Shown: positions 1 to 64,000 of the stretch, one piece after another
How positions within the stretch are numbered: position 1 is the first letter of the stretch
Layout of the letters: every line of letters begins with the position of its first letter
Origin: an uncultured Bacteroidales bacterium
Lineage (GTDB): Bacteria > Bacteroidota > Bacteroidia > Bacteroidales > F082
Direction of reading: 5' to 3'
Assembly: GCA_947303395.1 (NCBI GenBank)
Contig: CAMYYD010000002.1
Coordinates: forward strand, 184,938 to 248,937
Length of the DNA: 64,000 nucleotides
Translations under genes and position numbers: made by a program
The notes under the pieces: generated by a model
Database searches by the model: none
Told to the model about the DNA's origin: nothing
What the model saw: only the letters and a program-made list of their open reading frames with translations

Positions 1-1746
1 CATCAAAGCATCGCGTGCGATAAGTTCGCCCATCTCGAGAAAATCGGCGACTCTCAGGGCTTTTTCAAGCTCGGTGTTCATGCCTTCGATGTTCGGCACC
101 TTGACTTTTTGCCAAAATTCCGCTCTCAAGGCTTTGATTTCCTCGATGGCTTCCTTGAGGCTCTGTTCAGTGCGCGACATGCCGACTTTTTCCCACATAA
201 TTCGTCCCAAACGTTTGTGGAAATTGTCAGTTGTTGTATCGCCATTTATGGACAAAACCTTTGTAATCTTCTGACGCACAGCGTTTTCCGCTTCCTCAAA
301 TTGTGGAAGATTTGTCGATAACGGTTTTTCGTTAATCTGGTCGGCGAGATAGTTTTGCATGGTGTATGGAAGCACGAAATAGCCGTCGGAAAGTCCCTGC
401 ATCAATGCAGAAGCGCCGAGACGGTTGGCTCCGTGGTCGGAGAAATTAGCCTCACCAGCTGCGAACAGACCTTTAACGGTAGTCTGGAGTTCGTAATCGA
501 CCCAGAGACCGCCCATGGTGTAGTGAACCGCAGGATAAATCATCATCGGTGTGACGTAAGGATTCTCGTCGACGATGCGTTCATACATCTCGAAAAGATT
601 GCCGTATTTCTCTTCAACTGCTTGACGTCCAAGACGTTGAATAGCTTCTTTGAAATCGAGATACACTGCACGACCGGTGTTGTTAACGCCAAATCCAGCA
701 TCGCAACGTTCTTTAGCTGCACGTGATGCCACGTCACGAGGCACGAGGTTTCCGAACGAAGGATAGCGACGTTCGAGGTAGTAGTCACGCTCCTCTTCTG
801 GGATGTCGGTGGCTTTGATCTTGCCTTCACGGAGAAGACGAGCTTTCTCAGCGTCTTTCGGAACCCAGATACGACCGTCGTTACGCAGCGACTCGCTCAT
901 CAGCGTCAGTTTAGACTGGTAGTCGCCGTGAACCGGGATACATGTCGGGTGAATCTGTGTAAAGCAAGGATTTGCCATGCATGCGCCTTTTTTGTAGCAC
1001 TGCCAGATGGCGGATCCGTTCGACGACATTGCGTTTGTCGAGAGGAAAAACACACGTCCGTAGCCACCAGAAGCTATAACAACGGCATGAGCGGAGTAAC
1101 GCTCCAGCTCGCCTGTGACAAGGTTTCGCACGATAACGCCACGTGCACGGCCGTCGACAATGACAACATCCATCATCTCACGGCGAGCGTACATTTTCAC
1201 CGTACCCTTCTCTATTTCTTTGCTCAAAGCACCGTATGCGCCAAGCAAAAGCTGCTGTCCTGTCTGACCTTTAGCGTAAAACGTCCTCGACACTTGAGCG
1301 CCGCCAAACGAACGGTTTGCCAAAAGTCCGCTATAGTCGCGGGCAAACGGCACTCCTTGTGCAACACATTGATCTATAATGCTATTGCTGACTTCCGCAA
1401 GACGATAAACATTAGCTTCACGAGCACGATAGTCGCCACCTTTGATGGTATCGTTGAACAAACGCTGGACGCTGTCGCCGTCGTTAGGATAGTTTTTAGC
1501 CGCGTTGATGCCGCCTTGTGCCGCGATGCTGTGAGCGCGACGCGGACTGTCCTGGATGCAGAACACCTTTACGTTGAAGCCCATCTCGCCAAAAGAAGCA
1601 GCGGCTGAAGCGCCTGCCAAGCCTGTTCCGATGACGATGATGTCGAGTTTACGCTTATTAGCCGGGTTAACTAGTTGTTGCTCGGTTTTATATTTAGTCC
1701 ATTTTTCGGACAAAGGACCAGATGGTATCTTCGAATTCAGTTCCAT
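1..1746 (-). CDS. frdA: Fumarate reductase/succinate dehydrogenase flavoprotein subunit (3' end outside window)
   Basis: Catalytic flavoprotein that interconverts fumarate and succinate on the cytoplasmic face of the membrane. The reading frame is open for 582 codons and leaves the window at base 1, so the C-terminus is missing. An N-terminal FAD-binding fold is visible ([11 protein letters not shown], residues 35-45), then the [11 protein letters not shown] segment with the His that normally carries covalent FAD (about residue 72), then HPTCIP and HYTMGG active-site segments. The sequence resembles the Bacteroides/epsilonproteobacterial type that works with a single five-helix cytochrome b subunit. 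The ATG at 1746 is chosen because the family begins about 35 residues before the FAD motif. It follows frdC after a 66-bp gap; the iron-sulfur subunit frdB is expected just outside the window. In an anaerobe the fumarate-reducing direction is more likely (inference). Confidence 0.95.
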
Positions 1747-1783
1747 TTTCTTGAAATTTGAAATTTGGAGTTACATATTAAAA

Positions 1784-1810
1784 AGGATTTCTCGACAAGC
1801 TCGAAATGAC
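1784..1810. repeat. Short imperfect inverted repeat in frdC-frdA gap
   Basis: The gap holds a small element in which TCGA is repeated on either side of CAAGC, inside the phrase GGATTTCTCGACAAGC followed by TCGAAATGAC. Phrases of this kind occur as short intergenic repeats in many genomes (recalled, not checked). Its position between two genes of one operon suggests a transcript hairpin at most. Confidence 0.3.
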
Positions 1811-1812
1811 AA

Positions 1813-2466
1813 CTATACGATTAACCAGTAATATATTACGACTGTGACGAACAATAGCACTATGATGATGGCGAATAATTTGCCAAGAAACTCGATACGA
1901 TTTTGCCAAACGTGGTTGTTCCAGCCGATTGACTGCATCACGCTGGCGATTCCGTGCGAGAGATGGAACCATATCGCGACAAGCCAAAGCAAATACATAA
2001 CGCTGAAATAATTGTGCGAGAAGATGAATTTTATCTGGTCGATGCCGTCGACTGGTGCACCGCCTTTGATCTCGGCTAGTTGCATCTTCGACCAGAAATC
2101 ATAGAGATGGAAACACAGTCCGAACAATATGAAAGCGCCGAGAGCGAGCATGTTTTTCGACGCCCACGACACGCCTTCAGGACGTTCGTTGACAGCATAA
2201 CGCTGACGACCGCGTGCCTTGAAATTCTGATAAGAAAGAATGAAGGCATAGATGAGATGCAAGACCACCATAACGGCGAGACCCATTGTGCCGATGATAG
2301 CGTACCAGTTGGCACCAAGAAATTCGCAGATCCAACGGTAGCCGTCTTCAGAAATGATGGAGACGAGATTCATCGAGCCGTGAAACAGCAAAAATAGCAC
2401 CAGAGCGCCGCCGGTGATAGCCATTATTAGCTTTTTCGTGATTGAGGAAAGACCTTTTTTGTACAT
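1813..2466 (-). CDS. frdC: Fumarate reductase/succinate dehydrogenase cytochrome b subunit
   Basis: Membrane anchor that passes electrons between the quinone pool and the flavoprotein/iron-sulfur subunits. The 217-residue protein has five hydrophobic segments and histidines in the expected helical positions for two b hemes (LFHGSMN, VLHLIYAF, CFHLYDFW, WFHLSHGIAS). The start at the ATG at 2466 (MYKKGLSS) is preferred. A longer frame from a TTG at 2502 runs through the promoter -7 box and would add a non-conserved MYFC leader. It is the first gene of the frdCAB operon, with frdA following after 66 bp. Confidence 0.92.
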   Translation of the reverse strand: MYKKGLSSITKKLIMAITGGALVLFLLFHGSMNLVSIISEDGYRWICEFLGANWYAIIGTMGLAVMVVLHLIYAFILSYQNFKARGRQRYAVNERPEGVSWASKNMLALGAFILFGLCFHLYDFWSKMQLAEIKGGAPVDGIDQIKFIFSHNYFSVMYLLWLVAIWFHLSHGIASVMQSIGWNNHVWQNRIEFLGKLFAIIIVLLFVTVVIYYWLIV

Positions 2467-2491
2467 TACAGGATGTTTTAAATACAAGCTA

Positions 2492-2499
2492 CAAAAATA
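2492..2499 (-). promoter_or_regulatory. Promoter -7 box of frdC operon
   Basis: Reads TATTTTTG on the minus strand, matching the Bacteroidota -7 consensus TAnnTTTG, 25 bp upstream of the frdC ATG. No convincing -33 TTTG is seen at the usual 19-bp distance. Confidence 0.55.
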
Positions 2500-2614
2500 C
2501 AAAAAATTTTTTATTCTCTCGCAGATATCGCAGAAAACGCAGAAATTGTTCTTTCACAAAACTTACAAAGGATTTTGTTCGCTAAAGCAAACGGATCTCG
2601 CAGAGCTAGAACAT

Positions 2615-2652
2615 AAAAAAAAAGAGAACCACCCCTTGGAAGAGTGGTTCTC
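2615..2652 (-). terminator. Rho-independent terminator after btuG
   Basis: On the minus strand a perfect 9-bp stem (GAGAACCAC pairing with GTGGTTCTC) closes an 11-nt loop and is followed by a run of nine T. It lies 18 bp after the btuG-like stop codon. Confidence 0.85.
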
Positions 2653-2670
2653 GAGCAAATTAGGATTATA

Positions 2671-3735
2671 TTAATTGAAAAGCATATAGCTCGGAAACAT
2701 TCCGACTTCATAAGTACCGACAAGCGTTCCGTCGGATGTGTAACGTAACAGATTACCATTTGACGTAGGTTTAGCTTCCGTAACGTAAATGTCGCCATTC
2801 TGCGGATGCACCGTCAAGTTATAAAACCATCTTCCTTCTGACGCAATGAACGCTGTATCAGGCAGTTGCGGGTCATCGACATTCAGCTTATATACGCTCA
2901 AACTGTTATATCCACCATTCAAAAAATAGAGGTTTTCTCCTGCCCCATCGATTGACATGCCATCTGGATAGCTGCCTTCCGGAAGATCAAAACGCTGAAT
3001 CACCGTACGTGTCGCAGGGTCTATGCAGATGATTGCAGGTGCGCAAGGCGGTTCATAACCGCCACTGCATGAAACCCAGATGTGGTTGTTTTTGTCGACA
3101 ACCATGGCATTCGGCTCTGGAGCCACCTCAATATCAGCGACATATTCATCGTTCACACAATCAATGACTTGGATGGTGTGATTTGAAGAACCTGCAACAT
3201 AATAACTCGACCAGTTAGAAACAAAAACCTCATCACCTATCTTCTCCATAACTTCTGTTGCGCTGCCAGTTTCAATAAAACTATTTTCCATAGTATTGAG
3301 ATTCAACACATAAAGACCTGGCGACTCCAAATCCGAGACGTATACCTTGCTGTCGTCAATAGGAAGCATATAGCGAGGAGAAGCGAAACCTTCTATTTTA
3401 GCTTTATATTCAATGCTTTTTGCATCTACCTTATAAATATAATTGCTATTATTGACCACAATATACAAGTCATCGCCAATCTTTGTCAACGACTGTGCCA
3501 CATCGCCAAGCGGTATTCCGTTAACTCTATAGAATAAATCGTTTTCAACAGTGTTCGTTTCCATATCAAAATATGAAAGCGACGAGTTAGCGTACATAAA
3601 CGTACCTTCATTCAAGACAAACATTCCCTGAACAGGATTGATTGGAGGCACATAAGGCTGGACATCGTCTTTTTTATCGCATGCAAACAACGCTGCTGCC
3701 AAAAATAAAACAAAAAACAAATACTTCTTTTTCAT
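2671..3735 (-). CDS. btuG: BtuG-like surface lipoprotein, beta-propeller (DUF5074/YncE-like)
   Basis: A predicted surface lipoprotein that captures cobalamin and hands it to the adjacent outer-membrane receptor. The protein (354 aa) starts with a lipoprotein signal peptide ending LFACDKKDD. The acidic/lysine residues just after the lipidated Cys resemble the surface-export signal known for Bacteroidota lipoproteins. The rest consists of repeated blade-like segments (for example VSDLESPGLYVLNLNTMEN and VSNWSSYYV) typical of a seven-bladed YncE-like propeller. It begins 3 bp after the btuB-like stop and shares the upstream cobalamin riboswitch, which strongly supports the BtuG assignment over a generic DUF5074 protein. 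B12 binding itself is inferred from family and context. Confidence 0.82.
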   Translation of the reverse strand: MKKKYLFFVLFLAAALFACDKKDDVQPYVPPINPVQGMFVLNEGTFMYANSSLSYFDMETNTVENDLFYRVNGIPLGDVAQSLTKIGDDLYIVVNNSNYIYKVDAKSIEYKAKIEGFASPRYMLPIDDSKVYVSDLESPGLYVLNLNTMENSFIETGSATEVMEKIGDEVFVSNWSSYYVAGSSNHTIQVIDCVNDEYVADIEVAPEPNAMVVDKNNHIWVSCSGGYEPPCAPAIICIDPATRTVIQRFDLPEGSYPDGMSIDGAGENLYFLNGGYNSLSVYKLNVDDPQLPDTAFIASEGRWFYNLTVHPQNGDIYVTEAKPTSNGNLLRYTSDGTLVGTYEVGMFPSYMLFN

Positions 3736-3738
3736 AAC

Positions 3739-5640
3739 TTAAAATTTATAGTTTAAACCTATTTCATAGCTTCTTCCAGGCATCGGTCGCCACAAAACTG
3801 CCTGATAATCAACATTTGTGATATTATTTACCCTAAACTCAACATTAAATTTCCTAATCTGTTTTGATAGTGCAACGTGATGCAAAGTGTAAGGGTTCAG
3901 TCTTCCCGCAAGCGTCTCGTTTGTATCCATCTGGGTCTTGCGCCTTCCCGTATACTCCATCGTATAATTCATATTCCACGTTCTCCATCTCACTTCGACG
4001 TATGCATTAGCATGATGTACAGGTATGTAAATCAATTGCAAACCGTTCTCATTGTCGGTGGTGCGGCTATAGACATAGTTGCCTGATGCCGAGAAATTCC
4101 AATTATTGATGAAATAATTCAATTTCAGATGCAGTTCAGCTCCGTATGATGTCACCGTTGCCACATTTTCAGGCACCCAATATCTCCATGACGACGGAAC
4201 CCACTGAATCCAATCCTCAACCTGAGAATAATACGCTCCCAACTGACTATCAATCGAAAAACGTCCGAATTTCCTTGAATACATGAGATTTCCATCGAGT
4301 GTACGACCTTTTTCAGGCTTTAAATCGACATTTCCTCCCGGATACCAATAGAGATCGTTCAAACTCGGATTCCTGTAGTTATGACTATATCCCGCATTGA
4401 TTTTCAATCCTTTAAGATAGATGCAGCTGTACGAGATAGTCGCTGTCGGGAAGAAACCGGCCGACACCCAGTTGACCAAATCGTTACGCAAAGTAAAACG
4501 CAAATCAATAGGTTTCAACAACTTACCCATCAAAGCGGCATAAAACGACAAATTATGTCTGTCAGAATTTTTCGAATTATCGTAGTTGTTTGACATAACC
4601 TGTTCATAGTCATACTGCACTTTTGCATTGAGTTTCCACGACTTATATACATCCTGATTCAAGTCGACGATTTGATGAAACACGTTGGCATCGTTTTTTG
4701 AATTGACATCATTCACTGGTGTGCCGATATTGGTGTAAGTCTTCAGATAATAATGCTGTTTCTCGTAGAAATATGCCGATTTCACCTCGATTTTACCCGA
4801 TTCCCAATATGTCTTATATGAGATAAAGTTGCGCGAATAGCCGTTTTCGGTATATTCCTTGGTCCTGTCGCTATTGCTCAAATTCGTCATAATTTGCGGG
4901 CAGTTACGGTCGCTCCATTGGTTCCACGACACGATGGTTATCAACGAATTACGAAATCTCCACTGATATTCCGGCATAAGTCCGTAGTCGACGAACTCGC
5001 CGTTTTTTTGCTTCATCACCTGATGCGATATGTCGGCATGGTTGATGTACTCGAAGTCGTTGTCGCTCGAAGTACGGTATGCTTTCACACGCACCAGGTG
5101 ACTCGCCCATGAATAACCGGCAGTAATATAAGAGCCGAAGGAATTGAAACTGCCGTATGTCTGTTTCAGATCGAGGATTAGTCCCTCCCCGAAATGCTGA
5201 GTGTTCTCGATGTTGACCGTTCCACCAAGGCCTCCGCTGTTGGCCGACGTGCCACTACCCCACTTCAATGCCACCTGTTCGGTCATGAACACCGGAATGG
5301 TGCTGAAGTCGACCTGTCCGAGTGTAGGCGCGTTGATTTGGAATCCGTTCCACAACACGAGGGTGTGGCTCGCGGTGGTGCCTCTGAACGATGCCGTCGC
5401 CACTCCACCTGGACCGTACGTCTTGATAAAGACGGGGCTGTGCTGGATGAGCAGCTGCGACATTGTGATTGTGTTGAGACGTTTCAGCAGAGCGGTATCC
5501 ATTTTGCGTTCCATCGCGGCTTCCGCCTGATTCTGACGAATCGCAGCGGCACTGACCTCGACAGATTGCAAAACGATAGTATCCTGAGCCATAGCAGCAT
5601 AGGAAACTAAAAGAAACAGCAATACACACAATTTCTTCAT
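3739..5640 (-). CDS. btuB: TonB-dependent outer-membrane cobalamin receptor (BtuB-like)
   Basis: A 633-aa outer-membrane beta-barrel receptor that imports a ligand using TonB energy. A signal peptide (MKKLCVLLFLLVSYAAMAQ) is followed by a plug domain (about residues 40-150, with SFRGTTASHTLVLWNG and GGLGGTVNIEN) and a 22-strand-type barrel ending in the aromatic C-terminus YEIGLNYKF. The cobalamin riboswitch in the leader, 49 bp upstream of the ATG, identifies corrinoids as the probable substrate. It is followed after 3 bp by the BtuG-like lipoprotein, the arrangement known for Bacteroides B12 uptake loci. No inner-membrane btuCDF genes are present in this window. Specificity among different corrinoids cannot be judged from sequence. 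Confidence 0.88.
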   Translation of the reverse strand: MKKLCVLLFLLVSYAAMAQDTIVLQSVEVSAAAIRQNQAEAAMERKMDTALLKRLNTITMSQLLIQHSPVFIKTYGPGGVATASFRGTTASHTLVLWNGFQINAPTLGQVDFSTIPVFMTEQVALKWGSGTSANSGGLGGTVNIENTQHFGEGLILDLKQTYGSFNSFGSYITAGYSWASHLVRVKAYRTSSDNDFEYINHADISHQVMKQKNGEFVDYGLMPEYQWRFRNSLITIVSWNQWSDRNCPQIMTNLSNSDRTKEYTENGYSRNFISYKTYWESGKIEVKSAYFYEKQHYYLKTYTNIGTPVNDVNSKNDANVFHQIVDLNQDVYKSWKLNAKVQYDYEQVMSNNYDNSKNSDRHNLSFYAALMGKLLKPIDLRFTLRNDLVNWVSAGFFPTATISYSCIYLKGLKINAGYSHNYRNPSLNDLYWYPGGNVDLKPEKGRTLDGNLMYSRKFGRFSIDSQLGAYYSQVEDWIQWVPSSWRYWVPENVATVTSYGAELHLKLNYFINNWNFSASGNYVYSRTTDNENGLQLIYIPVHHANAYVEVRWRTWNMNYTMEYTGRRKTQMDTNETLAGRLNPYTLHHVALSKQIRKFNVEFRVNNITNVDYQAVLWRPMPGRSYEIGLNYKF

Positions 5641-5688
5641 TTTACTCTGAATTTCGACCGACTCTTATCCCGAAAGTCTCAAATGTCT

Positions 5689-5853
5689 TCGATTTCAGGC
5701 AGGTCTTCTGACTCACTCCTTACGCCGGCGTCTTCCCGTTTATATGGGATAAACAGTGACATCTGCAGGCGCTGCAAGAGTTTACAGCAGCGGGAACTGT
5801 CCGGGGTTCTCACCCGATTCCCTGTTGGGCCTTCTTCAGGCACCTGAAATCGA
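5689..5853 (-). ncRNA. Cobalamin riboswitch
   Basis: In the leader of the btuB-btuG operon. Reading the minus strand, the element has the conserved core GGGAATCGGGTG-AGAACCCCGGAC-AGTTCCCGC, then CTGTAA, then a GGGAAG-type arm. It ends with the B12 box AGTCAGAAGACCTGCC at 5698-5713. A perfect 11-bp closing stem (P1) pairs 5689-5699 with 5843-5853. The B12 box is one or two bases from the usual AGCCAGGAGACCTGCC. Coenzyme B12 binding would be expected to shut off translation or transcription of the receptor operon; no separate terminator is seen, so translational control is slightly favoured (inference). Confidence 0.93.
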
Positions 5854-5856
5854 TTG

Positions 5857-5864
5857 CAAAAATA
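5857..5864 (-). promoter_or_regulatory. Promoter -7 box of the riboswitch-btuB-btuG transcript
   Basis: TATTTTTG on the minus strand, directly upstream of the riboswitch P1 stem. The expected -33 region falls inside the terminator hairpin of the preceding gene. Confidence 0.55.
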
Positions 5865-5892
5865 CAAAAAAAAATTAGCCGAAGCTAATTTT
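5865..5892 (-). terminator. Terminator overlapping the stop codon of the MORN-type gene
   Basis: On the minus strand AATTAGC-TTCG-GCTAATT forms a short stem with a UUCG tetraloop followed by nine T. The TAG stop codon of the upstream gene (5885-5887) is part of the stem. Confidence 0.8.
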
Positions 5893-6610
5893 TTAAGAAT
5901 TTTTTACCTTGAGGATATTCTTTCGTCTTTCCTTTCTGTTCGCCGTTTTTGAAGTTGGCTTCAGTTTTCAGGCTGCCGTCTTCATAAAACTCGTAGACTG
6001 GACCATCTTGGACGTTGTTTACAAACATCTTCCTTGTTTTTACAGCGCCATTTTCATAATAGGTTTCCTGAACGCCCTCAAATTTTCCTTCTTTATAGGT
6101 ATACATGGCGACCATCTCACCTTGGGTCTTGTCTTTGTTGGCATACCACATCGTCACGCCATCACGCTGACCGTCCTTGAAGTTCGATGTTTCCATCACG
6201 GTACCTTTGTCATAATATAACGTCGACTCGCCGTTTTTCTTACCTTCCTTATAACCAATGCGTTCCATCAAAACAGCGTTCTTAAACTTGAGAGAAGTGC
6301 CATCCATCAAGTTGTTTTTATATTCAACTTTTTTGATGATAGCACCCTGTTTGTCAAATTCAAGATACAAGCCGTCTCTGTTGTTTTCGACGTATTGAAT
6401 TATAAAATGAGGAACCTCAGTATTAGCATAGGTCTCGGTCCAAGTGCCCGACTTTTTACCATCGAGCACTTTACCGTTAACTTTCACGCCGTTGTTTTCC
6501 TGAACAAAGTCGCCATCAGGGCTTCCCGCCACATTGACTTTATCCATTGTTTGGGCTAAGCCTGCAATACAAAATATTGATAATAAAATAGTTACAAAAA
6601 TCTTTTTCAT
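5885..6610 (-). CDS. Exported YwqK/MORN-repeat protein
   Basis: A 241-aa exported protein of unknown function. A Sec signal peptide (MKKIFVTILLSIFCIAGLAQ) has no lipobox Cys, so the product is probably periplasmic or secreted. The remainder is a run of about eight 20-25 residue repeats of the pattern Y.(D/N)G....Y..G....(E/K).(N/F)(Y)K.G, for example YKEGKKNGESTLYYDKG, FKDGQRDGVTMWYANKD and FKNGEQKGKTKEYPQG. This is the MORN-variant repeat annotated as YwqK-family antitoxin. No toxin partner lies next to it, so the antitoxin label should not be taken literally. It ends in its own terminator and sits 1 bp downstream of the Nfn-like gene, so it may be read from that promoter. Confidence 0.75.
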   Translation of the reverse strand: MKKIFVTILLSIFCIAGLAQTMDKVNVAGSPDGDFVQENNGVKVNGKVLDGKKSGTWTETYANTEVPHFIIQYVENNRDGLYLEFDKQGAIIKKVEYKNNLMDGTSLKFKNAVLMERIGYKEGKKNGESTLYYDKGTVMETSNFKDGQRDGVTMWYANKDKTQGEMVAMYTYKEGKFEGVQETYYENGAVKTRKMFVNNVQDGPVYEFYEDGSLKTEANFKNGEQKGKTKEYPQGKKFLKN

Positions 6611-6611
6611 A

Positions 6612-8885
6612 TTACATCATTTCATTATGCAGATATTCATCAATTGCTTTGGCTGCTTTCTTACCAGCGCCCATTGCCAAGATAACTGTTGCAGCGCCGC
6701 TGACGGCATCACCGCCTGCGAACACTCCGTTACGTGTTGTGCGACCGTTTTCGTTTGCGAGGATACATCCGTGCTTGTCGGCATTCAAACCTGGTGTCGT
6801 TCTGAAAATCAACGGGTTAGGCGATGTACCGAGTGCCATAATTACCATATCGACATCGAGAACGAACTCCGAGCCTTTAATCTCAACTGGACGACGACGA
6901 CCTGATGCGTCAGGCTCACCGAGGCCCATTCTCACGCACTTCATGCCATTGACCCAGCCTTCTTCGTTACCGAGAATCTCAACAGGATTGCAGAGAAGGT
7001 CGAACTGGATGCCTTCTTCCTTGGCGTGATGCACCTCTTCGGCACGTGCTGGAAGCTCAGCCTCCGAACGACGATACACGATATGCACGTCGGCACCGAG
7101 ACGTAAGGCAGTACGGGCAGCGTCCATAGCGACGTTACCACCACCGACAACAGCCACCTTCTTACCAACGTAGTTTGGTGTTTCGAAGCCTTCTTTATAT
7201 GCGAAGAGTAAGTTATTTCTTGTCAAGAACTCGTTAGCCGAGACGACACCGCATAGGTTCTCGCCCGGGATGTTCATAAACTTCGGCAGACCGGCACCTG
7301 AGCCGATAAACACTGCGTCGAAGTGCTCATCTTTCATGAGAGATTCGATGGATGCTGTACGTCCGATGACCACGTCTTTGAAGAAATGACCGCCGAGACG
7401 CATCACATTTTCGACCTCGTGACGAACGACAGTCTCTTTCGGCAGACGGAACGAAGGAATACCGTAAGCCAATACGCCGCCGAATTCATGCAATGCCTCG
7501 AAAACAGTGACATCGTAGCCACGCACGAGGAGTTCCTTGGCGCATGTCAAGCCTGAAGGACCTGAACCGACAACAGCCACACGTTTACCGTTTTTCTTAA
7601 TCGGTTTGGTAAGGTTGATGTTATTTTCACGTGACCAGTCGCCCACGAAACGCTCCAGTTTGCCGATGGCAATAGGTTCGAACTTCACGCCCATCACGCA
7701 CTTGCCTTCGCACTGTGTCTCCTGTGGACACACACGACCGCAAACTGCCGGCAATGCTGAGTCTTCGTCGATAATCTGAGCAGCTGCGAGGAAGTCGCCT
7801 TCTGCCACTTTCTTAACAAATCCAGGAATGTTAATATTAACTGGGCAACCTGTAACACATTGAGGACGACCGCAATTCAAGCAACGTTGTGCCTCCACGA
7901 TGGCTTCTTCTGCTGTGTAACCGAGACACACCTCATCGAAGTTATGAGCGCGCATGAGCGGATCCTGTTCAGTGATTTTCACACGATGTTTCTTGTCGCG
8001 TGGCTCATCAAGGATTCCGCCTATATGGCACTTATGATTCTCCGCTTTCTCTTCGTTTTCAAGCTGTTTGTGCTCGACCACGTTGTTGTACATCGACTGA
8101 CGTTTCATAGCTTCAGCGAAGTCGACCTTTGCACCGTCGAATTCTGGACCGTCGACGCAGGTGAACTTGGTCTGTCCGCCCACGCTGATACGGCAAGCGC
8201 CACACATACCTGTTCCGTCGACCATCAAGGCGTTCATTGACACGGTGCACTTGATGTTGAGTTTCTGCGCAAGCTGGCACACAAACTTCATCATGATCAT
8301 AGGACCGATGGCGATACATTCGTCATAGTGATTTCCTTGATCTACAAGACGTTGCAGCATATCGGTAACGAGACCTTTATATTCTGAAGTGCCGTCATCT
8401 GTTGTTACGTAAAGATTCGACATTGAAGAGAGCTCATCTTCGTAAACGAGGAGGCTGTGAGTACGTGCTCCGATGATGACATCGGCTTTCACGCCATTGT
8501 GATACAACCATTTCACCTGCGGGAAGATAGGTGCGATACCCACGCCGCCGCCGATGAAGACGTAACGTTTGGTCTTACGTTCCTCATACGACATGTGAAT
8601 GAACTCCGATGGACGTCCGAGAGGACCAACAACATCGAGGAATGTGTCGCCGACGTTGTATTTTGCCATCTCTTGTGTTGATTTTCCAATAGCCTTGAAG
8701 ACAATCGTCACAGTGCCGTTCCAAGGGTCGTTGTCGCTGATTGTGAGCGGGATACGCTCAGCTTTTTCTGTCATTTTAATAATCAGGAACTGCCCTGGAA
8801 GAGCCGCTCTCGAGAGACGCGGAGCCTCGATTTCCATCATAAAGGTGTCCTGTGCTAATTCTTTCTTATTGACTATCAGATACAT
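6612..8885 (-). CDS. Fused NfnA/NfnB-like NAD(P)H flavoprotein (PyrK-type domain plus GltD-type domain)
   Basis: A 757-aa cytoplasmic iron-sulfur flavoprotein. The N-terminal third is a ferredoxin-NADP reductase/PyrK-like domain with an FAD motif (RIPLTISDND), an NAD-binding GGGVGIAPIFP and a 2Fe-2S cysteine set (MCGACRISVGG...FTCVDG). The C-terminal part is a glutamate-synthase small-chain domain with two 4Fe-4S Cys clusters (CLNCGRPQCVTGCPV and CGRVCPQETQCEGKC), an FAD motif (VVGSGPSGLTCAKE) and an NADPH motif (VVGGGNVAMDAAR). In Clostridium and Thermotoga these two parts are separate NfnA and NfnB, which bifurcate electrons between NADH, NADPH and ferredoxin. The same fusion is common in Bacteroidota under the name dihydroorotate dehydrogenase B/glutamate synthase. 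Neither pyrD nor gltB is adjacent, which favours the transhydrogenase role (inference). Confidence 0.85.
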   Translation of the reverse strand: MYLIVNKKELAQDTFMMEIEAPRLSRAALPGQFLIIKMTEKAERIPLTISDNDPWNGTVTIVFKAIGKSTQEMAKYNVGDTFLDVVGPLGRPSEFIHMSYEERKTKRYVFIGGGVGIAPIFPQVKWLYHNGVKADVIIGARTHSLLVYEDELSSMSNLYVTTDDGTSEYKGLVTDMLQRLVDQGNHYDECIAIGPMIMMKFVCQLAQKLNIKCTVSMNALMVDGTGMCGACRISVGGQTKFTCVDGPEFDGAKVDFAEAMKRQSMYNNVVEHKQLENEEKAENHKCHIGGILDEPRDKKHRVKITEQDPLMRAHNFDEVCLGYTAEEAIVEAQRCLNCGRPQCVTGCPVNINIPGFVKKVAEGDFLAAAQIIDEDSALPAVCGRVCPQETQCEGKCVMGVKFEPIAIGKLERFVGDWSRENNINLTKPIKKNGKRVAVVGSGPSGLTCAKELLVRGYDVTVFEALHEFGGVLAYGIPSFRLPKETVVRHEVENVMRLGGHFFKDVVIGRTASIESLMKDEHFDAVFIGSGAGLPKFMNIPGENLCGVVSANEFLTRNNLLFAYKEGFETPNYVGKKVAVVGGGNVAMDAARTALRLGADVHIVYRRSEAELPARAEEVHHAKEEGIQFDLLCNPVEILGNEEGWVNGMKCVRMGLGEPDASGRRRPVEIKGSEFVLDVDMVIMALGTSPNPLIFRTTPGLNADKHGCILANENGRTTRNGVFAGGDAVSGAATVILAMGAGKKAAKAIDEYLHNEMM

Positions 8886-8904
8886 AATATATAAATTTTA
8901 AATT

Positions 8905-8967
8905 AAATCCCTAAAATTACGTCCAAAACGAACTACAAAATTAGGGATTTTTTAATATAAAAACAAA
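8905..8967 (-). promoter_or_regulatory. Promoter and 10-bp inverted repeat upstream of the Nfn-like gene
   Basis: The -7 box TAATTTTG (8936-8943, minus strand) has a TTTG at 8964-8967, 20 bp upstream. A perfect 10-bp inverted repeat (AAATCCCTAA at 8905-8914, TTAGGGATTT at 8941-8950) overlaps the -7 box with one arm and lies in the 5' leader with the other. It could be an operator; it is not placed like a terminator of this gene. Confidence 0.5.
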
Positions 8968-8973
8968 AAATTT

Positions 8974-10101
8974 TCAATTTATTGATTTATTGTAAACTCT
9001 CGCTCTTTTATGCAAAGTGTGCTCGAAACGTCCCCAGAGATTTCGGACTGTGGTGTTATTCTCCAACTCGCGTGTCGATTCGATGTATTTGATGCCGTTT
9101 TTAGTGATACCCTGCGCAAATTTGTCGAAAATCATAGCGTTGATGCCTTTGTTCTGATACTCGTCATCGATTGCGATAAGCAATAAGTCTATGGTGTCGT
9201 TTTTCTTCAATGCCTTTAAAATATGGATAAATCCGAATGGGAAAAGGTGCCCCTTTGCCTTCTGCATCGCCAGTGAGAGCGACGGCAGACCCACACCGAA
9301 AGCCACCACTTTCTCGGTTTTGTCGAGCACTATCGAGACAAAATCCACGTTGATATTGCTAAGAAACTGTTTTTTGAGATCGTCACACTGGCCTGGAGTA
9401 AGCTCAGAGAAATCGTGAAGTTTTGAGTATGCCGCGTTCATGCAGGCGAACACGCCATCGAGATAAGGGTCAACGTCGGAGCGCTTATGTAACACTGCCT
9501 GATGGAGTTCATTTTTCTCAGCCACCACCTCTGCAAAACGCGCGTAACGCTCAGGAATTACATCAGGTACAAGGATTCGGTACTCCACAAAATCGACTTC
9601 TTTTTTGTAACCCAACTGAAGAAGATGCTGTTCGTAATAAGGGGCATTGTATTTGCCGTAAGCCGTCGGAATCTGGTCGAAACCTTCTACAAGAATGCCT
9701 GCTGCGTCGAACTCGAGGAAGCCCGTAGGACCGCTCACCATGGTCATGTCTTTCTCTTTGGCATAACGCTTCACAGCGTTCATCAGCACCTTTGAAACCT
9801 CCTGATTATCAATGAAATCTATAAAACCAAACCGACAGATCTTCTCTCCTACTTTCTCATTGTAACGATGGTTGATAATGCCAGCCACTCGTCCTACTAT
9901 CTTGCCATTCTCGTTATATGCAAGCCAACATTTGCCTTCACACACCTCGAAAGCATGATTTTTCTTTGGATCGAGCGTGTCGCGGTCCATCGACTCAATC
10001 TGCGGCACGTAATAAGGGTTATCTTTGTATAACTCATTCGGGAAATGAACGAAATCCTTCAGCTCCTTCCTTGTCGCGACTTCTTTTAATGTGATATTCA
10101 T
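8974..10101 (-). CDS. GNAT-type N-acetyltransferase (YghO-like)
   Basis: A 375-aa cytoplasmic protein with a GNAT fold, similar to a Bacteroidota family related to E. coli YghO. The first half has KDNPYYVPQIESMDRDTLDPKKNH, GRVAGIINHRYNE and SGPTGFLEFDAAGILVEG; the second half has a typical acetyl-CoA-binding GNAT strand/helix, LLLIAIDDEYQNKGINAMIFD, with ESTRELENNTTVRNLWGRF near the end. The acceptor substrate is unknown. It stands alone, with a -7 box TATTTTTG at 10106-10113 (minus strand), only 5 bp before the ATG. This suggests a very short or leaderless transcript, or a different start. The family call is good; no specific role is supported. Confidence 0.7.
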   Translation of the reverse strand: MNITLKEVATRKELKDFVHFPNELYKDNPYYVPQIESMDRDTLDPKKNHAFEVCEGKCWLAYNENGKIVGRVAGIINHRYNEKVGEKICRFGFIDFIDNQEVSKVLMNAVKRYAKEKDMTMVSGPTGFLEFDAAGILVEGFDQIPTAYGKYNAPYYEQHLLQLGYKKEVDFVEYRILVPDVIPERYARFAEVVAEKNELHQAVLHKRSDVDPYLDGVFACMNAAYSKLHDFSELTPGQCDDLKKQFLSNINVDFVSIVLDKTEKVVAFGVGLPSLSLAMQKAKGHLFPFGFIHILKALKKNDTIDLLLIAIDDEYQNKGINAMIFDKFAQGITKNGIKYIESTRELENNTTVRNLWGRFEHTLHKRARVYNKSIN

Positions 10102-10137
10102 ACCACAAAAATATCACATTTTCTTTTATCTTTTACA

Positions 10138-11835
10138 TTATTTTTCAATAACAAATTTCAGGAATTTATCATGAATTTTCAGCAGATAAATGCCGTCTGG
10201 AAGATTGGAAACGTCAACTTTTTGAGTTTCAGATGATATTTTTCCTGATGAAATGGTTTCGCCAAGGATGTTGATGATGCGGTATTCCGATTGTAGAGAC
10301 GCGCCATGGCACGTCTTTACAAATAGGATTCCTTTGGAGGGATTAGGATAAATAACCAAATCTTCGTCATTTATTTCATCAATTCCATCGCCATTGACGG
10401 CATTTACGGCTGCCAGTGCGTCGATGCGACCTGAGCCGTAATCGTTGTTTTTATGTTCTGAAGCCGAAATGGCAGTACGTTCAAGTATTTCATCAATCTG
10501 AACTGGAGTCAGCTCTGGATTTTTCGACAGCATCAGAGCTATGGTTCCAGCCACGCATGGTGTCGCCATCGAAGTGCCATCCATCAAGGTGTAGCCTGTG
10601 TCACTATTGAAATCCAACGACTTGATATTCAAGCCAGGAGCGCACACATCAGGACGAATCAGCCCGATTTCGGTAGTACTTCCTGAAGTGTATGGATAAT
10701 CGTTATAAAGCGCCACATCTGTCCATGTCGACGGTCCTTCCGACGAAAAATATGTTATCTCATCATTGAAATCGACAGCGCCGACGCTTATCACACAGCT
10801 AGTACCGCCTGCGTTAACCATTTGGTCATCATGCAGATAAGGTGGAGGGCAATCGCCAGGAGAATATATATTATAAGGTACAGGTACCATCGACTGCATG
10901 TGGCGTATGTTACCAGCGCAGACAGATGCCACGATGCCAGCAGCAAGGGTGTTTTCGCATGCCTGACGGTACATTAACTTCACTCCCGATTCCGGATTAG
11001 GCCAGCCCAACGACATATTCAGCAAATCGGCGCCATGTTCCAAAGCAAACTGCATAGCCTCAACCAAAATCGTCCCATCGGACTGTGCACCTGAATTAAA
11101 AACCTTCAAAACCATAACTTTTGCTCCAGGCGCGACACCTGTCTGAGTGCCGGAAACGCCTGTGCCACAGATAGTTCCGGCGACATGTGTGCCGTGGCCG
11201 TTCTCGTCGGTAGGGTCGTTGTCATGACTTGCAAAATCATATCCGTGGTGAGGATATTCCGCTCCGCCGTCCCAAAAACGTCCCTGCAAATCGGCATGTG
11301 TGAGCCTCACCCCAGTATCGATGAGCCCTACCAGGACATCCTCGCCTGTGTAGCCAAGCTCCCACACCAGATGCGCATTCACCATAGTGACATTCTCTGC
11401 AATCTCACGACTGTTGCCACGTTCTGCAGGAATCGCAACGCTTTCATCCTCAGGCAATTGATATTCTTTAACATGATAGACAGCCAAGACATCGTCGCGT
11501 TGCGAAATCTTATCCAACAACAGCTCATCGGCATAACAACTCACTGAATTAACAATCCACAACGGCCTGATTTCTTCCACCAAACCATTGATTTCCATTT
11601 CATTGAGATAATTCAACAAATCAGCTTGCGACTCTTCCGCCTGACGTTTCAGGGAATTCACAACAAACAAACGGCGCTCAACCTTCGTTGAAAAAGCATC
11701 TGCCATACGGTTTAGCTCAGCAGCATCAGATTGCACCTTTAAAATAATGTTTATCTTGATTTTTCCTTCAGGGTTGGCTGAAAAACCTGTCAAACAAATA
11801 AAAATTGCGACTAACGTCAGAAAACATTTTTTCAT
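10138..11835 (-). CDS. Secreted subtilisin-like serine protease (S8) with T9SS sorting domain
   Basis: A 565-aa secreted endopeptidase. Order of parts: signal peptide (residues 1-20), an inhibitor-like propeptide (to about 155), S8 catalytic domain with Asp173 (GLIDTG), His214 (HGTHVAG) and Ser422 (GTSMATP), and a C-terminal type A T9SS domain beginning YPNPSKGILFV and ending YLLKIHDKFLKFVIEK. The sorting domain carries a palindromic insertion that adds VKTCHGASLQ (residues 506-515) between two predicted strands. A divergent promoter region separates it from the C10 protease genes. Export through the T9SS and cleavage by PorU (encoded about 22 kb away) is the expected route (family knowledge). 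Confidence 0.93.
   Translation of the reverse strand: MKKCFLTLVAIFICLTGFSANPEGKIKINIILKVQSDAAELNRMADAFSTKVERRLFVVNSLKRQAEESQADLLNYLNEMEINGLVEEIRPLWIVNSVSCYADELLLDKISQRDDVLAVYHVKEYQLPEDESVAIPAERGNSREIAENVTMVNAHLVWELGYTGEDVLVGLIDTGVRLTHADLQGRFWDGGAEYPHHGYDFASHDNDPTDENGHGTHVAGTICGTGVSGTQTGVAPGAKVMVLKVFNSGAQSDGTILVEAMQFALEHGADLLNMSLGWPNPESGVKLMYRQACENTLAAGIVASVCAGNIRHMQSMVPVPYNIYSPGDCPPPYLHDDQMVNAGGTSCVISVGAVDFNDEITYFSSEGPSTWTDVALYNDYPYTSGSTTEIGLIRPDVCAPGLNIKSLDFNSDTGYTLMDGTSMATPCVAGTIALMLSKNPELTPVQIDEILERTAISASEHKNNDYGSGRIDALAAVNAVNGDGIDEINDEDLVIYPNPSKGILFVKTCHGASLQSEYRIINILGETISSGKISSETQKVDVSNLPDGIYLLKIHDKFLKFVIEK
10293..10320. repeat. 28-bp palindromic element inside the S8 protease gene
   Basis: Palindrome with outer arms GTAGAGACG / CGTCTTTAC around a CCATGG centre. 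Its minus-strand sequence is identical over all 28 bp (30 bp with the flanking T and A) to the element at 43709-43736 inside anmK. In the protease frame it is read from codon GTA as VKTCHGASL, followed by Q. Confidence 0.92.
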
Positions 11836-11855
11836 GTTTAATCAATTTAATGGTG

Positions 11856-11883
11856 CAAAGATACGAAAAAATATTTACCTTTG
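11856..11883. promoter_or_regulatory. Back-to-back promoters for the S8 protease and the first C10 protease
   Basis: TATCTTTG on the minus strand (11856-11863) serves the S8 gene, and TACCTTTG on the plus strand (11876-11883) serves the C10 gene. Both match TAnnTTTG. The two boxes are 12 bp apart, so each -33 region overlaps the other promoter and the two genes may compete for polymerase. Confidence 0.65.
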
Positions 11884-11925
11884 CAAACTAAAACAAATGA
11901 ATATTAACAATTTAACACAAATAAA

Positions 11926-13947
11926 ATGAAAAAAACTCTATTAATCATTGCAATTTTTGCTTTAACCATTGGCAAAATGTTTGCAGGTCCTGTTGACGCG
12001 CAACGTGCCCAGCAGATAGGAAATCGTTTTTTGAGCACAAAAGCACTCAAGAGCGATATACAGCTCAACCTCGTTTACACCTCAGCAACACGCGATGCCG
12101 TTGATTATTACGCATTTAACGTTGACGGTGGCTACGGATTCGTCATCGTGGCAGGCGACGACCGCGTGAAACCGATTCTTGCTTATTCAACAAGCGGCAC
12201 ATTCAACCCGAGCGACATCGCCGATGGTTTTGAATTCACACTGAATAGCTTCAGCCATGAGATTCAATACATTAGAGAACACAACATAGCAGCTACCGAC
12301 GACATCACAGCCGAGTGGCAATCGGTAGCCGAGACAGGCTATATTAATAAGGAGAGAAAGAGTCGCGCAGTTGTAGGTCCACTCTGCCCTACCATCTGGA
12401 ATCAGAACTGGCCTTACAACAGCCAGTGCCCTGAAGACGAAGAAGGCAGCGGAGGCCGTGTTTATGCCGGTTGCGTTGCCACAGCTATGGGTCAGGTGAT
12501 GAAATTCTGGAACTGGCCGGCACAAGGAACAGGTTCGCACACATATAATCCAAGCGGCTATGCTCAGCAAACCGCCAACTTCGGCGAGACAGAATACCAT
12601 TTTGAACTCATGCCTAACGACCTCGACTCGTTAAGCACCGAGGAGGATTATTTCTACATCGCACAATTCCTGCACCATTGCGGCATCTCAGTTGATATGC
12701 AGTACAGCGGTCACGGCAGCGGCGCCTACTCACAAGATGTGGTAACCGCATTAAACAACTATTTCAAATATTCTTGTGATGATATGGAGACACTCAGCTT
12801 CTGGGGATTCAATTTCTACACCATCGAACAATGGACTCAGATGCTTAAAGACGGTGGTCTTGATGAAGGAATGCCTTTGTATTATAGCGGTTCCGACGAC
12901 AACGGAGCTGGCGGTCACGCTTTCGTGTGCGACGGCTACGACGAGAACGACTATTTCCACTTCAACTGGGGCTGGAGCGGCCGCGACGACGCATGGTGCC
13001 CTATCGGTGCACTCAACACCACAAAATATGCCTTCAACGACTCGAACGGATTCATCGGACACATTCAGCCACAGGGCGACGATTATTATCAACGTCCTGA
13101 AAACATCACCGATTTTGAAGTGATTGAGAATGAAGACATGACAAGTGTCAGCATCACATGGACTAACCCTGAAAACAACCTCAATGGCGAGCCACTGGGT
13201 GATTTCAACGTTTATGTCTATCGCAATGGAAACATCATTTTCCAGACAGAAGGTGTCAAAGGCGACAGAATGGATATCAATGACTTAGATCTCGAAGAAG
13301 GTCTTTACCAATATTCAATTATTGCAGAGAATGAATACGGTTTCAGCCGCAAAGCATACGCAACAATTCTTGTGGGCGACAAATGCGATATCACCTTCGA
13401 ACTCACCGATGAGGGAGGCGACGGCTGGAAAGGCGCTTGCATCAGCGTAACAGACGAGAAAGGACAGCGCATTGCTAAAGTGACGATGGAGGAAGGTTCG
13501 GCACAGACCATTGTGATGCCACTCTTGAAGGGCGATCTCAACTTCATCTGGAACCACGGCTGGTATCACACCTCAGAACAATACGACACCGACTATGAGT
13601 GCGCTTTCGTCATCAAGAACGCTGACGATGAGATTCTTTTCACCTCAGGCGAGCACAGCGACGGCGTCTTCCTGACATACAACAACGACTGCGAGAACGT
13701 ATCTGTTGAAGAAGTCAGCGTTAGCAATATCCGCCTCTACCCTAACCCGACTAACGGAGTTATCAATATTGAAGGAAACGGCGCAATGAACATCAGCGTT
13801 ATGAACGTGCTCGGCCAGAAAGTAATGGAAATGAGCGTCACTGACAACGCCACCCTTGATTTGAGCGGCTTCGGAGCAGGAATATATATGATACGAATTG
13901 AGACAGCGAATGGTACAATGACAGAAAAAGTGAACATCAGAAGATAA
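11926..13947 (+). CDS. Secreted C10 (streptopain-like) cysteine protease with T9SS domain, copy 1
   Basis: A 673-aa secreted cysteine endopeptidase. A signal peptide (to about residue 21) is followed by a Spi-type propeptide with GPVDAQRAQQIGNRFL, then the C10 catalytic domain with Cys183 (YAGCVATAMGQVMKFW) and His331 (GGHAFVCDGYDENDYFHFNWGWSG). A fibronectin-like segment (ENITDFEVIENEDMTSVSITWTNP) and a further beta domain (CDITFELTDEGGDGWKGACIS) follow. The protein ends with a type A T9SS domain (LYPNPTNGVINIEG ... GIYMIRIETANGTMTEKVNIRR). It is immediately followed by a strongly similar paralogue, so the pair arose by tandem duplication. Length exceeds the streptococcal enzyme because of the extra C-terminal domains. 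Confidence 0.94.
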   Translation: MKKTLLIIAIFALTIGKMFAGPVDAQRAQQIGNRFLSTKALKSDIQLNLVYTSATRDAVDYYAFNVDGGYGFVIVAGDDRVKPILAYSTSGTFNPSDIADGFEFTLNSFSHEIQYIREHNIAATDDITAEWQSVAETGYINKERKSRAVVGPLCPTIWNQNWPYNSQCPEDEEGSGGRVYAGCVATAMGQVMKFWNWPAQGTGSHTYNPSGYAQQTANFGETEYHFELMPNDLDSLSTEEDYFYIAQFLHHCGISVDMQYSGHGSGAYSQDVVTALNNYFKYSCDDMETLSFWGFNFYTIEQWTQMLKDGGLDEGMPLYYSGSDDNGAGGHAFVCDGYDENDYFHFNWGWSGRDDAWCPIGALNTTKYAFNDSNGFIGHIQPQGDDYYQRPENITDFEVIENEDMTSVSITWTNPENNLNGEPLGDFNVYVYRNGNIIFQTEGVKGDRMDINDLDLEEGLYQYSIIAENEYGFSRKAYATILVGDKCDITFELTDEGGDGWKGACISVTDEKGQRIAKVTMEEGSAQTIVMPLLKGDLNFIWNHGWYHTSEQYDTDYECAFVIKNADDEILFTSGEHSDGVFLTYNNDCENVSVEEVSVSNIRLYPNPTNGVINIEGNGAMNISVMNVLGQKVMEMSVTDNATLDLSGFGAGIYMIRIETANGTMTEKVNIRR

Positions 13948-13967
13948 CAATTAGCATTATTTATAAA

Positions 13968-14003
13968 AACTTGAAGCCACAGCTGTGGCTTCAAGTTTTT
14001 TTT
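13968..14003 (+). terminator. Strong terminator after C10 copy 1
   Basis: A perfect 15-bp stem (AACTTGAAGCCACAG with CTGTGGCTTCAAGTT, no loop bases unpaired in the DNA palindrome) is followed by eight T. It is 20 bp after the stop codon and directly abuts the next promoter. Confidence 0.9.
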
Positions 14004-14004
14004 A

Positions 14005-14012
14005 TATCTTTG
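14005..14012 (+). promoter_or_regulatory. Promoter -7 box of C10 copy 2
   Basis: TATCTTTG directly after the terminator T-run. The -33 position lies inside the terminator stem and matches only weakly, so the second copy may be expressed differently from the first. Confidence 0.6.
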
Positions 14013-14046
14013 CAGCCTTAACCATAATTAACTTAATTCAAATAAA

Positions 14047-16074
14047 ATGAAAAAAATTCTATTATTCATTGCTATTTTGGCCTTTTCTATGGGTCAATTG
14101 TTTGCAGGTCCTGTCGACGCACAGCGCGCTCAGCAGATAGGAAACCGTTTTTTGAGGGCTAAAGCACTCAAGAGCGACATCCAGCTTAACCTTGCTTATA
14201 CCTCAGCGACACGTGACGCCGTTGATTATTATGTATTTAACGCACCGAACAACAATGGTTTTGTAATCATCGCCGGCGACGACCGCGTGAAGCCTATCTT
14301 GGCATATTCCACCACAGGAAACTTCGATGCTAACAGTGTTTCGGATGGTTTCAGCTTTACGCTCAACAGTTTTTGTGAAGAAATTCAATACGTTAGAGAG
14401 CATAACATTGAAGCTACAGCCGATATCGTTGCAGAATGGGAATCAGTGTCGAAAAATGGTATAATTAATCAAGGTAGGGGCAATCGCGCTGTTGTAGGTC
14501 CACTCCTTCAAACAACATGGCACCAGAACTTCCCATACAACAGCCAATGTCCTGAAGATCCTGATGGCAATGGCGGTTACGTTTATGCCGGATGCGTCGC
14601 CACAGCAATGGGACAGGTGATGAAATTCTGGGACTACCCGGCACAGGGAGAAGGTTCGTATTCTTATTATCCTGGTGGTTATCCGCAACAAACTGCCAAC
14701 TTTGGTGAGACTGAGTATCATTTTGAATTGATGCCTAACGACCTCGACTCGCTGAGCACCGAGGAAGATTATTTTTATATTGCGCAACTCCTGCATCATT
14801 GCGGCATTGCGGTGGAAATGATATACGGTCCCGACGGCAGCGGTGCTTATTCTGGCGACGTGCCTCCAGCGTTACGCACCTATTTCGGATATTCTTGCGA
14901 TGACCACATCACCAACTATGGCGGTGGCTGGTGGGGCCCTGGCTACTCCAATGAGGAATGGACACAGATGCTGAAAGACGGTGGTCTCGACGAAGGTATA
15001 CCTTTATATTATAGCGGTCAGGACGACGGTGGTGCCGGTGGTCACGCCTTCGTGTGCGACGGCTACGACGAGAACGACTATTTCCATTTCAACTGGGGAT
15101 GGAGCGGCAAAGACGATGCATGGTGCCCAGTCGGAGCACTCAACACCACAAAATACGCTTTCAACTCAATGAATGGCTTCACGGGACATATCATCCCAGA
15201 CTCACCGGAATATATGAATCGTCCTGAAAACATCACCGATTTCGAAGTGGTTGAAAATGAAGACATGACAAGTGTGACAATCAACTGGACTAACCCAGAA
15301 AACAACCTCAACGGCGAGCCTCTTACAAGCTTTATAGTCAATGTTTATCGCAACGGAGAGCTTATCTTTACTACAGAAGGTTCTAAAGGTCAAAGGATGG
15401 ATTTCGTCGATGAAAATCTCGAAGAAGGACTTTACCAATATTCTATTATTGCTGAAAACGAATTCGGTTTCAACCGCAAAGCATACGCTCAGATTCTCGT
15501 TGGCGACAAATGCGACATAACTTTCGAGCTCACCGATGATGGCGGCGACGGCTGGAAAGGCGCCTGCATCAGCGTGACAACTGAAGACGGACAGCGTATT
15601 GGTGCTGTCACCATGACAGAAGGCTCGGCCCAAACAGTGGTGATGCCGCTTTTGAAGGGCAATCTCAACTTCATTTGGAACCACGGCTGGTATCACACCT
15701 CAGAGCAATACGACACCGACTATGAGTGCCATTTCATCATCAAGAACGCTAACGACGAAGTTCTTTACACCTCAGGCGAGCACAGCGATGGTGTTTTCCT
15801 GACATACAACAACGACTGCGAACACACCAATGTTACAGAAATCAGTGCCAGCAACGCCAGCCTCTACCCTAACCCGACAAACGGAATTCTCAACATTGAA
15901 GGAAACGGCGAGATGACCATCAGCGTGATGAACGTTTTAGGTCAGAAAGTTCTTGAGACAACTGCAACCGACAATACAACCATTGATTTGAGCGGTTTTG
16001 GAGAAGGAATTTACATGATTAGAGTTGAGACTGCAAATGGCCTGACAACACAGAAAGTAAACGTAAGGAGATAA
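14047..16074 (+). CDS. Secreted C10 (streptopain-like) cysteine protease with T9SS domain, copy 2
   Basis: A 675-aa paralogue of the preceding gene with the same layout: signal peptide, Spi propeptide (GPVDAQRAQQIGNRFLRAKAL), C10 domain with Cys183 (YAGCVATAMGQVMKFW) and His333 (GGHAFVCDGYDENDYFHFNWGWSG), ENITDFEVVENEDMTSVTINWTNP segment, and a C-terminal T9SS domain. Both catalytic residues are kept, so it should be active. The most divergent part lies between Cys and His (a YGGGWWGPGYSNEEW insertion versus FWGFNFYTIEQW in copy 1), a region likely to shape the substrate cleft. It ends 24 bp before a palindromic element that separates it from the convergent hydrogenase operon. Confidence 0.94.
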   Translation: MKKILLFIAILAFSMGQLFAGPVDAQRAQQIGNRFLRAKALKSDIQLNLAYTSATRDAVDYYVFNAPNNNGFVIIAGDDRVKPILAYSTTGNFDANSVSDGFSFTLNSFCEEIQYVREHNIEATADIVAEWESVSKNGIINQGRGNRAVVGPLLQTTWHQNFPYNSQCPEDPDGNGGYVYAGCVATAMGQVMKFWDYPAQGEGSYSYYPGGYPQQTANFGETEYHFELMPNDLDSLSTEEDYFYIAQLLHHCGIAVEMIYGPDGSGAYSGDVPPALRTYFGYSCDDHITNYGGGWWGPGYSNEEWTQMLKDGGLDEGIPLYYSGQDDGGAGGHAFVCDGYDENDYFHFNWGWSGKDDAWCPVGALNTTKYAFNSMNGFTGHIIPDSPEYMNRPENITDFEVVENEDMTSVTINWTNPENNLNGEPLTSFIVNVYRNGELIFTTEGSKGQRMDFVDENLEEGLYQYSIIAENEFGFNRKAYAQILVGDKCDITFELTDDGGDGWKGACISVTTEDGQRIGAVTMTEGSAQTVVMPLLKGNLNFIWNHGWYHTSEQYDTDYECHFIIKNANDEVLYTSGEHSDGVFLTYNNDCEHTNVTEISASNASLYPNPTNGILNIEGNGEMTISVMNVLGQKVLETTATDNTTIDLSGFGEGIYMIRVETANGLTTQKVNVRR

Positions 16075-16098
16075 AAGATATTAGATAACAGATAAAAG

Positions 16099-16129
16099 AA
16101 TAGAGACGCCACATTGTGACGTCTCTATT
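16099..16129. repeat. Palindromic element (GAGACG family) between convergent genes
   Basis: AATAGAGACG at 16099-16108 pairs with CGTCTCTATT at 16120-16129 around an 11-nt centre. It lies between the C10 copy 2 stop and the hydC stop, where the hairpin with its flanking A/T runs could terminate both transcripts. Confidence 0.8.
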
Positions 16130-16151
16130 TATATTAATAAGGTATTCCCTA

Positions 16152-16631
16152 TTAATCGTTGTACTCAGCCAAAACTTCTTTGACTTTGTCAGGTGTCAAA
16201 CGGCCGTAGACCTTGTCACCAATCATAGCGACTGGAGCAAGACCGCAGGCGCCCACGCAACGGAGGCAGTTCAATGAGAACTTTCCGTCAGGTGTTGTGC
16301 CACCGACTTCAACGCCGAGCTGACGTTTCAACTCATCCAAAACCTTCTCAGCACCACGCACGTAGCAGGCTGTACCCAAGCAAACTGAAATCGGGTGCTT
16401 GCCCTTTGGAGTCATGGTGAAGAACGAATAGAATGAAACGATACCGTAAACTCTTGATACAGGGATGTTTAACTCCTTAGCGACAAGTTCCTGAACTTCT
16501 GCTGAGAGGTAGCCGTACTCACCCTGAACCTTGTGAAGCACGTTGATAACTTCACCACCATCATTACGGAATGATTTGCAAACATTCTTAATGAATTTGA
16601 TTTTATCTTCTGATAATTTAATAACTGCCAT
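16152..16631 (-). CDS. hydC: Bifurcating [FeFe] hydrogenase subunit HydC (NuoE-like, thioredoxin-type 2Fe-2S)
   Basis: A 159-aa small subunit of the electron-bifurcating hydrogenase, passing electrons between the NADH-binding subunit and the catalytic subunit. The N-terminal helical part (DKIKFIKNVCKSFRNDGGEVINVLHKVQGEYGYLS) and the thioredoxin-like 2Fe-2S domain with Cys motifs CLGTACYVRG and CLRCVGACGLAP are those of NuoE/HndA. The ATG at 16631 (MAVIKLSED) is chosen; an upstream TTG at 16640 would add only three residues. It is the last gene of the four-gene operon and ends before the palindrome shared with the C10 gene. Confidence 0.93.
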   Translation of the reverse strand: MAVIKLSEDKIKFIKNVCKSFRNDGGEVINVLHKVQGEYGYLSAEVQELVAKELNIPVSRVYGIVSFYSFFTMTPKGKHPISVCLGTACYVRGAEKVLDELKRQLGVEVGGTTPDGKFSLNCLRCVGACGLAPVAMIGDKVYGRLTPDKVKEVLAEYND

Positions 16632-16658
16632 AATATTCAATTTTTAATTTTCCAACAA

Positions 16659-18446
16659 TTATTTTTCGCTAATCTCAACATGTTCTGACTTGTCGAAATA
16701 GTGTGTATGCAGCAGTTCATGTGACTTGTGGCCGCATGGTTCACCAAAGTACTCAGCGTAGATCTTCTTGATTGAAGGATTCTCGTGTGACTTACGGATC
16801 GGTTTGCCGAGGTCTTCACGATAGATAGCCTCTGTACGTTTCTTGATGATTTCACTGTTGCCATGGTGATATGGCTGACCAGCTCCACCGACGCAACCGC
16901 CTGGGCAAGCCATGACTTCGATAGCGTGGAACTGCTCTTTGCCTTCGCGTACTCTCTCGAGGAGCTTGCGTGCATTTGCCAGACCGTGAGCGATACCGAT
17001 GTGGATTGGGGTGCCTGCGAAGTCAACCCAAGCGTCACGGATACCGTCCATACCACGGAGTTCTGTAAAGTCGATCTTTGGCAACGGTTTGCCGGTGAAT
17101 ACCTCGTATGCTGTACGGACAGCAGCCTCGATAACACCACCTGTTGCACCGAAGATGACAGCAGCACCTGTTGACTCGCCGAGCGGATCATCGTAATCCT
17201 CTGATGGCATGTCCTTAAGGTCGAGGTTGAACTGCTTGATCAAGCGAGCCAACTCACGTGTTGAAAGGACGTAGTCGATATCCGGGTTACCGTCTTTGTA
17301 GAACTCTTTACGTTTGCTTTCGTATTTCTTTGCCAAGCAAGGCATGATAGAAACAACGACGAGGTCTTCTCTCTTGATGCCCATCTTATCGGCCCAGTAG
17401 TTCTTAGCGACAGCGCCGAACATCTGCATAGGTGACTTAGCTGTTGAAGGAACGTCGAGCATATCCGGGAAGTTGTGCTCGAAGAAGTTGACCCAACCTG
17501 GGCAGCATGATGTCAAGATAGGGAGACGCACTGATTTGTCGCCTGCCATGAACTTCTTGATTCTGCCGAGGAGCTCTGTACCTTCTTCCATGATGGTCAA
17601 GTCAGCGGTGAAGTCTGTATCGAACACATAGTCGAAGCCGAGGCGGCGCAATGCTGCTGCCATCTGGCCTGTGACGATGGTACCTGCCGGCATGCCGAAC
17701 TCTTCGCCGAGAGCGACACGTGTTGCAGGAGCTGTGTTGACGATGACGGTCTTCTTAGGATTGTTGATGGCTGCCATGACTGCGCGTGTGTCGTCAACCT
17801 CGCTGAAAGCGCCGACTGGGCACACCTGGACGCACTGACCGCACATGACGCATGGTGAATCCATGAGGTCCTGCTCGAAAGCTGGAGCGACGACGGCCTG
17901 GAAGCCACGGTTCACAGCTGACAAAGCACCGACTGTCTGGATGTTGTTACATACGTTCTCGCAGCGGCGGCACATGATACATTTGTCGATGTCGCGGACG
18001 ATTGAAGGTGACATATCCTTGCGGTATGTCGACTGCTCACCCTTGAATGGGATGTCACGGATACCGAGGTTCTGAGCGAGCTTCTGGAGTTCGCACTGAC
18101 CTGACTTGGCGCATGTCAAGCAGTCTGTCGGGTGGTCTGAAAGAATCAACTCAACGACTGTGCGGCGTGCGTTGATGACGCGTGCGCTGTGTGTGAGAAC
18201 TTCCATACCTTCGACGCAGTCTGTAGCGCAAGCTGGAGCAAGGTTACGACGTGGTTTGCCGTTGAAATCTTTTGTGATCTCGACAACGCAAACACGGCAT
18301 CCACCTGGTTTGTTCTCAAAGTTCATTCCTGCCAACTCGAAATAGCAGAGGGTAGGAATATGAATACCGGCCTGACGGGCAGCTTTCAAAATTGTTGTGC
18401 CTTCTGCGACCTGAATCTGTTTGTTATCAATTGTTACATTAATCAT
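16659..18446 (-). CDS. hydA: Bifurcating [FeFe] hydrogenase catalytic subunit HydA (HndD-like)
   Basis: A 595-aa catalytic subunit that evolves or takes up H2. In order: N-terminal 2Fe-2S ferredoxin domain (Cys34, 50, 53, 77), His/Cys 4Fe-4S cluster (HPTDCLTCAKSGQC, 105-118), two 4Fe-4S clusters (CIMCRRCENVC and CVMCGQCVQVCP, 156-210), and the H-cluster domain with all three signatures: TSCCPGW (312-318), MPC (368-370) and MACPGGCVGGAGQP (512-525). The C-terminus carries a small-subunit extension (KRTEAIYRED...). With HydB and HydC it would couple NADH and reduced ferredoxin oxidation to H2 formation. It has a strong AGGAGGAG ribosome-binding site 6 nt before the ATG, unusual for this phylum. 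Confidence 0.96.
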   Translation of the reverse strand: MINVTIDNKQIQVAEGTTILKAARQAGIHIPTLCYFELAGMNFENKPGGCRVCVVEITKDFNGKPRRNLAPACATDCVEGMEVLTHSARVINARRTVVELILSDHPTDCLTCAKSGQCELQKLAQNLGIRDIPFKGEQSTYRKDMSPSIVRDIDKCIMCRRCENVCNNIQTVGALSAVNRGFQAVVAPAFEQDLMDSPCVMCGQCVQVCPVGAFSEVDDTRAVMAAINNPKKTVIVNTAPATRVALGEEFGMPAGTIVTGQMAAALRRLGFDYVFDTDFTADLTIMEEGTELLGRIKKFMAGDKSVRLPILTSCCPGWVNFFEHNFPDMLDVPSTAKSPMQMFGAVAKNYWADKMGIKREDLVVVSIMPCLAKKYESKRKEFYKDGNPDIDYVLSTRELARLIKQFNLDLKDMPSEDYDDPLGESTGAAVIFGATGGVIEAAVRTAYEVFTGKPLPKIDFTELRGMDGIRDAWVDFAGTPIHIGIAHGLANARKLLERVREGKEQFHAIEVMACPGGCVGGAGQPYHHGNSEIIKKRTEAIYREDLGKPIRKSHENPSIKKIYAEYFGEPCGHKSHELLHTHYFDKSEHVEISEK

Positions 18447-18452
18447 ATCTTT

Positions 18453-18460
18453 CTCCTCCT
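18453..18460 (-). promoter_or_regulatory. Strong Shine-Dalgarno site of hydA
   Basis: AGGAGGAG on the minus strand, 6 nt before the hydA ATG. It fixes the start codon and stands out because most genes in this window lack such a site. Confidence 0.85.
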
Positions 18461-18466
18461 CTATTT

Positions 18467-20281
18467 TTATTTGACAGAAATAGCATCAAATTTACAACCA
18501 CTCATACATGCACCGCACTTGATACACTTCGTTGTGTCGATTTCCATTGAAGGAAGCTTGTGACCTTCGGCGATGTAGTTTGTCTTCGAGATGGCTTCTG
18601 CAGGGCAGTTCTTGGCGCATTTGCCGCAGCCGATACATTTATCCTTGTCGATGACGTAGTTCATGAGTTTCTTGCAGACACCAGCGCGGCACTTCTTGTC
18701 GACGACGTGCTCAACGTATTCATCCCAGAAGTTGTCGAGTGTTGACAATACCGGGTTAGGTGATGTCTGACCAAGACCGCACAATGCTGTGTCTTTGATA
18801 ACAGCTGCGAGGTTGCGGAGCTCCTGGAGGTCGTCCATTGTTCCGTTGCCTTCTGTGATCTTGTTGAGGATTTCGAGCATTCTCTTGTTACCGATACGGC
18901 ATGGTGAGCATTTACCGCAGCTCTCTTCGCATGTGAACTCGAGGTAGAACTTAGCGATAGCAACCATACATGATGTGTCGTCCATAACGACCATACCGCC
19001 TGAGCCCATCATTGAGCCTGCTGCCATCAATGAGTCGTAGTCGATAGCTGTGTCGAGGTGTTTCTCTGTCAAGCAGCCGCCTGAAGGACCACCGGTCTGA
19101 ACAGCTTTGAACTTACGGCCACCCTTGATACCACCACCGATTTCGTAGATGATGTCGCGGAGTGTTGTTCCCATAGGAACCTCGATAAGACCGACGTTGT
19201 TGATCTGACCTGCCAATGCGAACACCTTTGTACCTTTTGACTTCTCTGAACCGATTGATGCGAACCAGTCGGCACCCTTTGTGATGATGATCGGGATATT
19301 AGCGAATGTCTCAACGTTGTTAACGTTAGATGGTTTTGCCATGTAACCTGAAACAGCCGGGAATGGTGGTTTCAAAGTAGGTTCACCACGTTTACCTTCC
19401 ATTGAGTGGATAAGAGCTGTCTCTTCACCGCAGACGAATGCGCCGGCGCCGTAGCGGAGCTCGATATCGAAGTTGAAGCCGCTTCCGAGGATGTCGTCGC
19501 CGAGGAGGCCGTATTCACGAGCCTGAGCGATAGCAACCTGCAAACGGTGGATTGCCAATGGGTATTCAGCACGGATGTAGACGAGACCCTTTGTTGCACC
19601 GATGGCGTAGCCGCAGATAGCCATAGCCTCGATGATTGAGTTCGGGTCACCTTCCATGATCGAACGGTCCATGAACGCGCCCGGGTCGCCTTCGTCAGCG
19701 TTGCAGATGACGTATTTCTGGTCGGCCTGGTTCTTTGCGCAGAGACCCCATTTCACACCTGTCGGGAAGCCCGCGCCACCACGGCCACGGAGACCTGACT
19801 TGGTGATTTCGTCGATGACCTGCTGAGGTGTCATCTCACCCAACACCTTTGCGATAGCTTCATAACCACCGCGTGAGATGTATTCGTCGATGTCTTCTGG
19901 GTTGATGAAACCGCAGTTACGCAAAGCTATACGGAGCTGTTTCTTATAGAAACCCATGTGCTTTGAGTCGGCGACATGCTGTTTGTTTTCCGGATCGAGG
20001 TAGAGAAGGTCAGTGACCTTACGACCTTTGATGATGTGCTCGTTGATGATTTTCTCAACATCTTCAGGTTTAACCTGGGTGTAGAATGTGTTGTCAGGAA
20101 GCATCTTTACGATAGGGCCCTTCTCGCAGAAGCCGAAGCAGCCTGTTCTGATGACCTGAACTTCATCTTGCAAACCTTTTTCCTTCAGTAATCTTTCAAA
20201 GGTTGCAATGATCTCATCACTTGCAGATGCCTTACATCCGGTACCACCGCAGCAAAGCACGTGCGTTTTGATTTTTGTCAT
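18467..20281 (-). CDS. hydB: Bifurcating [FeFe] hydrogenase NADH/FMN subunit HydB (NuoF-like)
   Basis: A 604-aa subunit that binds NAD(H) and FMN. An N-terminal thioredoxin-like 2Fe-2S domain (CCGGTGCKAS and TGCFGFCEKGP) is followed by the NuoF core with the NADH/FMN glycine motif (GRGGAGFPTGVKW), GAGAFVCGEETALIHSMEG and the 4Fe-4S set ESCGKCSPCRIG. The C-terminus has two ferredoxin clusters (CIGCGKCAKNCP and CIKCGACMSGCKF). This domain set is characteristic of bifurcating hydrogenases and HndC rather than of respiratory NuoF. It precedes hydA by 20 bp and has a GGAGG site 7 nt before its ATG. Confidence 0.95.
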   Translation of the reverse strand: MTKIKTHVLCCGGTGCKASASDEIIATFERLLKEKGLQDEVQVIRTGCFGFCEKGPIVKMLPDNTFYTQVKPEDVEKIINEHIIKGRKVTDLLYLDPENKQHVADSKHMGFYKKQLRIALRNCGFINPEDIDEYISRGGYEAIAKVLGEMTPQQVIDEITKSGLRGRGGAGFPTGVKWGLCAKNQADQKYVICNADEGDPGAFMDRSIMEGDPNSIIEAMAICGYAIGATKGLVYIRAEYPLAIHRLQVAIAQAREYGLLGDDILGSGFNFDIELRYGAGAFVCGEETALIHSMEGKRGEPTLKPPFPAVSGYMAKPSNVNNVETFANIPIIITKGADWFASIGSEKSKGTKVFALAGQINNVGLIEVPMGTTLRDIIYEIGGGIKGGRKFKAVQTGGPSGGCLTEKHLDTAIDYDSLMAAGSMMGSGGMVVMDDTSCMVAIAKFYLEFTCEESCGKCSPCRIGNKRMLEILNKITEGNGTMDDLQELRNLAAVIKDTALCGLGQTSPNPVLSTLDNFWDEYVEHVVDKKCRAGVCKKLMNYVIDKDKCIGCGKCAKNCPAEAISKTNYIAEGHKLPSMEIDTTKCIKCGACMSGCKFDAISVK

Positions 20282-20288
20282 ATAAAGT

Positions 20289-20293
20289 CCTCC
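20289..20293 (-). promoter_or_regulatory. Shine-Dalgarno site of hydB
   Basis: GGAGG on the minus strand, 7 nt before the hydB ATG; the second strong ribosome-binding site of this operon. Confidence 0.75.
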
Positions 20294-20309
20294 AATTTAG
20301 AATGAATGA

Positions 20310-20699
20310 TTAGATTTTCTCATAGTTCACTGGGATGATACCCTCGACGAGCTCGTTGTTCATCACATACTTCTCGAGGATTTCGTCAGCGCGTTTGTTG
20401 TCGACGTGACCGAAGACGATCGGGTCTTTGCCCGGAACTTTAACCTCGATTGTAGGTTCTGCGTGGCAGTAGCCCATGCAGCCTGTCTGTGTGAAGACGA
20501 TGCTGAGTTTAAGCTGGTCAGCTTTCTCCATCATGTGTTCCATCACCTGTTTTGCACCGGCGGCGATACCGCAAGTTGCCATAGCGACTTTCACCTGAAC
20601 CATTGAGTCAGGGTTGTTGCTCTTTTCACGAAGGTCGAGATTTGACTGTAATTTCTCTCTCATTGCCTTCAATTCTGCCAATGATTTTACTTTTGCCAT
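20310..20699 (-). CDS. hndB: Thioredoxin-like 2Fe-2S ferredoxin, HndB-like
   Basis: A 129-aa single-domain protein with the thioredoxin-like 2Fe-2S fold (MATCGIAAGAKQ at the first Cys, TQTGCMGYCHAEPTIEV with the later Cys pair). It is the first gene of the hydrogenase operon, 28 bp before hydB. HndB in Desulfovibrio occupies the same place as a fourth hydrogenase subunit, so this is probably an accessory electron carrier of the complex. An N-terminal coiled-coil-like segment (LAELKAMREKLQSNLDLREK) may mediate docking (inference). Confidence 0.85.
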   Translation of the reverse strand: MAKVKSLAELKAMREKLQSNLDLREKSNNPDSMVQVKVAMATCGIAAGAKQVMEHMMEKADQLKLSIVFTQTGCMGYCHAEPTIEVKVPGKDPIVFGHVDNKRADEILEKYVMNNELVEGIIPVNYEKI

Positions 20700-20771
20700 A
20701 TTTCGTAAAATTATGTTAATGAATGATTTATGAATATATCTTCAATATTTTTAACCTATTTTAACGTTTGG

Positions 20772-20802
20772 CAAATATACGAATGTTTTTTATATAAAAA
20801 AA
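20772..20802 (-). promoter_or_regulatory. Promoter of the hydrogenase operon
   Basis: TATATTTG (20772-20779, minus strand) with TTTT 19 bp upstream (20799-20802), giving a 72-bp leader before hndB. Confidence 0.6.
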
Positions 20803-20821
20803 TATTAATGGAAAAATATTT

Positions 20822-21397
20822 TCAGATGTGCATGGAGAACTCACAACCGCAATATTTTTGGTTGTAAAACCCGTATTCCTTAATGATTTCAAGCCTTCTC
20901 TCGCTCAGTCCGCCTTTTCTCCAATTTTGAGCCCAAAACGTCACGTCAGGATAAAATGAGGCGGCAAATTTTCCTGCTTCCTCAATCTGTTCAAGGCTCT
21001 TCCAACGGCTAGATGCGAGGGTCGTCGTAATGACTTTAAAACCGTGTTCCTGAGCGTATTTTGCAGTTCGTAAAAGTCTGTATTTGAAGCACTTAAGGCA
21101 GCGTCCTCCCCTCTCAGGTTCGTCTTCCAAACCGACCATCTCAGAACGCCATTTTTCGTGGTCGTAGTCATCGTCAACTATCTCCAAGCCTAGCGACTTG
21201 GCATATCTCGTGCACTCGTTTTTTCGAATCTCGTATTCCTCCAGCGGAAAAATGTTCGGATTGCTATAATATATAGTAGGTGTGATGCCGTGTTGCATCA
21301 TGCATTCGATGATAGCCGACGAACATGGCGCGCAGCATGTGTGAAGCAGCACCTTCGTCTCACCTCCCGGAACCTCTATCTCGAACTTTTTTTTCAC
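20822..21397 (-). CDS. queH: Epoxyqueuosine reductase QueH
   Basis: A 191-aa cytoplasmic iron-sulfur enzyme that reduces epoxyqueuosine to queuosine in tRNA, the last step of queuosine synthesis. The signature Cys pairs are present: HTCCAPCSS near residues 19-27, GGRCLKCFKYR in the middle, and KYCGCEFS at the C-terminus. It begins with GTG at 21397, and this codon overlaps the TGA stop of the upstream EamA gene (GTGA), so the two are translationally coupled. Its length matches the DUF208/QueH family. A functional link between QueH and the transporter is possible but not shown. Confidence 0.93.
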   Translation of the reverse strand: MKKKFEIEVPGGETKVLLHTCCAPCSSAIIECMMQHGITPTIYYSNPNIFPLEEYEIRKNECTRYAKSLGLEIVDDDYDHEKWRSEMVGLEDEPERGGRCLKCFKYRLLRTAKYAQEHGFKVITTTLASSRWKSLEQIEEAGKFAASFYPDVTFWAQNWRKGGLSERRLEIIKEYGFYNQKYCGCEFSMHI

Positions 21398-22254
21398 GGT
21401 CTGAATGTGATTAAAATGACCGCAATCACAGCGATTACAAGTCCGATGTAATTTTTCAGAGTCAATTTTTCTTTAAAGAAAAGCCAGCCGATGAGAGCTG
21501 TGAGACTCACCACTCCGATATTATAAATCGGGAACAAAACGACATTGTCGAAATGTCGCATTGCATGGTAAACACTGGATGTTGAGAAGAAATTGATAAC
21601 ACCCAGGCCTATGCCTCCAAGAGCGCTCTTCCACTGCCATTTCGACTTGCCTCTTGCGATATCCCAAACCACAATGATGACACCGAAAACCAACGCCACA
21701 AAATAGATGAACGCAATCATAAAACCGAGGTCGTCGCCGGAATTTTGCTGTTCGGTGATTTTCATCAGGATATCACCGGTACCTGTGCCAAAAAAGATGC
21801 ACACTGGCAACAACCAATTTTTATTGTGTTTTTCGTTGTTTCCACCACGTCCGCCAACAACCAAAACTAGCGCCACCAACGCCAGCACAATTCCTGTCGT
21901 TGCCACAAAATTCAGCCTTTCACCTAACATTATCACGCCAGCCAAAATCGGCAAAACGACCGATATTTTGCTCGAAAGCGATGTCACCGTGACACCCGAA
22001 CGCTGCGTCGATGCCGTCATCAAAAGATAGGTGAAAATGAACCAGAATCCTGTCAAAATCGATAACCCGAACCATGGCTCGGCGACCAACTGCGGAGCGG
22101 TGTCCCAATGCTCACAGATAGCAAATCCTGTACCCGAGGCGAAGACATAGTTCCACATCAAAGCCTGATGATTATCAAGATTATAGCGTTCAAAAAGCCG
22201 CATCGCGACGAAAACGCCGGTCGAAAAAAGTATGGCGAGTATCAGAAATATCAT
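21394..22254 (-). CDS. EamA-family (DMT) transporter
   Basis: A 286-aa inner-membrane protein with about ten hydrophobic segments in two EamA halves (for example ILAGVIMLGERLNFVATTGIVLALVALVLVVGG and IGVVSLTALIGWLFFKEKLTLKNYIGLVIAVIAVILI). The repeated GE+L and KEKL segments before the last helices of each half are typical of drug/metabolite transporters. The substrate is unknown. The ATG at 22254 is preferred; an upstream GTG would run through the promoter. It is co-transcribed and overlaps with queH, so transport of a queuosine precursor could be considered, only as a guess from context. Confidence 0.82.
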   Translation of the reverse strand: MIFLILAILFSTGVFVAMRLFERYNLDNHQALMWNYVFASGTGFAICEHWDTAPQLVAEPWFGLSILTGFWFIFTYLLMTASTQRSGVTVTSLSSKISVVLPILAGVIMLGERLNFVATTGIVLALVALVLVVGGRGGNNEKHNKNWLLPVCIFFGTGTGDILMKITEQQNSGDDLGFMIAFIYFVALVFGVIIVVWDIARGKSKWQWKSALGGIGLGVINFFSTSSVYHAMRHFDNVVLFPIYNIGVVSLTALIGWLFFKEKLTLKNYIGLVIAVIAVILITFRP

Positions 22255-22261
22255 AACGTTG

Positions 22262-22269
22262 CAAAAATA
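22262..22269 (-). promoter_or_regulatory. Promoter -7 box of eamA-queH
   Basis: TATTTTTG on the minus strand, 7 bp before the EamA ATG, implying a nearly leaderless transcript. Confidence 0.5.
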
Positions 22270-22309
22270 CACAGAAAATCAATACCGTATGAAAATTTTC
22301 AAAATTTCC

Positions 22310-22340
22310 TTTGCAATCTCATTATTATTTCATAAATTTG
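22310..22340 (+). promoter_or_regulatory. Promoter of the DRTGG/hydrogenase-like operon
   Basis: TTTG (22310-22313), a 19-bp gap, then TAAATTTG (22333-22340): an exact match to the Bacteroidota consensus, with a 36-bp leader. Confidence 0.8.
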
Positions 22341-22376
22341 CAGTCCTATTTGTGAAAATTTAAACTTAAAATAGAT

Positions 22377-22715
22377 ATGAAAGTTCAAGAATTAGTTGAC
22401 AAACTGGGACTTAAAGTCCTGGCAGGCAAAAACGGTCTCGACCGCGAAATCGACGGCTGCTATATTTCAGATCTCCTCAGCGACGTGATGGGCAACGCAC
22501 AGGAAGGCAACATCTGGATTACTCTCCAGACTCACAAAAACGTGATGGCTGTGGCATCGCTGAAAGAGATGTCGTGCATCATCCTCGTGAAAGACCTCGG
22601 TGCCAACGAAGACACCATCAACCAGGCAAATGAGGAAGAACTGCCGATTCTCCAGACATCATTGCCTACATTCGAAATCGCAGGATTGGTTTACAATTTG
22701 TTAAATAATAAATAA
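22377..22715 (+). CDS. DRTGG-domain protein (copy 1)
   Basis: A 112-aa cytoplasmic protein consisting of one DRTGG domain, a fold also found next to CBS domains and in phosphotransacetylase, and thought to bind a small ligand. The pattern MKVQELVDKLGLKVLAG...DREIDGCYISDLLSDVMGNAQEGNIWITLQTHKNVMAVA is typical. It opens a five- or six-gene set ending in a divergent [FeFe] hydrogenase. Similar sets with DRTGG, PHP and HATPase genes occur near hydrogenase operons in Clostridia and Thermotogae (recalled). The ligand is unknown. A second, diverged copy lies at 24099-24443. Confidence 0.8.
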   Translation: MKVQELVDKLGLKVLAGKNGLDREIDGCYISDLLSDVMGNAQEGNIWITLQTHKNVMAVASLKEMSCIILVKDLGANEDTINQANEEELPILQTSLPTFEIAGLVYNLLNNK

Positions 22716-23495
22716 TTGCCGGAACTTAAAAAATATCGGGCTGACCTTCACCTCCACACGGTACTATCGCCGTGCGGCGATATCTATATGTCGCCAACTG
22801 CCATCGTGGAACAGGCGAAGAAACTGCATCTCGACGTCATCGCAATCTGCGACCACAACACCACACGACAGGTGAAAGTGACACAGCAGATCGGTCGCGA
22901 GCAGGGTGTTTTCGTCATCGGAGGCGTGGAGATTACGACGCAGGAAGAGGCTCATGCCCTTGCCTATTTCGAAACGGACGAACAGCTCGATAAGTTCCAG
23001 GAGTTCCTCGACGAGCATCTGCCACACATCCCTCTCGATGAGGAGAAATTCGGCTATCAGCTCATCGTCGACAAAGACGAGGAAATCATCGGCGACGAGC
23101 CTTGGCTGCTGTGGTCGGCTCTCGACTGCGACCTTGACACTCTTTACGACAAGGTTCATGAAATTGGCGGACTGTTTGTGCCGGCACACGTCAACAAACC
23201 TGCATCGTCATTGATGTCGCAACTGGGTTTCATCCCGCCTGACCTCAAGGCTGATGCGCTGGAGATTTCGAAACACGTCACCAAACCGGATTTCCTCAAG
23301 AAATTCGCATATTTAAAACGGTTCATGTTCACCAAGAGCAGCGACGCGCACTTCCTGCATATCATCGGCGAAGTGCACTGCGTGCTGCACATGTACGACC
23401 TCACCTTCGACGAGTTCCGCAAGACCCTTCATGGCGAGGACGGCAGATACATTGATACTGAACCACAAGAAAAACTACAACTTTTATTCGGATGA
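22716..23495 (+). CDS. PHP-domain phosphoesterase
   Basis: A 259-aa PHP-family metal-dependent phosphoesterase. The first metal-binding motif DLHLHTVLSPCGD is at residues 10-22, CDHN near 46, and the conserved VPAHVNKP and SSDAHFLHIIG segments follow in order. It starts at a TTG directly after the TAA of the first DRTGG gene (no gap). The next ATG would remove the first metal-binding motif, so TTG is the likely start. Substrates of such RNase AM/TrpH-like proteins include short RNAs and nucleotides, but none can be assigned here. Its place in the sensory set suggests a signalling role (inference). Confidence 0.85.
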   Translation: MPELKKYRADLHLHTVLSPCGDIYMSPTAIVEQAKKLHLDVIAICDHNTTRQVKVTQQIGREQGVFVIGGVEITTQEEAHALAYFETDEQLDKFQEFLDEHLPHIPLDEEKFGYQLIVDKDEEIIGDEPWLLWSALDCDLDTLYDKVHEIGGLFVPAHVNKPASSLMSQLGFIPPDLKADALEISKHVTKPDFLKKFAYLKRFMFTKSSDAHFLHIIGEVHCVLHMYDLTFDEFRKTLHGEDGRYIDTEPQEKLQLLFG

Positions 23496-24040
23496 AAGAA
23501 CTAGCATTACATGTATATGACCTGATGGAGAACTCCACCGCAGCCAATTCGACGCTGGTGGAGCTGACTATTCGCGATAGCCTGAAGGACAATATATACG
23601 CCTTCACCATCAAGGACAACGGCAAAGGCATGTCGCCGGAGTTTCTGGCAAAGGTCACCGACCCTTGGACGACATCAAGGACGACACGAAAAGTCGGATT
23701 GGGATTACCTTTAATTAAGATGAACACCGAGAACTGCGGCGGCGGCATGAAAATCGAGAGTGAAGTAGGTAAAGGCACCACGCTCAACTTCTGGTTTCAG
23801 CACGATAACATCGACCGGCCGCCTATGGGCGACCTCGCAGGCACCCTCGTGATGCTGTTCGCCGCCCACGAAGACATCCATTTCATCTACAAACACATCA
23901 CCGACGAAGGCGAATTCGTGTTCGACACCGATGAAATCAAAGAAGCCCTCGACGGAATGTCAATGAACGACATAAACATCATGAAATACCTGAAGGAAAT
24001 GATTCAGGAAAATTTGGAAGAAATACATTATAACGAATGA
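23492..24040 (+). CDS. HATPase-domain protein (histidine-kinase-like ATPase)
   Basis: A 182-aa protein whose first 105 residues are a GHKL ATPase domain: N-box ALHVYDLMENSTAANST, G1 box IKDNGKGMS, and GLGLPLIK with a GKGTTLNFWF end. There is no DHp histidine domain and no transmembrane segment, so it is not a complete sensor kinase. The C-terminal 75 residues (MLFAAHEDIHFIYKHITDEGEFVFDTDEIKEAL) form a separate small domain of unknown role. It overlaps the PHP gene by 4 bp. It may act as a kinase or ATP-driven switch on a partner protein (inference). Confidence 0.82.
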   Translation: MKELALHVYDLMENSTAANSTLVELTIRDSLKDNIYAFTIKDNGKGMSPEFLAKVTDPWTTSRTTRKVGLGLPLIKMNTENCGGGMKIESEVGKGTTLNFWFQHDNIDRPPMGDLAGTLVMLFAAHEDIHFIYKHITDEGEFVFDTDEIKEALDGMSMNDINIMKYLKEMIQENLEEIHYNE

Positions 24041-24042
24041 TT

Positions 24043-24070
24043 GTATGGGCAAATCATCATTCGCCCAATA
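24043..24070. repeat. Degenerate GGGGCGAAT-type palindrome
   Basis: GTATGGGCAAATCATC followed by ATTCGCCCAATA. It resembles the intact element at 43055-43082 but has lost symmetry in both arms. It begins 3 bp after the HATPase stop codon and lies in the 58-bp gap before the next gene. Confidence 0.6.
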
Positions 24071-24098
24071 AAAACAGAAATAACAATAATTATATAAA

Positions 24099-24443
24099 AT
24101 GAAATTATCAGAAATTGCTAAAGTATTGAACGCCAAGGTAGTTTGCGGTCAAGATCGTCTCAACGAAGAGCAGGATAAAGTCTTCGCCTCCGACCTCATG
24201 TCCGACATTCTCACCCTCGGCGACAACTTCCCGATGATCGTCACAGGATTATGCACCATGCAGACCATCCGCACAGCCGAGATGGGCAACCTCGACATCA
24301 TTGTGTTCGTAAGAAAGAAGAAACCGACGGAAGAGATGATTGAGCTCGCCGAAGACGAGGGCATGGTCCTCATGGAGTGCGAATACTCAATGTTCAAAGC
24401 TTGCGGTCTTCTTTGGGAAGCCGGACTGAAACCGATTTATTAA
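24099..24443 (+). CDS. DRTGG-domain protein (copy 2)
   Basis: A 114-aa protein of the same fold as the gene at 22377 (MKLSEIAKVLNAKVVCGQDRLNEEQDKVFASDLMSDILTLGDN), with the matching ASDLMSDIL and MVLMECEYSMFKACGLLWEAG ends. The two copies are diverged and probably bind different ligands or form a heteromer. It lies between the two HATPase genes of the operon. Confidence 0.8.
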   Translation: MKLSEIAKVLNAKVVCGQDRLNEEQDKVFASDLMSDILTLGDNFPMIVTGLCTMQTIRTAEMGNLDIIVFVRKKKPTEEMIELAEDEGMVLMECEYSMFKACGLLWEAGLKPIY

Positions 24444-24464
24444 CATTAACGAAAACTGATTAAC

Positions 24465-24878
24465 ATGCATTTGGAATACACAGTAATTGAAGGAGATTTC
24501 ATCAACGCAGGCTCAGCTTCGAGTTCTATCAAGAAGACGCTGAAACAACTCAACGTGAACCCGTCGATAGTGAAACGCGTCGTTGTCGCCCTCTACGAGG
24601 CCGAAGTCAACGCTATCGCTCATGCCTACGGCGGCGTGGTCACCGCCGACATCGACGCTGGCAAGATACTCCTTCGAGTCATCGATAAAGGCCCCGGCAT
24701 CCCCGATATCGATTGGGCAATGCAGGAAGGCCACAGCACAGCCTCGCCTGAAGTCCGCAATATGGGATTCGGCGCCGGCATGGGACTCCCGAACATCAAG
24801 AAAAACGTCGACCGCCTCAACGTGCAATCGACAGTAGGTGTCGGGACAACCGTAGAAATGGAGGTTAATTTATCTTAA
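24465..24878 (+). CDS. Anti-sigma-factor-type serine kinase (HATPase)
   Basis: A 137-aa GHKL ATPase of the RsbW/SpoIIAB type, with N-box VALYEAEVNAIAHAYGG, G1 box VIDKGPGIPDI and G2 region NMGFGAGMGLPNIKKN. In partner-switching systems such proteins phosphorylate a STAS-domain antagonist and bind a sigma factor. Neither a STAS protein nor a sigma factor is present nearby, so its partner is unknown. It is followed after 12 bp by the hydrogenase-like gene, suggesting that the kinase output is tied to iron-sulfur or H2 sensing (inference). Confidence 0.85.
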   Translation: MHLEYTVIEGDFINAGSASSSIKKTLKQLNVNPSIVKRVVVALYEAEVNAIAHAYGGVVTADIDAGKILLRVIDKGPGIPDIDWAMQEGHSTASPEVRNMGFGAGMGLPNIKKNVDRLNVQSTVGVGTTVEMEVNLS

Positions 24879-24890
24879 AAATTAGATATT

Positions 24891-26252
24891 ATGGCATTTT
24901 TTCACGCTCTCCAGATAAACGAAAACGTTTGCGAAGGCTGCTCTCACTGCATGAGGGTCTGCCCTACCCAGGCTATCCGCGTCCGCGACGGAAAAGCGCA
25001 TATCAACGAAGATCGATGCATCGACTGCGGCAACTGCTTCATAGCTTGCCCGCATAAAGCCGTCTTTGTCAAACAGGACGACTTCGAGGAAATCTTCAAA
25101 TACGCCTGCCGCGTCGCACTTGTCCCAGCGGTGTTCCTTGGCCAGTTCAAGGACGAAATCAGCGTGTCGCGAATCTATTCCATCCTCAATGAGATTGGTT
25201 TCCAACACGTTATCGAGACAGAGATCACGACGCCGATTTATACCGAGGCAAAGAACAGACTGGAGCGTGAAGGCAACACAAAACCGCTAATATCATCATT
25301 CTGCCCAGCAATCGTGCGTCTGATTCAGGTGAAGTTCCCTGGATTGGTGGATAACATCATACCAGTCAAAGCTCCACTCGATATCACAGCAATGTATATC
25401 AGACGCAAACTCGTGAAAGACGGCTGGCCGGAGGACCAAATCGGAGTGTTTTATGTGACCCCGTGCGCGGCGAAGATTGCAGCAGTGAAAAGCCCTGTCG
25501 GCGAAGAGAAATCAAGCGTCGACGGCGTCATCAACATGGACTCGCTGTATAACCGCGTATATAAGAAAATCAAGGAACAGGGTCATGATTATAAAGAGGT
25601 GAAACTGCCTATCGCACAGCTCACTTCCGACAGTATCTTAACCTCGTTGACCAATGGCGAACGCCGACTCTCCGTGTCAGAGCACTCCCTTTCGATTGAC
25701 GGAATGGACAACTGCATCGAATTTCTCGAAAAAGTTGAAAATGAAGAGATTGAAGACGTCGACTTCCTCGAACTTCGTGCTTGCGACCAGAGCTGTCCAG
25801 GCGGAATTTTGACATACAACAACCGTTTCCTCACCTGCGAGCGCATGTTCAACAGAGCGAGATACGTTGCCGGCAAGGAACGCCGCGGCGAACTTACAAG
25901 AGCCGACGAGGTTGAGGCCGAACGTGAATACCTACTCAACAACATCGCCGTAGGTCCAGTTGAAGCTCGCTCAATCAGTCTCGACCCAGACATCAGCAAG
26001 GCTCTCGAAAAGATGAACAAAATCAAGGAGTTAGAGCGTCAGCTACCACAAATCGACTGCGGAATATGCGGAGCCCCTTCATGCGACGCACTTGCCGAAG
26101 ACATCGTCTGCAGAGGATGCAAACTTTCCGACTGCATCTTCATCCAGCGTAACATGGAAGCCCGCAAAGACATGAAAGTCGAGGAATCATTAGAAATAAT
26201 GGAGACCATCTGGGGCGATGAGAAAATTAAGAATTTTGTAAAAAATAAATAA
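24891..26252 (+). CDS. Divergent [FeFe] hydrogenase-like iron-sulfur protein (putative redox/H2 sensor)
   Basis: A 453-aa cytoplasmic protein. Two ferredoxin 4Fe-4S clusters (CEGCSHCMRVCP and CIDCGNCFIACP, 14-53) precede an [FeFe] hydrogenase large-subunit domain whose signatures are altered: SSFCPAI (135-141) for TSCCPGW, VTPCAAK (189-195) for MPCxxK, and ACDQSCPGG (297-305) for MACxxGC. The third cluster-binding Cys pair therefore survives with different spacing. The C-terminus adds a Cys-rich Fes-type 4Fe-4S domain (CGICGAPSCDALAEDIVCRGC, about 390-415). Altered motifs of this kind are typical of group C/D hydrogenases thought to be sensors. It shares an operon with kinase-like and DRTGG proteins and lies 4 kb from the hydABC operon, which it may control (inference). 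Confidence 0.85.
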   Translation: MAFFHALQINENVCEGCSHCMRVCPTQAIRVRDGKAHINEDRCIDCGNCFIACPHKAVFVKQDDFEEIFKYACRVALVPAVFLGQFKDEISVSRIYSILNEIGFQHVIETEITTPIYTEAKNRLEREGNTKPLISSFCPAIVRLIQVKFPGLVDNIIPVKAPLDITAMYIRRKLVKDGWPEDQIGVFYVTPCAAKIAAVKSPVGEEKSSVDGVINMDSLYNRVYKKIKEQGHDYKEVKLPIAQLTSDSILTSLTNGERRLSVSEHSLSIDGMDNCIEFLEKVENEEIEDVDFLELRACDQSCPGGILTYNNRFLTCERMFNRARYVAGKERRGELTRADEVEAEREYLLNNIAVGPVEARSISLDPDISKALEKMNKIKELERQLPQIDCGICGAPSCDALAEDIVCRGCKLSDCIFIQRNMEARKDMKVEESLEIMETIWGDEKIKNFVKNK

Positions 26253-26271
26253 ATATTTAAAATTTAAAATA

Positions 26272-27726
26272 ATGACAATCAACGAATTACAACCAAAAGA
26301 AGTATTTGAAAACTTCTACAGCCTGACACGCATCCCGCGTCCTTCAAAAAAAGAAGCTCAGGTTATTGCTTTTATGAAGAAATTCGGTGAAGACCTCGGT
26401 CTCGAGACCATCGTCGACGCTGCCGGCAACGTCATCATCCGCAAGCCAGCAACTCCTGGTTATGAGAACCGTAAAGGCGTCATCCTGCAGGCTCACCTCG
26501 ACATGGTGCCACAGAAGAACGCCGACACCGTTCATGACTTTGAAAAAGACCCGATCGAGACTTATGTCGACAATGGCTGGGTGCGCGCTAAAGGCACTAC
26601 TCTCGGCGCTGATAACGGCGTAGGAGCAGCAGCTGCAATGGGCGTTTTAGCATCGAAAGACCTCCAACATGGTCCAATCGAAGGACTCTTCACCATCGAC
26701 GAAGAGACCGGCATGACTGGTGCTAACAAACTCGAACCAGGATTCCTCAAAGGCGACATCCTGCTCAACATGGACTCAGAGACTGAAGGCGAGCTCTACG
26801 TTGGTTGCGCCGGTGGTATCGACACTAACGGCTGCTGGACTCCTAAGATGGAGAAAGTCGCCGACGGAATGGCAGCTTTCCAATTGATAGTCAAGGGATT
26901 GAAAGGCGGCCACTCAGGTATGGACATCAACCTCGGAAGAGGCAACGCCAACAAAATCATGAACACCTTATTAATCATGGTGTCACAGAAATTCGGCGTG
27001 CGTCTCGCAACTATCAACGGTGGCAGCTTGCGTAACGCTATCCCAAGAGAATCGTTCGCAACAATCGTTGTCCCAGCCGACAAAGTCGAAAAGATGCAGA
27101 AGTTTGTCGAAGAATACAACACAGCTGTTAAAGAGCAGTTTGCTGAGACAGAGCCAGATCTCGCCATCGCAATGGCAGCAACAGAGATGCCAGCTGAAGT
27201 CATCGACAACAAGACATTCAAGAACATGCTCGAGGCTATCGCAAAATATCCAAACGGCGTCATCGGAATGTCGAAAGATTTCGAAGGCACTGTCGAGACA
27301 TCATCGAACCTCGCTCTCGTGAAATCTGAAGACGGCAAGATCATCACCTGCTCACTGCAACGTGGTCTCGTCGACGAACTCAAAGACAAACTCGCTGAAG
27401 ACGTGCGCAACGTCCTCGAAGCTCATGGCGCAAAGGCTGAGTCAAGCGGTTCATACCACGGCTGGAAACCGAACATCGACAGCCCGATCCTCGCCACGAT
27501 GAAGAAAGTTTACAACGAAAAATTCGGCAAAGAGCCAAAAGTCATGGTCATCCATGCCGGTCTCGAATGCGGTATCCTCGGCGCAAAATATCCTAACTGG
27601 GATATGATTTCGTTCGGTCCTACCCTCGTTCACCCGCACTCACCAGACGAGGCTTTGAACATCGAATCAGTGACTCCGTTCTGGGAATTCCTGGTTGAAA
27701 CATTGAAAAATGTACCTGAAAAATAA
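26272..27726 (+). CDS. pepD: Aminoacyl-histidine dipeptidase (M20C)
   Basis: A 484-aa cytoplasmic metallopeptidase that cleaves Xaa-His and other dipeptides. M20 metal-binding motifs are in order: QAHLDMVPQKN (first zinc ligands), GTTLGADNGVGAAAAMG (bridging Asp), IDEETGMTGAN (catalytic Glu pair) and a C-terminal VIHAGLECGILG and GPTLVHPHSPDE. Length equals the usual 480-490 aa. It lies 19 bp after the hydrogenase-like gene and may be co-transcribed with it, although no functional link is evident. Confidence 0.94.
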   Translation: MTINELQPKEVFENFYSLTRIPRPSKKEAQVIAFMKKFGEDLGLETIVDAAGNVIIRKPATPGYENRKGVILQAHLDMVPQKNADTVHDFEKDPIETYVDNGWVRAKGTTLGADNGVGAAAAMGVLASKDLQHGPIEGLFTIDEETGMTGANKLEPGFLKGDILLNMDSETEGELYVGCAGGIDTNGCWTPKMEKVADGMAAFQLIVKGLKGGHSGMDINLGRGNANKIMNTLLIMVSQKFGVRLATINGGSLRNAIPRESFATIVVPADKVEKMQKFVEEYNTAVKEQFAETEPDLAIAMAATEMPAEVIDNKTFKNMLEAIAKYPNGVIGMSKDFEGTVETSSNLALVKSEDGKIITCSLQRGLVDELKDKLAEDVRNVLEAHGAKAESSGSYHGWKPNIDSPILATMKKVYNEKFGKEPKVMVIHAGLECGILGAKYPNWDMISFGPTLVHPHSPDEALNIESVTPFWEFLVETLKNVPEK

Positions 27727-27741
27727 TTTTTCAAAAAAATG

Positions 27742-27771
27742 TTGTACGTATTAAAAACTTTTGTAATTTTG
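27742..27771 (+). promoter_or_regulatory. Promoter of rpmH
   Basis: TTG (27742-27744), a 19-bp gap and TAATTTTG (27764-27771); the rpmH start is 49 bp further on. Confidence 0.75.
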
Positions 27772-27820
27772 CAGTCCGAATTTTAAGGTCAGAAAAAAGA
27801 AAAAATAAATACATAAGACA

Positions 27821-27967
27821 ATGAAACGTACATTTCAACCATCGAACAGAAGACGCAAGAACAAACACGGTTTCAGAGAAAGAATGGCAACTGCTAATGG
27901 TCGCAAGGTTTTGAAAGCCCGCCGCGCAAAAGGCAGAAAGAAGCTCACAGTATCTGACGAGTATTGA
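27821..27967 (+). CDS. rpmH: Ribosomal protein L34
   Basis: A 48-aa basic ribosomal protein of the large subunit. [18 protein letters not shown] and [19 protein letters not shown] are the family hallmark. The C-terminus KKLTVSDEY is slightly extended compared with E. coli. It is read from ATG at 27821 to TGA at 27967, stands alone with its own promoter and terminator, and is not next to rnpA or dnaA. Confidence 0.98.
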
Positions 27968-28006
27968 TTCGGCGAAGCCGTACCTAATAATTAATTATTT
28001 AAGGTT

Positions 28007-28040
28007 AAAAAAGAGACAATGCGCATTGTCTCTTTTTTTT
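28007..28040 (+). terminator. Terminator after rpmH
   Basis: AAAGAGACAATGC pairs perfectly with GCATTGTCTCTTT, followed by eight T. The T-run abuts the next promoter. The stem contains GAGACAATGC and resembles the GAGACG palindromes only superficially. Confidence 0.9.
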
Positions 28041-28041
28041 G

Positions 28042-28049
28042 TATCTTTG
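28042..28049 (+). promoter_or_regulatory. Promoter -7 box of the C25 protease
   Basis: TATCTTTG directly after the rpmH terminator and 22 bp before the ATG. Confidence 0.55.
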
Positions 28050-28071
28050 TCCCCTCATTGGGTCAAATTAC

Positions 28072-29886
28072 ATGAAAAAACTGACTAAAATATTATATTT
28101 GTTTTTATTGATTTTTTCAATCAATAAGATGGTTTTTTCTCAGATTCCCGATTTCTTCAATGTGCCGCGAGCCGATGAAATCGGCGAGCGGCGTGACGGA
28201 TGCGACTACCTAATCATCACTCCTGATGACCCTGCAATAAAAGAGTGGGCCGACACGCTCCGCAACTTCCGTGAAGTTCAAGGCATCATCACCAAAGTCA
28301 TTACCATGAATGATGTTGGAGCCAATCACCCAGACTCATTAAAAGCGTTCCTGCGTAATGCATGCGATGAATGGAGTCCTGCCCCTACTGCTGTGTTACT
28401 GCTCGGCGACTTTTCTTCCAACCCTGCAAGAGGCATAACATCGTATGCTCTCGACGACCACCCTGAAGGACATGCCTTCGGGCCGTATCTCGCTGACAAC
28501 AAATTAGTTGACTTCAACAACAACGGGCTTCCCGACATGGTGATAGCACGTATGCCCGCCGCCTGCGGCGGCGAGGCACAACTCATGGTGCAAAAGACAT
28601 TAAACTATGAGCGCCACCCATATTCCGATGAGTATTATTACGCTCATCCGACGACTGCCATGGGTTACCAACGCTCACGATGGTTCCAACTCTGCACCGA
28701 AGTGATTGCAGGATACCTCGAAAGTCATGGCAAGCAAGTCATACACCTTAACGCCATTCATGCCGGCACACCCGACTCTGTGTGGTCGACAGGACAAAAG
28801 ACTCAAGACGTGCTCGATTACTTCGGTCCCGATGGCCTCGGCTACATTCCAGCCACCATGTCGCATCTCACCGACTGGAGCGGAAACGCTGAAAAAATAA
28901 CACAAGCACTGGAAGACGGCACTTACCTGCTCATCCACCGCGACCATGGCACATTCCAAACATGGGGCGAGCCTTATTATAGCAACAATATCGTCAACAA
29001 CCTTGCCAACGACAAGCTGTCTTTCATCATGTCGGCAAATTGCCAGACGGGCGACTTCAGCTACGACAGCGGCGATAACGACTGCCTAGCCGAGCGTTTC
29101 CTACGCATACCTAATGGAGCTGTCGGTATCATAGCAGCTTCACAATTGTCGTATTCCTACGTCAACGACACCTATGTCTGGGGCTTTTTCGACTACCTCT
29201 ACCCCGACTTCATGCCAGATTACGGCGAGCAACAATACGACTTTCAATATCCTGCTTTCGCCAACGCTTACGGGAAATACTTCCTGCAACAATCATCGCT
29301 TCCTCATAACGCGAGCCTTAAACCTCTCACAAACAACCTGTTTCATTATTTCGGTGACGCTTATCTTCAACTGTATTCAGAGGTTCCGCAACATCTTATC
29401 GTCAACCACCCCGAAACAATCAACCCTGGCATGATGTATGTGTCAATCAATGCCGACGAAGGTACTCATATAGCATTATCAATTGACAATCAATTGATTG
29501 CACGAGGTAAATCTTATGGCTCAGCTACAACGCTTCATTTCACCAATCTATTATCCGAAGGCGACACCATTAAAGTTGTAGCGACAAAGCAGAACCATTA
29601 TCGCCACGAGAGCTACATTCGCGTTACAAGCAGCATAGGTGTTGATGAAATATCACACAACAGCTATCATATTTACCCAAATCCGACACAGGGCATCATC
29701 CACATTCAAGGTCCCGACATCAATAACATTAAGGTATTCAACGCTTTAGGACAAGAAACAAACATCAGCGGCAACTCTTCATATGATGATGTCATCGAGC
29801 TTGACTGCAGTAACCTGAGCACTGGCATTTATTACGTTATCATATCCGGCAAAGACACTGTTGTAAAACGCTTCGTCAAAGAGTAA
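28072..29886 (+). CDS. Secreted gingipain-type cysteine protease (C25) with T9SS domain
   Basis: A 604-aa secreted cysteine peptidase. Signal peptide (to about residue 24), then a C25 catalytic domain starting RDGCDYLIITPDDP, with catalytic His292 (LLIHRDHGTF) and Cys324 (MSANCQTGDF), then an immunoglobulin-like segment, and a type A T9SS domain (YHIYPNPTQGIIHIQG ... IYYVIISGKDTVVKRFVKE). The ATG at 28072 (MKKLTKI) is chosen over a TTG at 28039 lying in the promoter. Compared with gingipains it lacks a long propeptide and haemagglutinin repeats. Its stop codon directly abuts the stop codon of the convergent fimbrillin-like gene, with no terminator visible between them. Confidence 0.92.
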   Translation: MKKLTKILYLFLLIFSINKMVFSQIPDFFNVPRADEIGERRDGCDYLIITPDDPAIKEWADTLRNFREVQGIITKVITMNDVGANHPDSLKAFLRNACDEWSPAPTAVLLLGDFSSNPARGITSYALDDHPEGHAFGPYLADNKLVDFNNNGLPDMVIARMPAACGGEAQLMVQKTLNYERHPYSDEYYYAHPTTAMGYQRSRWFQLCTEVIAGYLESHGKQVIHLNAIHAGTPDSVWSTGQKTQDVLDYFGPDGLGYIPATMSHLTDWSGNAEKITQALEDGTYLLIHRDHGTFQTWGEPYYSNNIVNNLANDKLSFIMSANCQTGDFSYDSGDNDCLAERFLRIPNGAVGIIAASQLSYSYVNDTYVWGFFDYLYPDFMPDYGEQQYDFQYPAFANAYGKYFLQQSSLPHNASLKPLTNNLFHYFGDAYLQLYSEVPQHLIVNHPETINPGMMYVSINADEGTHIALSIDNQLIARGKSYGSATTLHFTNLLSEGDTIKVVATKQNHYRHESYIRVTSSIGVDEISHNSYHIYPNPTQGIIHIQGPDINNIKVFNALGQETNISGNSSYDDVIELDCSNLSTGIYYVIISGKDTVVKRFVKE

Positions 29887-31728
29887 TCACTCTGTAACCA
29901 GACGTATCGAACAGCCATGCGATCTATCATCCAATCTCATAGGCTCAAAACCAGTAGAATGAAACGCTAGACAGTAGGCATAATCATTGTCATACAACGA
30001 GCTAGTCCAATAAAACCCAATCAATCCGACACCAACCGTAGAAGTATAGGCCCTCCTGCCTCCACATGTCAGAAACACCGCACCGTTTTCCTCCATCTGC
30101 GCCCATTCATCAAGATCATAAACATTTACAGTATAGTCTTGAAGAACCCCTGCGGTAAAACAGTTTGGATAAGGATCCGTCCAATCATCCGGCAACAATA
30201 TTAAACCGTTATAATTCCTAGTTTCAGTATCAATCCTCCCATATGCGAACTTTTCAGTCGCATTTTCTCTTGAATACAAAATATAATTTATCTCTTCAAC
30301 CGTCAGCGAACGCCATTGTTTATAAGCCATACCGCCATTGGTAATCGCGCCATAGCCCCAATCAGCCATACCATTTCCATCATACAAATTCATATTCGGA
30401 TCGCCGTAAGCATAATAATTCTCATTGCCATCAGTCGTCAGCCAAGGTTGGTAAACAGCCGCTCCGTGATTAAAACCGCTCTCACCCCAGGCGAAATGCT
30501 CAATATCACTATAATTCCTATAATCCGGACCAAGATTGAGATTTACCGTCTTCACAAGACCGTATTGTTGTTCAACAAATCTCAAAGTACTCTTTCTTTT
30601 TCTACCGACAAGTATACCAGTTGAAAATAGCACCTGCCTACCTTCACTATTAACTGTAAAAAAACCATGTTTTGCTCCCGTCGGAACAAACTGCTCATTG
30701 GCAACCACAGGAATGCCTTCTGAAACATTCCCGTTCTCATGAATCTCAGGAACGGCCCCTCTGTGTCCTTTATAAATCCCGGAAAATGCCGAGCCGTCTT
30801 CACCTTCCCCGACCGCATCTTGTGGCAAAAGCACAGCCCATCTGACGCCACAGCCAGATCCCAAAGTTATTTTTCCTTCATTTTCACTGCCATACGTAAA
30901 CGAAGCACTGGCAAAATCAACAGTAACCATGTTATTCATGCCTTTAATACAAGTGCCGGCGAACGGCGACAATGTCGTAACATTAAACTTGGCCAAAGCA
31001 CATTTATTTTGAAGCTGCGCCGTATATGTGGTAATATCCGGATCATACATCTCATTGGATGGCGCATACGATATCACAGGAAGTTTAACAGCCTGATCAG
31101 CAATAGAAACAGAGCAGCTTGTGGTTTTCCCGGCAGTCAGCGTACCGGCATCACGATTCCCAAGATGATAGAAATGCAAATAATCAGTGGTGCTTGGATT
31201 AGTTATCGTACCGGAAAACAGACCAGCATCGTATACCAACTTACCGACATATTTCCCGTTGTTTGCCACTATAATCTCATCGCCATCCTCAAAGCTCACC
31301 TCACCTGTCACGGGATTGACGTTGGTTTTCGTGCCATCCCCTACTCGCAACTCTATCCGAACATCATCACTATAATAAGCTGCAGCCTGATTCTTCTTAC
31401 ATTGAGTCAGTCCAAGAATCATCATCGAAAAGACAATAGCACACGTGTAAAAACGGCAATCAGTGCGTCGATTTTTAAACAATAAGTATCCTATCGCTGC
31501 CGCTGTCATAATCAGCAAGCCACTGCCGACAGGTGCATCGAAGGAATTATTTGTAATACTTCCCGACACTTCTACTTCAACAGCACGATCTCCGTAATCA
31601 TTAGAGCTGGTTGTGAAAAACCCGTCGGCTCTACTGCCCTGACCGTTCATGGCCACAGGCACAATCAAATTTGTCGCAAAAACCAAAGAAAACACTAAGG
31701 TTTCGATTTTAAATTTTGATTTTTTCAT
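29887..31728 (-). CDS. Fimbrillin-like surface protein, fused form
   Basis: A 613-aa exported protein combining what are two genes at 60473-62337. Residues 1-88 match the 92-aa protein: signal peptide, SRADGFFTTSSNDYGDR, then APVGSGLLIMTAAAIGYLLFKNRR, a hydrophobic tail with basic end. Residues 89-613 match the 527-aa lipoprotein: ILGLTQCKKN corresponds to its lipobox (Cys110), followed by a fimbrillin-like domain (VSFEDGDEIIVANNGKYVGKLVYDAGLFSGTI and CALAKFNVTT) and a C-terminal FISUMP-like domain (GFYWTSSLYDNDYAYCLAFHS ... HGCSIRLVTE). Near the junction the DNA contains a TGA in a neighbouring frame, so a one-base shift would recreate the split form. It could be a true fusion, a frameshift or a sequencing error. 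Confidence 0.72.
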   Translation of the reverse strand: MKKSKFKIETLVFSLVFATNLIVPVAMNGQGSRADGFFTTSSNDYGDRAVEVEVSGSITNNSFDAPVGSGLLIMTAAAIGYLLFKNRRTDCRFYTCAIVFSMMILGLTQCKKNQAAAYYSDDVRIELRVGDGTKTNVNPVTGEVSFEDGDEIIVANNGKYVGKLVYDAGLFSGTITNPSTTDYLHFYHLGNRDAGTLTAGKTTSCSVSIADQAVKLPVISYAPSNEMYDPDITTYTAQLQNKCALAKFNVTTLSPFAGTCIKGMNNMVTVDFASASFTYGSENEGKITLGSGCGVRWAVLLPQDAVGEGEDGSAFSGIYKGHRGAVPEIHENGNVSEGIPVVANEQFVPTGAKHGFFTVNSEGRQVLFSTGILVGRKRKSTLRFVEQQYGLVKTVNLNLGPDYRNYSDIEHFAWGESGFNHGAAVYQPWLTTDGNENYYAYGDPNMNLYDGNGMADWGYGAITNGGMAYKQWRSLTVEEINYILYSRENATEKFAYGRIDTETRNYNGLILLPDDWTDPYPNCFTAGVLQDYTVNVYDLDEWAQMEENGAVFLTCGGRRAYTSTVGVGLIGFYWTSSLYDNDYAYCLAFHSTGFEPMRLDDRSHGCSIRLVTE

Positions 31729-31836
31729 TTTTAATTTTTTTGTTGTTAATAAATAATATTATAGCCGCCAGCACCTTGCCGCCGGTTCATTCTTCACATA
31801 TTAACAACAGGAAATTCTATTCCGTTTTTGGTGCTG

Positions 31837-31866
31837 CAAAAATAATACTTTTTTTGATACACCAAA
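31837..31866 (-). promoter_or_regulatory. Promoter of the fused fimbrillin-like gene
   Basis: TATTTTTG (31837-31844) and TTTG (31863-31866) on the minus strand with an 18-bp gap. The leader to the ATG is about 100 bp and includes a GC-rich stretch at 31763-31785. No phased repeat array like that at 62517-62600 is seen here. Confidence 0.6.
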
Positions 31867-31875
31867 CTATTTTTC

Positions 31876-31910
31876 AAAAAAAATAAGGATGCAGCACCGC
31901 CACATCCTTA
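31876..31910 (-). terminator. Terminator after porV
   Basis: TAAGGATG (31903-31910 read on the minus strand) pairs with CATCCTTA (31884-31891), with an 11-nt loop, followed by eight T. It overlaps the -33 side of the downstream promoter. Confidence 0.85.
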
Positions 31911-31931
31911 CTCTTTACTCTCTACTCTTTG

Positions 31932-33128
31932 TTAATCAACTTTTTCCAATTTTGTGTTCTTATCCCACTTGTTGATGTTGAAAGCGAGGTTGAAACGCAA
32001 TGTTCCTTCCAATGGATTCGTTCCCGAGTTAGCCTTGTTGTTCATAGGCACGAGGTAAGAAACATCGATTGCGAACACGTTGTAACGCAAACCTGCACCG
32101 AAGGTTAAATATTTACGGTTACCCTTCATCTGAGATTCATGGAAATAACCTGCACGCACTGCGAACATCTTATTATACCAATACTCGGCGCCAATGCTCC
32201 ATGTAAACTCCTTCATCTCCTCACTGAATCCGCCTGGAGCGTCGTAGAATGACTGAATCATTCCCTGAATCATTGAAACATTAGGATCTTTGCCTTCTAA
32301 AATATTCAAACCTGTTGAATCGTAAATAGGTGGAGTTGGAACCAATAACTTGTTGATATCCACCGACAAAGCGATTGAGTTATACTCATCAATATTAAGT
32401 TTCAAAGTCGGACCCAAACGTAAATTTGTCGGGACAAAGTCAGTTCTTGAATTTGCGTTGGTGTAGCTCATCTTACTACCCATGTTGGTAATAGCGACAC
32501 CCCATGAGAAATCACCGTCAATGCTGCTGAAATATACAGGTCTCTGATAGTAGACAGCGACATCAGCTGCCACCGACCATGCTGCTCTTGAATAATTTGT
32601 GACGCCCTGTGTAAGATGTGAATAGATAAATCTACCAGCCACTGCCGCTGACAAATAATCACCGAGTTTCCTCGAATAGCAGAGGTCGAATGCGAACTCA
32701 TTAGGAGAATATGTTCCTAAATCTTCATTACCAGGACCACGGAAATTAATCTCACCAAGTGAGAAATATTTCAAAGAACCTGCAATAGCCGACTTGTCGC
32801 TCATACGCTTTGAAACAGCGAGATATGCGATATTCATATCAGGAACAAGCTTTCTCAACCATGGGCTGTATGCCAAACCTACACTGAAATCGTCTTCAAT
32901 AAAAGCGTATTTCGCCGGATTCCAATGCATTGAATAAACATCCGGAGATGTGGAAACACCTAAATCGCCCATACCAGCCGAACGTGCGTCCGGTGCAATA
33001 ATCATAAATGGAACAGCAGTGGAAATGACATTATAATCAATATCCTGTCCCGTTTCCTGCATCTGTGCTTTTGCGATGACTCCTGTCATCAAAAGACTCA
33101 TTAAAATAACGAAAGATTTCTTAAACAT
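31932..33128 (-). CDS. porV: T9SS outer-membrane shuttle protein PorV (LptO)
   Basis: A 398-aa outer-membrane beta-barrel of the FadL-like PorV/PorQ family that collects T9SS cargo from the translocon and brings it to the PorU sortase. A signal peptide ending AKA is followed by MQETGQDIDYNVISTAVPFMIIAPDARSAGMGDLGVSTSPDVYSMHWNPAKYAF, the family hallmark. It follows the two porU genes, an order shared with P. gingivalis and F. johnsoniae. A -7 box TAAATTTG at 33148-33155 suggests it also has its own promoter. Confidence 0.94.
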   Translation of the reverse strand: MFKKSFVILMSLLMTGVIAKAQMQETGQDIDYNVISTAVPFMIIAPDARSAGMGDLGVSTSPDVYSMHWNPAKYAFIEDDFSVGLAYSPWLRKLVPDMNIAYLAVSKRMSDKSAIAGSLKYFSLGEINFRGPGNEDLGTYSPNEFAFDLCYSRKLGDYLSAAVAGRFIYSHLTQGVTNYSRAAWSVAADVAVYYQRPVYFSSIDGDFSWGVAITNMGSKMSYTNANSRTDFVPTNLRLGPTLKLNIDEYNSIALSVDINKLLVPTPPIYDSTGLNILEGKDPNVSMIQGMIQSFYDAPGGFSEEMKEFTWSIGAEYWYNKMFAVRAGYFHESQMKGNRKYLTFGAGLRYNVFAIDVSYLVPMNNKANSGTNPLEGTLRFNLAFNINKWDKNTKLEKVD

Positions 33129-33147
33129 ATACTTCTAAATTACGCTG

Positions 33148-33155
33148 CAAATTTA
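33148..33155 (-). promoter_or_regulatory. Promoter -7 box of porV
   Basis: TAAATTTG on the minus strand, 19 bp before the porV ATG; a weak TTCG lies at the -33 position. Confidence 0.45.
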
Positions 33156-33200
33156 AACATTTATTTCTTTTAACGAACATGTTTTTTATTTATTGTATAT

Positions 33201-36200
33201 TTATCGAATAATTATCATTCTTTGTGTCGTATGATAATCATTTCCTTCAGAATCATTCAGATATACCTTATATATATAAATGCCCGATTGCAAAAGGTGT
33301 CCGTTTTCATCGCATCCATCCCACTCCATCCTCAAATATGGTGTTGCCAAATTATTGTATGTCAACGCATTAACACGACTTCCAGCGACATTATAAACCT
33401 CAATTACGACATCGGCTGTAACCGACAATTTATCATACTCAACAGTAAAACAGGTTTTATCACTGAACGGATTAGGATAATTCCGGACATTTTTCAGAGT
33501 TTTGTTGTTAACTCTCTCAATATCAACAATAATTGACGCTGCATTGCTGTTGTCGTGCGTATCCCAAGCTTTTAAAGTCAAAACATTACGTCCCTCAGGT
33601 AGATTCAAGTCAACAGACAGAGTTCCGCTTGTATAATCGTCAGCAGTTTGTTCAAAGAACTCATTGACAATCATAGCATTGCACGAATTTTCCGATTCAA
33701 TTGCAAGAGTCATGTTACGACCCAAAGCAGTATTATAATGATAAATTCCTTGCGGATCGTGAATATTAGCCGTCAACTTTCCATCCCATTGCATTTCAAT
33801 CGACGGACCTTCATTATCAAGCGGTACAGTCGAAATTCCGCCGACGATAATTTTATCGACGAAACCGCTCGCATCGGTCATGTTAAGAGTATCGACAGCA
33901 TACAAACTCATCCTCGCCATACCATCTTGATTATTAACAGATCTCGGCACAAGATAAGTAAATGAAAAGCTGCCGTTTACCACCGATGCCTTGCCTTCAT
34001 AAATGACATCGCTGAAAAGCGTAAACTCATGATAATTACCACTGGTACTTGAATTATTCAAAGTGCAATACGTGGATTTATTATCGAACATTTTGGGATA
34101 CACAAAACCGTTAAAATCCTCAGCCACGCTGCCATCTTCGTCAATCACACGACCTTCCATCGTAACAGAATCCATCGGTGCCACCATAGCCGTGTCATTG
34201 ATATAATTTCCTGCGATTATCCTGTCAATTACAATATCTTTTTGTGGATAAGTGAAACGCAAGGCCGGATCTCCGTAAAACACATAAGAAAGATAATTCG
34301 TGCTATTCGACGCGTTTTCCTCTTTTGTCAAACGAATAAAATCTCCCATTCGAAGTGTCCGCATATTGTTGCCAGTGAGTATATGCTTGTATAATGTCCT
34401 AATAATCCTTGAATTTATTGATGATGTTGTAGGGCGTGTCGTGGTATACATGCCTATCGCTCCACCATTTTCCATTTTAAACATTATCTCGCCCGCCGAG
34501 ACAAACGAAGCATCGTCAAAAGCGCTGAACTCGCATGTACCTGTAGACACAAACGGTAAACGATAACGATTCTCCATCTTATCTATATCAGTGATTCTCA
34601 GCAAATTAGAATTACTCAAGCCTTTCACGCCACCATGACCGTAATAATTCATCAGCATGATGCCTTCGTCAAATTTATCGAGAATCGATGAGGTAACTTC
34701 CGGATAATAAAACGCTCCGGAAGCCATTTTTTGACGAATATAAGCATCAGAATAAACCTTATCGACGTTAAAAGTAGGCTTCAACGATGTCACCTGACTA
34801 TCAAGCAAATCGTTCGACTTGGAATATTCTTTATTGTCATCGGCAAACAAAAGAATGTTATTACGCCATTTGCCCATGTTTTTCACAGAATTGACATAAC
34901 GTTTAATTTTCTCGACAACAATCTCAGCTTCGTATGCGTCCACCACAGGTATTCTACCCACGCCCAAATCCATCAACCCCAGACATTCCTCGCCTTCATC
35001 ATTGTCCATCAATCCATAGTAATCGTCTGTAACATAAGCGTTTATCTCATTTACGACATTCAAAGCCTCATACGGCGGCACAAAATTATTATCGTACCCC
35101 TCAACATTCTTGTAATCATTGGCTCCACGACCCAATATTAACACATACTTCAGTTCAGGCGATCTTTTGTAAACCATCCTGATGAAGTTGCGAATTGCAG
35201 TAACATCCTGCGCTCCCGATGAAAACTCGTTATAAATCTCATCCACAAACACCACTTCGCTCAGCATTCCGTCCTCTTCCTCGTGAAATGCTTTAAGCTC
35301 TTCAGCTTGTTCTGCAAAAATCTTATGTGTTATGATAAGCATGTCGGCAGAAAAGACTGAATGCAGATTTTGATTGCCAATCTTGTTAATTGATTTTACA
35401 CTTTTCAGATCCGATTCTTTGTAAACCACATAAGAACTTGGTGTTTCGCATGAAATTTTATACTGGATTTTACCATCCTCAATGTCAAAATTCTGAATTT
35501 TGGGCGATAACGGCTCAGTAACATCAACAACTGTCATATCCTGCGTCGCTTCATCTATCGAGACTATCCGCAACGGCTTGTTATCATCGGCAAACACTGG
35601 GAATTGCAATTGTTCATCAGTATAAGTCAATGAGCGCCATACATTTAAACTCACATAATCGAGACCGACAAAGCTCGTTGTATTAATCGATATCAACTGC
35701 AAGGCAACCTCAAGTTCATCTGCCATGACACTGAAATTTGAACTGATATCTTTCTCCACTCCAAAGCTGTAATCACCTGCTTTTTTAATATCAATAACAC
35801 TTCCGATCTGCACTCCGTTGACCTTTAACATGACTTTAAAATTCTCGGTCTTTGACGCGCCGATAAAGCTAGTCTGAATGTATCCAGGTTTCGTCAAATC
35901 CGCATTTTTAAAAACAAAAGGTACTGTAATTGATCTATTATCGCCATCAGCAGTCTCACCATACCATTTTCTGCCTCTGTGATAATAATTATGCAGATCT
36001 GTTTCATGATATTTCTTGTCGAGAAACGTTGTGATAACGCCTTCAGGATTACCTTCCGGCTGCACCTTAACGGTCATACGTTTTCCATCCTGTCGATTAT
36101 CAATCTTAAGGAAATAAAAAGACGTATCTGAGTAATAATTTGTGTTATAAGTGAACTTATTATCACCCATTTTCCACGTCACAGGACTCTGTCCGTAAAA

Positions 36201-36515
36201 CACCAATCCATCCTCATCCACCATTATGCTGATTTCTTCAAGGTCGTCTACATAATGCGCACTGTTCGACTCGCTCAGCATACCCGGAATATTACCAAAC
36301 AGACTGATTTTATTAAGATTTAGCGCATTTACATCAATTCCTGCAGCCGCCAGTTCATCAAAAGAAATCCTGTACATTCCATCCTCAACCACACCTATCT
36401 TATATATTGTCCCTTCGCTAAGCACAGATGTATCTGTATATTCTTGAGCCGAGACGACATCAAGACTTAATGCGAATACTAATAAAAACAATATTTTATA
36501 CAAAAGACGTGTCAT
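33201..36515 (-). CDS. porU: T9SS sortase PorU, downstream copy
   Basis: A 1104-aa C25-family protein that removes the C-terminal domain of T9SS cargo and attaches the protein to the surface. After a signal peptide comes the typical SEGTIYKIGVVEDGMYRISFDELAAAGIDVNALN start. The catalytic pair is His627 (NYYGHGGVKG) and Cys661 (TGTCEFSAFD). It ends in a PorU-type C-terminal domain (NVRNYPNPFSDKT ... GIYIYKVYLNDSEG). Its ATG overlaps the stop of another porU gene by 4 bp (ATGA), so the two are coupled. The short signal peptide and position next to porV make this the more canonical copy by location. Confidence 0.9.
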   Translation of the reverse strand: MTRLLYKILFLLVFALSLDVVSAQEYTDTSVLSEGTIYKIGVVEDGMYRISFDELAAAGIDVNALNLNKISLFGNIPGMLSESNSAHYVDDLEEISIMVDEDGLVFYGQSPVTWKMGDNKFTYNTNYYSDTSFYFLKIDNRQDGKRMTVKVQPEGNPEGVITTFLDKKYHETDLHNYYHRGRKWYGETADGDNRSITVPFVFKNADLTKPGYIQTSFIGASKTENFKVMLKVNGVQIGSVIDIKKAGDYSFGVEKDISSNFSVMADELEVALQLISINTTSFVGLDYVSLNVWRSLTYTDEQLQFPVFADDNKPLRIVSIDEATQDMTVVDVTEPLSPKIQNFDIEDGKIQYKISCETPSSYVVYKESDLKSVKSINKIGNQNLHSVFSADMLIITHKIFAEQAEELKAFHEEEDGMLSEVVFVDEIYNEFSSGAQDVTAIRNFIRMVYKRSPELKYVLILGRGANDYKNVEGYDNNFVPPYEALNVVNEINAYVTDDYYGLMDNDEGEECLGLMDLGVGRIPVVDAYEAEIVVEKIKRYVNSVKNMGKWRNNILLFADDNKEYSKSNDLLDSQVTSLKPTFNVDKVYSDAYIRQKMASGAFYYPEVTSSILDKFDEGIMLMNYYGHGGVKGLSNSNLLRITDIDKMENRYRLPFVSTGTCEFSAFDDASFVSAGEIMFKMENGGAIGMYTTTRPTTSSINSRIIRTLYKHILTGNNMRTLRMGDFIRLTKEENASNSTNYLSYVFYGDPALRFTYPQKDIVIDRIIAGNYINDTAMVAPMDSVTMEGRVIDEDGSVAEDFNGFVYPKMFDNKSTYCTLNNSSTSGNYHEFTLFSDVIYEGKASVVNGSFSFTYLVPRSVNNQDGMARMSLYAVDTLNMTDASGFVDKIIVGGISTVPLDNEGPSIEMQWDGKLTANIHDPQGIYHYNTALGRNMTLAIESENSCNAMIVNEFFEQTADDYTSGTLSVDLNLPEGRNVLTLKAWDTHDNSNAASIIVDIERVNNKTLKNVRNYPNPFSDKTCFTVEYDKLSVTADVVIEVYNVAGSRVNALTYNNLATPYLRMEWDGCDENGHLLQSGIYIYKVYLNDSEGNDYHTTQRMIIIR

Positions 36516-39500
36516 CTAGCGATTACTAATTTAGAAAAACCAGTTTCTGTCTCATTATTTGAGTTTGTCATCATCACATTATAAACATAAACACCTGAAG
36601 GCAATGTCATGCCGTTATTCGCCCTGCCATCCCAGTAAATCGGCTCGATTCTCGTCGAAGTACCGCTTCGGCTGTCTCTGATAGTCTTCACCAGCTGTCC
36701 GTTGATATTGTAAATGTTTATTGTGATATCAATATCTCCTTTTTGATTATGCTCAAACATGAAATTCGTGTATGTCGTCATCGGGTTTGGAGCGTTGAAA
36801 ACATTCTCGACAGTCATATTTCCACTCTTCACAACAGTGAAATCAAGCGAAACGCTGGTTGAATTGTTATAAATATCCCACACTTTAAACACCAGATGAT
36901 GGTCTCCTTCGTTGAGTCCATACAAATGGTAAGCTATTGTGCCATAATCATTTGGATTAGCAGGAGCATCGTAAAACGAGTTCAAAGTATATGATTTGTT
37001 TGTGGCTCCTGTTATCGTCACCGTAATATCATGTCCTATGCCGATTCCGGTGGTATTGATACCGTTTTTATCTCTTACAAATGCGCAAAACATAGGATTT
37101 TCGTTTGTCAAGCCGCCATTTACAAACAATGTGTCGTCAATAAACACTCGTGCTTCCGGACCATCAATATCAGGAATAGCCGTATCGTTATAGCCTCCTA
37201 CAATTACATTTCCATACGAGCCATTCGCATCTGTCATATAATCAGTGGCATAGAAACTTATCAAACCTTTGCCAAAGCTGTAATTGATATCTTTCGGAGC
37301 AGTGAATTTTACAGTGAAAAGGCCCGATTCAACTACAGCTTTTCCATCAAACAACACGCTATTACGGAGCTTAAAACCGACTTTCGGCCAGTCTTTGTCT
37401 CCTTTTGTGCGGTATGTGTTTTCTTTATCATAAACCGACACTTGTACAATCCCGTTGAAATCGGTCATCACCTCGCCGAAATTATCTCTTACTTCTCCAC
37501 ATAACTCTATAGTACTCAATGCCTTAATAGTATCATTAGCACATATCGTATCGGTAGGAGACGAAACAGGTTTCCCGTTGATTTTTGTCAAAACGACATT
37601 GTTTTTCGGATAAGCAAGACGCAGAGCAGGATCGCCGAAAAGCACAAACACCTTGGTATTATTACTGCTATCCTGCTTGGTATTGTAAAAAATATCACCC
37701 ATGGTCGGATATTCGCCGTTTTTCAGACGGAACATCTTTCGGTAGGTTCTTTTCAAAATTTCCCCACTGTTACTTGTCGTTCTCGCTGTTGTTATCATCG
37801 CTATCGCTCCGCCACGCTTGTTTGTAAACACTATCTCTCCAGCCGATGTCCTCGTATGGTCGTCGTAGCGGCTAAACTCACATGTGGCTGTCATAAACAG
37901 CGGCAACATCGGTAAATTATCCCATGAGTTGATGTCTTCTATCGTTAAAATTCTCTCGTCGCCCCATCCTACTTCGCCTCCGTGTCCATTATAATTGACA
38001 ACAAGAGTTCCTTTCTCGATTCTGTTTGTGATAGCTTCATTGATTTCCGGACAGCGTTGTCCACTCGAAGTCGCGACCTGATTGTATGCGTCAAGATAAA
38101 TTTTATCGACAATAACATCGCCACCCCAATATTCCAATGAATCACTTATTCTTTCAGAATTCTTAATAAAATCAGTCGATTCATCGTCACAAATCAAAGT
38201 GATGACCTTACGCCAATTACCCATTGATTTCACATCTTTCGCAATGTATGCCTCGATCTTATCCAACACATCATTAGCCTGTTCTGTTGTCGCCACCGGC
38301 ATTCTACCGACAGCCAAATCAATGATGGAAGTGCCATTCTCCATATTGCCTTCGTCATCACCAAGACATACAAAGAAATCATCGGTAACGACTGAACCTG
38401 TAATCACACAACTGTTAAACGACTCATATGTCGGAATGAAACACACTTCCGGATCTTTATAATTATATGATGCATCACCAAACAGCAGCACATATTTCAA
38501 TTTATGGTCGGCACTGCTGTTTTTATAAAGCATCTTGATAAAATTGCGGATACCGGCAATATCTTGAGCTCCACACGAAAACTCATTATATATATATTGC
38601 GGCTGAACGATATCTATCACATAATCATCCAGTTGCGCATGGATATCCATCAAACGCTCAGCCTGAGACTGAAATCTTGGATTCGTAATGATAAGATAAT
38701 CAATATCTTTTTTAGCATGAAGATTCTGATTTGCAACAACCCCCACAAATGTCGGCTTATTGAAACTGTTGCCGTTAAATGCGATAAACTGGTTGTTTAC
38801 ATCTCCTTTAACCTTAAATGTCAGAATTGACGACGACAAAGAAGTGCTCATCACCGTCGGGTTTATCGGGTCGGTAACATTCCAAATCTTAATTGAATTC
38901 GACGCATTCTGTAATCTATACTCATAAACTGCCGTAGTTACGTCGCATTCCGGATTGCGGAATGGCATCACATCTCCGCTCATCACCAAATTACGCCACA
39001 CGTTGATGGAAATATAATCCATCCAAGCCACCGACGAAGTCGCTGATCTGTTGTATGTCGCATTAATCGTAATCGGACTGCCTGTAACCGAGAATTTTGC
39101 AAAACATGCAGTATCCCAACTCGCATAGATATAGGTCGTAGAGTTCTGGAATGCTTTGCTATACAGTAATCTGTTGTTGTATTTCAATGTCATAGAAGCC
39201 GACGAGTTGTTTTTTGACGCCATCGACACCCTCATCTTAGCTTCTTTCGAGGTGTTCAAATTACTGAAACTGAATTCATAATCTCTCTGCATGGTTATGT
39301 CGAACTTGTCGAAAAACCAAGTGCATCCCATATTATTGATATTCGTCTCATCCTCATCTTTAACTTTATAATCAACAAACTCGCCCACTCTTGTCGTAAC
39401 GCTGCCATCAGGCACATCATCAATCTGAATTCGCCGGCCTTCCACATCACCGATTGTCATGAAAACATAAGTATAATCGGTATATGGATTTTTTATGTGA

Positions 39501-39898
39501 TTGTAATATTTTTTTGTTTTATTGTACTTCCAAACGACAGGACCTCGAGCATAAAAAAGTATGTAATCATTCTGATTGAACACGCCGTCTTCCTCGCCGG
39601 AAACATAAACAGGAATCTCATAAAGGTCATCCGGATAATAATCTTTATTGATTTTTGGCAACACGCCGCCACCATTATGGAACAACCTGATATTTCTAGG
39701 ATTTATGCTGTTTACGTCAACACCCATAGTCTGCAAGTCGGAATATGTGAGTTTATACATTCCGGTCGACGATATCGACATCTTATACCACGTACCTTCA
39801 CTCAGCAAAGAATTACCAGCTAGAGCATTGATGTTCAACGCAATAACAAACAAACAAAGCGTTAATAAAGCTTTTCTATAACGTATAATTTCCAACAT
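36512..39898 (-). CDS. porU: T9SS sortase PorU, upstream copy
   Basis: A 1128-aa C25-family protein with the same layout as its neighbour: signal peptide, SLLSEGTWYKMSISSTGMYKLTYSDLQTMGVDVNSINPRNIRLFHNGGGVLP, catalytic His639 (NYNGHGGEVGWGDER) and Cys673 (TATCEFSRYD), and a C-terminal domain (NAPNPMTTYTNFMF ... GVYVYNVMMTNSN). The NGHGGEVGWGDER and RYDD segments are the more typical PorU sequence. Both copies keep the catalytic residues, so both may be active with different cargo or be a sortase and an accessory protein. The ATG at 39898 is chosen over an upstream TTG that runs through the -7 box. Confidence 0.9.
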   Translation of the reverse strand: MLEIIRYRKALLTLCLFVIALNINALAGNSLLSEGTWYKMSISSTGMYKLTYSDLQTMGVDVNSINPRNIRLFHNGGGVLPKINKDYYPDDLYEIPVYVSGEEDGVFNQNDYILFYARGPVVWKYNKTKKYYNHIKNPYTDYTYVFMTIGDVEGRRIQIDDVPDGSVTTRVGEFVDYKVKDEDETNINNMGCTWFFDKFDITMQRDYEFSFSNLNTSKEAKMRVSMASKNNSSASMTLKYNNRLLYSKAFQNSTTYIYASWDTACFAKFSVTGSPITINATYNRSATSSVAWMDYISINVWRNLVMSGDVMPFRNPECDVTTAVYEYRLQNASNSIKIWNVTDPINPTVMSTSLSSSILTFKVKGDVNNQFIAFNGNSFNKPTFVGVVANQNLHAKKDIDYLIITNPRFQSQAERLMDIHAQLDDYVIDIVQPQYIYNEFSCGAQDIAGIRNFIKMLYKNSSADHKLKYVLLFGDASYNYKDPEVCFIPTYESFNSCVITGSVVTDDFFVCLGDDEGNMENGTSIIDLAVGRMPVATTEQANDVLDKIEAYIAKDVKSMGNWRKVITLICDDESTDFIKNSERISDSLEYWGGDVIVDKIYLDAYNQVATSSGQRCPEINEAITNRIEKGTLVVNYNGHGGEVGWGDERILTIEDINSWDNLPMLPLFMTATCEFSRYDDHTRTSAGEIVFTNKRGGAIAMITTARTTSNSGEILKRTYRKMFRLKNGEYPTMGDIFYNTKQDSSNNTKVFVLFGDPALRLAYPKNNVVLTKINGKPVSSPTDTICANDTIKALSTIELCGEVRDNFGEVMTDFNGIVQVSVYDKENTYRTKGDKDWPKVGFKLRNSVLFDGKAVVESGLFTVKFTAPKDINYSFGKGLISFYATDYMTDANGSYGNVIVGGYNDTAIPDIDGPEARVFIDDTLFVNGGLTNENPMFCAFVRDKNGINTTGIGIGHDITVTITGATNKSYTLNSFYDAPANPNDYGTIAYHLYGLNEGDHHLVFKVWDIYNNSTSVSLDFTVVKSGNMTVENVFNAPNPMTTYTNFMFEHNQKGDIDITINIYNINGQLVKTIRDSRSGTSTRIEPIYWDGRANNGMTLPSGVYVYNVMMTNSNNETETGFSKLVIAR

Positions 39899-39914
39899 AC
39901 AAATATATAATCCG

Positions 39915-39945
39915 CAAAGATACAATTAATTCCAATTATATCAAC
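39915..39945 (-). promoter_or_regulatory. Promoter of the porU-porU-porV operon
   Basis: TATCTTTG (39915-39922) and GTTG (39942-39945) on the minus strand with exactly 19 bp between them; a 16-bp leader precedes the ATG. The rest of the 236-bp porU-gldJ gap is very AT-rich with A-runs, and no clear gldJ promoter was identified. Confidence 0.75.
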
Positions 39946-40134
39946 GTGTTTCGCAAAATATTATTGTTGAAAACAATTTCAAAAAAAAATAAAAAAATTA
40001 CATTTCTTTAAGAAAAAAGTCGTATAATTGCATTTTGAAAATTCTGTATTGACAGGGGGGTTATTTTTTGTTGAGAATATACAATATTTTCGAAGGTTTT
40101 GAGTTAAACAGATAAGAAATAAAATTTGTATAAA

Positions 40135-41553
40135 ATGCATAAAAAGTTCAGATTCAGCGCAGTTTTGGCTATTATTTGTTGCAGTTTGTTATTACAGTCT
40201 TGCTTTAATAAATCAGAAAGATCAAGGACCACAGGCTGGAAGTATAACGAGCCTAATGAGAGTTACTTCTTCTTCCCTGAGCAGCAAGACCAACCGACAG
40301 GACCTGGTCTCGTGCCAATCGAAGGTGGAACATTTACCATGGGTGCAACTCAAGACAACGTGTATTATGAGTGGAACAACACTCCACGTCAGGTAACCGT
40401 ATCTTCATTCTACATGGATCAGACTGAAATCAGCAACCTCGATTATCTCGAATACGTTTATTGGATGAATCATATTTATTCAAAAGACGAGCCACAAGTT
40501 GTCAAAAATGCTCTTCCTGACACTTTGGTATGGCGTAACTCATTGTCATACAACGAGCCTATGATTGAAGTTTATTTCCGTCACCCAGCTTACCGCGATT
40601 ATCCGGTTGTAGGTGTGTCATGGAAACAAGCTGCTAACTATGCATTATGGCGTACCGACCGTGTCAATGAGATTTTGCTCATCGAAGCCGGTGTTATCGT
40701 ATACGACCCGGATCAGAACATGCAGAACAACTTCAGCACCGACTCATATCTCGCAGGACAATATACAGGTCAAGTTGAAAACGGCTTCATGGAATTAGAC
40801 CCATCACTGGGTGAATCAACACGTCACGTTATTCAAGAAGACGGTATCATCCTTCCAAAATATCGTCTCCCCACGGAAGCTGAATGGGAATATGCCGCTT
40901 TGGGTCTCGTAGGTACCACTATCGATGGCCGTACTGTTGAGCGCAGAACATATCCTTGGAACTCAGCAGGTTTGAGAATTCCAGAAGGCGAAGGCAAAGG
41001 TAACTTCATCGCAAACTTCAAAAGAGGAAAAGGTGACTACATGGGTAACGCTGGTGGCTTGAATGACGGCTACACTTTCCCATCACCAGTAAATTCATAT
41101 TATCCTAACGACTTCGGTCTCTACAACATGGCAGGTAATGTCTCAGAATGGGTATTCGACGTCTATCGTCCGCTGTCATTCCACGATTTCTTCGACATCA
41201 ACCCTGTTCGTGGTAATATGTATGATCCTAAATACGACACTCTTTACTCAAAATCAGGTCGCATTCACCCAAATAGCTTCAGCGTCAACTACAACGACGG
41301 TGATAAGATGTCGAACAACATCAAAAACGCAAGTGACGACAAACCTGAGAGCGAGTATACAAATGAGATGTATAAATACGGTGAAACCACTTTGATTAAC
41401 GATAATGCACGCGTTTACAAAGGTGGTTCATGGGCAGATGGTCCATACTACCTCAGCCCTTCAGTCCGTCGTTTCATGAACGAAAATCAAGCATCGGCAA
41501 CAATCGGTTTCAGATGCGCAATGAACATGATCGGACGACCAGCTAATTATTAA
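40135..41553 (+). CDS. gldJ: T9SS/gliding lipoprotein GldJ (SUMF1-like)
   Basis: A 472-aa lipoprotein with a lipobox LLLQSC (Cys22 or so) and a formylglycine-enzyme-like (SUMF1) domain. The segments TGWKYNEP, GPGLVPIEGGTFTMGATQDNVYYEWNNTPRQVTVSSFYMDQTEISNLDYLEYVYWM and NMAGNVSEWVFDVYRP distinguish GldJ from the related GldK/PorK. GldJ is needed for stable T9SS and gliding machinery in Flavobacterium. It is divergent from porU-porV and followed by murF, as recalled for F. johnsoniae. GldK, L, M and N are not in this window. The ATG at 40135 is preferred over a TTG three codons upstream. Confidence 0.88.
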   Translation: MHKKFRFSAVLAIICCSLLLQSCFNKSERSRTTGWKYNEPNESYFFFPEQQDQPTGPGLVPIEGGTFTMGATQDNVYYEWNNTPRQVTVSSFYMDQTEISNLDYLEYVYWMNHIYSKDEPQVVKNALPDTLVWRNSLSYNEPMIEVYFRHPAYRDYPVVGVSWKQAANYALWRTDRVNEILLIEAGVIVYDPDQNMQNNFSTDSYLAGQYTGQVENGFMELDPSLGESTRHVIQEDGIILPKYRLPTEAEWEYAALGLVGTTIDGRTVERRTYPWNSAGLRIPEGEGKGNFIANFKRGKGDYMGNAGGLNDGYTFPSPVNSYYPNDFGLYNMAGNVSEWVFDVYRPLSFHDFFDINPVRGNMYDPKYDTLYSKSGRIHPNSFSVNYNDGDKMSNNIKNASDDKPESEYTNEMYKYGETTLINDNARVYKGGSWADGPYYLSPSVRRFMNENQASATIGFRCAMNMIGRPANY

Positions 41554-41573
41554 TCAGACAACAAAAACTAAAG

Positions 41574-41600
41574 AGCCGTCTATTAAGGCGGCTTTTTTTA
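41574..41600 (+). terminator. Terminator after gldJ
   Basis: AGCCG (41574-41578) pairs with CGGCT (41589-41593) and is followed by seven T. The murF ATG follows at once, so read-through is the likely source of murF expression. Confidence 0.75.
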
Positions 41601-41605
41601 TAAGT

Positions 41606-42883
41606 ATGATTGAAAAAATATACGAGCTTTACAAAAAAGCCTACACAATCACCACCGACAGCCGCAACATCAGCAAAGACTGCATCTTCGTGGCATTGAA
41701 AGGAGAACATTTTGACGGCAATGACTTCGCTTTAAAAGTAGCTGAAGAAGGAATAGCCGCCGGCGTGATTGCCGACAGAGCAGATCTGCCAAAACACGAG
41801 AGATTATTTATCGTAAAGGACAGCTTGAAATGCCTCCAGGTATTGGCAAAACACCACAGAGAGCAAATCGGATTACCAATAATAGGGATTACAGGCACTA
41901 ACGGCAAGACGACAACAAAAGAACTCATTTCGGCCGTTTTATCAAAGAAATACAATATCATTTTTACTCAAGGTAACTTCAACAACCAACTTGGCGCTCC
42001 TCTCACTTTACTGAGAATCAAACCGGAAACCGAACTCACAGTGGTTGAGATGGGAGCCAGCCATCCAGGCGACATCAAAGAACTCACCGACATTGGCGAA
42101 CCTAATTTTGGCATCATCACCAATATCGGACGAGCGCATCTTGAAGGCTTCGGCGGATTTGAAGGCGTCATCAAGACAAAAAACGAGATGTATCAATATA
42201 TCGCCGAACACAAAGGCATGCTCTTCGTTAACAAAGACAATGAGCTGCTGATGGACCTCGCGCATAATATTAATAAGGTGACATACGGCAGCACAGATAG
42301 CGCTGATGTAAATGGTAAAATACTCTCTGCGAATCCATATCTCTCAGTTGAATGGAATGGCAATAAAATTGATACTCAATTAGTTGGCGACTACAACTTT
42401 GAGAACGTAATGGCTGCGATATGCGTAGGCACATATTTCAAAGTTGCTGCAAACGATATTGTTGAAGCATTGTCGAGCTACTGCCCTACCAACAATCGTT
42501 CACAAGTGATCGAAACCGGAAAAAACCGTGTAGTGATGGACGCATACAACGCCAATCCTACCAGCATGAGCCATGCAATCAAGAATTTCCGCAACATCTG
42601 CAATAACGCTAACATATTGATTTTAGGCGACATGCGCGAGCTCGGCAAAGAATCCGAGCAGGAGCATAAGATGATTGTTGAACTGATTAATGAACTTAGG
42701 TTTAATAACGTATATTTAGTTGGTCCCGAGTTCTCTAAATGCTCCGAGAACTCAGAGTTTAAAACTTTTAAGAACGTCGAAGAGCTCGCGCAACATCTTA
42801 ACTACCATCCTGTTTCAGGCTTCGACATCCTTGTGAAAGGCTCCAACAGCATACATCTCAACAAAATCATAGATTCGCTCTAA
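41606..42883 (+). CDS. murF: UDP-MurNAc-tripeptide D-Ala-D-Ala ligase
   Basis: A 425-aa cytoplasmic ATP-dependent ligase that completes the peptidoglycan pentapeptide precursor. The Mur ATP-binding loop GTNGKTTT is at residues 97-104, the lysine/glutamate region VVEMGASHPGDI follows, and DAYNANPTSM with LGDMRELG is typical of MurF. Length is slightly shorter than the E. coli enzyme. Its stop codon directly precedes the anmK ATG, so the two form an operon for cell-wall synthesis and recycling. Confidence 0.95.
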   Translation: MIEKIYELYKKAYTITTDSRNISKDCIFVALKGEHFDGNDFALKVAEEGIAAGVIADRADLPKHERLFIVKDSLKCLQVLAKHHREQIGLPIIGITGTNGKTTTKELISAVLSKKYNIIFTQGNFNNQLGAPLTLLRIKPETELTVVEMGASHPGDIKELTDIGEPNFGIITNIGRAHLEGFGGFEGVIKTKNEMYQYIAEHKGMLFVNKDNELLMDLAHNINKVTYGSTDSADVNGKILSANPYLSVEWNGNKIDTQLVGDYNFENVMAAICVGTYFKVAANDIVEALSSYCPTNNRSQVIETGKNRVVMDAYNANPTSMSHAIKNFRNICNNANILILGDMRELGKESEQEHKMIVELINELRFNNVYLVGPEFSKCSENSEFKTFKNVEELAQHLNYHPVSGFDILVKGSNSIHLNKIIDSL

Positions 42884-43969
42884 ATGATTGAAAAACATAA
42901 TATTATCGGACTCATGTCGGGCTCATCACTCGACGGCATCGACATTGTCGATGCCGATTTCTGGTTCGATGGTAAATGGCATTTCGAAATAGTTGCAAAA
43001 GACAATTTCGATTACGATGATGAATGGCGAAACGCATTATCCAATGCGTTTAATGTAGGGGCGAATAATCATTCGCCCCTACAACAATTGGATTATCATT
43101 ATGGCCAATTTTTGGGGCAAACAACAAAACGTTTTATCGACAAATTTCACCTGCAACCTGAAATCGTCGCCTCCCACGGTCACACAATTTTTCACCGTCC
43201 GCAGGAACATTACACCTTGCAAATCGGTGACGGTCAGGCACTTGCAAATGAATGCGGCATCACTGTCATCAACGATTTCCGTACAGAAGATGTGCTGAAA
43301 GGCGGTCAAGGGGCGCCATTAGTACCAATCGGCGATAAATTGTTGTTTTCGGATTATCCGATATGTTTGAATATCGGCGGCATCGCTAACGTTTCATACG
43401 ACGTTGACGGTCAGCGTATTGCGTATGACATTTGCATCGCAAATCAGGCATTGAATTTTTTATCAAATAAAAAATCAATGCCATATGATAAAGACGGTTT
43501 AATCGCACGGTCAGGCGTCATTGACAATCAATTATTAAACACATTGAATTCACATCCTTTCTATTCACAAAATCATCCAAAATCATTGGGTCGTGAATTC
43601 TTTGAGGATAATATCAAACTGCTAATAGAAAACCGTGACGATATTGCTGATATGATGGCGACGTTTGTGGAACATATCGCGATACAAATTGCTAAATCAA
43701 TTGATGATGTAAAGACGTGCCATGGCGCGTCTCTACAGATATTAATCACCGGTGGCGGCGCGAAAAACAAATTCCTTGTTGAACGTATTCAGGCACACAC
43801 AAAACATCAGGTCGTTGTGCCTTCCGATGATATCATCGATTACAAAGAGGCACTGGTGTTCGCTTTCCTCGGATTATTGCGCAGCCGCAACGAAATCAAC
43901 GTGTTGAAATCCGTCACAGGCGCGGAATCGGATTCTTCTTCAGGCAGGATTTTCCATCCAAACAGATAA
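42884..43969 (+). CDS. anmK: Anhydro-N-acetylmuramic acid kinase, with two palindromic insertions
   Basis: A 361-aa cytoplasmic kinase that phosphorylates anhydroMurNAc during cell-wall recycling. Hallmarks: GLMSGSSLDGIDIV near the start, ASHGHTIFHRP, INDFRTEDVLKGGQGAPLVP, NIGGIANVSY and LITGGGAKNKFLVERI. Two palindromes interrupt the frame without breaking it: VGANNHSPLQ at residues 58-67 and VKTCHGASLQ at 276-285. Both fall in loops just before conserved segments (QLDYHYGQFLG and ILITGGGAKN), so the enzyme is probably still active. The predicted protein is otherwise of normal length and ends SGRIFHPNR. Confidence 0.94.
   Translation: MIEKHNIIGLMSGSSLDGIDIVDADFWFDGKWHFEIVAKDNFDYDDEWRNALSNAFNVGANNHSPLQQLDYHYGQFLGQTTKRFIDKFHLQPEIVASHGHTIFHRPQEHYTLQIGDGQALANECGITVINDFRTEDVLKGGQGAPLVPIGDKLLFSDYPICLNIGGIANVSYDVDGQRIAYDICIANQALNFLSNKKSMPYDKDGLIARSGVIDNQLLNTLNSHPFYSQNHPKSLGREFFEDNIKLLIENRDDIADMMATFVEHIAIQIAKSIDDVKTCHGASLQILITGGGAKNKFLVERIQAHTKHQVVVPSDDIIDYKEALVFAFLGLLRSRNEINVLKSVTGAESDSSSGRIFHPNR
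43055..43082. repeat. 28-bp palindromic element (GGGGCGAAT type) inside anmK
   Basis: GTAGGGGCGAAT (43055-43066) pairs with ATTCGCCCCTAC (43071-43082) around AATC. It is read in frame from codon GTA as VGANNHSPL followed by Q. It shares the GTA...CTAC ends and length with the GAGACG elements but has a different core. Confidence 0.9.
43709..43736. repeat. 28-bp palindromic element (GAGACG type) inside anmK
   Basis: Identical over 28 bp to the minus strand of the element in the S8 protease gene (10293-10320). Read in frame from codon GTA as VKTCHGASL followed by Q. Confidence 0.92.
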
Positions 43970-43976
43970 AAAAAAG

Positions 43977-44000
43977 AGAGACGCAAAATTTTGCGTCTCT
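43977..44000. repeat. Palindrome between anmK and fabG
   Basis: Perfect 12+12 bp palindrome AGAGACGCAAAA / TTTTGCGTCTCT, 8 bp after the anmK stop and 19 bp from the fabG stop. With A-runs on one side it can serve as a terminator, mainly for the minus-strand fab operon. Confidence 0.8.
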
Positions 44001-44018
44001 ACTCGTTTTCAACAATTA

Positions 44019-44756
44019 TTAACATTGCATTCCGCCGCAGCAATTGATCACCTGTCCGGTGACATAGCTTGAGAGGTCTGATGCGAGGAACAACGCTACG
44101 TTGGCGACGTCTTCCGGTGTACCACCTCTTCTCAACGGAATCTTGGTTGCCCAATCTTTTCTAACTTCTTCAGGAAGTGCGCGTGTCATGTCGCTCTCGA
44201 TGAAACCTGGAGCGATACAGTTGGTGCGGATGCCACGGCTACCCATCTCCTTGGCGATTGACTTGGCGAGACCAATCAAACCAGCCTTTGATGCTGAGTA
44301 GTTTGCCTGACCTGCATTGCCGCTAACACCAACGACGCTTGCCATGTTGATGATGCTTCCACCCTTCTGACGTGCCATAATTGGCAACACAGCATGGATG
44401 TAGTTGAATGCTGATTTCAGGTTCACTGTGAGCACTGCATCCCACTGTGCCTCTGTCATGCGAAGCATCAAGCCATCCTTGGTAATACCTGCGTTGTTCA
44501 CGAGGATGTCGATTCTGCCGAAGTCTTCAGCAATCTTAGCGACGGTCTTTTCAACGTCAGCAAAATCTGCTGCGTTTGAAACATAACCCTTCACTGTTGT
44601 GCCGAGTTCGCTAAGTTCAGCGACTGTTGCATTAATATTATCTTCGTTGATATCAGTAATCGCGATGTTGCAGCCTTCCATGGCATAACGTTTTGCGATT
44701 GCCTTGCCGATACCGCGAGCGGCACCGGTAACTATTGCTACTCTATTCTTTAACAT
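44019..44756 (-). CDS. fabG: 3-oxoacyl-ACP reductase
   Basis: A 245-aa short-chain dehydrogenase that reduces 3-oxoacyl-ACP with NAD(P)H. The cofactor loop TGAARGIGKAIA is near residue 10, NNAGITKDG follows, and the catalytic Ser-Tyr-Lys set is SVVGVSGNAGQANYSASKAG. The C-terminus VTGQVINCCGGMQC holds three Cys where most FabG have a hydrophobic/Asp-Gly-Gly sequence. The ATG at 44756 is inside the end of the acyl-CoA dehydrogenase gene (14-bp overlap), so it is the last gene of the operon and coupled to the one before it. Confidence 0.93.
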   Translation of the reverse strand: MLKNRVAIVTGAARGIGKAIAKRYAMEGCNIAITDINEDNINATVAELSELGTTVKGYVSNAADFADVEKTVAKIAEDFGRIDILVNNAGITKDGLMLRMTEAQWDAVLTVNLKSAFNYIHAVLPIMARQKGGSIINMASVVGVSGNAGQANYSASKAGLIGLAKSIAKEMGSRGIRTNCIAPGFIESDMTRALPEEVRKDWATKIPLRRGGTPEDVANVALFLASDLSSYVTGQVINCCGGMQC

Positions 44757-46323
44757 ATTCGTAAGTTTTTGCAATTTCTCCTTGACCTAATTTAATGATA
44801 TTTTCGCATGATTTACGGAAATCAGCGCAGCGTGTAGTGTCCTGAAGCATGAGGTATCCCATGATGATGAAACCTACAGCTTCTACTAAACGTCTGTGGT
44901 GGGTCTCTTTATTGCCCGAAAGGTCAAAAATTTCTTTATATTTTTCTGTCATAGCACGAAGCTTGTCGCGTAATGGCAACAATTCCTCTGCAAACTCGAA
45001 GTTATCCAAATCAGCGATATACTTGAGATAAGCGCCATTTCCTAAGAAACGTGCTGCTGCCACAACCTGAAGCTGTGATGTGCCTTCGTAGATGGTCAAA
45101 ATACGTGCGTCACGATAGAGGCGTTCGCATTTGTATTCCTTCATGAAGCCTGAACCACCGTGAATCTGGATGTCGTCATAAGCGATCTGGTTAGCCCATT
45201 CGCTGGCAAACATCTTCAACACTGGTGTCAACATATCAGCAATCTTCTTGTTTGTCTCAACGTAACGTGCTGTCTCATAAAGCAATGAGCGAGCTGCGTC
45301 AGTCTTGGCACGCATCAAATCGAGAATGTCCTGAACAGCGACAAACTCTCTGATTTTCTTGCCAAACTGCTCACGCTGGTCAGCGTATTCCTCAGCATCA
45401 CGAACTGCTGCCTCAGCGAGTCCGACTGACTGAGCGCCAACGCCTAAACGTGCACCGTTCATCAACGACATGACGTATTTGATAAGTCCCATCTTGCGGT
45501 CGCCAACGAGTTTAGCAGGTGCGTTATTAAACACCAACTCTGCTGTCGGTGAACCGTGGATACCCATTTTGTTCTCAATTCTTCTCACTGTCACAGCTTT
45601 TTCTTTTCTGTCATAGACGAAAAGTGAAAGACCACGACCGTCGGTGCTGCCTTCTTCTGAACGTGCGAGCACTAACTTGATGTCAGCGTCACCATTGGTA
45701 ATGAAACGCTTCACACCATTGAGTCTCCAGCAGTTAGCCTTCTCGTCGAAAGTGGCTTTCAGCTGCACCGACTGAAGGTCAGAACCTGCGTCAGGCTCGG
45801 TGAGGTCCATTGAGCATGTATCGCCTTTGTAGATACGTGGCAAATACTCGTCTTTGATAGCGTCGTCAGCGAATTTGAGGATTGTCTCAGCGCAGTCCTG
45901 CAAGCCCCAGATGTTAGCGAAGCCAGCGTCAGCGCGAGAAACCATCTCAGCTGCCATCACGTAAGGTACATAAGAGAAGTTAAGTCCGTTGTATTTGCGT
46001 GGCAATGCCATTCCGTAAAGACCAGCGTCGCGCATAGCCTCATGGTTCTGCTGTGTGCCTTTTGCGTAAACTATAGCGTTGTCAACGATTTTCGGACCTT
46101 CAATATCAACTGCCTCTGCATTCGGGTCAAGAACGTCACCGCAAAGCTCACCGACGATGTCCAACACCTTGTCGTAGTTGTCGATAGCGTCTTCCACATT
46201 CTTAGGAGCAAGTTCGTCGTTCTCAGCATCCACGAAACCGTTTTCCTTCATGCGAACGATCTCCTCCATCTTAGGATGGTTCAGATAGAAAGCGAGGCTT
46301 TTATTATCTTGATAAAAGTTCAT
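44743..46323 (-). CDS. Acyl-CoA dehydrogenase family protein (526 aa, extended)
   Basis: A flavoenzyme that interconverts acyl and 2-enoyl thioesters using ETF. The ACAD core has DLTEPDAGSDLQSVQLKA, FITNGDADIKLVLAR, MGIHGSPTAELVFNNA, QREQFGKKIREFVAVQDILDLMRAKTDAARSL and the catalytic Glu in LTIYEGTSQLQVVAAAR. It has an N-terminal extension of about 60 residues and a C-terminal helical domain, making it about 140 residues longer than short-chain enzymes. It lies inside a fatty-acid synthesis operon, directly after etfA (1-bp overlap) and before fabG. In that setting it may reduce enoyl-ACP rather than oxidise acyl-CoA (inference). Confidence 0.88.
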   Translation of the reverse strand: MNFYQDNKSLAFYLNHPKMEEIVRMKENGFVDAENDELAPKNVEDAIDNYDKVLDIVGELCGDVLDPNAEAVDIEGPKIVDNAIVYAKGTQQNHEAMRDAGLYGMALPRKYNGLNFSYVPYVMAAEMVSRADAGFANIWGLQDCAETILKFADDAIKDEYLPRIYKGDTCSMDLTEPDAGSDLQSVQLKATFDEKANCWRLNGVKRFITNGDADIKLVLARSEEGSTDGRGLSLFVYDRKEKAVTVRRIENKMGIHGSPTAELVFNNAPAKLVGDRKMGLIKYVMSLMNGARLGVGAQSVGLAEAAVRDAEEYADQREQFGKKIREFVAVQDILDLMRAKTDAARSLLYETARYVETNKKIADMLTPVLKMFASEWANQIAYDDIQIHGGSGFMKEYKCERLYRDARILTIYEGTSQLQVVAAARFLGNGAYLKYIADLDNFEFAEELLPLRDKLRAMTEKYKEIFDLSGNKETHHRRLVEAVGFIIMGYLMLQDTTRCADFRKSCENIIKLGQGEIAKTYEYVKE

Positions 46324-47318
46324 TATTTCTTACTATTTGATTTACAATATTTTATCATCTTCGACACAACATCTGCGGCATCACCTGTGATGACGTAGTC
46401 TGCAATAGAGTTGATCGGGGCGTGAGGGTCGGTGTTGATTGAGATAATCAACGCTGACTGTTCCATACCTGAGCGATGCTGGACAGCGCCAGAGATACCG
46501 CAAGCGATGTAAACTTTCGGACGTACTGTGACGCCTGTCTGACCAACCTGACGTTCCGGCTCAGCGAAACCTGCGTCGACAGCGGCACGTGTAGCACCGA
46601 CTTCACCTCCAAGGAGGTCAGCAAGTTCGTGCAAAAGTTTGAAATTCTCCTTTGAGCCCATGCCATAACCGCCAGAAACAATGATAGGAGCGCCTTTGAT
46701 GTCGATTTTCTTCTCTTCAAGCTTACGCTCGATTATTTTCACGACGAAATCAGCGTCATTCAAGAACTCAGATGCGTTGAGTTTTACGACTGATGTATTA
46801 GCCTGTTTCTCAAACACTTCCTGTTTCATGACGCCTTCACGCACTGTAGCCATCTGCGGGCGCACATCCGGGCAGATGATGGTTGCGATAATGTTACCGC
46901 CGAAAGCCGGACGAATCTGCATGAGATTGCCGTTCTCGTCGATATCGAGAGCTGTACAGTCTGCTGTGAGACCGCAGCGGAGGTATGACGCCACCCTCGG
47001 ACCGAGGTCACGACCGACTGGAGTAGCTCCGAAGAGCACTGAATACGGCTTCTCGCGTTCGATGAGCTTAGTCATTACACTGAAATGTGGCAACGTCTGA
47101 TAGAATCCCAGACGCTTGTCCTCGAGGCAGAAAACGGTGTTCACGCCATGCGTAAACAGCTCGTTCTCAAGACCTTTTAGGTTGTTGCCAATAACAGCGG
47201 CCTCAACGTTGACGTTGAGTCGGTCGGCCAGATGACGGGCTTTAGAACAGAGCTCCAAGCTCACATCGGCGATCTTGCCGTCGTCTTTAACTTCGCAATA
47301 AACAATAATGTTATTCAT
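46323..47318 (-). CDS. etfA: Electron transfer flavoprotein subunit alpha
   Basis: A 331-aa FAD-binding subunit of ETF. The C-terminal FAD domain is typical: VSGGYGMGSKENFKLLHELADLLGGEVGATRAAVDAGFAEPERQVGQTGVTV, then YIACGISGAVQHRSGMEQS and INTDPHAPINSIADYVITGD. The family usually has SGGRG where this protein has SGGYG, removing an arginine near the flavin. It overlaps acp by 1 bp on one side and the acyl-CoA dehydrogenase by 1 bp on the other. Confidence 0.94.
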   Translation of the reverse strand: MNNIIVYCEVKDDGKIADVSLELCSKARHLADRLNVNVEAAVIGNNLKGLENELFTHGVNTVFCLEDKRLGFYQTLPHFSVMTKLIEREKPYSVLFGATPVGRDLGPRVASYLRCGLTADCTALDIDENGNLMQIRPAFGGNIIATIICPDVRPQMATVREGVMKQEVFEKQANTSVVKLNASEFLNDADFVVKIIERKLEEKKIDIKGAPIIVSGGYGMGSKENFKLLHELADLLGGEVGATRAAVDAGFAEPERQVGQTGVTVRPKVYIACGISGAVQHRSGMEQSALIISINTDPHAPINSIADYVITGDAADVVSKMIKYCKSNSKK

Positions 47319-47554
47319 TATTTTGCCTTGATTTCTTCAACAACTTTGATTGCATCACCCACTGTGACGATCTTCTCTGTCATGTTATCCGGGATAGTGA
47401 TTTCGAACTCACGCTCGATGTCCATGATAAGCTCAACGATATCCAATGAATCAGCGCCTAATGTTGTGACGAAACCTGCGTCTTCTGTTACCTGTGCTGG
47501 GTCGCAATTAAGTTTGTTAACGATAATTTCAGTGATTTTTGCTTTTGTATCCAT
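47318..47554 (-). CDS. acpP: Acyl carrier protein
   Basis: A 78-aa acidic carrier protein. The phosphopantetheine attachment site is Ser36 in GADSLDIVELIMDIE. It sits between etfB and etfA, an unusual place for an ACP, and overlaps etfA by 1 bp. This ties the ETF genes to ACP-bound rather than CoA-bound chemistry. Whether it is the only ACP of the cell cannot be seen here. Confidence 0.96.
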   Translation of the reverse strand: MDTKAKITEIIVNKLNCDPAQVTEDAGFVTTLGADSLDIVELIMDIEREFEITIPDNMTEKIVTVGDAIKVVEEIKAK

Positions 47555-47607
47555 GATTTTAAGATTTTTTTAAGTTGATAATTTGTTGTTAATTAGTTTG
47601 TTAAGTT

Positions 47608-48426
47608 TTAGAAAATATGAGCTGCGGTGAGGTCTTCAATCAATCCTTTGATTCCTTCATCGTCAGCGTTGATTGCTATGCTTTCTTTCTTTGCGAGAAC
47701 AACGTTCTCAATGTTTTTCACCTTTGTCGGCGAGCCTTTCAGACCCAGTCTTTCATAGTCAGGATTGAGGTCATCGGCTGTCAGCATTGGGATTTCAGTG
47801 TTTTTCTTCTTGATTACGAGATGAGCGTGGCGTGAGCGGCAGTCCTTTGCATTGCCGTGAACTGTTACGAGAGCCGGGAGTTTTGTCTCGACGACTTCGA
47901 TACCATGCTGGAGCACTCTCTTGAGACGAATTGTGTCAGTAGATGCTGCGATGATCTCATCAGCGTAAGTGATTTGTGGCACGTCGAGCTTCTCTGCTGT
48001 CTGTGGTCCCACCTGTGCGGTGTCGCCATCGATAGCCTGACGTCCTGTAAAGACGATGTCGTAATGTCCTAACTTCTTGATTGCCATCGACAAAGCGTAT
48101 GATGTAGCCAATGTGTCAGAGCCTGCGAAACGTTTGTCGCTGACTACAAAACCATCGTCTGCGCCACGGTACAAAGCCTCGCGGATAATCTCGTTGGCAC
48201 GTGGAGGTCCCATCGTGATGACAGTAACCTTGACATCGACGTTTTCTTTCTTAATAATATCACGGCACATCAAAGCCATCTCGAGAGCCTTCATGTCATC
48301 CGGGTTAAAGATGGCTGGAAGAGCTGCGCGGTTGATGGTGCCGTCGGCATTCATGGCGTCCTTACCAACATTCTTGGTATCAGGCACCTGTTTTGCCAAC
48401 ACAACTATTTGAAATTCTTTCTTCAT
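47608..48426 (-). CDS. etfB: Electron transfer flavoprotein subunit beta (bifurcating type)
   Basis: A 272-aa ETF subunit. VVLAKQVPDTKNV starts the protein, and the segment FTGRQAIDGDTAQVGPQTAEKLDVPQ contains the DGDTAQVGP sequence that, as I recall, marks the bifurcating/anaerobic ETF class, in place of DDDCNQTGQ in mitochondrial-type ETF. Such ETFs can couple NADH oxidation to simultaneous reduction of ferredoxin and an enoyl substrate. It lies between fabZ and acp in the operon. Confidence 0.93.
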   Translation of the reverse strand: MKKEFQIVVLAKQVPDTKNVGKDAMNADGTINRAALPAIFNPDDMKALEMALMCRDIIKKENVDVKVTVITMGPPRANEIIREALYRGADDGFVVSDKRFAGSDTLATSYALSMAIKKLGHYDIVFTGRQAIDGDTAQVGPQTAEKLDVPQITYADEIIAASTDTIRLKRVLQHGIEVVETKLPALVTVHGNAKDCRSRHAHLVIKKKNTEIPMLTADDLNPDYERLGLKGSPTKVKNIENVVLAKKESIAINADDEGIKGLIEDLTAAHIF

Positions 48427-48435
48427 TATATAAAA

Positions 48436-48861
48436 TTATTTTTCTGTTCTTGGAACGAGAGCGAACGACAAGCTTCCGCTGACGCACTGTTTTCCTCTAA
48501 CGCTCAGTTTAGCGTCGCAGAAATAAATGTTTGCGCGGTGTGCTGTCAAGACGGCATCGACTTCCACTGTATCACCAGGAAGCACCTGATTCTTGAAACG
48601 CACATTGTTAATGCCTGTGTAGAATGTCAGTTTGCCCGGAAGGTCGTCCTTCATAAGAAGAGCGCAGCTCTGGGCCATAATCTCGCAGAGGATGACACCC
48701 GGCACCACTGGGTTGCCCGGGAAGTGTCCCTGGAGGAAGAACTCATCACCATTGACGTGATATTTCGAATGAGCGACATGCTGGTCGTCAATCTCAATCT
48801 CGTCAACGAGCAACATAGGCTCGCGATGAGGTAAGTAGTTTTTTAATTCTTCTCTTGTCAT
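48436..48861 (-). CDS. fabZ: 3-hydroxyacyl-ACP dehydratase, FabZ-type hot-dog protein
   Basis: A 141-aa dehydratase that forms 2-enoyl-ACP. The catalytic His and Glu lie in FFLQGHFPGNPVVPGVILCEIMAQSCALL, the family motif. LPHREPMLLVDEIEIDD begins the protein as in FabZ. It lies 9 bp before etfB. The enoyl product would be the substrate of the proposed Etf-linked reductase in the same operon. Confidence 0.92.
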   Translation of the reverse strand: MTREELKNYLPHREPMLLVDEIEIDDQHVAHSKYHVNGDEFFLQGHFPGNPVVPGVILCEIMAQSCALLMKDDLPGKLTFYTGINNVRFKNQVLPGDTVEVDAVLTAHRANIYFCDAKLSVRGKQCVSGSLSFALVPRTEK

Positions 48862-48882
48862 AGCTATATGATTTTCAATAAT

Positions 48883-50121
48883 TTACTTGATTGGTCTGAG
48901 AGCTACAGCGCCATTATGTCCACCGAAACCAAGTGACTCTGACACTGCAATTGTCAAATCAGCCTTGACAGCTTTGTTTGGAGTGTAGTTGAGGTCGCAG
49001 ACTGGGTCTGGCTCGTTGAGGTTGATTGTTGGAGGTACCATACCGTCGCGAAGTGCCAGCACTGATGCGATGATTTCCACTGCGCCTGCTGCACCGAGAA
49101 GGTGTCCCATCATTGATTTTGTAGAGCTAATCATGGCTCTGCGAGCTTCTGTCTCGCCCAATGCTTTCTTCAAAGCTGCTGTCTCTGATGAGTCATTCAG
49201 CGATGTGCCTGTACCATGTGCGTTGACGTAAAGAACATCTTTACCAGCCTGATAACCAGCCTCATCCAATGCCATCTTGATAGCGTTAGCAGCGTATGTT
49301 CCTTCCGGATGTGGTGCTGTCACGTGATGTGCGTCGCAGGTGTTGCCGTATCCGCAAACCTCTGCATATATTGTAGCACCACGTTTCTTAGCGTGTTCAT
49401 ATTCTTCCATCAGCACTACGCCTGCGCCTTCTGCAATAACAAAACCTGCACGGCGACTGTCGAATGGCAATGAAGCTGCCATCGGGTCTTCTGATTTTGA
49501 CAAAGCCTTGGCATTGGCGAAACCAGCAATCGACAATCTATTAATAGGTGCTTCTGTACCTCCAGCGATGATGCCGTCAGCATATCCGTCTTTGATGGCA
49601 CGGTAAGCCTCACCGATAGCGTTAGTACTTGTAGCGCATGCTGTTACAACAGGGATGCAAACGCCATGAGCGTTAAATCTGATAGCGACGTTGCCTGATG
49701 CCATATTTGCAATCATGGTAGGGATCATCAAAGGAGACACCCAGCGTGGCCCTTCTGCCTCGAGTTTGTGCATCTCGCGCATCATAGTGTCAAATCCACC
49801 GATACCAGAGCCGATATAAACTCCGAGACGATTCTCGTCCCAACCTTCCTCGTTGCCTTGCATAGCCTGTACTGCAGCTGCCATGGCATAAACCGAGAAC
49901 AAGTCGTTGCGGCGCACAAATGGCGTCTCAAGATTATAATCTGCAGGGTTGAAGTCTTTTACCTCGCCTGCCACCTTCGATGGAAGGTCACTTGTGTCAA
50001 ATTTAGTGATTGGTGTGATGCCGCATACACCGGCCATAATGTTCTTATTGAATGTCTCAATATTGTTGCCCACTGGTGAGACAACTCCCATTCCTGTTAT
50101 TACAACTCTTCTTTTATTCAT
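48883..50121 (-). CDS. fabF: Beta-ketoacyl-ACP synthase II
   Basis: A 412-aa condensing enzyme for chain elongation. RRVVITGMGVVSPVGNN starts the protein; the catalytic Cys is in VVTACATSTNAIGEAYRAI; the His residues are in YVNAHGTGTSLNDSSE and MMGHLLGAAGAVE; the end is ESLGFGGHNGAVALRPIK. The ATG at 50121 (MNKRRVVITG) fits the family; a start at 50145 would overlap the fabH stop and add eight residues. It is the second gene of the operon. Confidence 0.95.
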   Translation of the reverse strand: MNKRRVVITGMGVVSPVGNNIETFNKNIMAGVCGITPITKFDTSDLPSKVAGEVKDFNPADYNLETPFVRRNDLFSVYAMAAAVQAMQGNEEGWDENRLGVYIGSGIGGFDTMMREMHKLEAEGPRWVSPLMIPTMIANMASGNVAIRFNAHGVCIPVVTACATSTNAIGEAYRAIKDGYADGIIAGGTEAPINRLSIAGFANAKALSKSEDPMAASLPFDSRRAGFVIAEGAGVVLMEEYEHAKKRGATIYAEVCGYGNTCDAHHVTAPHPEGTYAANAIKMALDEAGYQAGKDVLYVNAHGTGTSLNDSSETAALKKALGETEARRAMISSTKSMMGHLLGAAGAVEIIASVLALRDGMVPPTINLNEPDPVCDLNYTPNKAVKADLTIAVSESLGFGGHNGAVALRPIK

Positions 50122-50138
50122 TTCAATTAAATTCTTTA

Positions 50139-51086
50139 TTACCATTTCATAATCATTGCACCAGATACGAGACCTGCACCAAAAGCGCTGAATGCGAGGG
50201 TGTCGCCTTCTTTGAGTTTTCCAGCGCGTTTAACTTCGTCGAGAAGAATCGGGAGGCTCGCCGACGATGTGTTACCGTATTTCTCGATGTTTGTCGGGAA
50301 CTTCTCGGTCGGCTGTTTCAGCATCTGTTCAATGTATTTTATAATTCTCAAGTTTGCCTGATGTATAAAATAGGTGTCGATGTCATCAGCGCTGACTTTT
50401 GCTTCTTCGAGCACAACCTTCAAGTCGTTGACGCATGTCGATGTGGCGAATTTGAACACATCTTGTCCGTGCATCACGAGTGGGAGGTTTGTCTTGCCTT
50501 TCATGTCATATGGGCACCACTGTAAATCGTGCATCTCATAGAGACGATCCCAACCTTCAGAGGCGTTGAGACGAGTGGCGATGATATTGTCACCTGGTGT
50601 AAGCACCACTGCTCCTGCTCCTGCTCCGAACAACACTGCGCAAGTGCGGTCATGCCAGTCGAGCATGTGAGCCGGTGCCTCAGCGCAAACCACGAGGACA
50701 TTTCTCACCTTACCTATCTTATAATATGCTTCGGCTATGTCGCAGGCATAGATAAATCCCACGCAAGCTCCGTTGAGGTCAACACATGGACAGTGTGCTC
50801 CGATCTTATCTTTCACGATGCAGCTCAAAGCAGGTGTCACATACTCATTCACTACGTTAGCGCAAATGATGAAATCAAGATCTTTCACATCCATCTTTGC
50901 ATCTTCGAGAGCTTTCAAAGATGCGTCAACAGCGAGATCTAACACATATTCAGATGAAAGCACGCGGCGTTCCTTGATACCGGTACGGGCGGTGATCCAT
51001 TCATCTGATGTGTCCAAAATCTCACTCAGCATCTGGTTTGTAACCACTTTTGATGGAAGAGAACTTCCTGTTCCTGAAATTTTCAT
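50139..51086 (-). CDS. fabH: Beta-ketoacyl-ACP synthase III
   Basis: A 315-aa initiating condensing enzyme. The catalytic triad is Cys108 (DLNGACVGFIYAC), His242 (IHQANLRIIKY) and Asn272 (GNTSSASLPI). SDEWITARTGIKERR is the usual N-terminal substrate-entry segment. It is the first gene of the eight-gene operon, with fabF following after 17 bp. Its primer (acetyl-CoA, branched or other) cannot be predicted. Confidence 0.93.
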   Translation of the reverse strand: MKISGTGSSLPSKVVTNQMLSEILDTSDEWITARTGIKERRVLSSEYVLDLAVDASLKALEDAKMDVKDLDFIICANVVNEYVTPALSCIVKDKIGAHCPCVDLNGACVGFIYACDIAEAYYKIGKVRNVLVVCAEAPAHMLDWHDRTCAVLFGAGAGAVVLTPGDNIIATRLNASEGWDRLYEMHDLQWCPYDMKGKTNLPLVMHGQDVFKFATSTCVNDLKVVLEEAKVSADDIDTYFIHQANLRIIKYIEQMLKQPTEKFPTNIEKYGNTSSASLPILLDEVKRAGKLKEGDTLAFSAFGAGLVSGAMIMKW

Positions 51087-51129
51087 TTATTAAATATTTA
51101 AGTGTTAATATATTCGTTTTCAAACGTCG

Positions 51130-51137
51130 CAAAAATA
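51130..51137 (-). promoter_or_regulatory. Promoter -7 box of the fab-etf operon
   Basis: TATTTTTG on the minus strand, 43 bp before the fabH ATG. The -33 position (about 51157-51160) reads TTCA, a poor match, as expected for a promoter that depends on an activator. The repeat array begins directly upstream. Confidence 0.6.
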
Positions 51138-51160
51138 CCCCCATTAAACCACTTGGTGAA

Positions 51161-51300
51161 TTTTTGTGACCAATTCCACACTATATGTGACGAATTCCGC
51201 TGTTTTGTGATGAATTCAGTCATTTTGTGACGAATTTTTTCAAAATTGTGACGAAACAAAATCTTTTGTGACGAAAAATAAAAATTTTGTGACGAAATTT
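51161..51300 (+). promoter_or_regulatory. Seven phased direct repeats, probable regulator-binding array
   Basis: Seven copies of TTTTGTGACGAA-like sequence. Their GTGA cores start at 51166, 51187, 51207, 51227, 51248, 51268 and 51289, so the spacing is 21, 20, 20, 21, 20 and 21 bp, close to two helical turns. The last copy runs into the -33 box of the LytTR gene; the first lies next to the -33 region of fabH. LytTR regulators are known to bind direct repeats spaced by about two helical turns, so binding by the neighbouring regulator is a natural hypothesis. Confidence 0.8.
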
Positions 51301-51328
51301 GGTCGTATTAAAAATATTTGTATCTTTG
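51298..51328 (+). promoter_or_regulatory. Promoter of the LytTR gene
   Basis: TTTG (51298-51301), 19-bp gap, TATCTTTG (51321-51328): a perfect match to the consensus, with a 19-bp leader. Confidence 0.85.
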
Positions 51329-51347
51329 CACCATAAAAATTACGCCT

Positions 51348-52250
51348 ATGCAAAGCAAAAAGCTGCCACATTATCTTATTGAGAAGAACAATCTCATCGT
51401 TCAAGTGACGATATCAGTGCTCTTTGCAATAGCATTTTTGGCTGTATATGTACCTTTATCAGACACTACAACAGCCTGGTTTTCACTTGAAGAACAAGAT
51501 AAGTTCATCTATACGGCTTTCTTCATCATATTCTCTACCATCTTCTTGATTTTCAGCAGAATATTGATGTTTTACATGTCAAAAAGACTCATCAGGTTTA
51601 CATTACCTAAATATATATTATGGACTTTAGGTGAGATAGTGCTCATTGGACTGTTCCATGCATATATCTCATTGGGAATCATGCATGTAGAAGAGCACAC
51701 AGAAGGTCTTATTGTTGGAAAAAGTATCTTGGTGACATTCATCGCACTAGGTTTCCCATTCATTGTCACCGACCTCAGCTTCGCACTTCTTGACGCTCAA
51801 CGAGTCTTGAAAATCGCAAGACGAGTGATACAATCTAATGATAACGATGCACAAAACTTACCAAAAAGCAGCCCAGCAGAGAAACTGGTGACAGAGAATC
51901 CTGACATCATCAACTTCAACGATTACACCGGAGCATTGAAATTCACAGTAAAACTTGAGAATATATACTACATCAAGGCGGAAGGCAATTACGTGAACGT
52001 TTATTATAATAATAAAGGTAATATCAGTTCGTTTGTGCTCCGCAACAAGATTCAAGTCATCGAAGACACATTTGCAGGCACACCTCTCATGCGTTGTCAT
52101 CGCACATATATTGTTAATTCAAACAATATCAAGCTGTTAAGTAAATTAGCCGACGGTTATTACATCGACTTCAACCAATCAGGATTGGAATCAATACCTG
52201 TTTCCAACACCTATCAGGAAAAAATTGTAAAAAGATTCACAGAAAACTAA
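51348..52250 (+). CDS. Membrane-anchored LytTR-family transcription regulator
   Basis: A 300-aa protein with four predicted transmembrane helices in the first 140 residues (for example VTISVLFAIAFLAVYVPL, FFIIFSTIFLIFSRILMFY, YILWTLGEIVLIGLFHAYISLGI) and a C-terminal LytTR DNA-binding domain (about 195-295: YYIKAEGNYVNVYYNNKGNISSFVLRNKIQVIEDTF, MRCHRTYIVNSNNIKLL). There is no receiver domain, so it probably senses a membrane signal directly. The ATG at 51348 is chosen over a TTG lying in the -7 box. The repeat array at its promoter suggests self-regulation and control of the divergent fab-etf operon (inference). Confidence 0.87.
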   Translation: MQSKKLPHYLIEKNNLIVQVTISVLFAIAFLAVYVPLSDTTTAWFSLEEQDKFIYTAFFIIFSTIFLIFSRILMFYMSKRLIRFTLPKYILWTLGEIVLIGLFHAYISLGIMHVEEHTEGLIVGKSILVTFIALGFPFIVTDLSFALLDAQRVLKIARRVIQSNDNDAQNLPKSSPAEKLVTENPDIINFNDYTGALKFTVKLENIYYIKAEGNYVNVYYNNKGNISSFVLRNKIQVIEDTFAGTPLMRCHRTYIVNSNNIKLLSKLADGYYIDFNQSGLESIPVSNTYQEKIVKRFTEN

Positions 52251-52274
52251 TTTTTTTCAATTTTTTTGTACTAA

Positions 52275-52312
52275 ATTTGTCAATTAATTGTTTATTTTTG
52301 TAATTGACAAAT
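52275..52312 (+). promoter_or_regulatory. 12-bp inverted repeat flanking the exbB -7 box
   Basis: ATTTGTCAATTA (52275-52286) and TAATTGACAAAT (52301-52312) are perfect reverse complements and enclose 14 bp containing TATTTTTG (52293-52300). The layout fits a repressor operator over the promoter of the exbB-exbD-tonB genes. Confidence 0.65.
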
Positions 52313-52320
52313 ATTAGTGT

Positions 52321-53007
52321 ATGAATTTAACAAGTTTTTTATTGCAAGTACCTGTAAGTGAAGCACTTACTGAACCATCAGAAATTAGAATGTCATTATG
52401 GGACATGGCCGTTCAAGGCGGCTGGATTATGTTGGTTTTAGCTATTTTCTCAGTGATAGCTTTTTACATCTTCATCGAAAGATTCATCACCATCAACAAA
52501 GCGGCGAAAAAAGACGACATGTTCATGGAGACTATCCGCAGCTACATGAAAGACGGTAAGTTAAACGATGCTAAGGTGTTATGCCAGAAAGCCTCTACCC
52601 CACTTTCACGAATGATTGAAAAAGGTATCTCACGTATCGGCAAGCCGTTGAACGACATTCAGACAGCTGTCGAAAATGTTGGTAATCTTGAAGTTAGCAG
52701 TCTTGAAAAAGGTGTGGCACTGCTCGCCATGATTTCAGGAGCAGGTCCAATGTTGGGATTCCTCGGCACAGTTATCGGTATGATCCGCGCATTCTACGAC
52801 ATGTCGATGGCTGGTAACAATATCGACATCGAGCTTCTCTCGACAGGTATTTATCAGGCCATGGTGACAACGGTGGGCGGTCTTATCGTAGGTATCATAG
52901 CCTTCATTTTCTACAACATCCTTGTTTCACAGATTGACAAGGTTGTGAACCTCCTAGAGTCGAAGAGTATTGAGTTTATGGATGTTTTGAACGAACCAGC
53001 ACAATAA
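52321..53007 (+). CDS. exbB: MotA/TolQ/ExbB proton-channel protein
   Basis: A 228-aa inner-membrane protein that uses the proton gradient to energise TonB or TolA. Three transmembrane helices are visible: GGWIMLVLAIFSVIAFYIFIE, LAMISGAGPMLGFLGTVIGMI and MVTTVGGLIVGIIAFIFYNIL, with the conserved GTVIGMIRAF segment. It starts 8 bp after an inverted repeat and heads an operon with exbD, a tonB-like gene and folC. Whether it serves TonB or Tol transport cannot be decided, but the TonB-like partner favours TonB. Confidence 0.92.
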   Translation: MNLTSFLLQVPVSEALTEPSEIRMSLWDMAVQGGWIMLVLAIFSVIAFYIFIERFITINKAAKKDDMFMETIRSYMKDGKLNDAKVLCQKASTPLSRMIEKGISRIGKPLNDIQTAVENVGNLEVSSLEKGVALLAMISGAGPMLGFLGTVIGMIRAFYDMSMAGNNIDIELLSTGIYQAMVTTVGGLIVGIIAFIFYNILVSQIDKVVNLLESKSIEFMDVLNEPAQ

Positions 53008-53010
53008 ATC

Positions 53011-53424
53011 ATGGCACTGAAACGCAGAAATCAGAGAAGAGTGGAGTTTAACTCGTCGTCGATGTCCGACCTCGTGTTTCTTCTGCTTATCTTCTTCATG
53101 CTGACCTCGACTTTGGTCGCGCCGAACGCTATTAAACTTTTGCTTCCGCAGAGCAACAGCCGCACAATGGCAAAGCAGACAGTTACCGTCTACATCAACG
53201 AGAAGATGGATTATTTCGTAGGAGAACGCCAAGTTGCTGAGGATCAGCTACAACCGGAGATTTTACTATCACTCGGCAATGCCACTGAAGGCACTGTGGT
53301 TGTGCGTTCCGACAAAAACGTGCCGGTTCAATACGTGGTCAACGTTATCGACGCGGTGAACAACATCAACAACGAGACACATCAAAACCATAAGGTTTTA
53401 CTTGCAACATCAGCGAAAAAATGA
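53011..53424 (+). CDS. exbD: ExbD/TolR biopolymer transport protein
   Basis: A 137-aa single-pass inner-membrane protein, partner of ExbB. One transmembrane helix (SDLVFLLLIFFMLTSTLV) carries the Asp that takes part in proton transfer. The periplasmic part (TVYINEKMDYFVGERQVAEDQLQPEIL) is typical. It follows exbB after 3 bp and overlaps the tonB-like gene by 4 bp (ATGA). Confidence 0.92.
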   Translation: MALKRRNQRRVEFNSSSMSDLVFLLLIFFMLTSTLVAPNAIKLLLPQSNSRTMAKQTVTVYINEKMDYFVGERQVAEDQLQPEILLSLGNATEGTVVVRSDKNVPVQYVVNVIDAVNNINNETHQNHKVLLATSAKK

Positions 53425-54146
53425 CAAAGGACAATAAAAATAGGGTCATTGCAGTCGCAGTAACAGTAGTTGTTCATGCCGCAGTTTTAGCGATATTGCT
53501 CCTACTTGCCTTGACGACACCGTTGCCGTTGCCAGGAGAAGCAGGTGTTGAGGTGAATCTCGGGATGTACAACCAAGGCATGGGAGTGCAACAGCAACCT
53601 AAGCCAAAACCTGTGGTGAACACTCCGAAACCTCAGCCACAGCAGCCAAAGGAAGAGACTGTGACGCAAGACACAGAAGAAGCACCAGCTATCGAAGAGC
53701 CGAAGCCCAAGAAAAAAGAGGAGCCGAAGGTTAATGAGAGAGCTTTGTATAAGCCTACAAAAACGCAGGAGCAGCCTTCATCGGAAGGAAACACACAAAC
53801 TCCTGGCGACCAAGGCAGTCCTAACGGAACTCCGGATGCCAACAGTTACGACGGACAAGGAGGCGCTGGCGGAGGTCCTTCATACGACCTCGGCGGCAGA
53901 GGCGCGAAACATCTTTCATCTCCAAGCAAAGAATTTGACGAAGAAGGCAAAATTGTTGTAGACATTTGGGTTGACAGAGACGGACGAGTGCAAAAGACAC
54001 AAATTGGCAAAGGAACCAATATCTCAAACGCAAGAATGCGTGAGACAGCGCTAAACGCAGCGCGCAACTCGGTTTTCAACCCCGACAGAAATGCTGCTGA
54101 ATTACAAAAAGGAACAATAACGTACAGATTTATAATAAGACAATGA
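53421..54146 (+). CDS. tonB: TonB-family energy transducer
   Basis: A 241-aa protein with one N-terminal transmembrane helix (VIAVAVTVVVHAAVLAILLLLAL), a proline/lysine-rich periplasmic spacer (about 55-120: KPKPVVNTPKPQPQQPK and EPKPKKKEEPKVNERALYKP), a glycine-rich linker and a TonB-type C-terminal domain (IVVDIWVDRDGRVQKTQIGKGTNI ... TITYRFIIRQ). It overlaps exbD and folC by 4 bp each. It could energise the BtuB-like receptor elsewhere in the window, although other TonB proteins may exist. Confidence 0.87.
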   Translation: MTKDNKNRVIAVAVTVVVHAAVLAILLLLALTTPLPLPGEAGVEVNLGMYNQGMGVQQQPKPKPVVNTPKPQPQQPKEETVTQDTEEAPAIEEPKPKKKEEPKVNERALYKPTKTQEQPSSEGNTQTPGDQGSPNGTPDANSYDGQGGAGGGPSYDLGGRGAKHLSSPSKEFDEEGKIVVDIWVDRDGRVQKTQIGKGTNISNARMRETALNAARNSVFNPDRNAAELQKGTITYRFIIRQ

Positions 54147-55429
54147 ACTACGCTGATACTACAAATTGGATGTTTAACAAATTTCCAATGTATCAAAAGA
54201 TTGGGGCTGCGGCTTACAAGCCAGACCTCGGAAACATAAAGGAATTGCTTGATTTTCTTGGCAATCCGCAAAATAGTTTTAAGACAGTGCACGTGGCTGG
54301 TACCAACGGCAAGGGCACTGTTTCGCACACCTTGGCATCAATTTTCCAGGAATGTGGATACAAGACAGGCTTGTACACCTCCCCTCACCTGCGCGACTTC
54401 CGTGAAAGAATCCGCATCAACGGACAGATGATTCCTGAACAGAATGTGATAGACTTCATCGGGAACAACAAAGAGAAGTTTGAGGAGATGCAACTCTCGT
54501 TTTTCGAGATGGCAACAGGCATGGCGTTCGACTATTTCGCAAAGGAGAAAGTCGACATCGCAATAATTGAAGTGGGACTTGGCGGAAGACTTGATTCGAC
54601 TAACGTGATAAAGCCTGAACTCAGCGTAATTACCAATATTTCCTTGGATCACGTGAATATGCTCGGCAACACTTTAGCCGAGATTGCAGTGGAAAAAGCA
54701 GGCATCATCAAGCCTAACACACCTGTAGTTATCGGTGAGACTCAGTCGGAGACCAAAGACGTGTTCATCAAGAAAGCTCAAGAATGCAACGCTCCGATAT
54801 ATTTTGCCGACCAAATCATAGATTGTGAAAAAATTCATATCGAATCACTTGATTATCAGAAGTTTGACATCTGGAAAGATAATGAGTTGTTTATTGAAGC
54901 AGTGGAATTCCCGCTCCTCGGTTTCTACCAAAAAAAGAACCTTGCTACAGTGATTTGCGCAATCGACATACTGAAAGACAAGTTTAAAATCGACACAAAA
55001 GATATTGTAAACGGCCTTGAGTTTGTTGTAAAAAACACCAATCTTATGGGAAGATGGCAGATTTTATGCCGTCAGCCAATTGTTATTGCCGACACAGGAC
55101 ATAACGTCGGTGGAATAAAAGAGATTGTGATGCAGCTTAGTGACATGAGCTTCAGAAAGTTACATTTCGTTTTAGGCTGTGTCAACGACAAAGACATCGA
55201 CGGAATTCTGCAGTTGCTGCCACATTATGCCGATTATTATTTCTGCAAAGCCGACATACCACGTGGATTGGACGCTAACATATTGGCTGCCAAGGCTTTT
55301 GAAGCTGGACTTCACGGCAACGTTTATGAATCGGTGCAACAGGCATACAATTCAGCGTTCAACAACGCGCATTTCGAAGACGTGGTGTTCATTGGCGGAA
55401 GCAACTTCACGGTAGCTGAAGTCATTTAA
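54143..55429 (+). CDS. folC: Folylpolyglutamate/dihydrofolate synthase
   Basis: A 428-aa cytoplasmic ligase that makes dihydrofolate and adds glutamate residues to folates. The ATP-binding loop GTNGKGT is at residues 53-59, then GLYTSPHLRDFRERIRING, IIEVGLGGRLDSTN, ISLDHVNMLGNTLAEIAVEKAGIIK and DTGHNVGGIKE, all in family order. It overlaps the tonB-like gene by 4 bp, so it is read from the exbB promoter; this coupling to transport genes is common in Bacteroidota and not evidence of shared function. Confidence 0.95.
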   Translation: MNYADTTNWMFNKFPMYQKIGAAAYKPDLGNIKELLDFLGNPQNSFKTVHVAGTNGKGTVSHTLASIFQECGYKTGLYTSPHLRDFRERIRINGQMIPEQNVIDFIGNNKEKFEEMQLSFFEMATGMAFDYFAKEKVDIAIIEVGLGGRLDSTNVIKPELSVITNISLDHVNMLGNTLAEIAVEKAGIIKPNTPVVIGETQSETKDVFIKKAQECNAPIYFADQIIDCEKIHIESLDYQKFDIWKDNELFIEAVEFPLLGFYQKKNLATVICAIDILKDKFKIDTKDIVNGLEFVVKNTNLMGRWQILCRQPIVIADTGHNVGGIKEIVMQLSDMSFRKLHFVLGCVNDKDIDGILQLLPHYADYYFCKADIPRGLDANILAAKAFEAGLHGNVYESVQQAYNSAFNNAHFEDVVFIGGSNFTVAEVI

Positions 55430-55441
55430 GTTTGAAAATTG

Positions 55442-57730
55442 ATGAAAAGAATCAATAAAATATGGTTACTGCTCGTGGTTTTAGTGCTTACGGGCTGCGG
55501 CGTGAGGAAATACGTTCCTGACGACAAAACCATATTGATTGAGAACATTATCATCAATGATTCAACACAATTCGACATCTCCAAATCAGACGTATCGGAT
55601 TATATAGTGCAGAAGCCAAACAAAAACATGTTCGGATGGCTGCCCAGAGTATGGATTTACTACAAAACACTTGACAAAACGGACAGAAAGTTTTACAGAT
55701 GGGTCAATAAAAACCTTGCTGTTGAGCCGGTTTATTACAACAACGCATATACTTCCGATTCAAAGCGACAGATTGAAGAATATCTGAACAACACCGGCTT
55801 TTTCAAGTCAAAGGTAGTCACAACGAAAAAAGAAAAGGACAAGAGAGCGTATGTCGAGTACAAAATCACGCCATCGAAGCCTTATACCATTCGAGAAGTC
55901 GGTTATAAGATTTACGACAGTGCTATCTATCAGGAAATCAATAACATAGAAAGCGATTTACTTGTCAAGGTGGGAGACAACTACAATATTTTCACCATGG
56001 ACAAGGAACGTGATTTTATTACTAACTATCTGAGAGACAACGGATATTTCTTCTTTACCAAGGATAAAATCATTTATGAAGTTGACACGAATCTCAGAAT
56101 TAGAAAAGCTGACATAACACTTCGCATTAACGGTCAGAAACACGATAAATATATAATCAACAAGGTATTTATCTATCCGGATTACAATATTCAGAATGCA
56201 AATACCACTGAAAATGATACGGTTCCGTTCAGTTTCCGCTTGTGGAGAAAGGCTCCGAAACATCAGTTTGATTTCATTTACGGCAGTAATCCAAAAGTAA
56301 ACTTAAAGACATTCAACCAAGTTATCCAGATTCATCCAGGTGATGAGTTCAGTCAGAAAAAAGTCAGTCAGACATATAGGGCACTTGGAAGTCTTAAGTT
56401 ATACAGTCTAAGCAACATAAGTTTCGACACTATTGCCAGCGACAACGATTCGGTCAAGCTGTTGAATTGTACCGTCACGTTGCAGAAAAGTAAAATTCAC
56501 CATTACAACATTCAGCTTGAAGGAACAAATTCGGGTGGTGACCTCGGCGCATTGGGAAGCTTTTCGTATCGCAACAACAATATTTTCAGAGGGTCTGAGG
56601 TCTTAAGAATTACGCTCAAGGGTGGTTTCCAGGTGCAAAGAGTGGAAGATATGGTCATTTCAGAAGGATTGTTCAACACAAAAGAATTCGGCGTTGATGC
56701 GAGCATCATGTTCCCGCGATTCCTCAGTCCTTTCACATTGCATCGTTTTGTAAGCGAATATCAGCCTAAAACCATGCTTACGGCAGGATATAACATGCAT
56801 ATCAGGCCGCTGTACGACCGTCACATCATGACAACGTCTTTTGGTTATAACTGGAGGTCGTCGAATACTGTAGAACACTACCTGACTCCTATTAACCTCA
56901 ACACTGTCAAGGTGTTCCCATCAGAATTGTTTGCTTATGTTCTTGATTTTGAAACCAATCAACGAATAAAAGACCAATATACCGACCACTTGATTTTCGG
57001 TATGAACTATTCTTTCATCTTTGCTAATCAGAATGTCAAGAAAACCAATGACTTCTTCTATCTGAAGTTTGACATCGAGACATCTGGAAACCTTTTATCA
57101 CTCTTTAACAACACACCTCTTATTACAGAGTCGGATAATTACCATGAAATCATAGGAATACGTTATGCTCAATTCTTCAAATACCAGATAGACTTCAGGT
57201 TTTATCATTATTTCAGGAACAGCAACGTTTTGGCTATGCGTTTGATGTACGGACAAGGTATAGCGTATGGAAACTCCATCGACTTGCCTTTTGAGCGAAG
57301 CTTTTACGCAGGTGGTGCAAACGGTATGCGCGGATGGCAGTTCAGAACGCTCGGACCGGGAGAATTCAACACTCCATACGGTTATGACATAGAGCATATT
57401 GGTGATTTGCAGTTAGAATCGAATATTGAATACAGATTTCCACTTTACGGCAGATTGAAAGGTGCTGTGTTCTCTGATATGGGAAACATTTGGACATTAA
57501 GCGACAACGAGTCATTTCCTGGAGGACAGTTTAAATTCGACAAATTCTACAAACAATTGGCTCTGGACGCAGGATTTGGAATCCGCTTTGATTTTTCATT
57601 CTTCCTGATTCGTTTAGATATAGCCGCACCACTATACGACCCTAAATATGAAGAAGGTAACCGATGGATTGTGAGTAAGTTACAATGGAGCGATGTTGTT
57701 TGGAATTTCGGTATAGGTTATCCATTTTAA
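55442..57730 (+). CDS. tamL: TamA-like outer-membrane lipoprotein (TamL, BamA superfamily)
   Basis: A 762-aa outer-membrane protein with a lipobox (VLVLTGCGVRKYVPDD), POTRA-like periplasmic domains (to about residue 380: VYYNNAYTSDSKRQIEEYLNNTGFFKSKV and TIREVGYKIYD) and a 16-strand Omp85 barrel. GGANGMRGWQFRTLGPG holds the conserved loop-6 region (RGW in place of RGF). Lipidated TamA proteins of this kind are found in Bacteroidota, where they pair with TamB in outer-membrane biogenesis. The ATG at 55442 follows an unlikely TTG. A tamB gene is not adjacent. Confidence 0.9.
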   Translation: MKRINKIWLLLVVLVLTGCGVRKYVPDDKTILIENIIINDSTQFDISKSDVSDYIVQKPNKNMFGWLPRVWIYYKTLDKTDRKFYRWVNKNLAVEPVYYNNAYTSDSKRQIEEYLNNTGFFKSKVVTTKKEKDKRAYVEYKITPSKPYTIREVGYKIYDSAIYQEINNIESDLLVKVGDNYNIFTMDKERDFITNYLRDNGYFFFTKDKIIYEVDTNLRIRKADITLRINGQKHDKYIINKVFIYPDYNIQNANTTENDTVPFSFRLWRKAPKHQFDFIYGSNPKVNLKTFNQVIQIHPGDEFSQKKVSQTYRALGSLKLYSLSNISFDTIASDNDSVKLLNCTVTLQKSKIHHYNIQLEGTNSGGDLGALGSFSYRNNNIFRGSEVLRITLKGGFQVQRVEDMVISEGLFNTKEFGVDASIMFPRFLSPFTLHRFVSEYQPKTMLTAGYNMHIRPLYDRHIMTTSFGYNWRSSNTVEHYLTPINLNTVKVFPSELFAYVLDFETNQRIKDQYTDHLIFGMNYSFIFANQNVKKTNDFFYLKFDIETSGNLLSLFNNTPLITESDNYHEIIGIRYAQFFKYQIDFRFYHYFRNSNVLAMRLMYGQGIAYGNSIDLPFERSFYAGGANGMRGWQFRTLGPGEFNTPYGYDIEHIGDLQLESNIEYRFPLYGRLKGAVFSDMGNIWTLSDNESFPGGQFKFDKFYKQLALDAGFGIRFDFSFFLIRLDIAAPLYDPKYEEGNRWIVSKLQWSDVVWNFGIGYPF

Positions 57731-57731
57731 T

Positions 57732-60472
<2,741 letters not shown>

Positions 60473-62056
60473 CTATTCACGCACAAGTCTTACTGCAAAA
60501 CCTTTACATTTATCATTGTGATCTTGAACATATGGACGATAATCGGTAAAATACATGTCGCATGCGAAATTATTCTGATCAAGGTCGCACTGTGTCCAGT
60601 AATGACCTACTTCTCCCGTAGAAGAAAACTCCCATGCGTTGTTTGTATATTGACGATAACCAGTTACAGGCAAGAACACTGCACCAGCTGCTTCCATTTC
60701 ATTCCATTGTTCTACAGTATAATCATTCACCGAATAAGAGCCGTCATTCTTTGTGGTGTAATTAATACTGGCTTTTGTTGGCAATGCAACAGTGGATGGA
60801 TGATTGTAAACATCTGGGAAAAGAATGACACCATTCACTCCGGCAACACGTGCTCTTGCATAACGGGCGTTATAAACGCCATTGAGTGAAGTAGCAGGAC
60901 GCTCGAACATCAAATATCTCCATTCAACACATTTAGGTGTGAACCATGGATTTTTTCCGGCTTCTGGGAATTTACTGCCCCAGTCAATAAACGCACTTGT
61001 CGATTGCGGATAATCAGCATTGCTATGAGACATAAGATCAGGATTATTACCTGTACCCCAACCGAAACGATCGCGGTTGCATGTGCCTTCATGTTGTTGG
61101 GTGTTTTCATTGTGAAGGACATCATATTGATGTTCTGCGAATTTCCACACACATACACCTTTTTTACTGTCATAAACGTGTTGTACGTTACCTGGTGCAA
61201 ACGACACACGTTTTGTTTCGCTCAATGAGAACTTTTTATCATTATATATAGGATCCTCTAATGTAGATTTATCAACTGTCACACTACATCCTGTTGTAAT
61301 CAAATCGTTGAAATTGATAGCGCACAAAGCCGAGCGGGTTCCAACATACTTATAATCTTGAGAGTATGCTCTGCTTGTTGTGTTTTCTGCTGCACTCGGT
61401 AGAAGAATTGCCCAACGCTTTCCAGAGCCTTTTGGTAGTTCGATTACCGATTCATCGTCACTCCCTGAAGTAAATGTATTATTTGTAAAATCGATAATCA
61501 TCTCATTTTTCAAACCTGTAATACATGTAGGTTGGTCGGCTGCTGATGTTGTCACATCAAACATCACCAAAGCGCATTTGTTCATAAGCTTCACATCATA
61601 TGATGATGTTGCTGAAGAGTAATTTGCTGTTATTCCGCATGAAATTACAGGAAGTTTATCTTTCTGGTCTTTGATATTGACAGTGCATGATGTTACACCT
61701 GATTCAAGTTTTTTATATTCATAATGAACATTAGGAACTCCAAAGAAATATATATACATTGGAACACCTTCTGTAGGTGCTGTGATTGTTCCTGTAAAAG
61801 CAGTACCATTATGTTCCACACTACCGCAATATTTTCCATCACTTACGATATGCAAATGGTCATATCTTTCAAAAGTGACTTGGCCTAAATTTTCATCACC
61901 TAACGTGGTGTTTACGTTAATTCTTGTATCGTTGGCAACATTGATTGTAATGTCAATCATGTTGTCGTCGATTTCATTCAATACAGCATTTTTTTTGCAT
62001 TGTGTAAGGCTCATTACGAGAGCCAATGCCATAACGATATATTTTATTTTTTTCAT
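60473..62056 (-). CDS. Fimbrillin-like lipoprotein (split form, second gene)
   Basis: A 527-aa lipoprotein. The signal peptide ends MSLTQCKKN with the lipidated Cys at residue 20. A fimbrillin-like beta domain follows (GQVTFERYDHLHIVSDGKYCGSVEHNGTAFTGTI, MNKCALVMFDVTT, GKRWAILLPS), and the C-terminus is a FISUMP-like domain (EVGHYWTQCDLDQNNFACDMYFTDY ... KGFAVRLVRE). It matches residues 110-613 of the fused protein at 29887-31728. It starts 2 bp after the 92-aa gene. The role is probably surface structure or adhesion, by family. Confidence 0.78.
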   Translation of the reverse strand: MKKIKYIVMALALVMSLTQCKKNAVLNEIDDNMIDITINVANDTRINVNTTLGDENLGQVTFERYDHLHIVSDGKYCGSVEHNGTAFTGTITAPTEGVPMYIYFFGVPNVHYEYKKLESGVTSCTVNIKDQKDKLPVISCGITANYSSATSSYDVKLMNKCALVMFDVTTSAADQPTCITGLKNEMIIDFTNNTFTSGSDDESVIELPKGSGKRWAILLPSAAENTTSRAYSQDYKYVGTRSALCAINFNDLITTGCSVTVDKSTLEDPIYNDKKFSLSETKRVSFAPGNVQHVYDSKKGVCVWKFAEHQYDVLHNENTQQHEGTCNRDRFGWGTGNNPDLMSHSNADYPQSTSAFIDWGSKFPEAGKNPWFTPKCVEWRYLMFERPATSLNGVYNARYARARVAGVNGVILFPDVYNHPSTVALPTKASINYTTKNDGSYSVNDYTVEQWNEMEAAGAVFLPVTGYRQYTNNAWEFSSTGEVGHYWTQCDLDQNNFACDMYFTDYRPYVQDHNDKCKGFAVRLVRE

Positions 62057-62058
62057 AA

Positions 62059-62337
62059 TCAGCTCTCCTTTTTCTTAAGTAATGCATAACCTGCGCCTGT
62101 AGCGACAAGAATAAGTAAACCGCTTCCTAAAGGAGCTTCTGTTGTGCCAAATGTTTGATTGCTGGCATTTAAGAAATCACCTGATTCGCTGGTTCGGTCG
62201 TTGTAGTAATCATTACCGGAACTTGCAAAGAATCCATCCATTTTGGTTTGGGCATTGATTGTCGTTGGCAACAGCATTGTCATTACTATTGCCGCTGCGA
62301 TGATGAACTCTTTTCTTTTTTCTGAAAACTTTTTCAT
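62059..62337 (-). CDS. Small exported protein with C-terminal hydrophobic tail (split form, first gene)
   Basis: A 92-aa protein with a signal peptide ending TINAQ, the segment KMDGFFASSGNDYYNDRTSESGD, and the C-terminal tail APLGSGLLILVATGAGYALLKKKES. The tail (small-residue motif, hydrophobic stretch, basic end) has the layout of a protein-sorting signal such as the PID-CTERM type of Bacteroidota; that name is a guess. Residues 1-88 of the fused protein at 29887-31728 are homologous. It is followed after 2 bp by the fimbrillin-like lipoprotein, so the two probably act together. Confidence 0.75.
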   Translation of the reverse strand: MKKFSEKRKEFIIAAAIVMTMLLPTTINAQTKMDGFFASSGNDYYNDRTSESGDFLNASNQTFGTTEAPLGSGLLILVATGAGYALLKKKES

Positions 62338-62470
62338 TTCAATCCAATTTAGATTAATAATGTTTTGTGCGTTATACGCTAAGTTAAGTAAAGTAAAAAA
62401 TAAAATTGAATGAATAATAAAAAAGGTTATATATATAAAAGAGGTAATAAAATACCCTCGAAAACGGCAG

Positions 62471-62501
62471 CAAAAGTACTATTAATTTTTAACGTGTCAA
62501 G
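62471..62501 (-). promoter_or_regulatory. Promoter of the split fimbrillin-like pair
   Basis: TACTTTTG (62471-62478) with CTTG (62498-62501) on the minus strand, 19 bp between them. The transcript would have a leader of about 125 nt. Confidence 0.65.
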
Positions 62502-62516
62502 GGATATTTGCAGAAA

Positions 62517-62600
62517 TACACGGAGACTAAAACGATTTACATTCAGAATAAAAATTTGTACACGGAAAATAAAATTTTGTACACGGAAAATAAAAATAGA
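62517..62600. repeat. Four tandem 21-bp units upstream of the fimbrillin-like promoter
   Basis: TACACGGAGACTAAAA (62517), TACATTCAGAATAAAAATTT (62538), TACACGGAAAATAAAATTTT (62559) and TACACGGAAAATAAAAATAG (62580) start exactly 21 bp apart. The last two share 20 bp including the preceding TTTG. They lie just upstream of the -33 box, suggesting regulator-binding sites on one face of the DNA. Confidence 0.7.
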
Positions 62601-62623
62601 GACGCCATATTATGACGTCTCTA
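62597..62623. repeat. Palindromic element (GAGACG type) after rplQ
   Basis: TAGAGACG (62597-62604) pairs with CGTCTCTA (62616-62623) around an 11-nt centre; on the minus strand it is followed by a T-rich stretch. It probably acts as terminator of the rpoA-rplQ transcript. Confidence 0.75.
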
Positions 62624-62649
62624 CGATTTATCGGCTATTTACCAATTAC

Positions 62650-63132
62650 TTATTCAGCCTTTGGAGCTTCTTCTGCTGCTGGAGCTTCAGCTGCTGAAGC
62701 CTCTGCTTTCTTCTTGCCACCACGACGTGTTGTCTTGGTTGCTTTAGCAGCTTTCTTGCCATTGGTGTAGATATCGTTGTAGTCAACGAGCTCCATCATG
62801 CACATATCGGCGCTATCGCCTGCGCGCAAACCGAGTTTAATGATACGTGTGTAGCCACCTGGACGGTTAGCGACCTTCTGGCTCACTTCGCGGAACAACT
62901 CTGTGACTGCGTATTTGTTCTGCAACTGTGCGAAAACGATACGACGTGAGTTTGTTGAGTCGTCTTTGGAACGGGTGATCATTGGCTCGACGTAGAGGCG
63001 CAAAGCCTTTGCCTTAGCTGTCGTAGTAACGATGCGTTTCTCAAGGATCAATGATGATGCCATGTTGGCGAGCATCGAGTTACGATGACCGGCTTTTCTT
63101 CCTAAATGATTGATTTTCTTATTGTGTCTCAT
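62650..63132 (-). CDS. rplQ: Ribosomal protein L17
   Basis: A 160-aa large-subunit ribosomal protein. [45 protein letters not shown] and [30 protein letters not shown] are the family hallmark. The C-terminus is an Ala/Glu/Lys-rich tail ([20 protein letters not shown]) of about 35 residues typical of Bacteroidota. It follows rpoA after 5 bp, the usual order. Confidence 0.98.
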
Positions 63133-63137
63133 CTCTA

Positions 63138-64000
63138 TTATTCCTTATCTAATTTATATTTACTGATATTCATTCCAAATTCGAGTCCCTTGCTTCTGAC
63201 CAATTCTTCAAGTTCTGTGAGTGACTTCTTACCGAAGTTACGGAACTTGAGCAGGTCGGCTTTGTTAAGGGCGACGAGTTCACCGATAGTTTCGACTTCG
63301 GCTGCTTTGAGGCAGTTCAGAGCGCGAACTGAAAGATCCATGTCGACGAGTTTGGTCTTCAGAAGCTGACGGATATGCAATGAGCCTTCGTCAAAGTCTT
63401 CCGACACTGTCTTCTGTTCGTCCATCAGGGTGATGCGTTCGTCTGAGAACAGCATGAGGTGATAGATGAGGATCTTAGCAGCTTCCGTCATTGCGTCTTT
63501 CGGATTGATTGAGCCATCTGTTTCGATGTCAAGGATGAGCTTCTCGTAGTCGGTCTTCTGCTCGACACGGTAGTTATCAACCTTAAAGCTGACGTTTCTG
63601 ATAGGTGTATGGATTGAATCGATGGCGATGGTGTTGACCGGAGCGTTGAGAACCTTGTTCTCGTCGGCGTTGACATAACCTCTACCTTTGTTGATGGTCA
63701 TGTCGATGGTCAGTTTCACCGATGGATCCATGTGGCAAATCACGAGTTCCGGATTGAGCACTTGGAACACTGAGAGGAACTTGTTGATGTCGCCAGCAAC
63801 GAATTCTTCTTGTCCACCGATGACAACGGTCACCTTCTCGAATGTTTCACCCGGTATTTGTTGTTTGAAACGAACTTGCTTGAATTTAAGCACGATGTCG
63901 GTGAGGTCTTCGATGACGCCAGGAATTGGAGCCATTTCATGTTCAACGCCTTCAATGCGGATTGAAGTGATGGCGAAACCTTCGAGCGATGAGAGGAGAA
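63138..64000 (-). CDS. rpoA: RNA polymerase subunit alpha (5' end outside window)
   Basis: The alpha subunit of RNA polymerase, which assembles the enzyme and contacts activators. The reading frame is open to the window edge; visible residues begin [44 protein letters not shown], so about 45 N-terminal residues are missing. The C-terminal domain ([68 protein letters not shown]) is complete. The internal Met at 63935 is not the start. Confidence 0.97.

What the first reader, a model, noticed from the sequence alone, without database searches (positions are those of the whole stretch)
44019..51086. Fatty-acid synthesis operon with EtfAB and acyl-CoA dehydrogenase in place of an enoyl reductase
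Eight tightly packed genes on one strand encode FabH, FabF, FabZ, EtfB, ACP, EtfA, an acyl-CoA dehydrogenase and FabG. This is a full ACP-dependent elongation cycle (initiation, condensation, ketoreduction, dehydration, carrier) lacking only FabI/FabK/FabL/FabV. The remaining members, EtfAB and an ACAD with its catalytic Glu, catalyse the same chemistry on CoA esters. EtfB carries the DGDTAQVGP segment that I recall for bifurcating ETFs. Inference: the ACAD/ETF complex reduces enoyl-ACP with NADH while reducing ferredoxin, giving an energy-conserving lipid or specialised acyl pathway. An alternative is that the ACAD desaturates an ACP-bound chain to make an unusual lipid. I know of no description of this set as a system.
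Basis: partly seen in the sequence, partly recalled or inferred. Interest (0 to 1): 0.85.

Follow-up and report, generated by a model that had tools for sequence, protein, structure and literature searches.

The report
Bifurcating dehydrogenase replaces fatty-acid enoyl reductase
In a Bacteroidales bacterium in whose genome neither of the two usual enoyl reductases was found, the fatty-acid synthesis operon also carries an acyl-CoA dehydrogenase and its electron-transfer flavoproteins, which likely do the missing step and may save energy while building lipids.

Summary
In detail: eight overlapping or closely spaced minus-strand genes at 44019-51086 encode FabH, FabF, FabZ, EtfB, ACP, EtfA, a PF12186-type acyl-CoA dehydrogenase (ACAD) and FabG. 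The order is kept in two clades of one genus; four further genomes show a differently built join, ACP-FabF-FabH-EtfB-EtfA-ACAD. In all 36 genomes with either arrangement FabI was not found; in 32, FabK neither. The window's clade (20 genomes, ten of them 92-100% complete) has neither. In a family sample, FabI is in 68 of 74 genomes of other genera and 0 of 26 of this genus, and none of those 100 has both FabI and this ACAD. A separate Bcd-Etf locus covers butyrate. EtfA and EtfB are closest to bifurcating Etfs of known structure. Best reading: ACAD-EtfAB is the enoyl-ACP reductase of fatty-acid synthesis, NADH-driven, probably co-reducing ferredoxin. Against: 4 of 12 sister genomes keep FabK; across the order ACAD does not track reductase loss, and 82 of 108 ACAD genomes there have FabI; 12 FabI-less genomes of the genus lack the operon. 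Activity on ACP and bifurcation are untested.

The parts
50139..51086 (-). fabH, beta-ketoacyl-ACP synthase III, first gene of the operon
   Evidence: NF006829 323.9 bits, cut-off 249; TIGR00747 just under its cut-off; PF08541, PF08545
48883..50145 (-). fabF, beta-ketoacyl-ACP synthase II; a second FabF besides the one in acpP-fabF-rnc elsewhere in the genome
   Evidence: TIGR03150 547.8 bits, cut-off 493.75; 43% identical to the acpP-fabF-rnc FabF
48436..48861 (-). fabZ, 3-hydroxyacyl-ACP dehydratase
   Evidence: NF000582 114.8 bits, cut-off 113; PF07977
47608..48426 (-). etfB; Gly134 (codon 48025-48027) corresponds to Gly123 of A. fermentans EtfB, the small residue that marks bifurcating Etfs
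   Evidence: PF01012; five best PDB hits; AID-G-D motif; criterion from passages of PMC12630350
47318..47554 (-). acpP, acyl carrier protein with DSL serine at residue 36, lying between etfB and etfA
   Evidence: TIGR00517 90.1 bits, cut-off 70.45
46323..47318 (-). etfA
   Evidence: PF01012, PF00766; best PDB hit 5ol2_A, 290 bits
44743..46323 (-). ACAD, PF12186-type acyl-CoA dehydrogenase (526 aa), predicted enoyl-ACP reductase subunit; catalytic Glu413
   Evidence: PF02771, PF02770, PF00441, PF12186; Glu column 103 of 103
44019..44756 (-). fabG; of five PF13561 matches in the genome the only one over the FabG model here tested, another FabG-like one lying in the polyketide-like locus G000:C9
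   Evidence: TIGR01830 331.3 bits, cut-off 297.75; (the other four judged by reading)
43977..44000 (.). terminator-like hairpin shared with the convergent gene, eight T on the minus strand
   Evidence: consensus match only
51318..52250 (+). divergent LytTR-domain protein, possible regulator, kept at this place in own and sister clades
   Evidence: PF04397 53.8 bits; position

Best explanation
This operon joins the fatty-acid elongation genes fabH, fabF, fabZ, acpP and fabG to etfB, etfA and an acyl-CoA dehydrogenase gene, and the dehydrogenase with EtfAB is predicted to be the enoyl-ACP reductase of the cell's type II fatty-acid synthesis, likely driven by NADH and probably reducing ferredoxin at the same time. 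Shown: the operon arrangement, its conservation, the failure to find FabI and FabK in the genome and its clade, the presence of FabD, a separate Bcd locus for butyrate, and the bifurcating-type sequence of EtfA and EtfB. Inferred: NADH would reduce the FAD of EtfB, one electron would go by the FAD of EtfA to the FAD of the ACAD and reduce trans-2-enoyl-ACP to acyl-ACP, and the other would go to ferredoxin, so that each round of chain elongation would give reduced ferredoxin. Two ferredoxin-linked enzymes encoded in the same window, a HydABC-type [FeFe] hydrogenase and an Nfn-like fusion, could use that ferredoxin (inferred).
For: (1) Operon structure and conservation. (2) Usual reductases not found. 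With E. coli FabI (E 1e-12) the 36 genomes with a fatty-acid-linked triple gave only FabG-level matches or none (best 8.3e-15; in the 16 of 20 own-clade genomes with a match it lies at the operon's FabG, plus one extra match in G212), while 5 of 7 triple-only genomes gave 9.5e-22 to 6.5e-28, two of them read out as 277- and 284-aa FabI. FabK (TIGR03151): 0 of 20 own clade, 0 of 4 alternative clade, 4 of 12 sister clade. The five PF13561 matches of the window's genome all have YxxxK, not the ENR spacing (by reading). (3) Family contrast: FabI in 0 of 26 own-genus and 68 of 74 other-genus genomes (a 69th match is weak and partial); ACAD in 22 of 26 and 1 of 74, and that one (G269) gave no FabI. 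(4) Second build: in L054, L055, L056 and L068 the EtfB-EtfA-ACAD follows ACP-FabF-FabH; the L055 FabF is 62% identical to the acpP-fabF-rnc FabF and 44% to the window FabF; in G218 and G219 it is the only PF00109 match of the genome. The 24 fatty-acid-linked ACADs in the tree form one clade, SH-aLRT 99. (5) FabD-family match for 42 of 44 handles, window genome included. (6) Other ACADs: a Bcd-Hbd-Crt-CoA-transferase locus with its own EtfB (contig ends before etfA in G000; both subunits in G101), and an ACAD-Ptb-Buk locus. (7) Etf type. (8) Ferredoxin-linked enzymes in the window.
Against: FabK, best PDB match 4iql at 406 bits for the one tested, is kept in 4 of 12 sister genomes that have the operon. 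In 198 order genomes ACAD presence does not track lack of FabI and FabK: 17 of 32 genomes without either have it, against 91 of 166 with one (Fisher p = 1.0). 82 of the 108 ACAD genomes there also have FabI, so the ancestral triple has some other or parallel role. 15 genomes of that sample gave no FabI, FabK or this ACAD, so absence by these searches does not prove that ACAD does the step. In the own genus, 8 FabI-less genomes carry the ACAD away from fatty-acid genes and 4 (G314, G326, G329, G331) gave neither FabI nor the ACAD; FabK was not searched in these twelve. Two triple-only genomes (G233, G237) gave neither FabI nor FabK without the linkage. The genome has a second ACP-FabF pair. FabV absence is uninformative because no control rang; FabMG and other reductases were not searched. 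No sequence feature shows that the ACAD takes ACP rather than CoA. The evolutionary contrast is mostly one lineage.
Confidence: 0.7

Rival explanations
1. The ACAD-EtfAB works in the oxidising direction, putting a double bond into an ACP-bound chain for an unusual or unsaturated lipid, while an unrecognised reductase serves bulk fatty-acid synthesis.
For: A carrier-protein ACAD is among the structure hits (4irn, Prolyl-ACP dehydrogenase; that such enzymes run in the oxidising direction is recalled). A second ACP-FabF pair in acpP-fabF-rnc could run bulk synthesis.
Against: It needs a further, unseen enoyl reductase. In G218 and G219 the linked FabF is the only PF00109 match. Bcd with bifurcating Etf is described as reducing crotonyl-CoA, reversal not shown (passages of PMC6085437).
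Confidence: 0.09
2. The ACAD-EtfAB acts on CoA esters and makes butyryl-CoA or a branched acyl-CoA as primer for FabH, or simply serves redox balance.
For: Most of the 60 structure hits shown are named as acyl-CoA enzymes, and FabH uses acyl-CoA primers (recalled).
Against: The genome already has a Bcd butyrate locus with its own Etf and an ACAD-Ptb-Buk locus. It leaves the reductase step unfilled. It gives no reason for the lack of FabI and FabK.
Confidence: 0.09
3. The cell takes fatty acids from outside and the operon makes only a special product; lack of FabI/FabK reflects auxotrophy.
For: Many related contigs come from animal gut sites by their titles, where lipids are available. 15 order genomes gave no FabI, FabK or ACAD.
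Against: FabD, FabH, two FabF, FabZ, FabG and two ACPs are kept. A single missing step is not what auxotrophy predicts (inference).
Confidence: 0.06
4. An unsearched reductase (FabV, FabMG or a new class) does the step, and the linkage of EtfAB-ACAD is a regulatory or incidental neighbourhood.
For: FabV was searched with a control that did not ring; FabMG was not searched. In 8 of 60 order loci the triple lies near FabI itself, so neighbourhood with fatty-acid genes can occur without replacement.
Against: Two differently built fatty-acid gene sets lie with the same triple, with acpP placed between etfB and etfA and overlapping reading frames in the window's type.
Confidence: 0.06

Closest known systems
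Butyryl-CoA dehydrogenase/EtfAB bifurcating complexes (C. difficile 5ol2; A. fermentans 4kpu/4l1f)
   Same: ACAD with catalytic Glu plus EtfA and EtfB of the bifurcating sequence type, glycine at A. fermentans EtfB 123 kept.
   Different: The gene sits in an ACP-dependent fatty-acid operon, not with Crt/Hbd; the ACAD has an extra N-terminal part and the C-terminal PF12186 domain; the genome has another Bcd locus for butyrate.
Enoyl-ACP reductases FabI, FabL, FabV, FabMG (SDR) and FabK (FMN)
   Same: Predicted reaction, trans-2-enoyl-ACP to acyl-ACP, and place in the elongation cycle.
   Different: Unrelated fold and cofactors; two-component flavoprotein system. In a 2022 review of reductase classes the terms acyl-CoA dehydrogenase, flavoprotein and ferredoxin do not occur (PMC9260719, word search; outline).
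Caffeyl-CoA reductase CarCDE (6fah) and acryloyl-CoA reductase AcrABC
   Same: ACAD-Etf systems named as enoyl-thioester reductases; among the top sequence relatives.
   Different: CoA esters, not ACP and lipid synthesis; acryloyl-CoA reductase model cut-offs not reached.
Carrier-protein ACADs (prolyl-ACP dehydrogenase 4irn; RedW, PigA)
   Same: Same superfamily acting on a carrier-protein thioester.
   Different: Oxidising direction in secondary metabolism (recalled); the window ACAD is far below the RedW and PigA cut-offs (136.8 of 650; 130.4 of 500 bits).

Membership tests
Bifurcating ACAD-EtfAB complex | ACAD with active-site Glu | tested here: met
   Glu413, 103 of 103 aligned
Bifurcating ACAD-EtfAB complex | EtfB with small residue (Gly) where the second FAD sits | tested here: met
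   window EtfB and all 98 EtfB found in 102 loci; criterion from passages of PMC12630350
Bifurcating ACAD-EtfAB complex | Nearest solved relatives are bifurcating Etfs rather than canonical ones | tested here: met
   EtfB: five best hits 139-170 bits against 65.5 for the next (2a1t); EtfA has the same five on top. That all five are bifurcating or confurcating is partly recalled
Bifurcating ACAD-EtfAB complex | NADH-dependent reduction of enoyl thioester and ferredoxin | not testable with these tools
   needs purified proteins
FabI-type (SDR) enoyl-ACP reductase | SDR with the Y-x6-K type active site | tested here: not met
   the ACAD has the ACAD fold domains; none of the five PF13561 matches of the genome has the spacing
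FabK enoyl-ACP reductase | TIGR03151-type FMN protein | tested here: not met
   no match in the window's genome, and only matches of about 26 bits or less in its clade
FabV enoyl-ACP reductase | PF12241 match | tested here: inconclusive
   0 of 44 handles, but no control genome rang
Enoyl-ACP reductase by function | reduces enoyl-ACP in the elongation cycle | not testable with these tools
   genetic context only
Type II fatty-acid synthesis | FabD, FabH, FabF, FabG, FabZ and ACP present | tested here: met
Butyrate pathway Bcd | linked to Crt/Hbd/CoA-transferase | tested here: not met
   those genes lie at another locus with their own Bcd and Etf

The most novel reading that the evidence does not exclude
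An electron-bifurcating fatty-acid synthase: a Bcd-like dehydrogenase with EtfAB has become the only enoyl-ACP reductase of type II fatty-acid synthesis, so that each round of lipid chain growth yields reduced ferredoxin, and this came about by two differently assembled fatty-acid gene sets joining the same EtfB-EtfA-ACAD unit as FabI and then FabK were lost.
Probability: 0.45. Interest if true: 0.93.

Novelty: new variant of a known kind. Interest (0 to 1): 0.8.

Why it matters
Enoyl-ACP reduction is the last step of each elongation cycle and a drug target (FabI, FabK). A reductase of a different fold and chemistry would add a class, would predict insensitivity of these bacteria to FabI inhibitors, and would tie membrane synthesis, normally a pure cost in NAD(P)H, to ferredoxin-based energy conservation. 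It also gives a lead on the role, unknown to me, of the PF12186-type ACAD with EtfB and EtfA, which is found in about half of the sampled genomes of the order (108 of 198).

Tried and rejected
Order-wide correlation of ACAD presence with lack of FabI/FabK: no signal, so the claim is limited to the fatty-acid-linked lineages. FabV search: no control rang, kept as uninformative. Literature: searches found no paper with all their terms; one search found 3 unrelated papers; one search found 1 (a Bacillus review, listing only); searches matched 50, 27 and 610 papers, of which I saw the 15, 12 and 15 listed, none of them describing this by title and start of abstract. The library holds open-licence papers only. 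Rfam over 40000-54000: nothing at gathering score. Subfamily-specific ACAD sites: A261 (C in 65 of 67 others) and L409 (T in 66 of 67 others) differ, the second four residues before the catalytic Glu; not used as evidence, because the group is one clade. A protein-database search with the ACAD scored 8000 relatives and added no genomic context. A structure prediction was not run: the fold is not in doubt and one chain alone cannot show ACP binding. Idea that the operon is the butyrate pathway: rejected.
Full report
What is there. The window lies in a 2.42-Mb genome in 40 contigs, 91.94% complete with 0.31% contamination; its nearest named relatives are Bacteroidales metagenome-assembled genomes. 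Eight minus-strand genes run fabH-fabF-fabZ-etfB-acpP-etfA-acad-fabG from 51086 to 44019. Neighbours overlap or nearly touch: gaps -7, 21, 9, 53, -1, -1, -14. A terminator-like hairpin with eight T follows fabG. A LytTR-domain protein is divergent at the head.

Conservation. A scan of genome contigs with the ACAD gave 42 loci. By tblastn with the window's proteins, 29 hold all eight genes in order: 18 of the 19 loci of the window's own clade (ACAD at least 94% identical) and 11 of 12 of a sister clade (65-68%). L046 (contig end) and L075 (no ACP found) hold seven. Four (L054, L055, L056, L068; ACAD 69%) hold ACP-FabF-FabH-EtfB-EtfA-ACAD. Seven (L069, L070, L072, L073, L074, L077, L078) hold only EtfB-EtfA-ACAD. 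In a tree of 91 ACADs (12 near-identical own-clade rows dropped from 103) the 24 fatty-acid-linked ones form one clade (SH-aLRT 99), with the own clade at 100, the sister clade at 84 and the four at 95 (quick method, midpoint root).

The four are a second build. The FabF of L055 is 62% identical to the FabF of the acpP-fabF-rnc locus of the window's genome and 44% to the window's operon FabF; its FabH is 36% identical to the window FabH (only L055 of the four was compared this way). In G218 and G219 this FabF is the only PF00109 match in the genome; G220 has two; G217 was not in that search (19 of 44 handles given). A single linkage with later gene replacement is not excluded.

Usual reductases. 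44 handles were searched; G101 and G199 are the same genome by identical match places and contig length, so there are 43 distinct genomes, 36 of them with a fatty-acid-linked triple (20 own clade, 12 sister, 4 alternative). E. coli FabI at E 1e-12 found only FabG-level matches or none in the 36 (best 8.3e-15), and a stronger match in 5 of 7 triple-only genomes (9.5e-22 to 6.5e-28; two of these, L079 and L083, read as FabI of 277 and 284 aa). The other two, G233 and G237, gave neither FabI nor FabK. FabK by TIGR03151: none in 20 own-clade and 4 alternative genomes beyond local matches of about 26 bits or less, and 312-322 bits in 4 of 12 sister genomes (G221, G222, G226, G227), under the model's cut-off of 453. 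One of these proteins, in L099, matches 4iql, enoyl-ACP reductase II, at 406 bits, so it is probably a true FabK (that 4iql is from P. gingivalis is recalled). FabV: 0 of 44 handles, but the control was silent. The window's genome has five PF13561 matches, all with YxxxK by reading.

Is it incompleteness? In a family-wide draw of 100 genomes a Bacteroidota FabI query found a match in 0 of 26 own-genus genomes and 69 of 74 of other genera, one of those (G245) only weak and partial. The ACAD was in 22 of 26 and 1 of 74, and no genome of this sample had both. Of these 23, 22 regions were fetched and G000 was known: 14 carry the fatty-acid operon, 9 (8 own-genus and G269) do not (in G328 the locus is broken up). 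In the same way four sister genomes are G298, G327, G332 and G335 (95-100%): three without FabK, one (G332) with it.

Results that cut the other way. In 198 order genomes the ACAD is in 108, FabI in 140 and FabK at 240 bits or more in 103. ACAD and lack of both reductases are independent (17 of 32 against 91 of 166, p = 1.0), 82 ACAD genomes have FabI, and 15 genomes gave none of the three. Sixty of the 106 other ACAD loci of that sample were fetched (15 of them all the FabI- and FabK-less ones): 56 show EtfB-EtfA-ACAD; tblastn with the window's proteins showed none with fatty-acid genes on the same strand beside it; one (L125) has FabZ-FabF-FabH on the opposite strand nearby; 8 have FabI in the fetched stretch. 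So the triple exists without the capture and has some role with or beside FabI. Four own-genus genomes (G314, G326, G329, G331; 98-100% complete) gave neither FabI nor the ACAD.

What else the genome does. A FabD-family match is present (42 of 44 handles; G209 and G217 without). There are three ACADs. One lies in a Bcd-Hbd-Crt-CoA-transferase locus with EtfB beside it; in G000 the contig ends there, in G101 EtfA follows (family models were run on the G101 copy). One lies beside phosphate butyryltransferase-like and butyrate kinase genes. Other ketosynthases are in acpP-fabF-rnc and in a locus at G000:C9 with several KS genes, an aromatic ammonia-lyase-like gene and a FabG-like SDR, which looks like an aryl-polyene or flexirubin locus (that name is my reading).

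Etf type. The five best PDB relatives of EtfB are 6fah, 5ol2, 4kpu, 7qh2 and 7koe at 139-170 bits, against 65.5 for the next; EtfA gives the same five on top. That all five are bifurcating or confurcating complexes is partly recalled and agrees with titles and abstracts listed. PMC12630350 (passages read) gives Gly123 of A. fermentans EtfB as invariant in bifurcating and bulkier in canonical Etfs; counting along the 4kpu alignment this is the G of DGD, Gly134 in the window, and all 98 EtfB found in 102 loci have it. The window also encodes a HydABC-type hydrogenase (group A6 model 888 bits, cut-off 765) and an Nfn-like fusion (1120 bits, cut-off 1103).

Reading. The cell keeps the other enzymes of type II fatty-acid synthesis, lacks recognisable FabI and FabK, and has in one tight gene row with them an enzyme system whose known relatives reduce enoyl thioesters. 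That two differently built fatty-acid gene sets lie with the same triple is the strongest single argument. Direction, carrier (ACP or CoA), co-transcription and ferredoxin coupling are inferred. Evolution, inferred: FabI lost in the ancestor of the genus, FabK kept for a time as in four sister genomes, then lost.

Literature. PMC9260719 (outline and passages) treats FabI, FabL, FabV, FabK and metagenome types; the terms acyl-CoA dehydrogenase, flavoprotein and ferredoxin do not occur in it. PMC6085437 and PMC5691135 were read in passages. No paper that I saw in the searches named under Tried and rejected describes an ACAD-Etf enoyl-ACP reductase; the library is partial and long result lists were seen only in part.

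Noticed in passing
16152-20281 (-): HydC-, HydA- and HydB-like genes of an NADH-dependent group A6 [FeFe] hydrogenase (HydA over the cut-off of NF040763), with another hydrogenase-like gene at 24891-26252 below model cut-offs.
   Followed up: partly
6612-8885 (-): Fused NfnAB-like protein (NF009414, 1120 bits), a second likely bifurcating enzyme in the window.
   Followed up: partly
51318-52250 (+): LytTR-domain protein divergent from the operon, kept there in own (66-91% identity) and sister (42-45%) clades; may regulate it.
   Followed up: partly
L131, L133, L142, L143, L157, L164, L165, L166: In other Bacteroidales the EtfB-EtfA-ACAD triple lies near FabI in 8 of 60 loci, perhaps an older link to enoyl reduction.
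   Followed up: partly
G314, G326, G329, G331 (own genus, 98-100% complete): Neither FabI nor the PF12186 ACAD found; FabK not searched; their enoyl reductase is unknown.
   Followed up: no
L206 (G328:C29): Three ACAD matches on one 16-kb contig, two with shortened frames; duplication or assembly trouble.
   Followed up: no
G000:C9:36000-55900 (L193): Aryl-polyene or flexirubin-like locus with several ketosynthases, ACP, FabG-like SDR and an aromatic ammonia-lyase-like gene (by reading).
   Followed up: partly
window 44743-46323: Own-clade ACAD lacks a stretch of 23 residues and a C-terminal tail that are present in the 11 rows of other clades printed.
   Followed up: no
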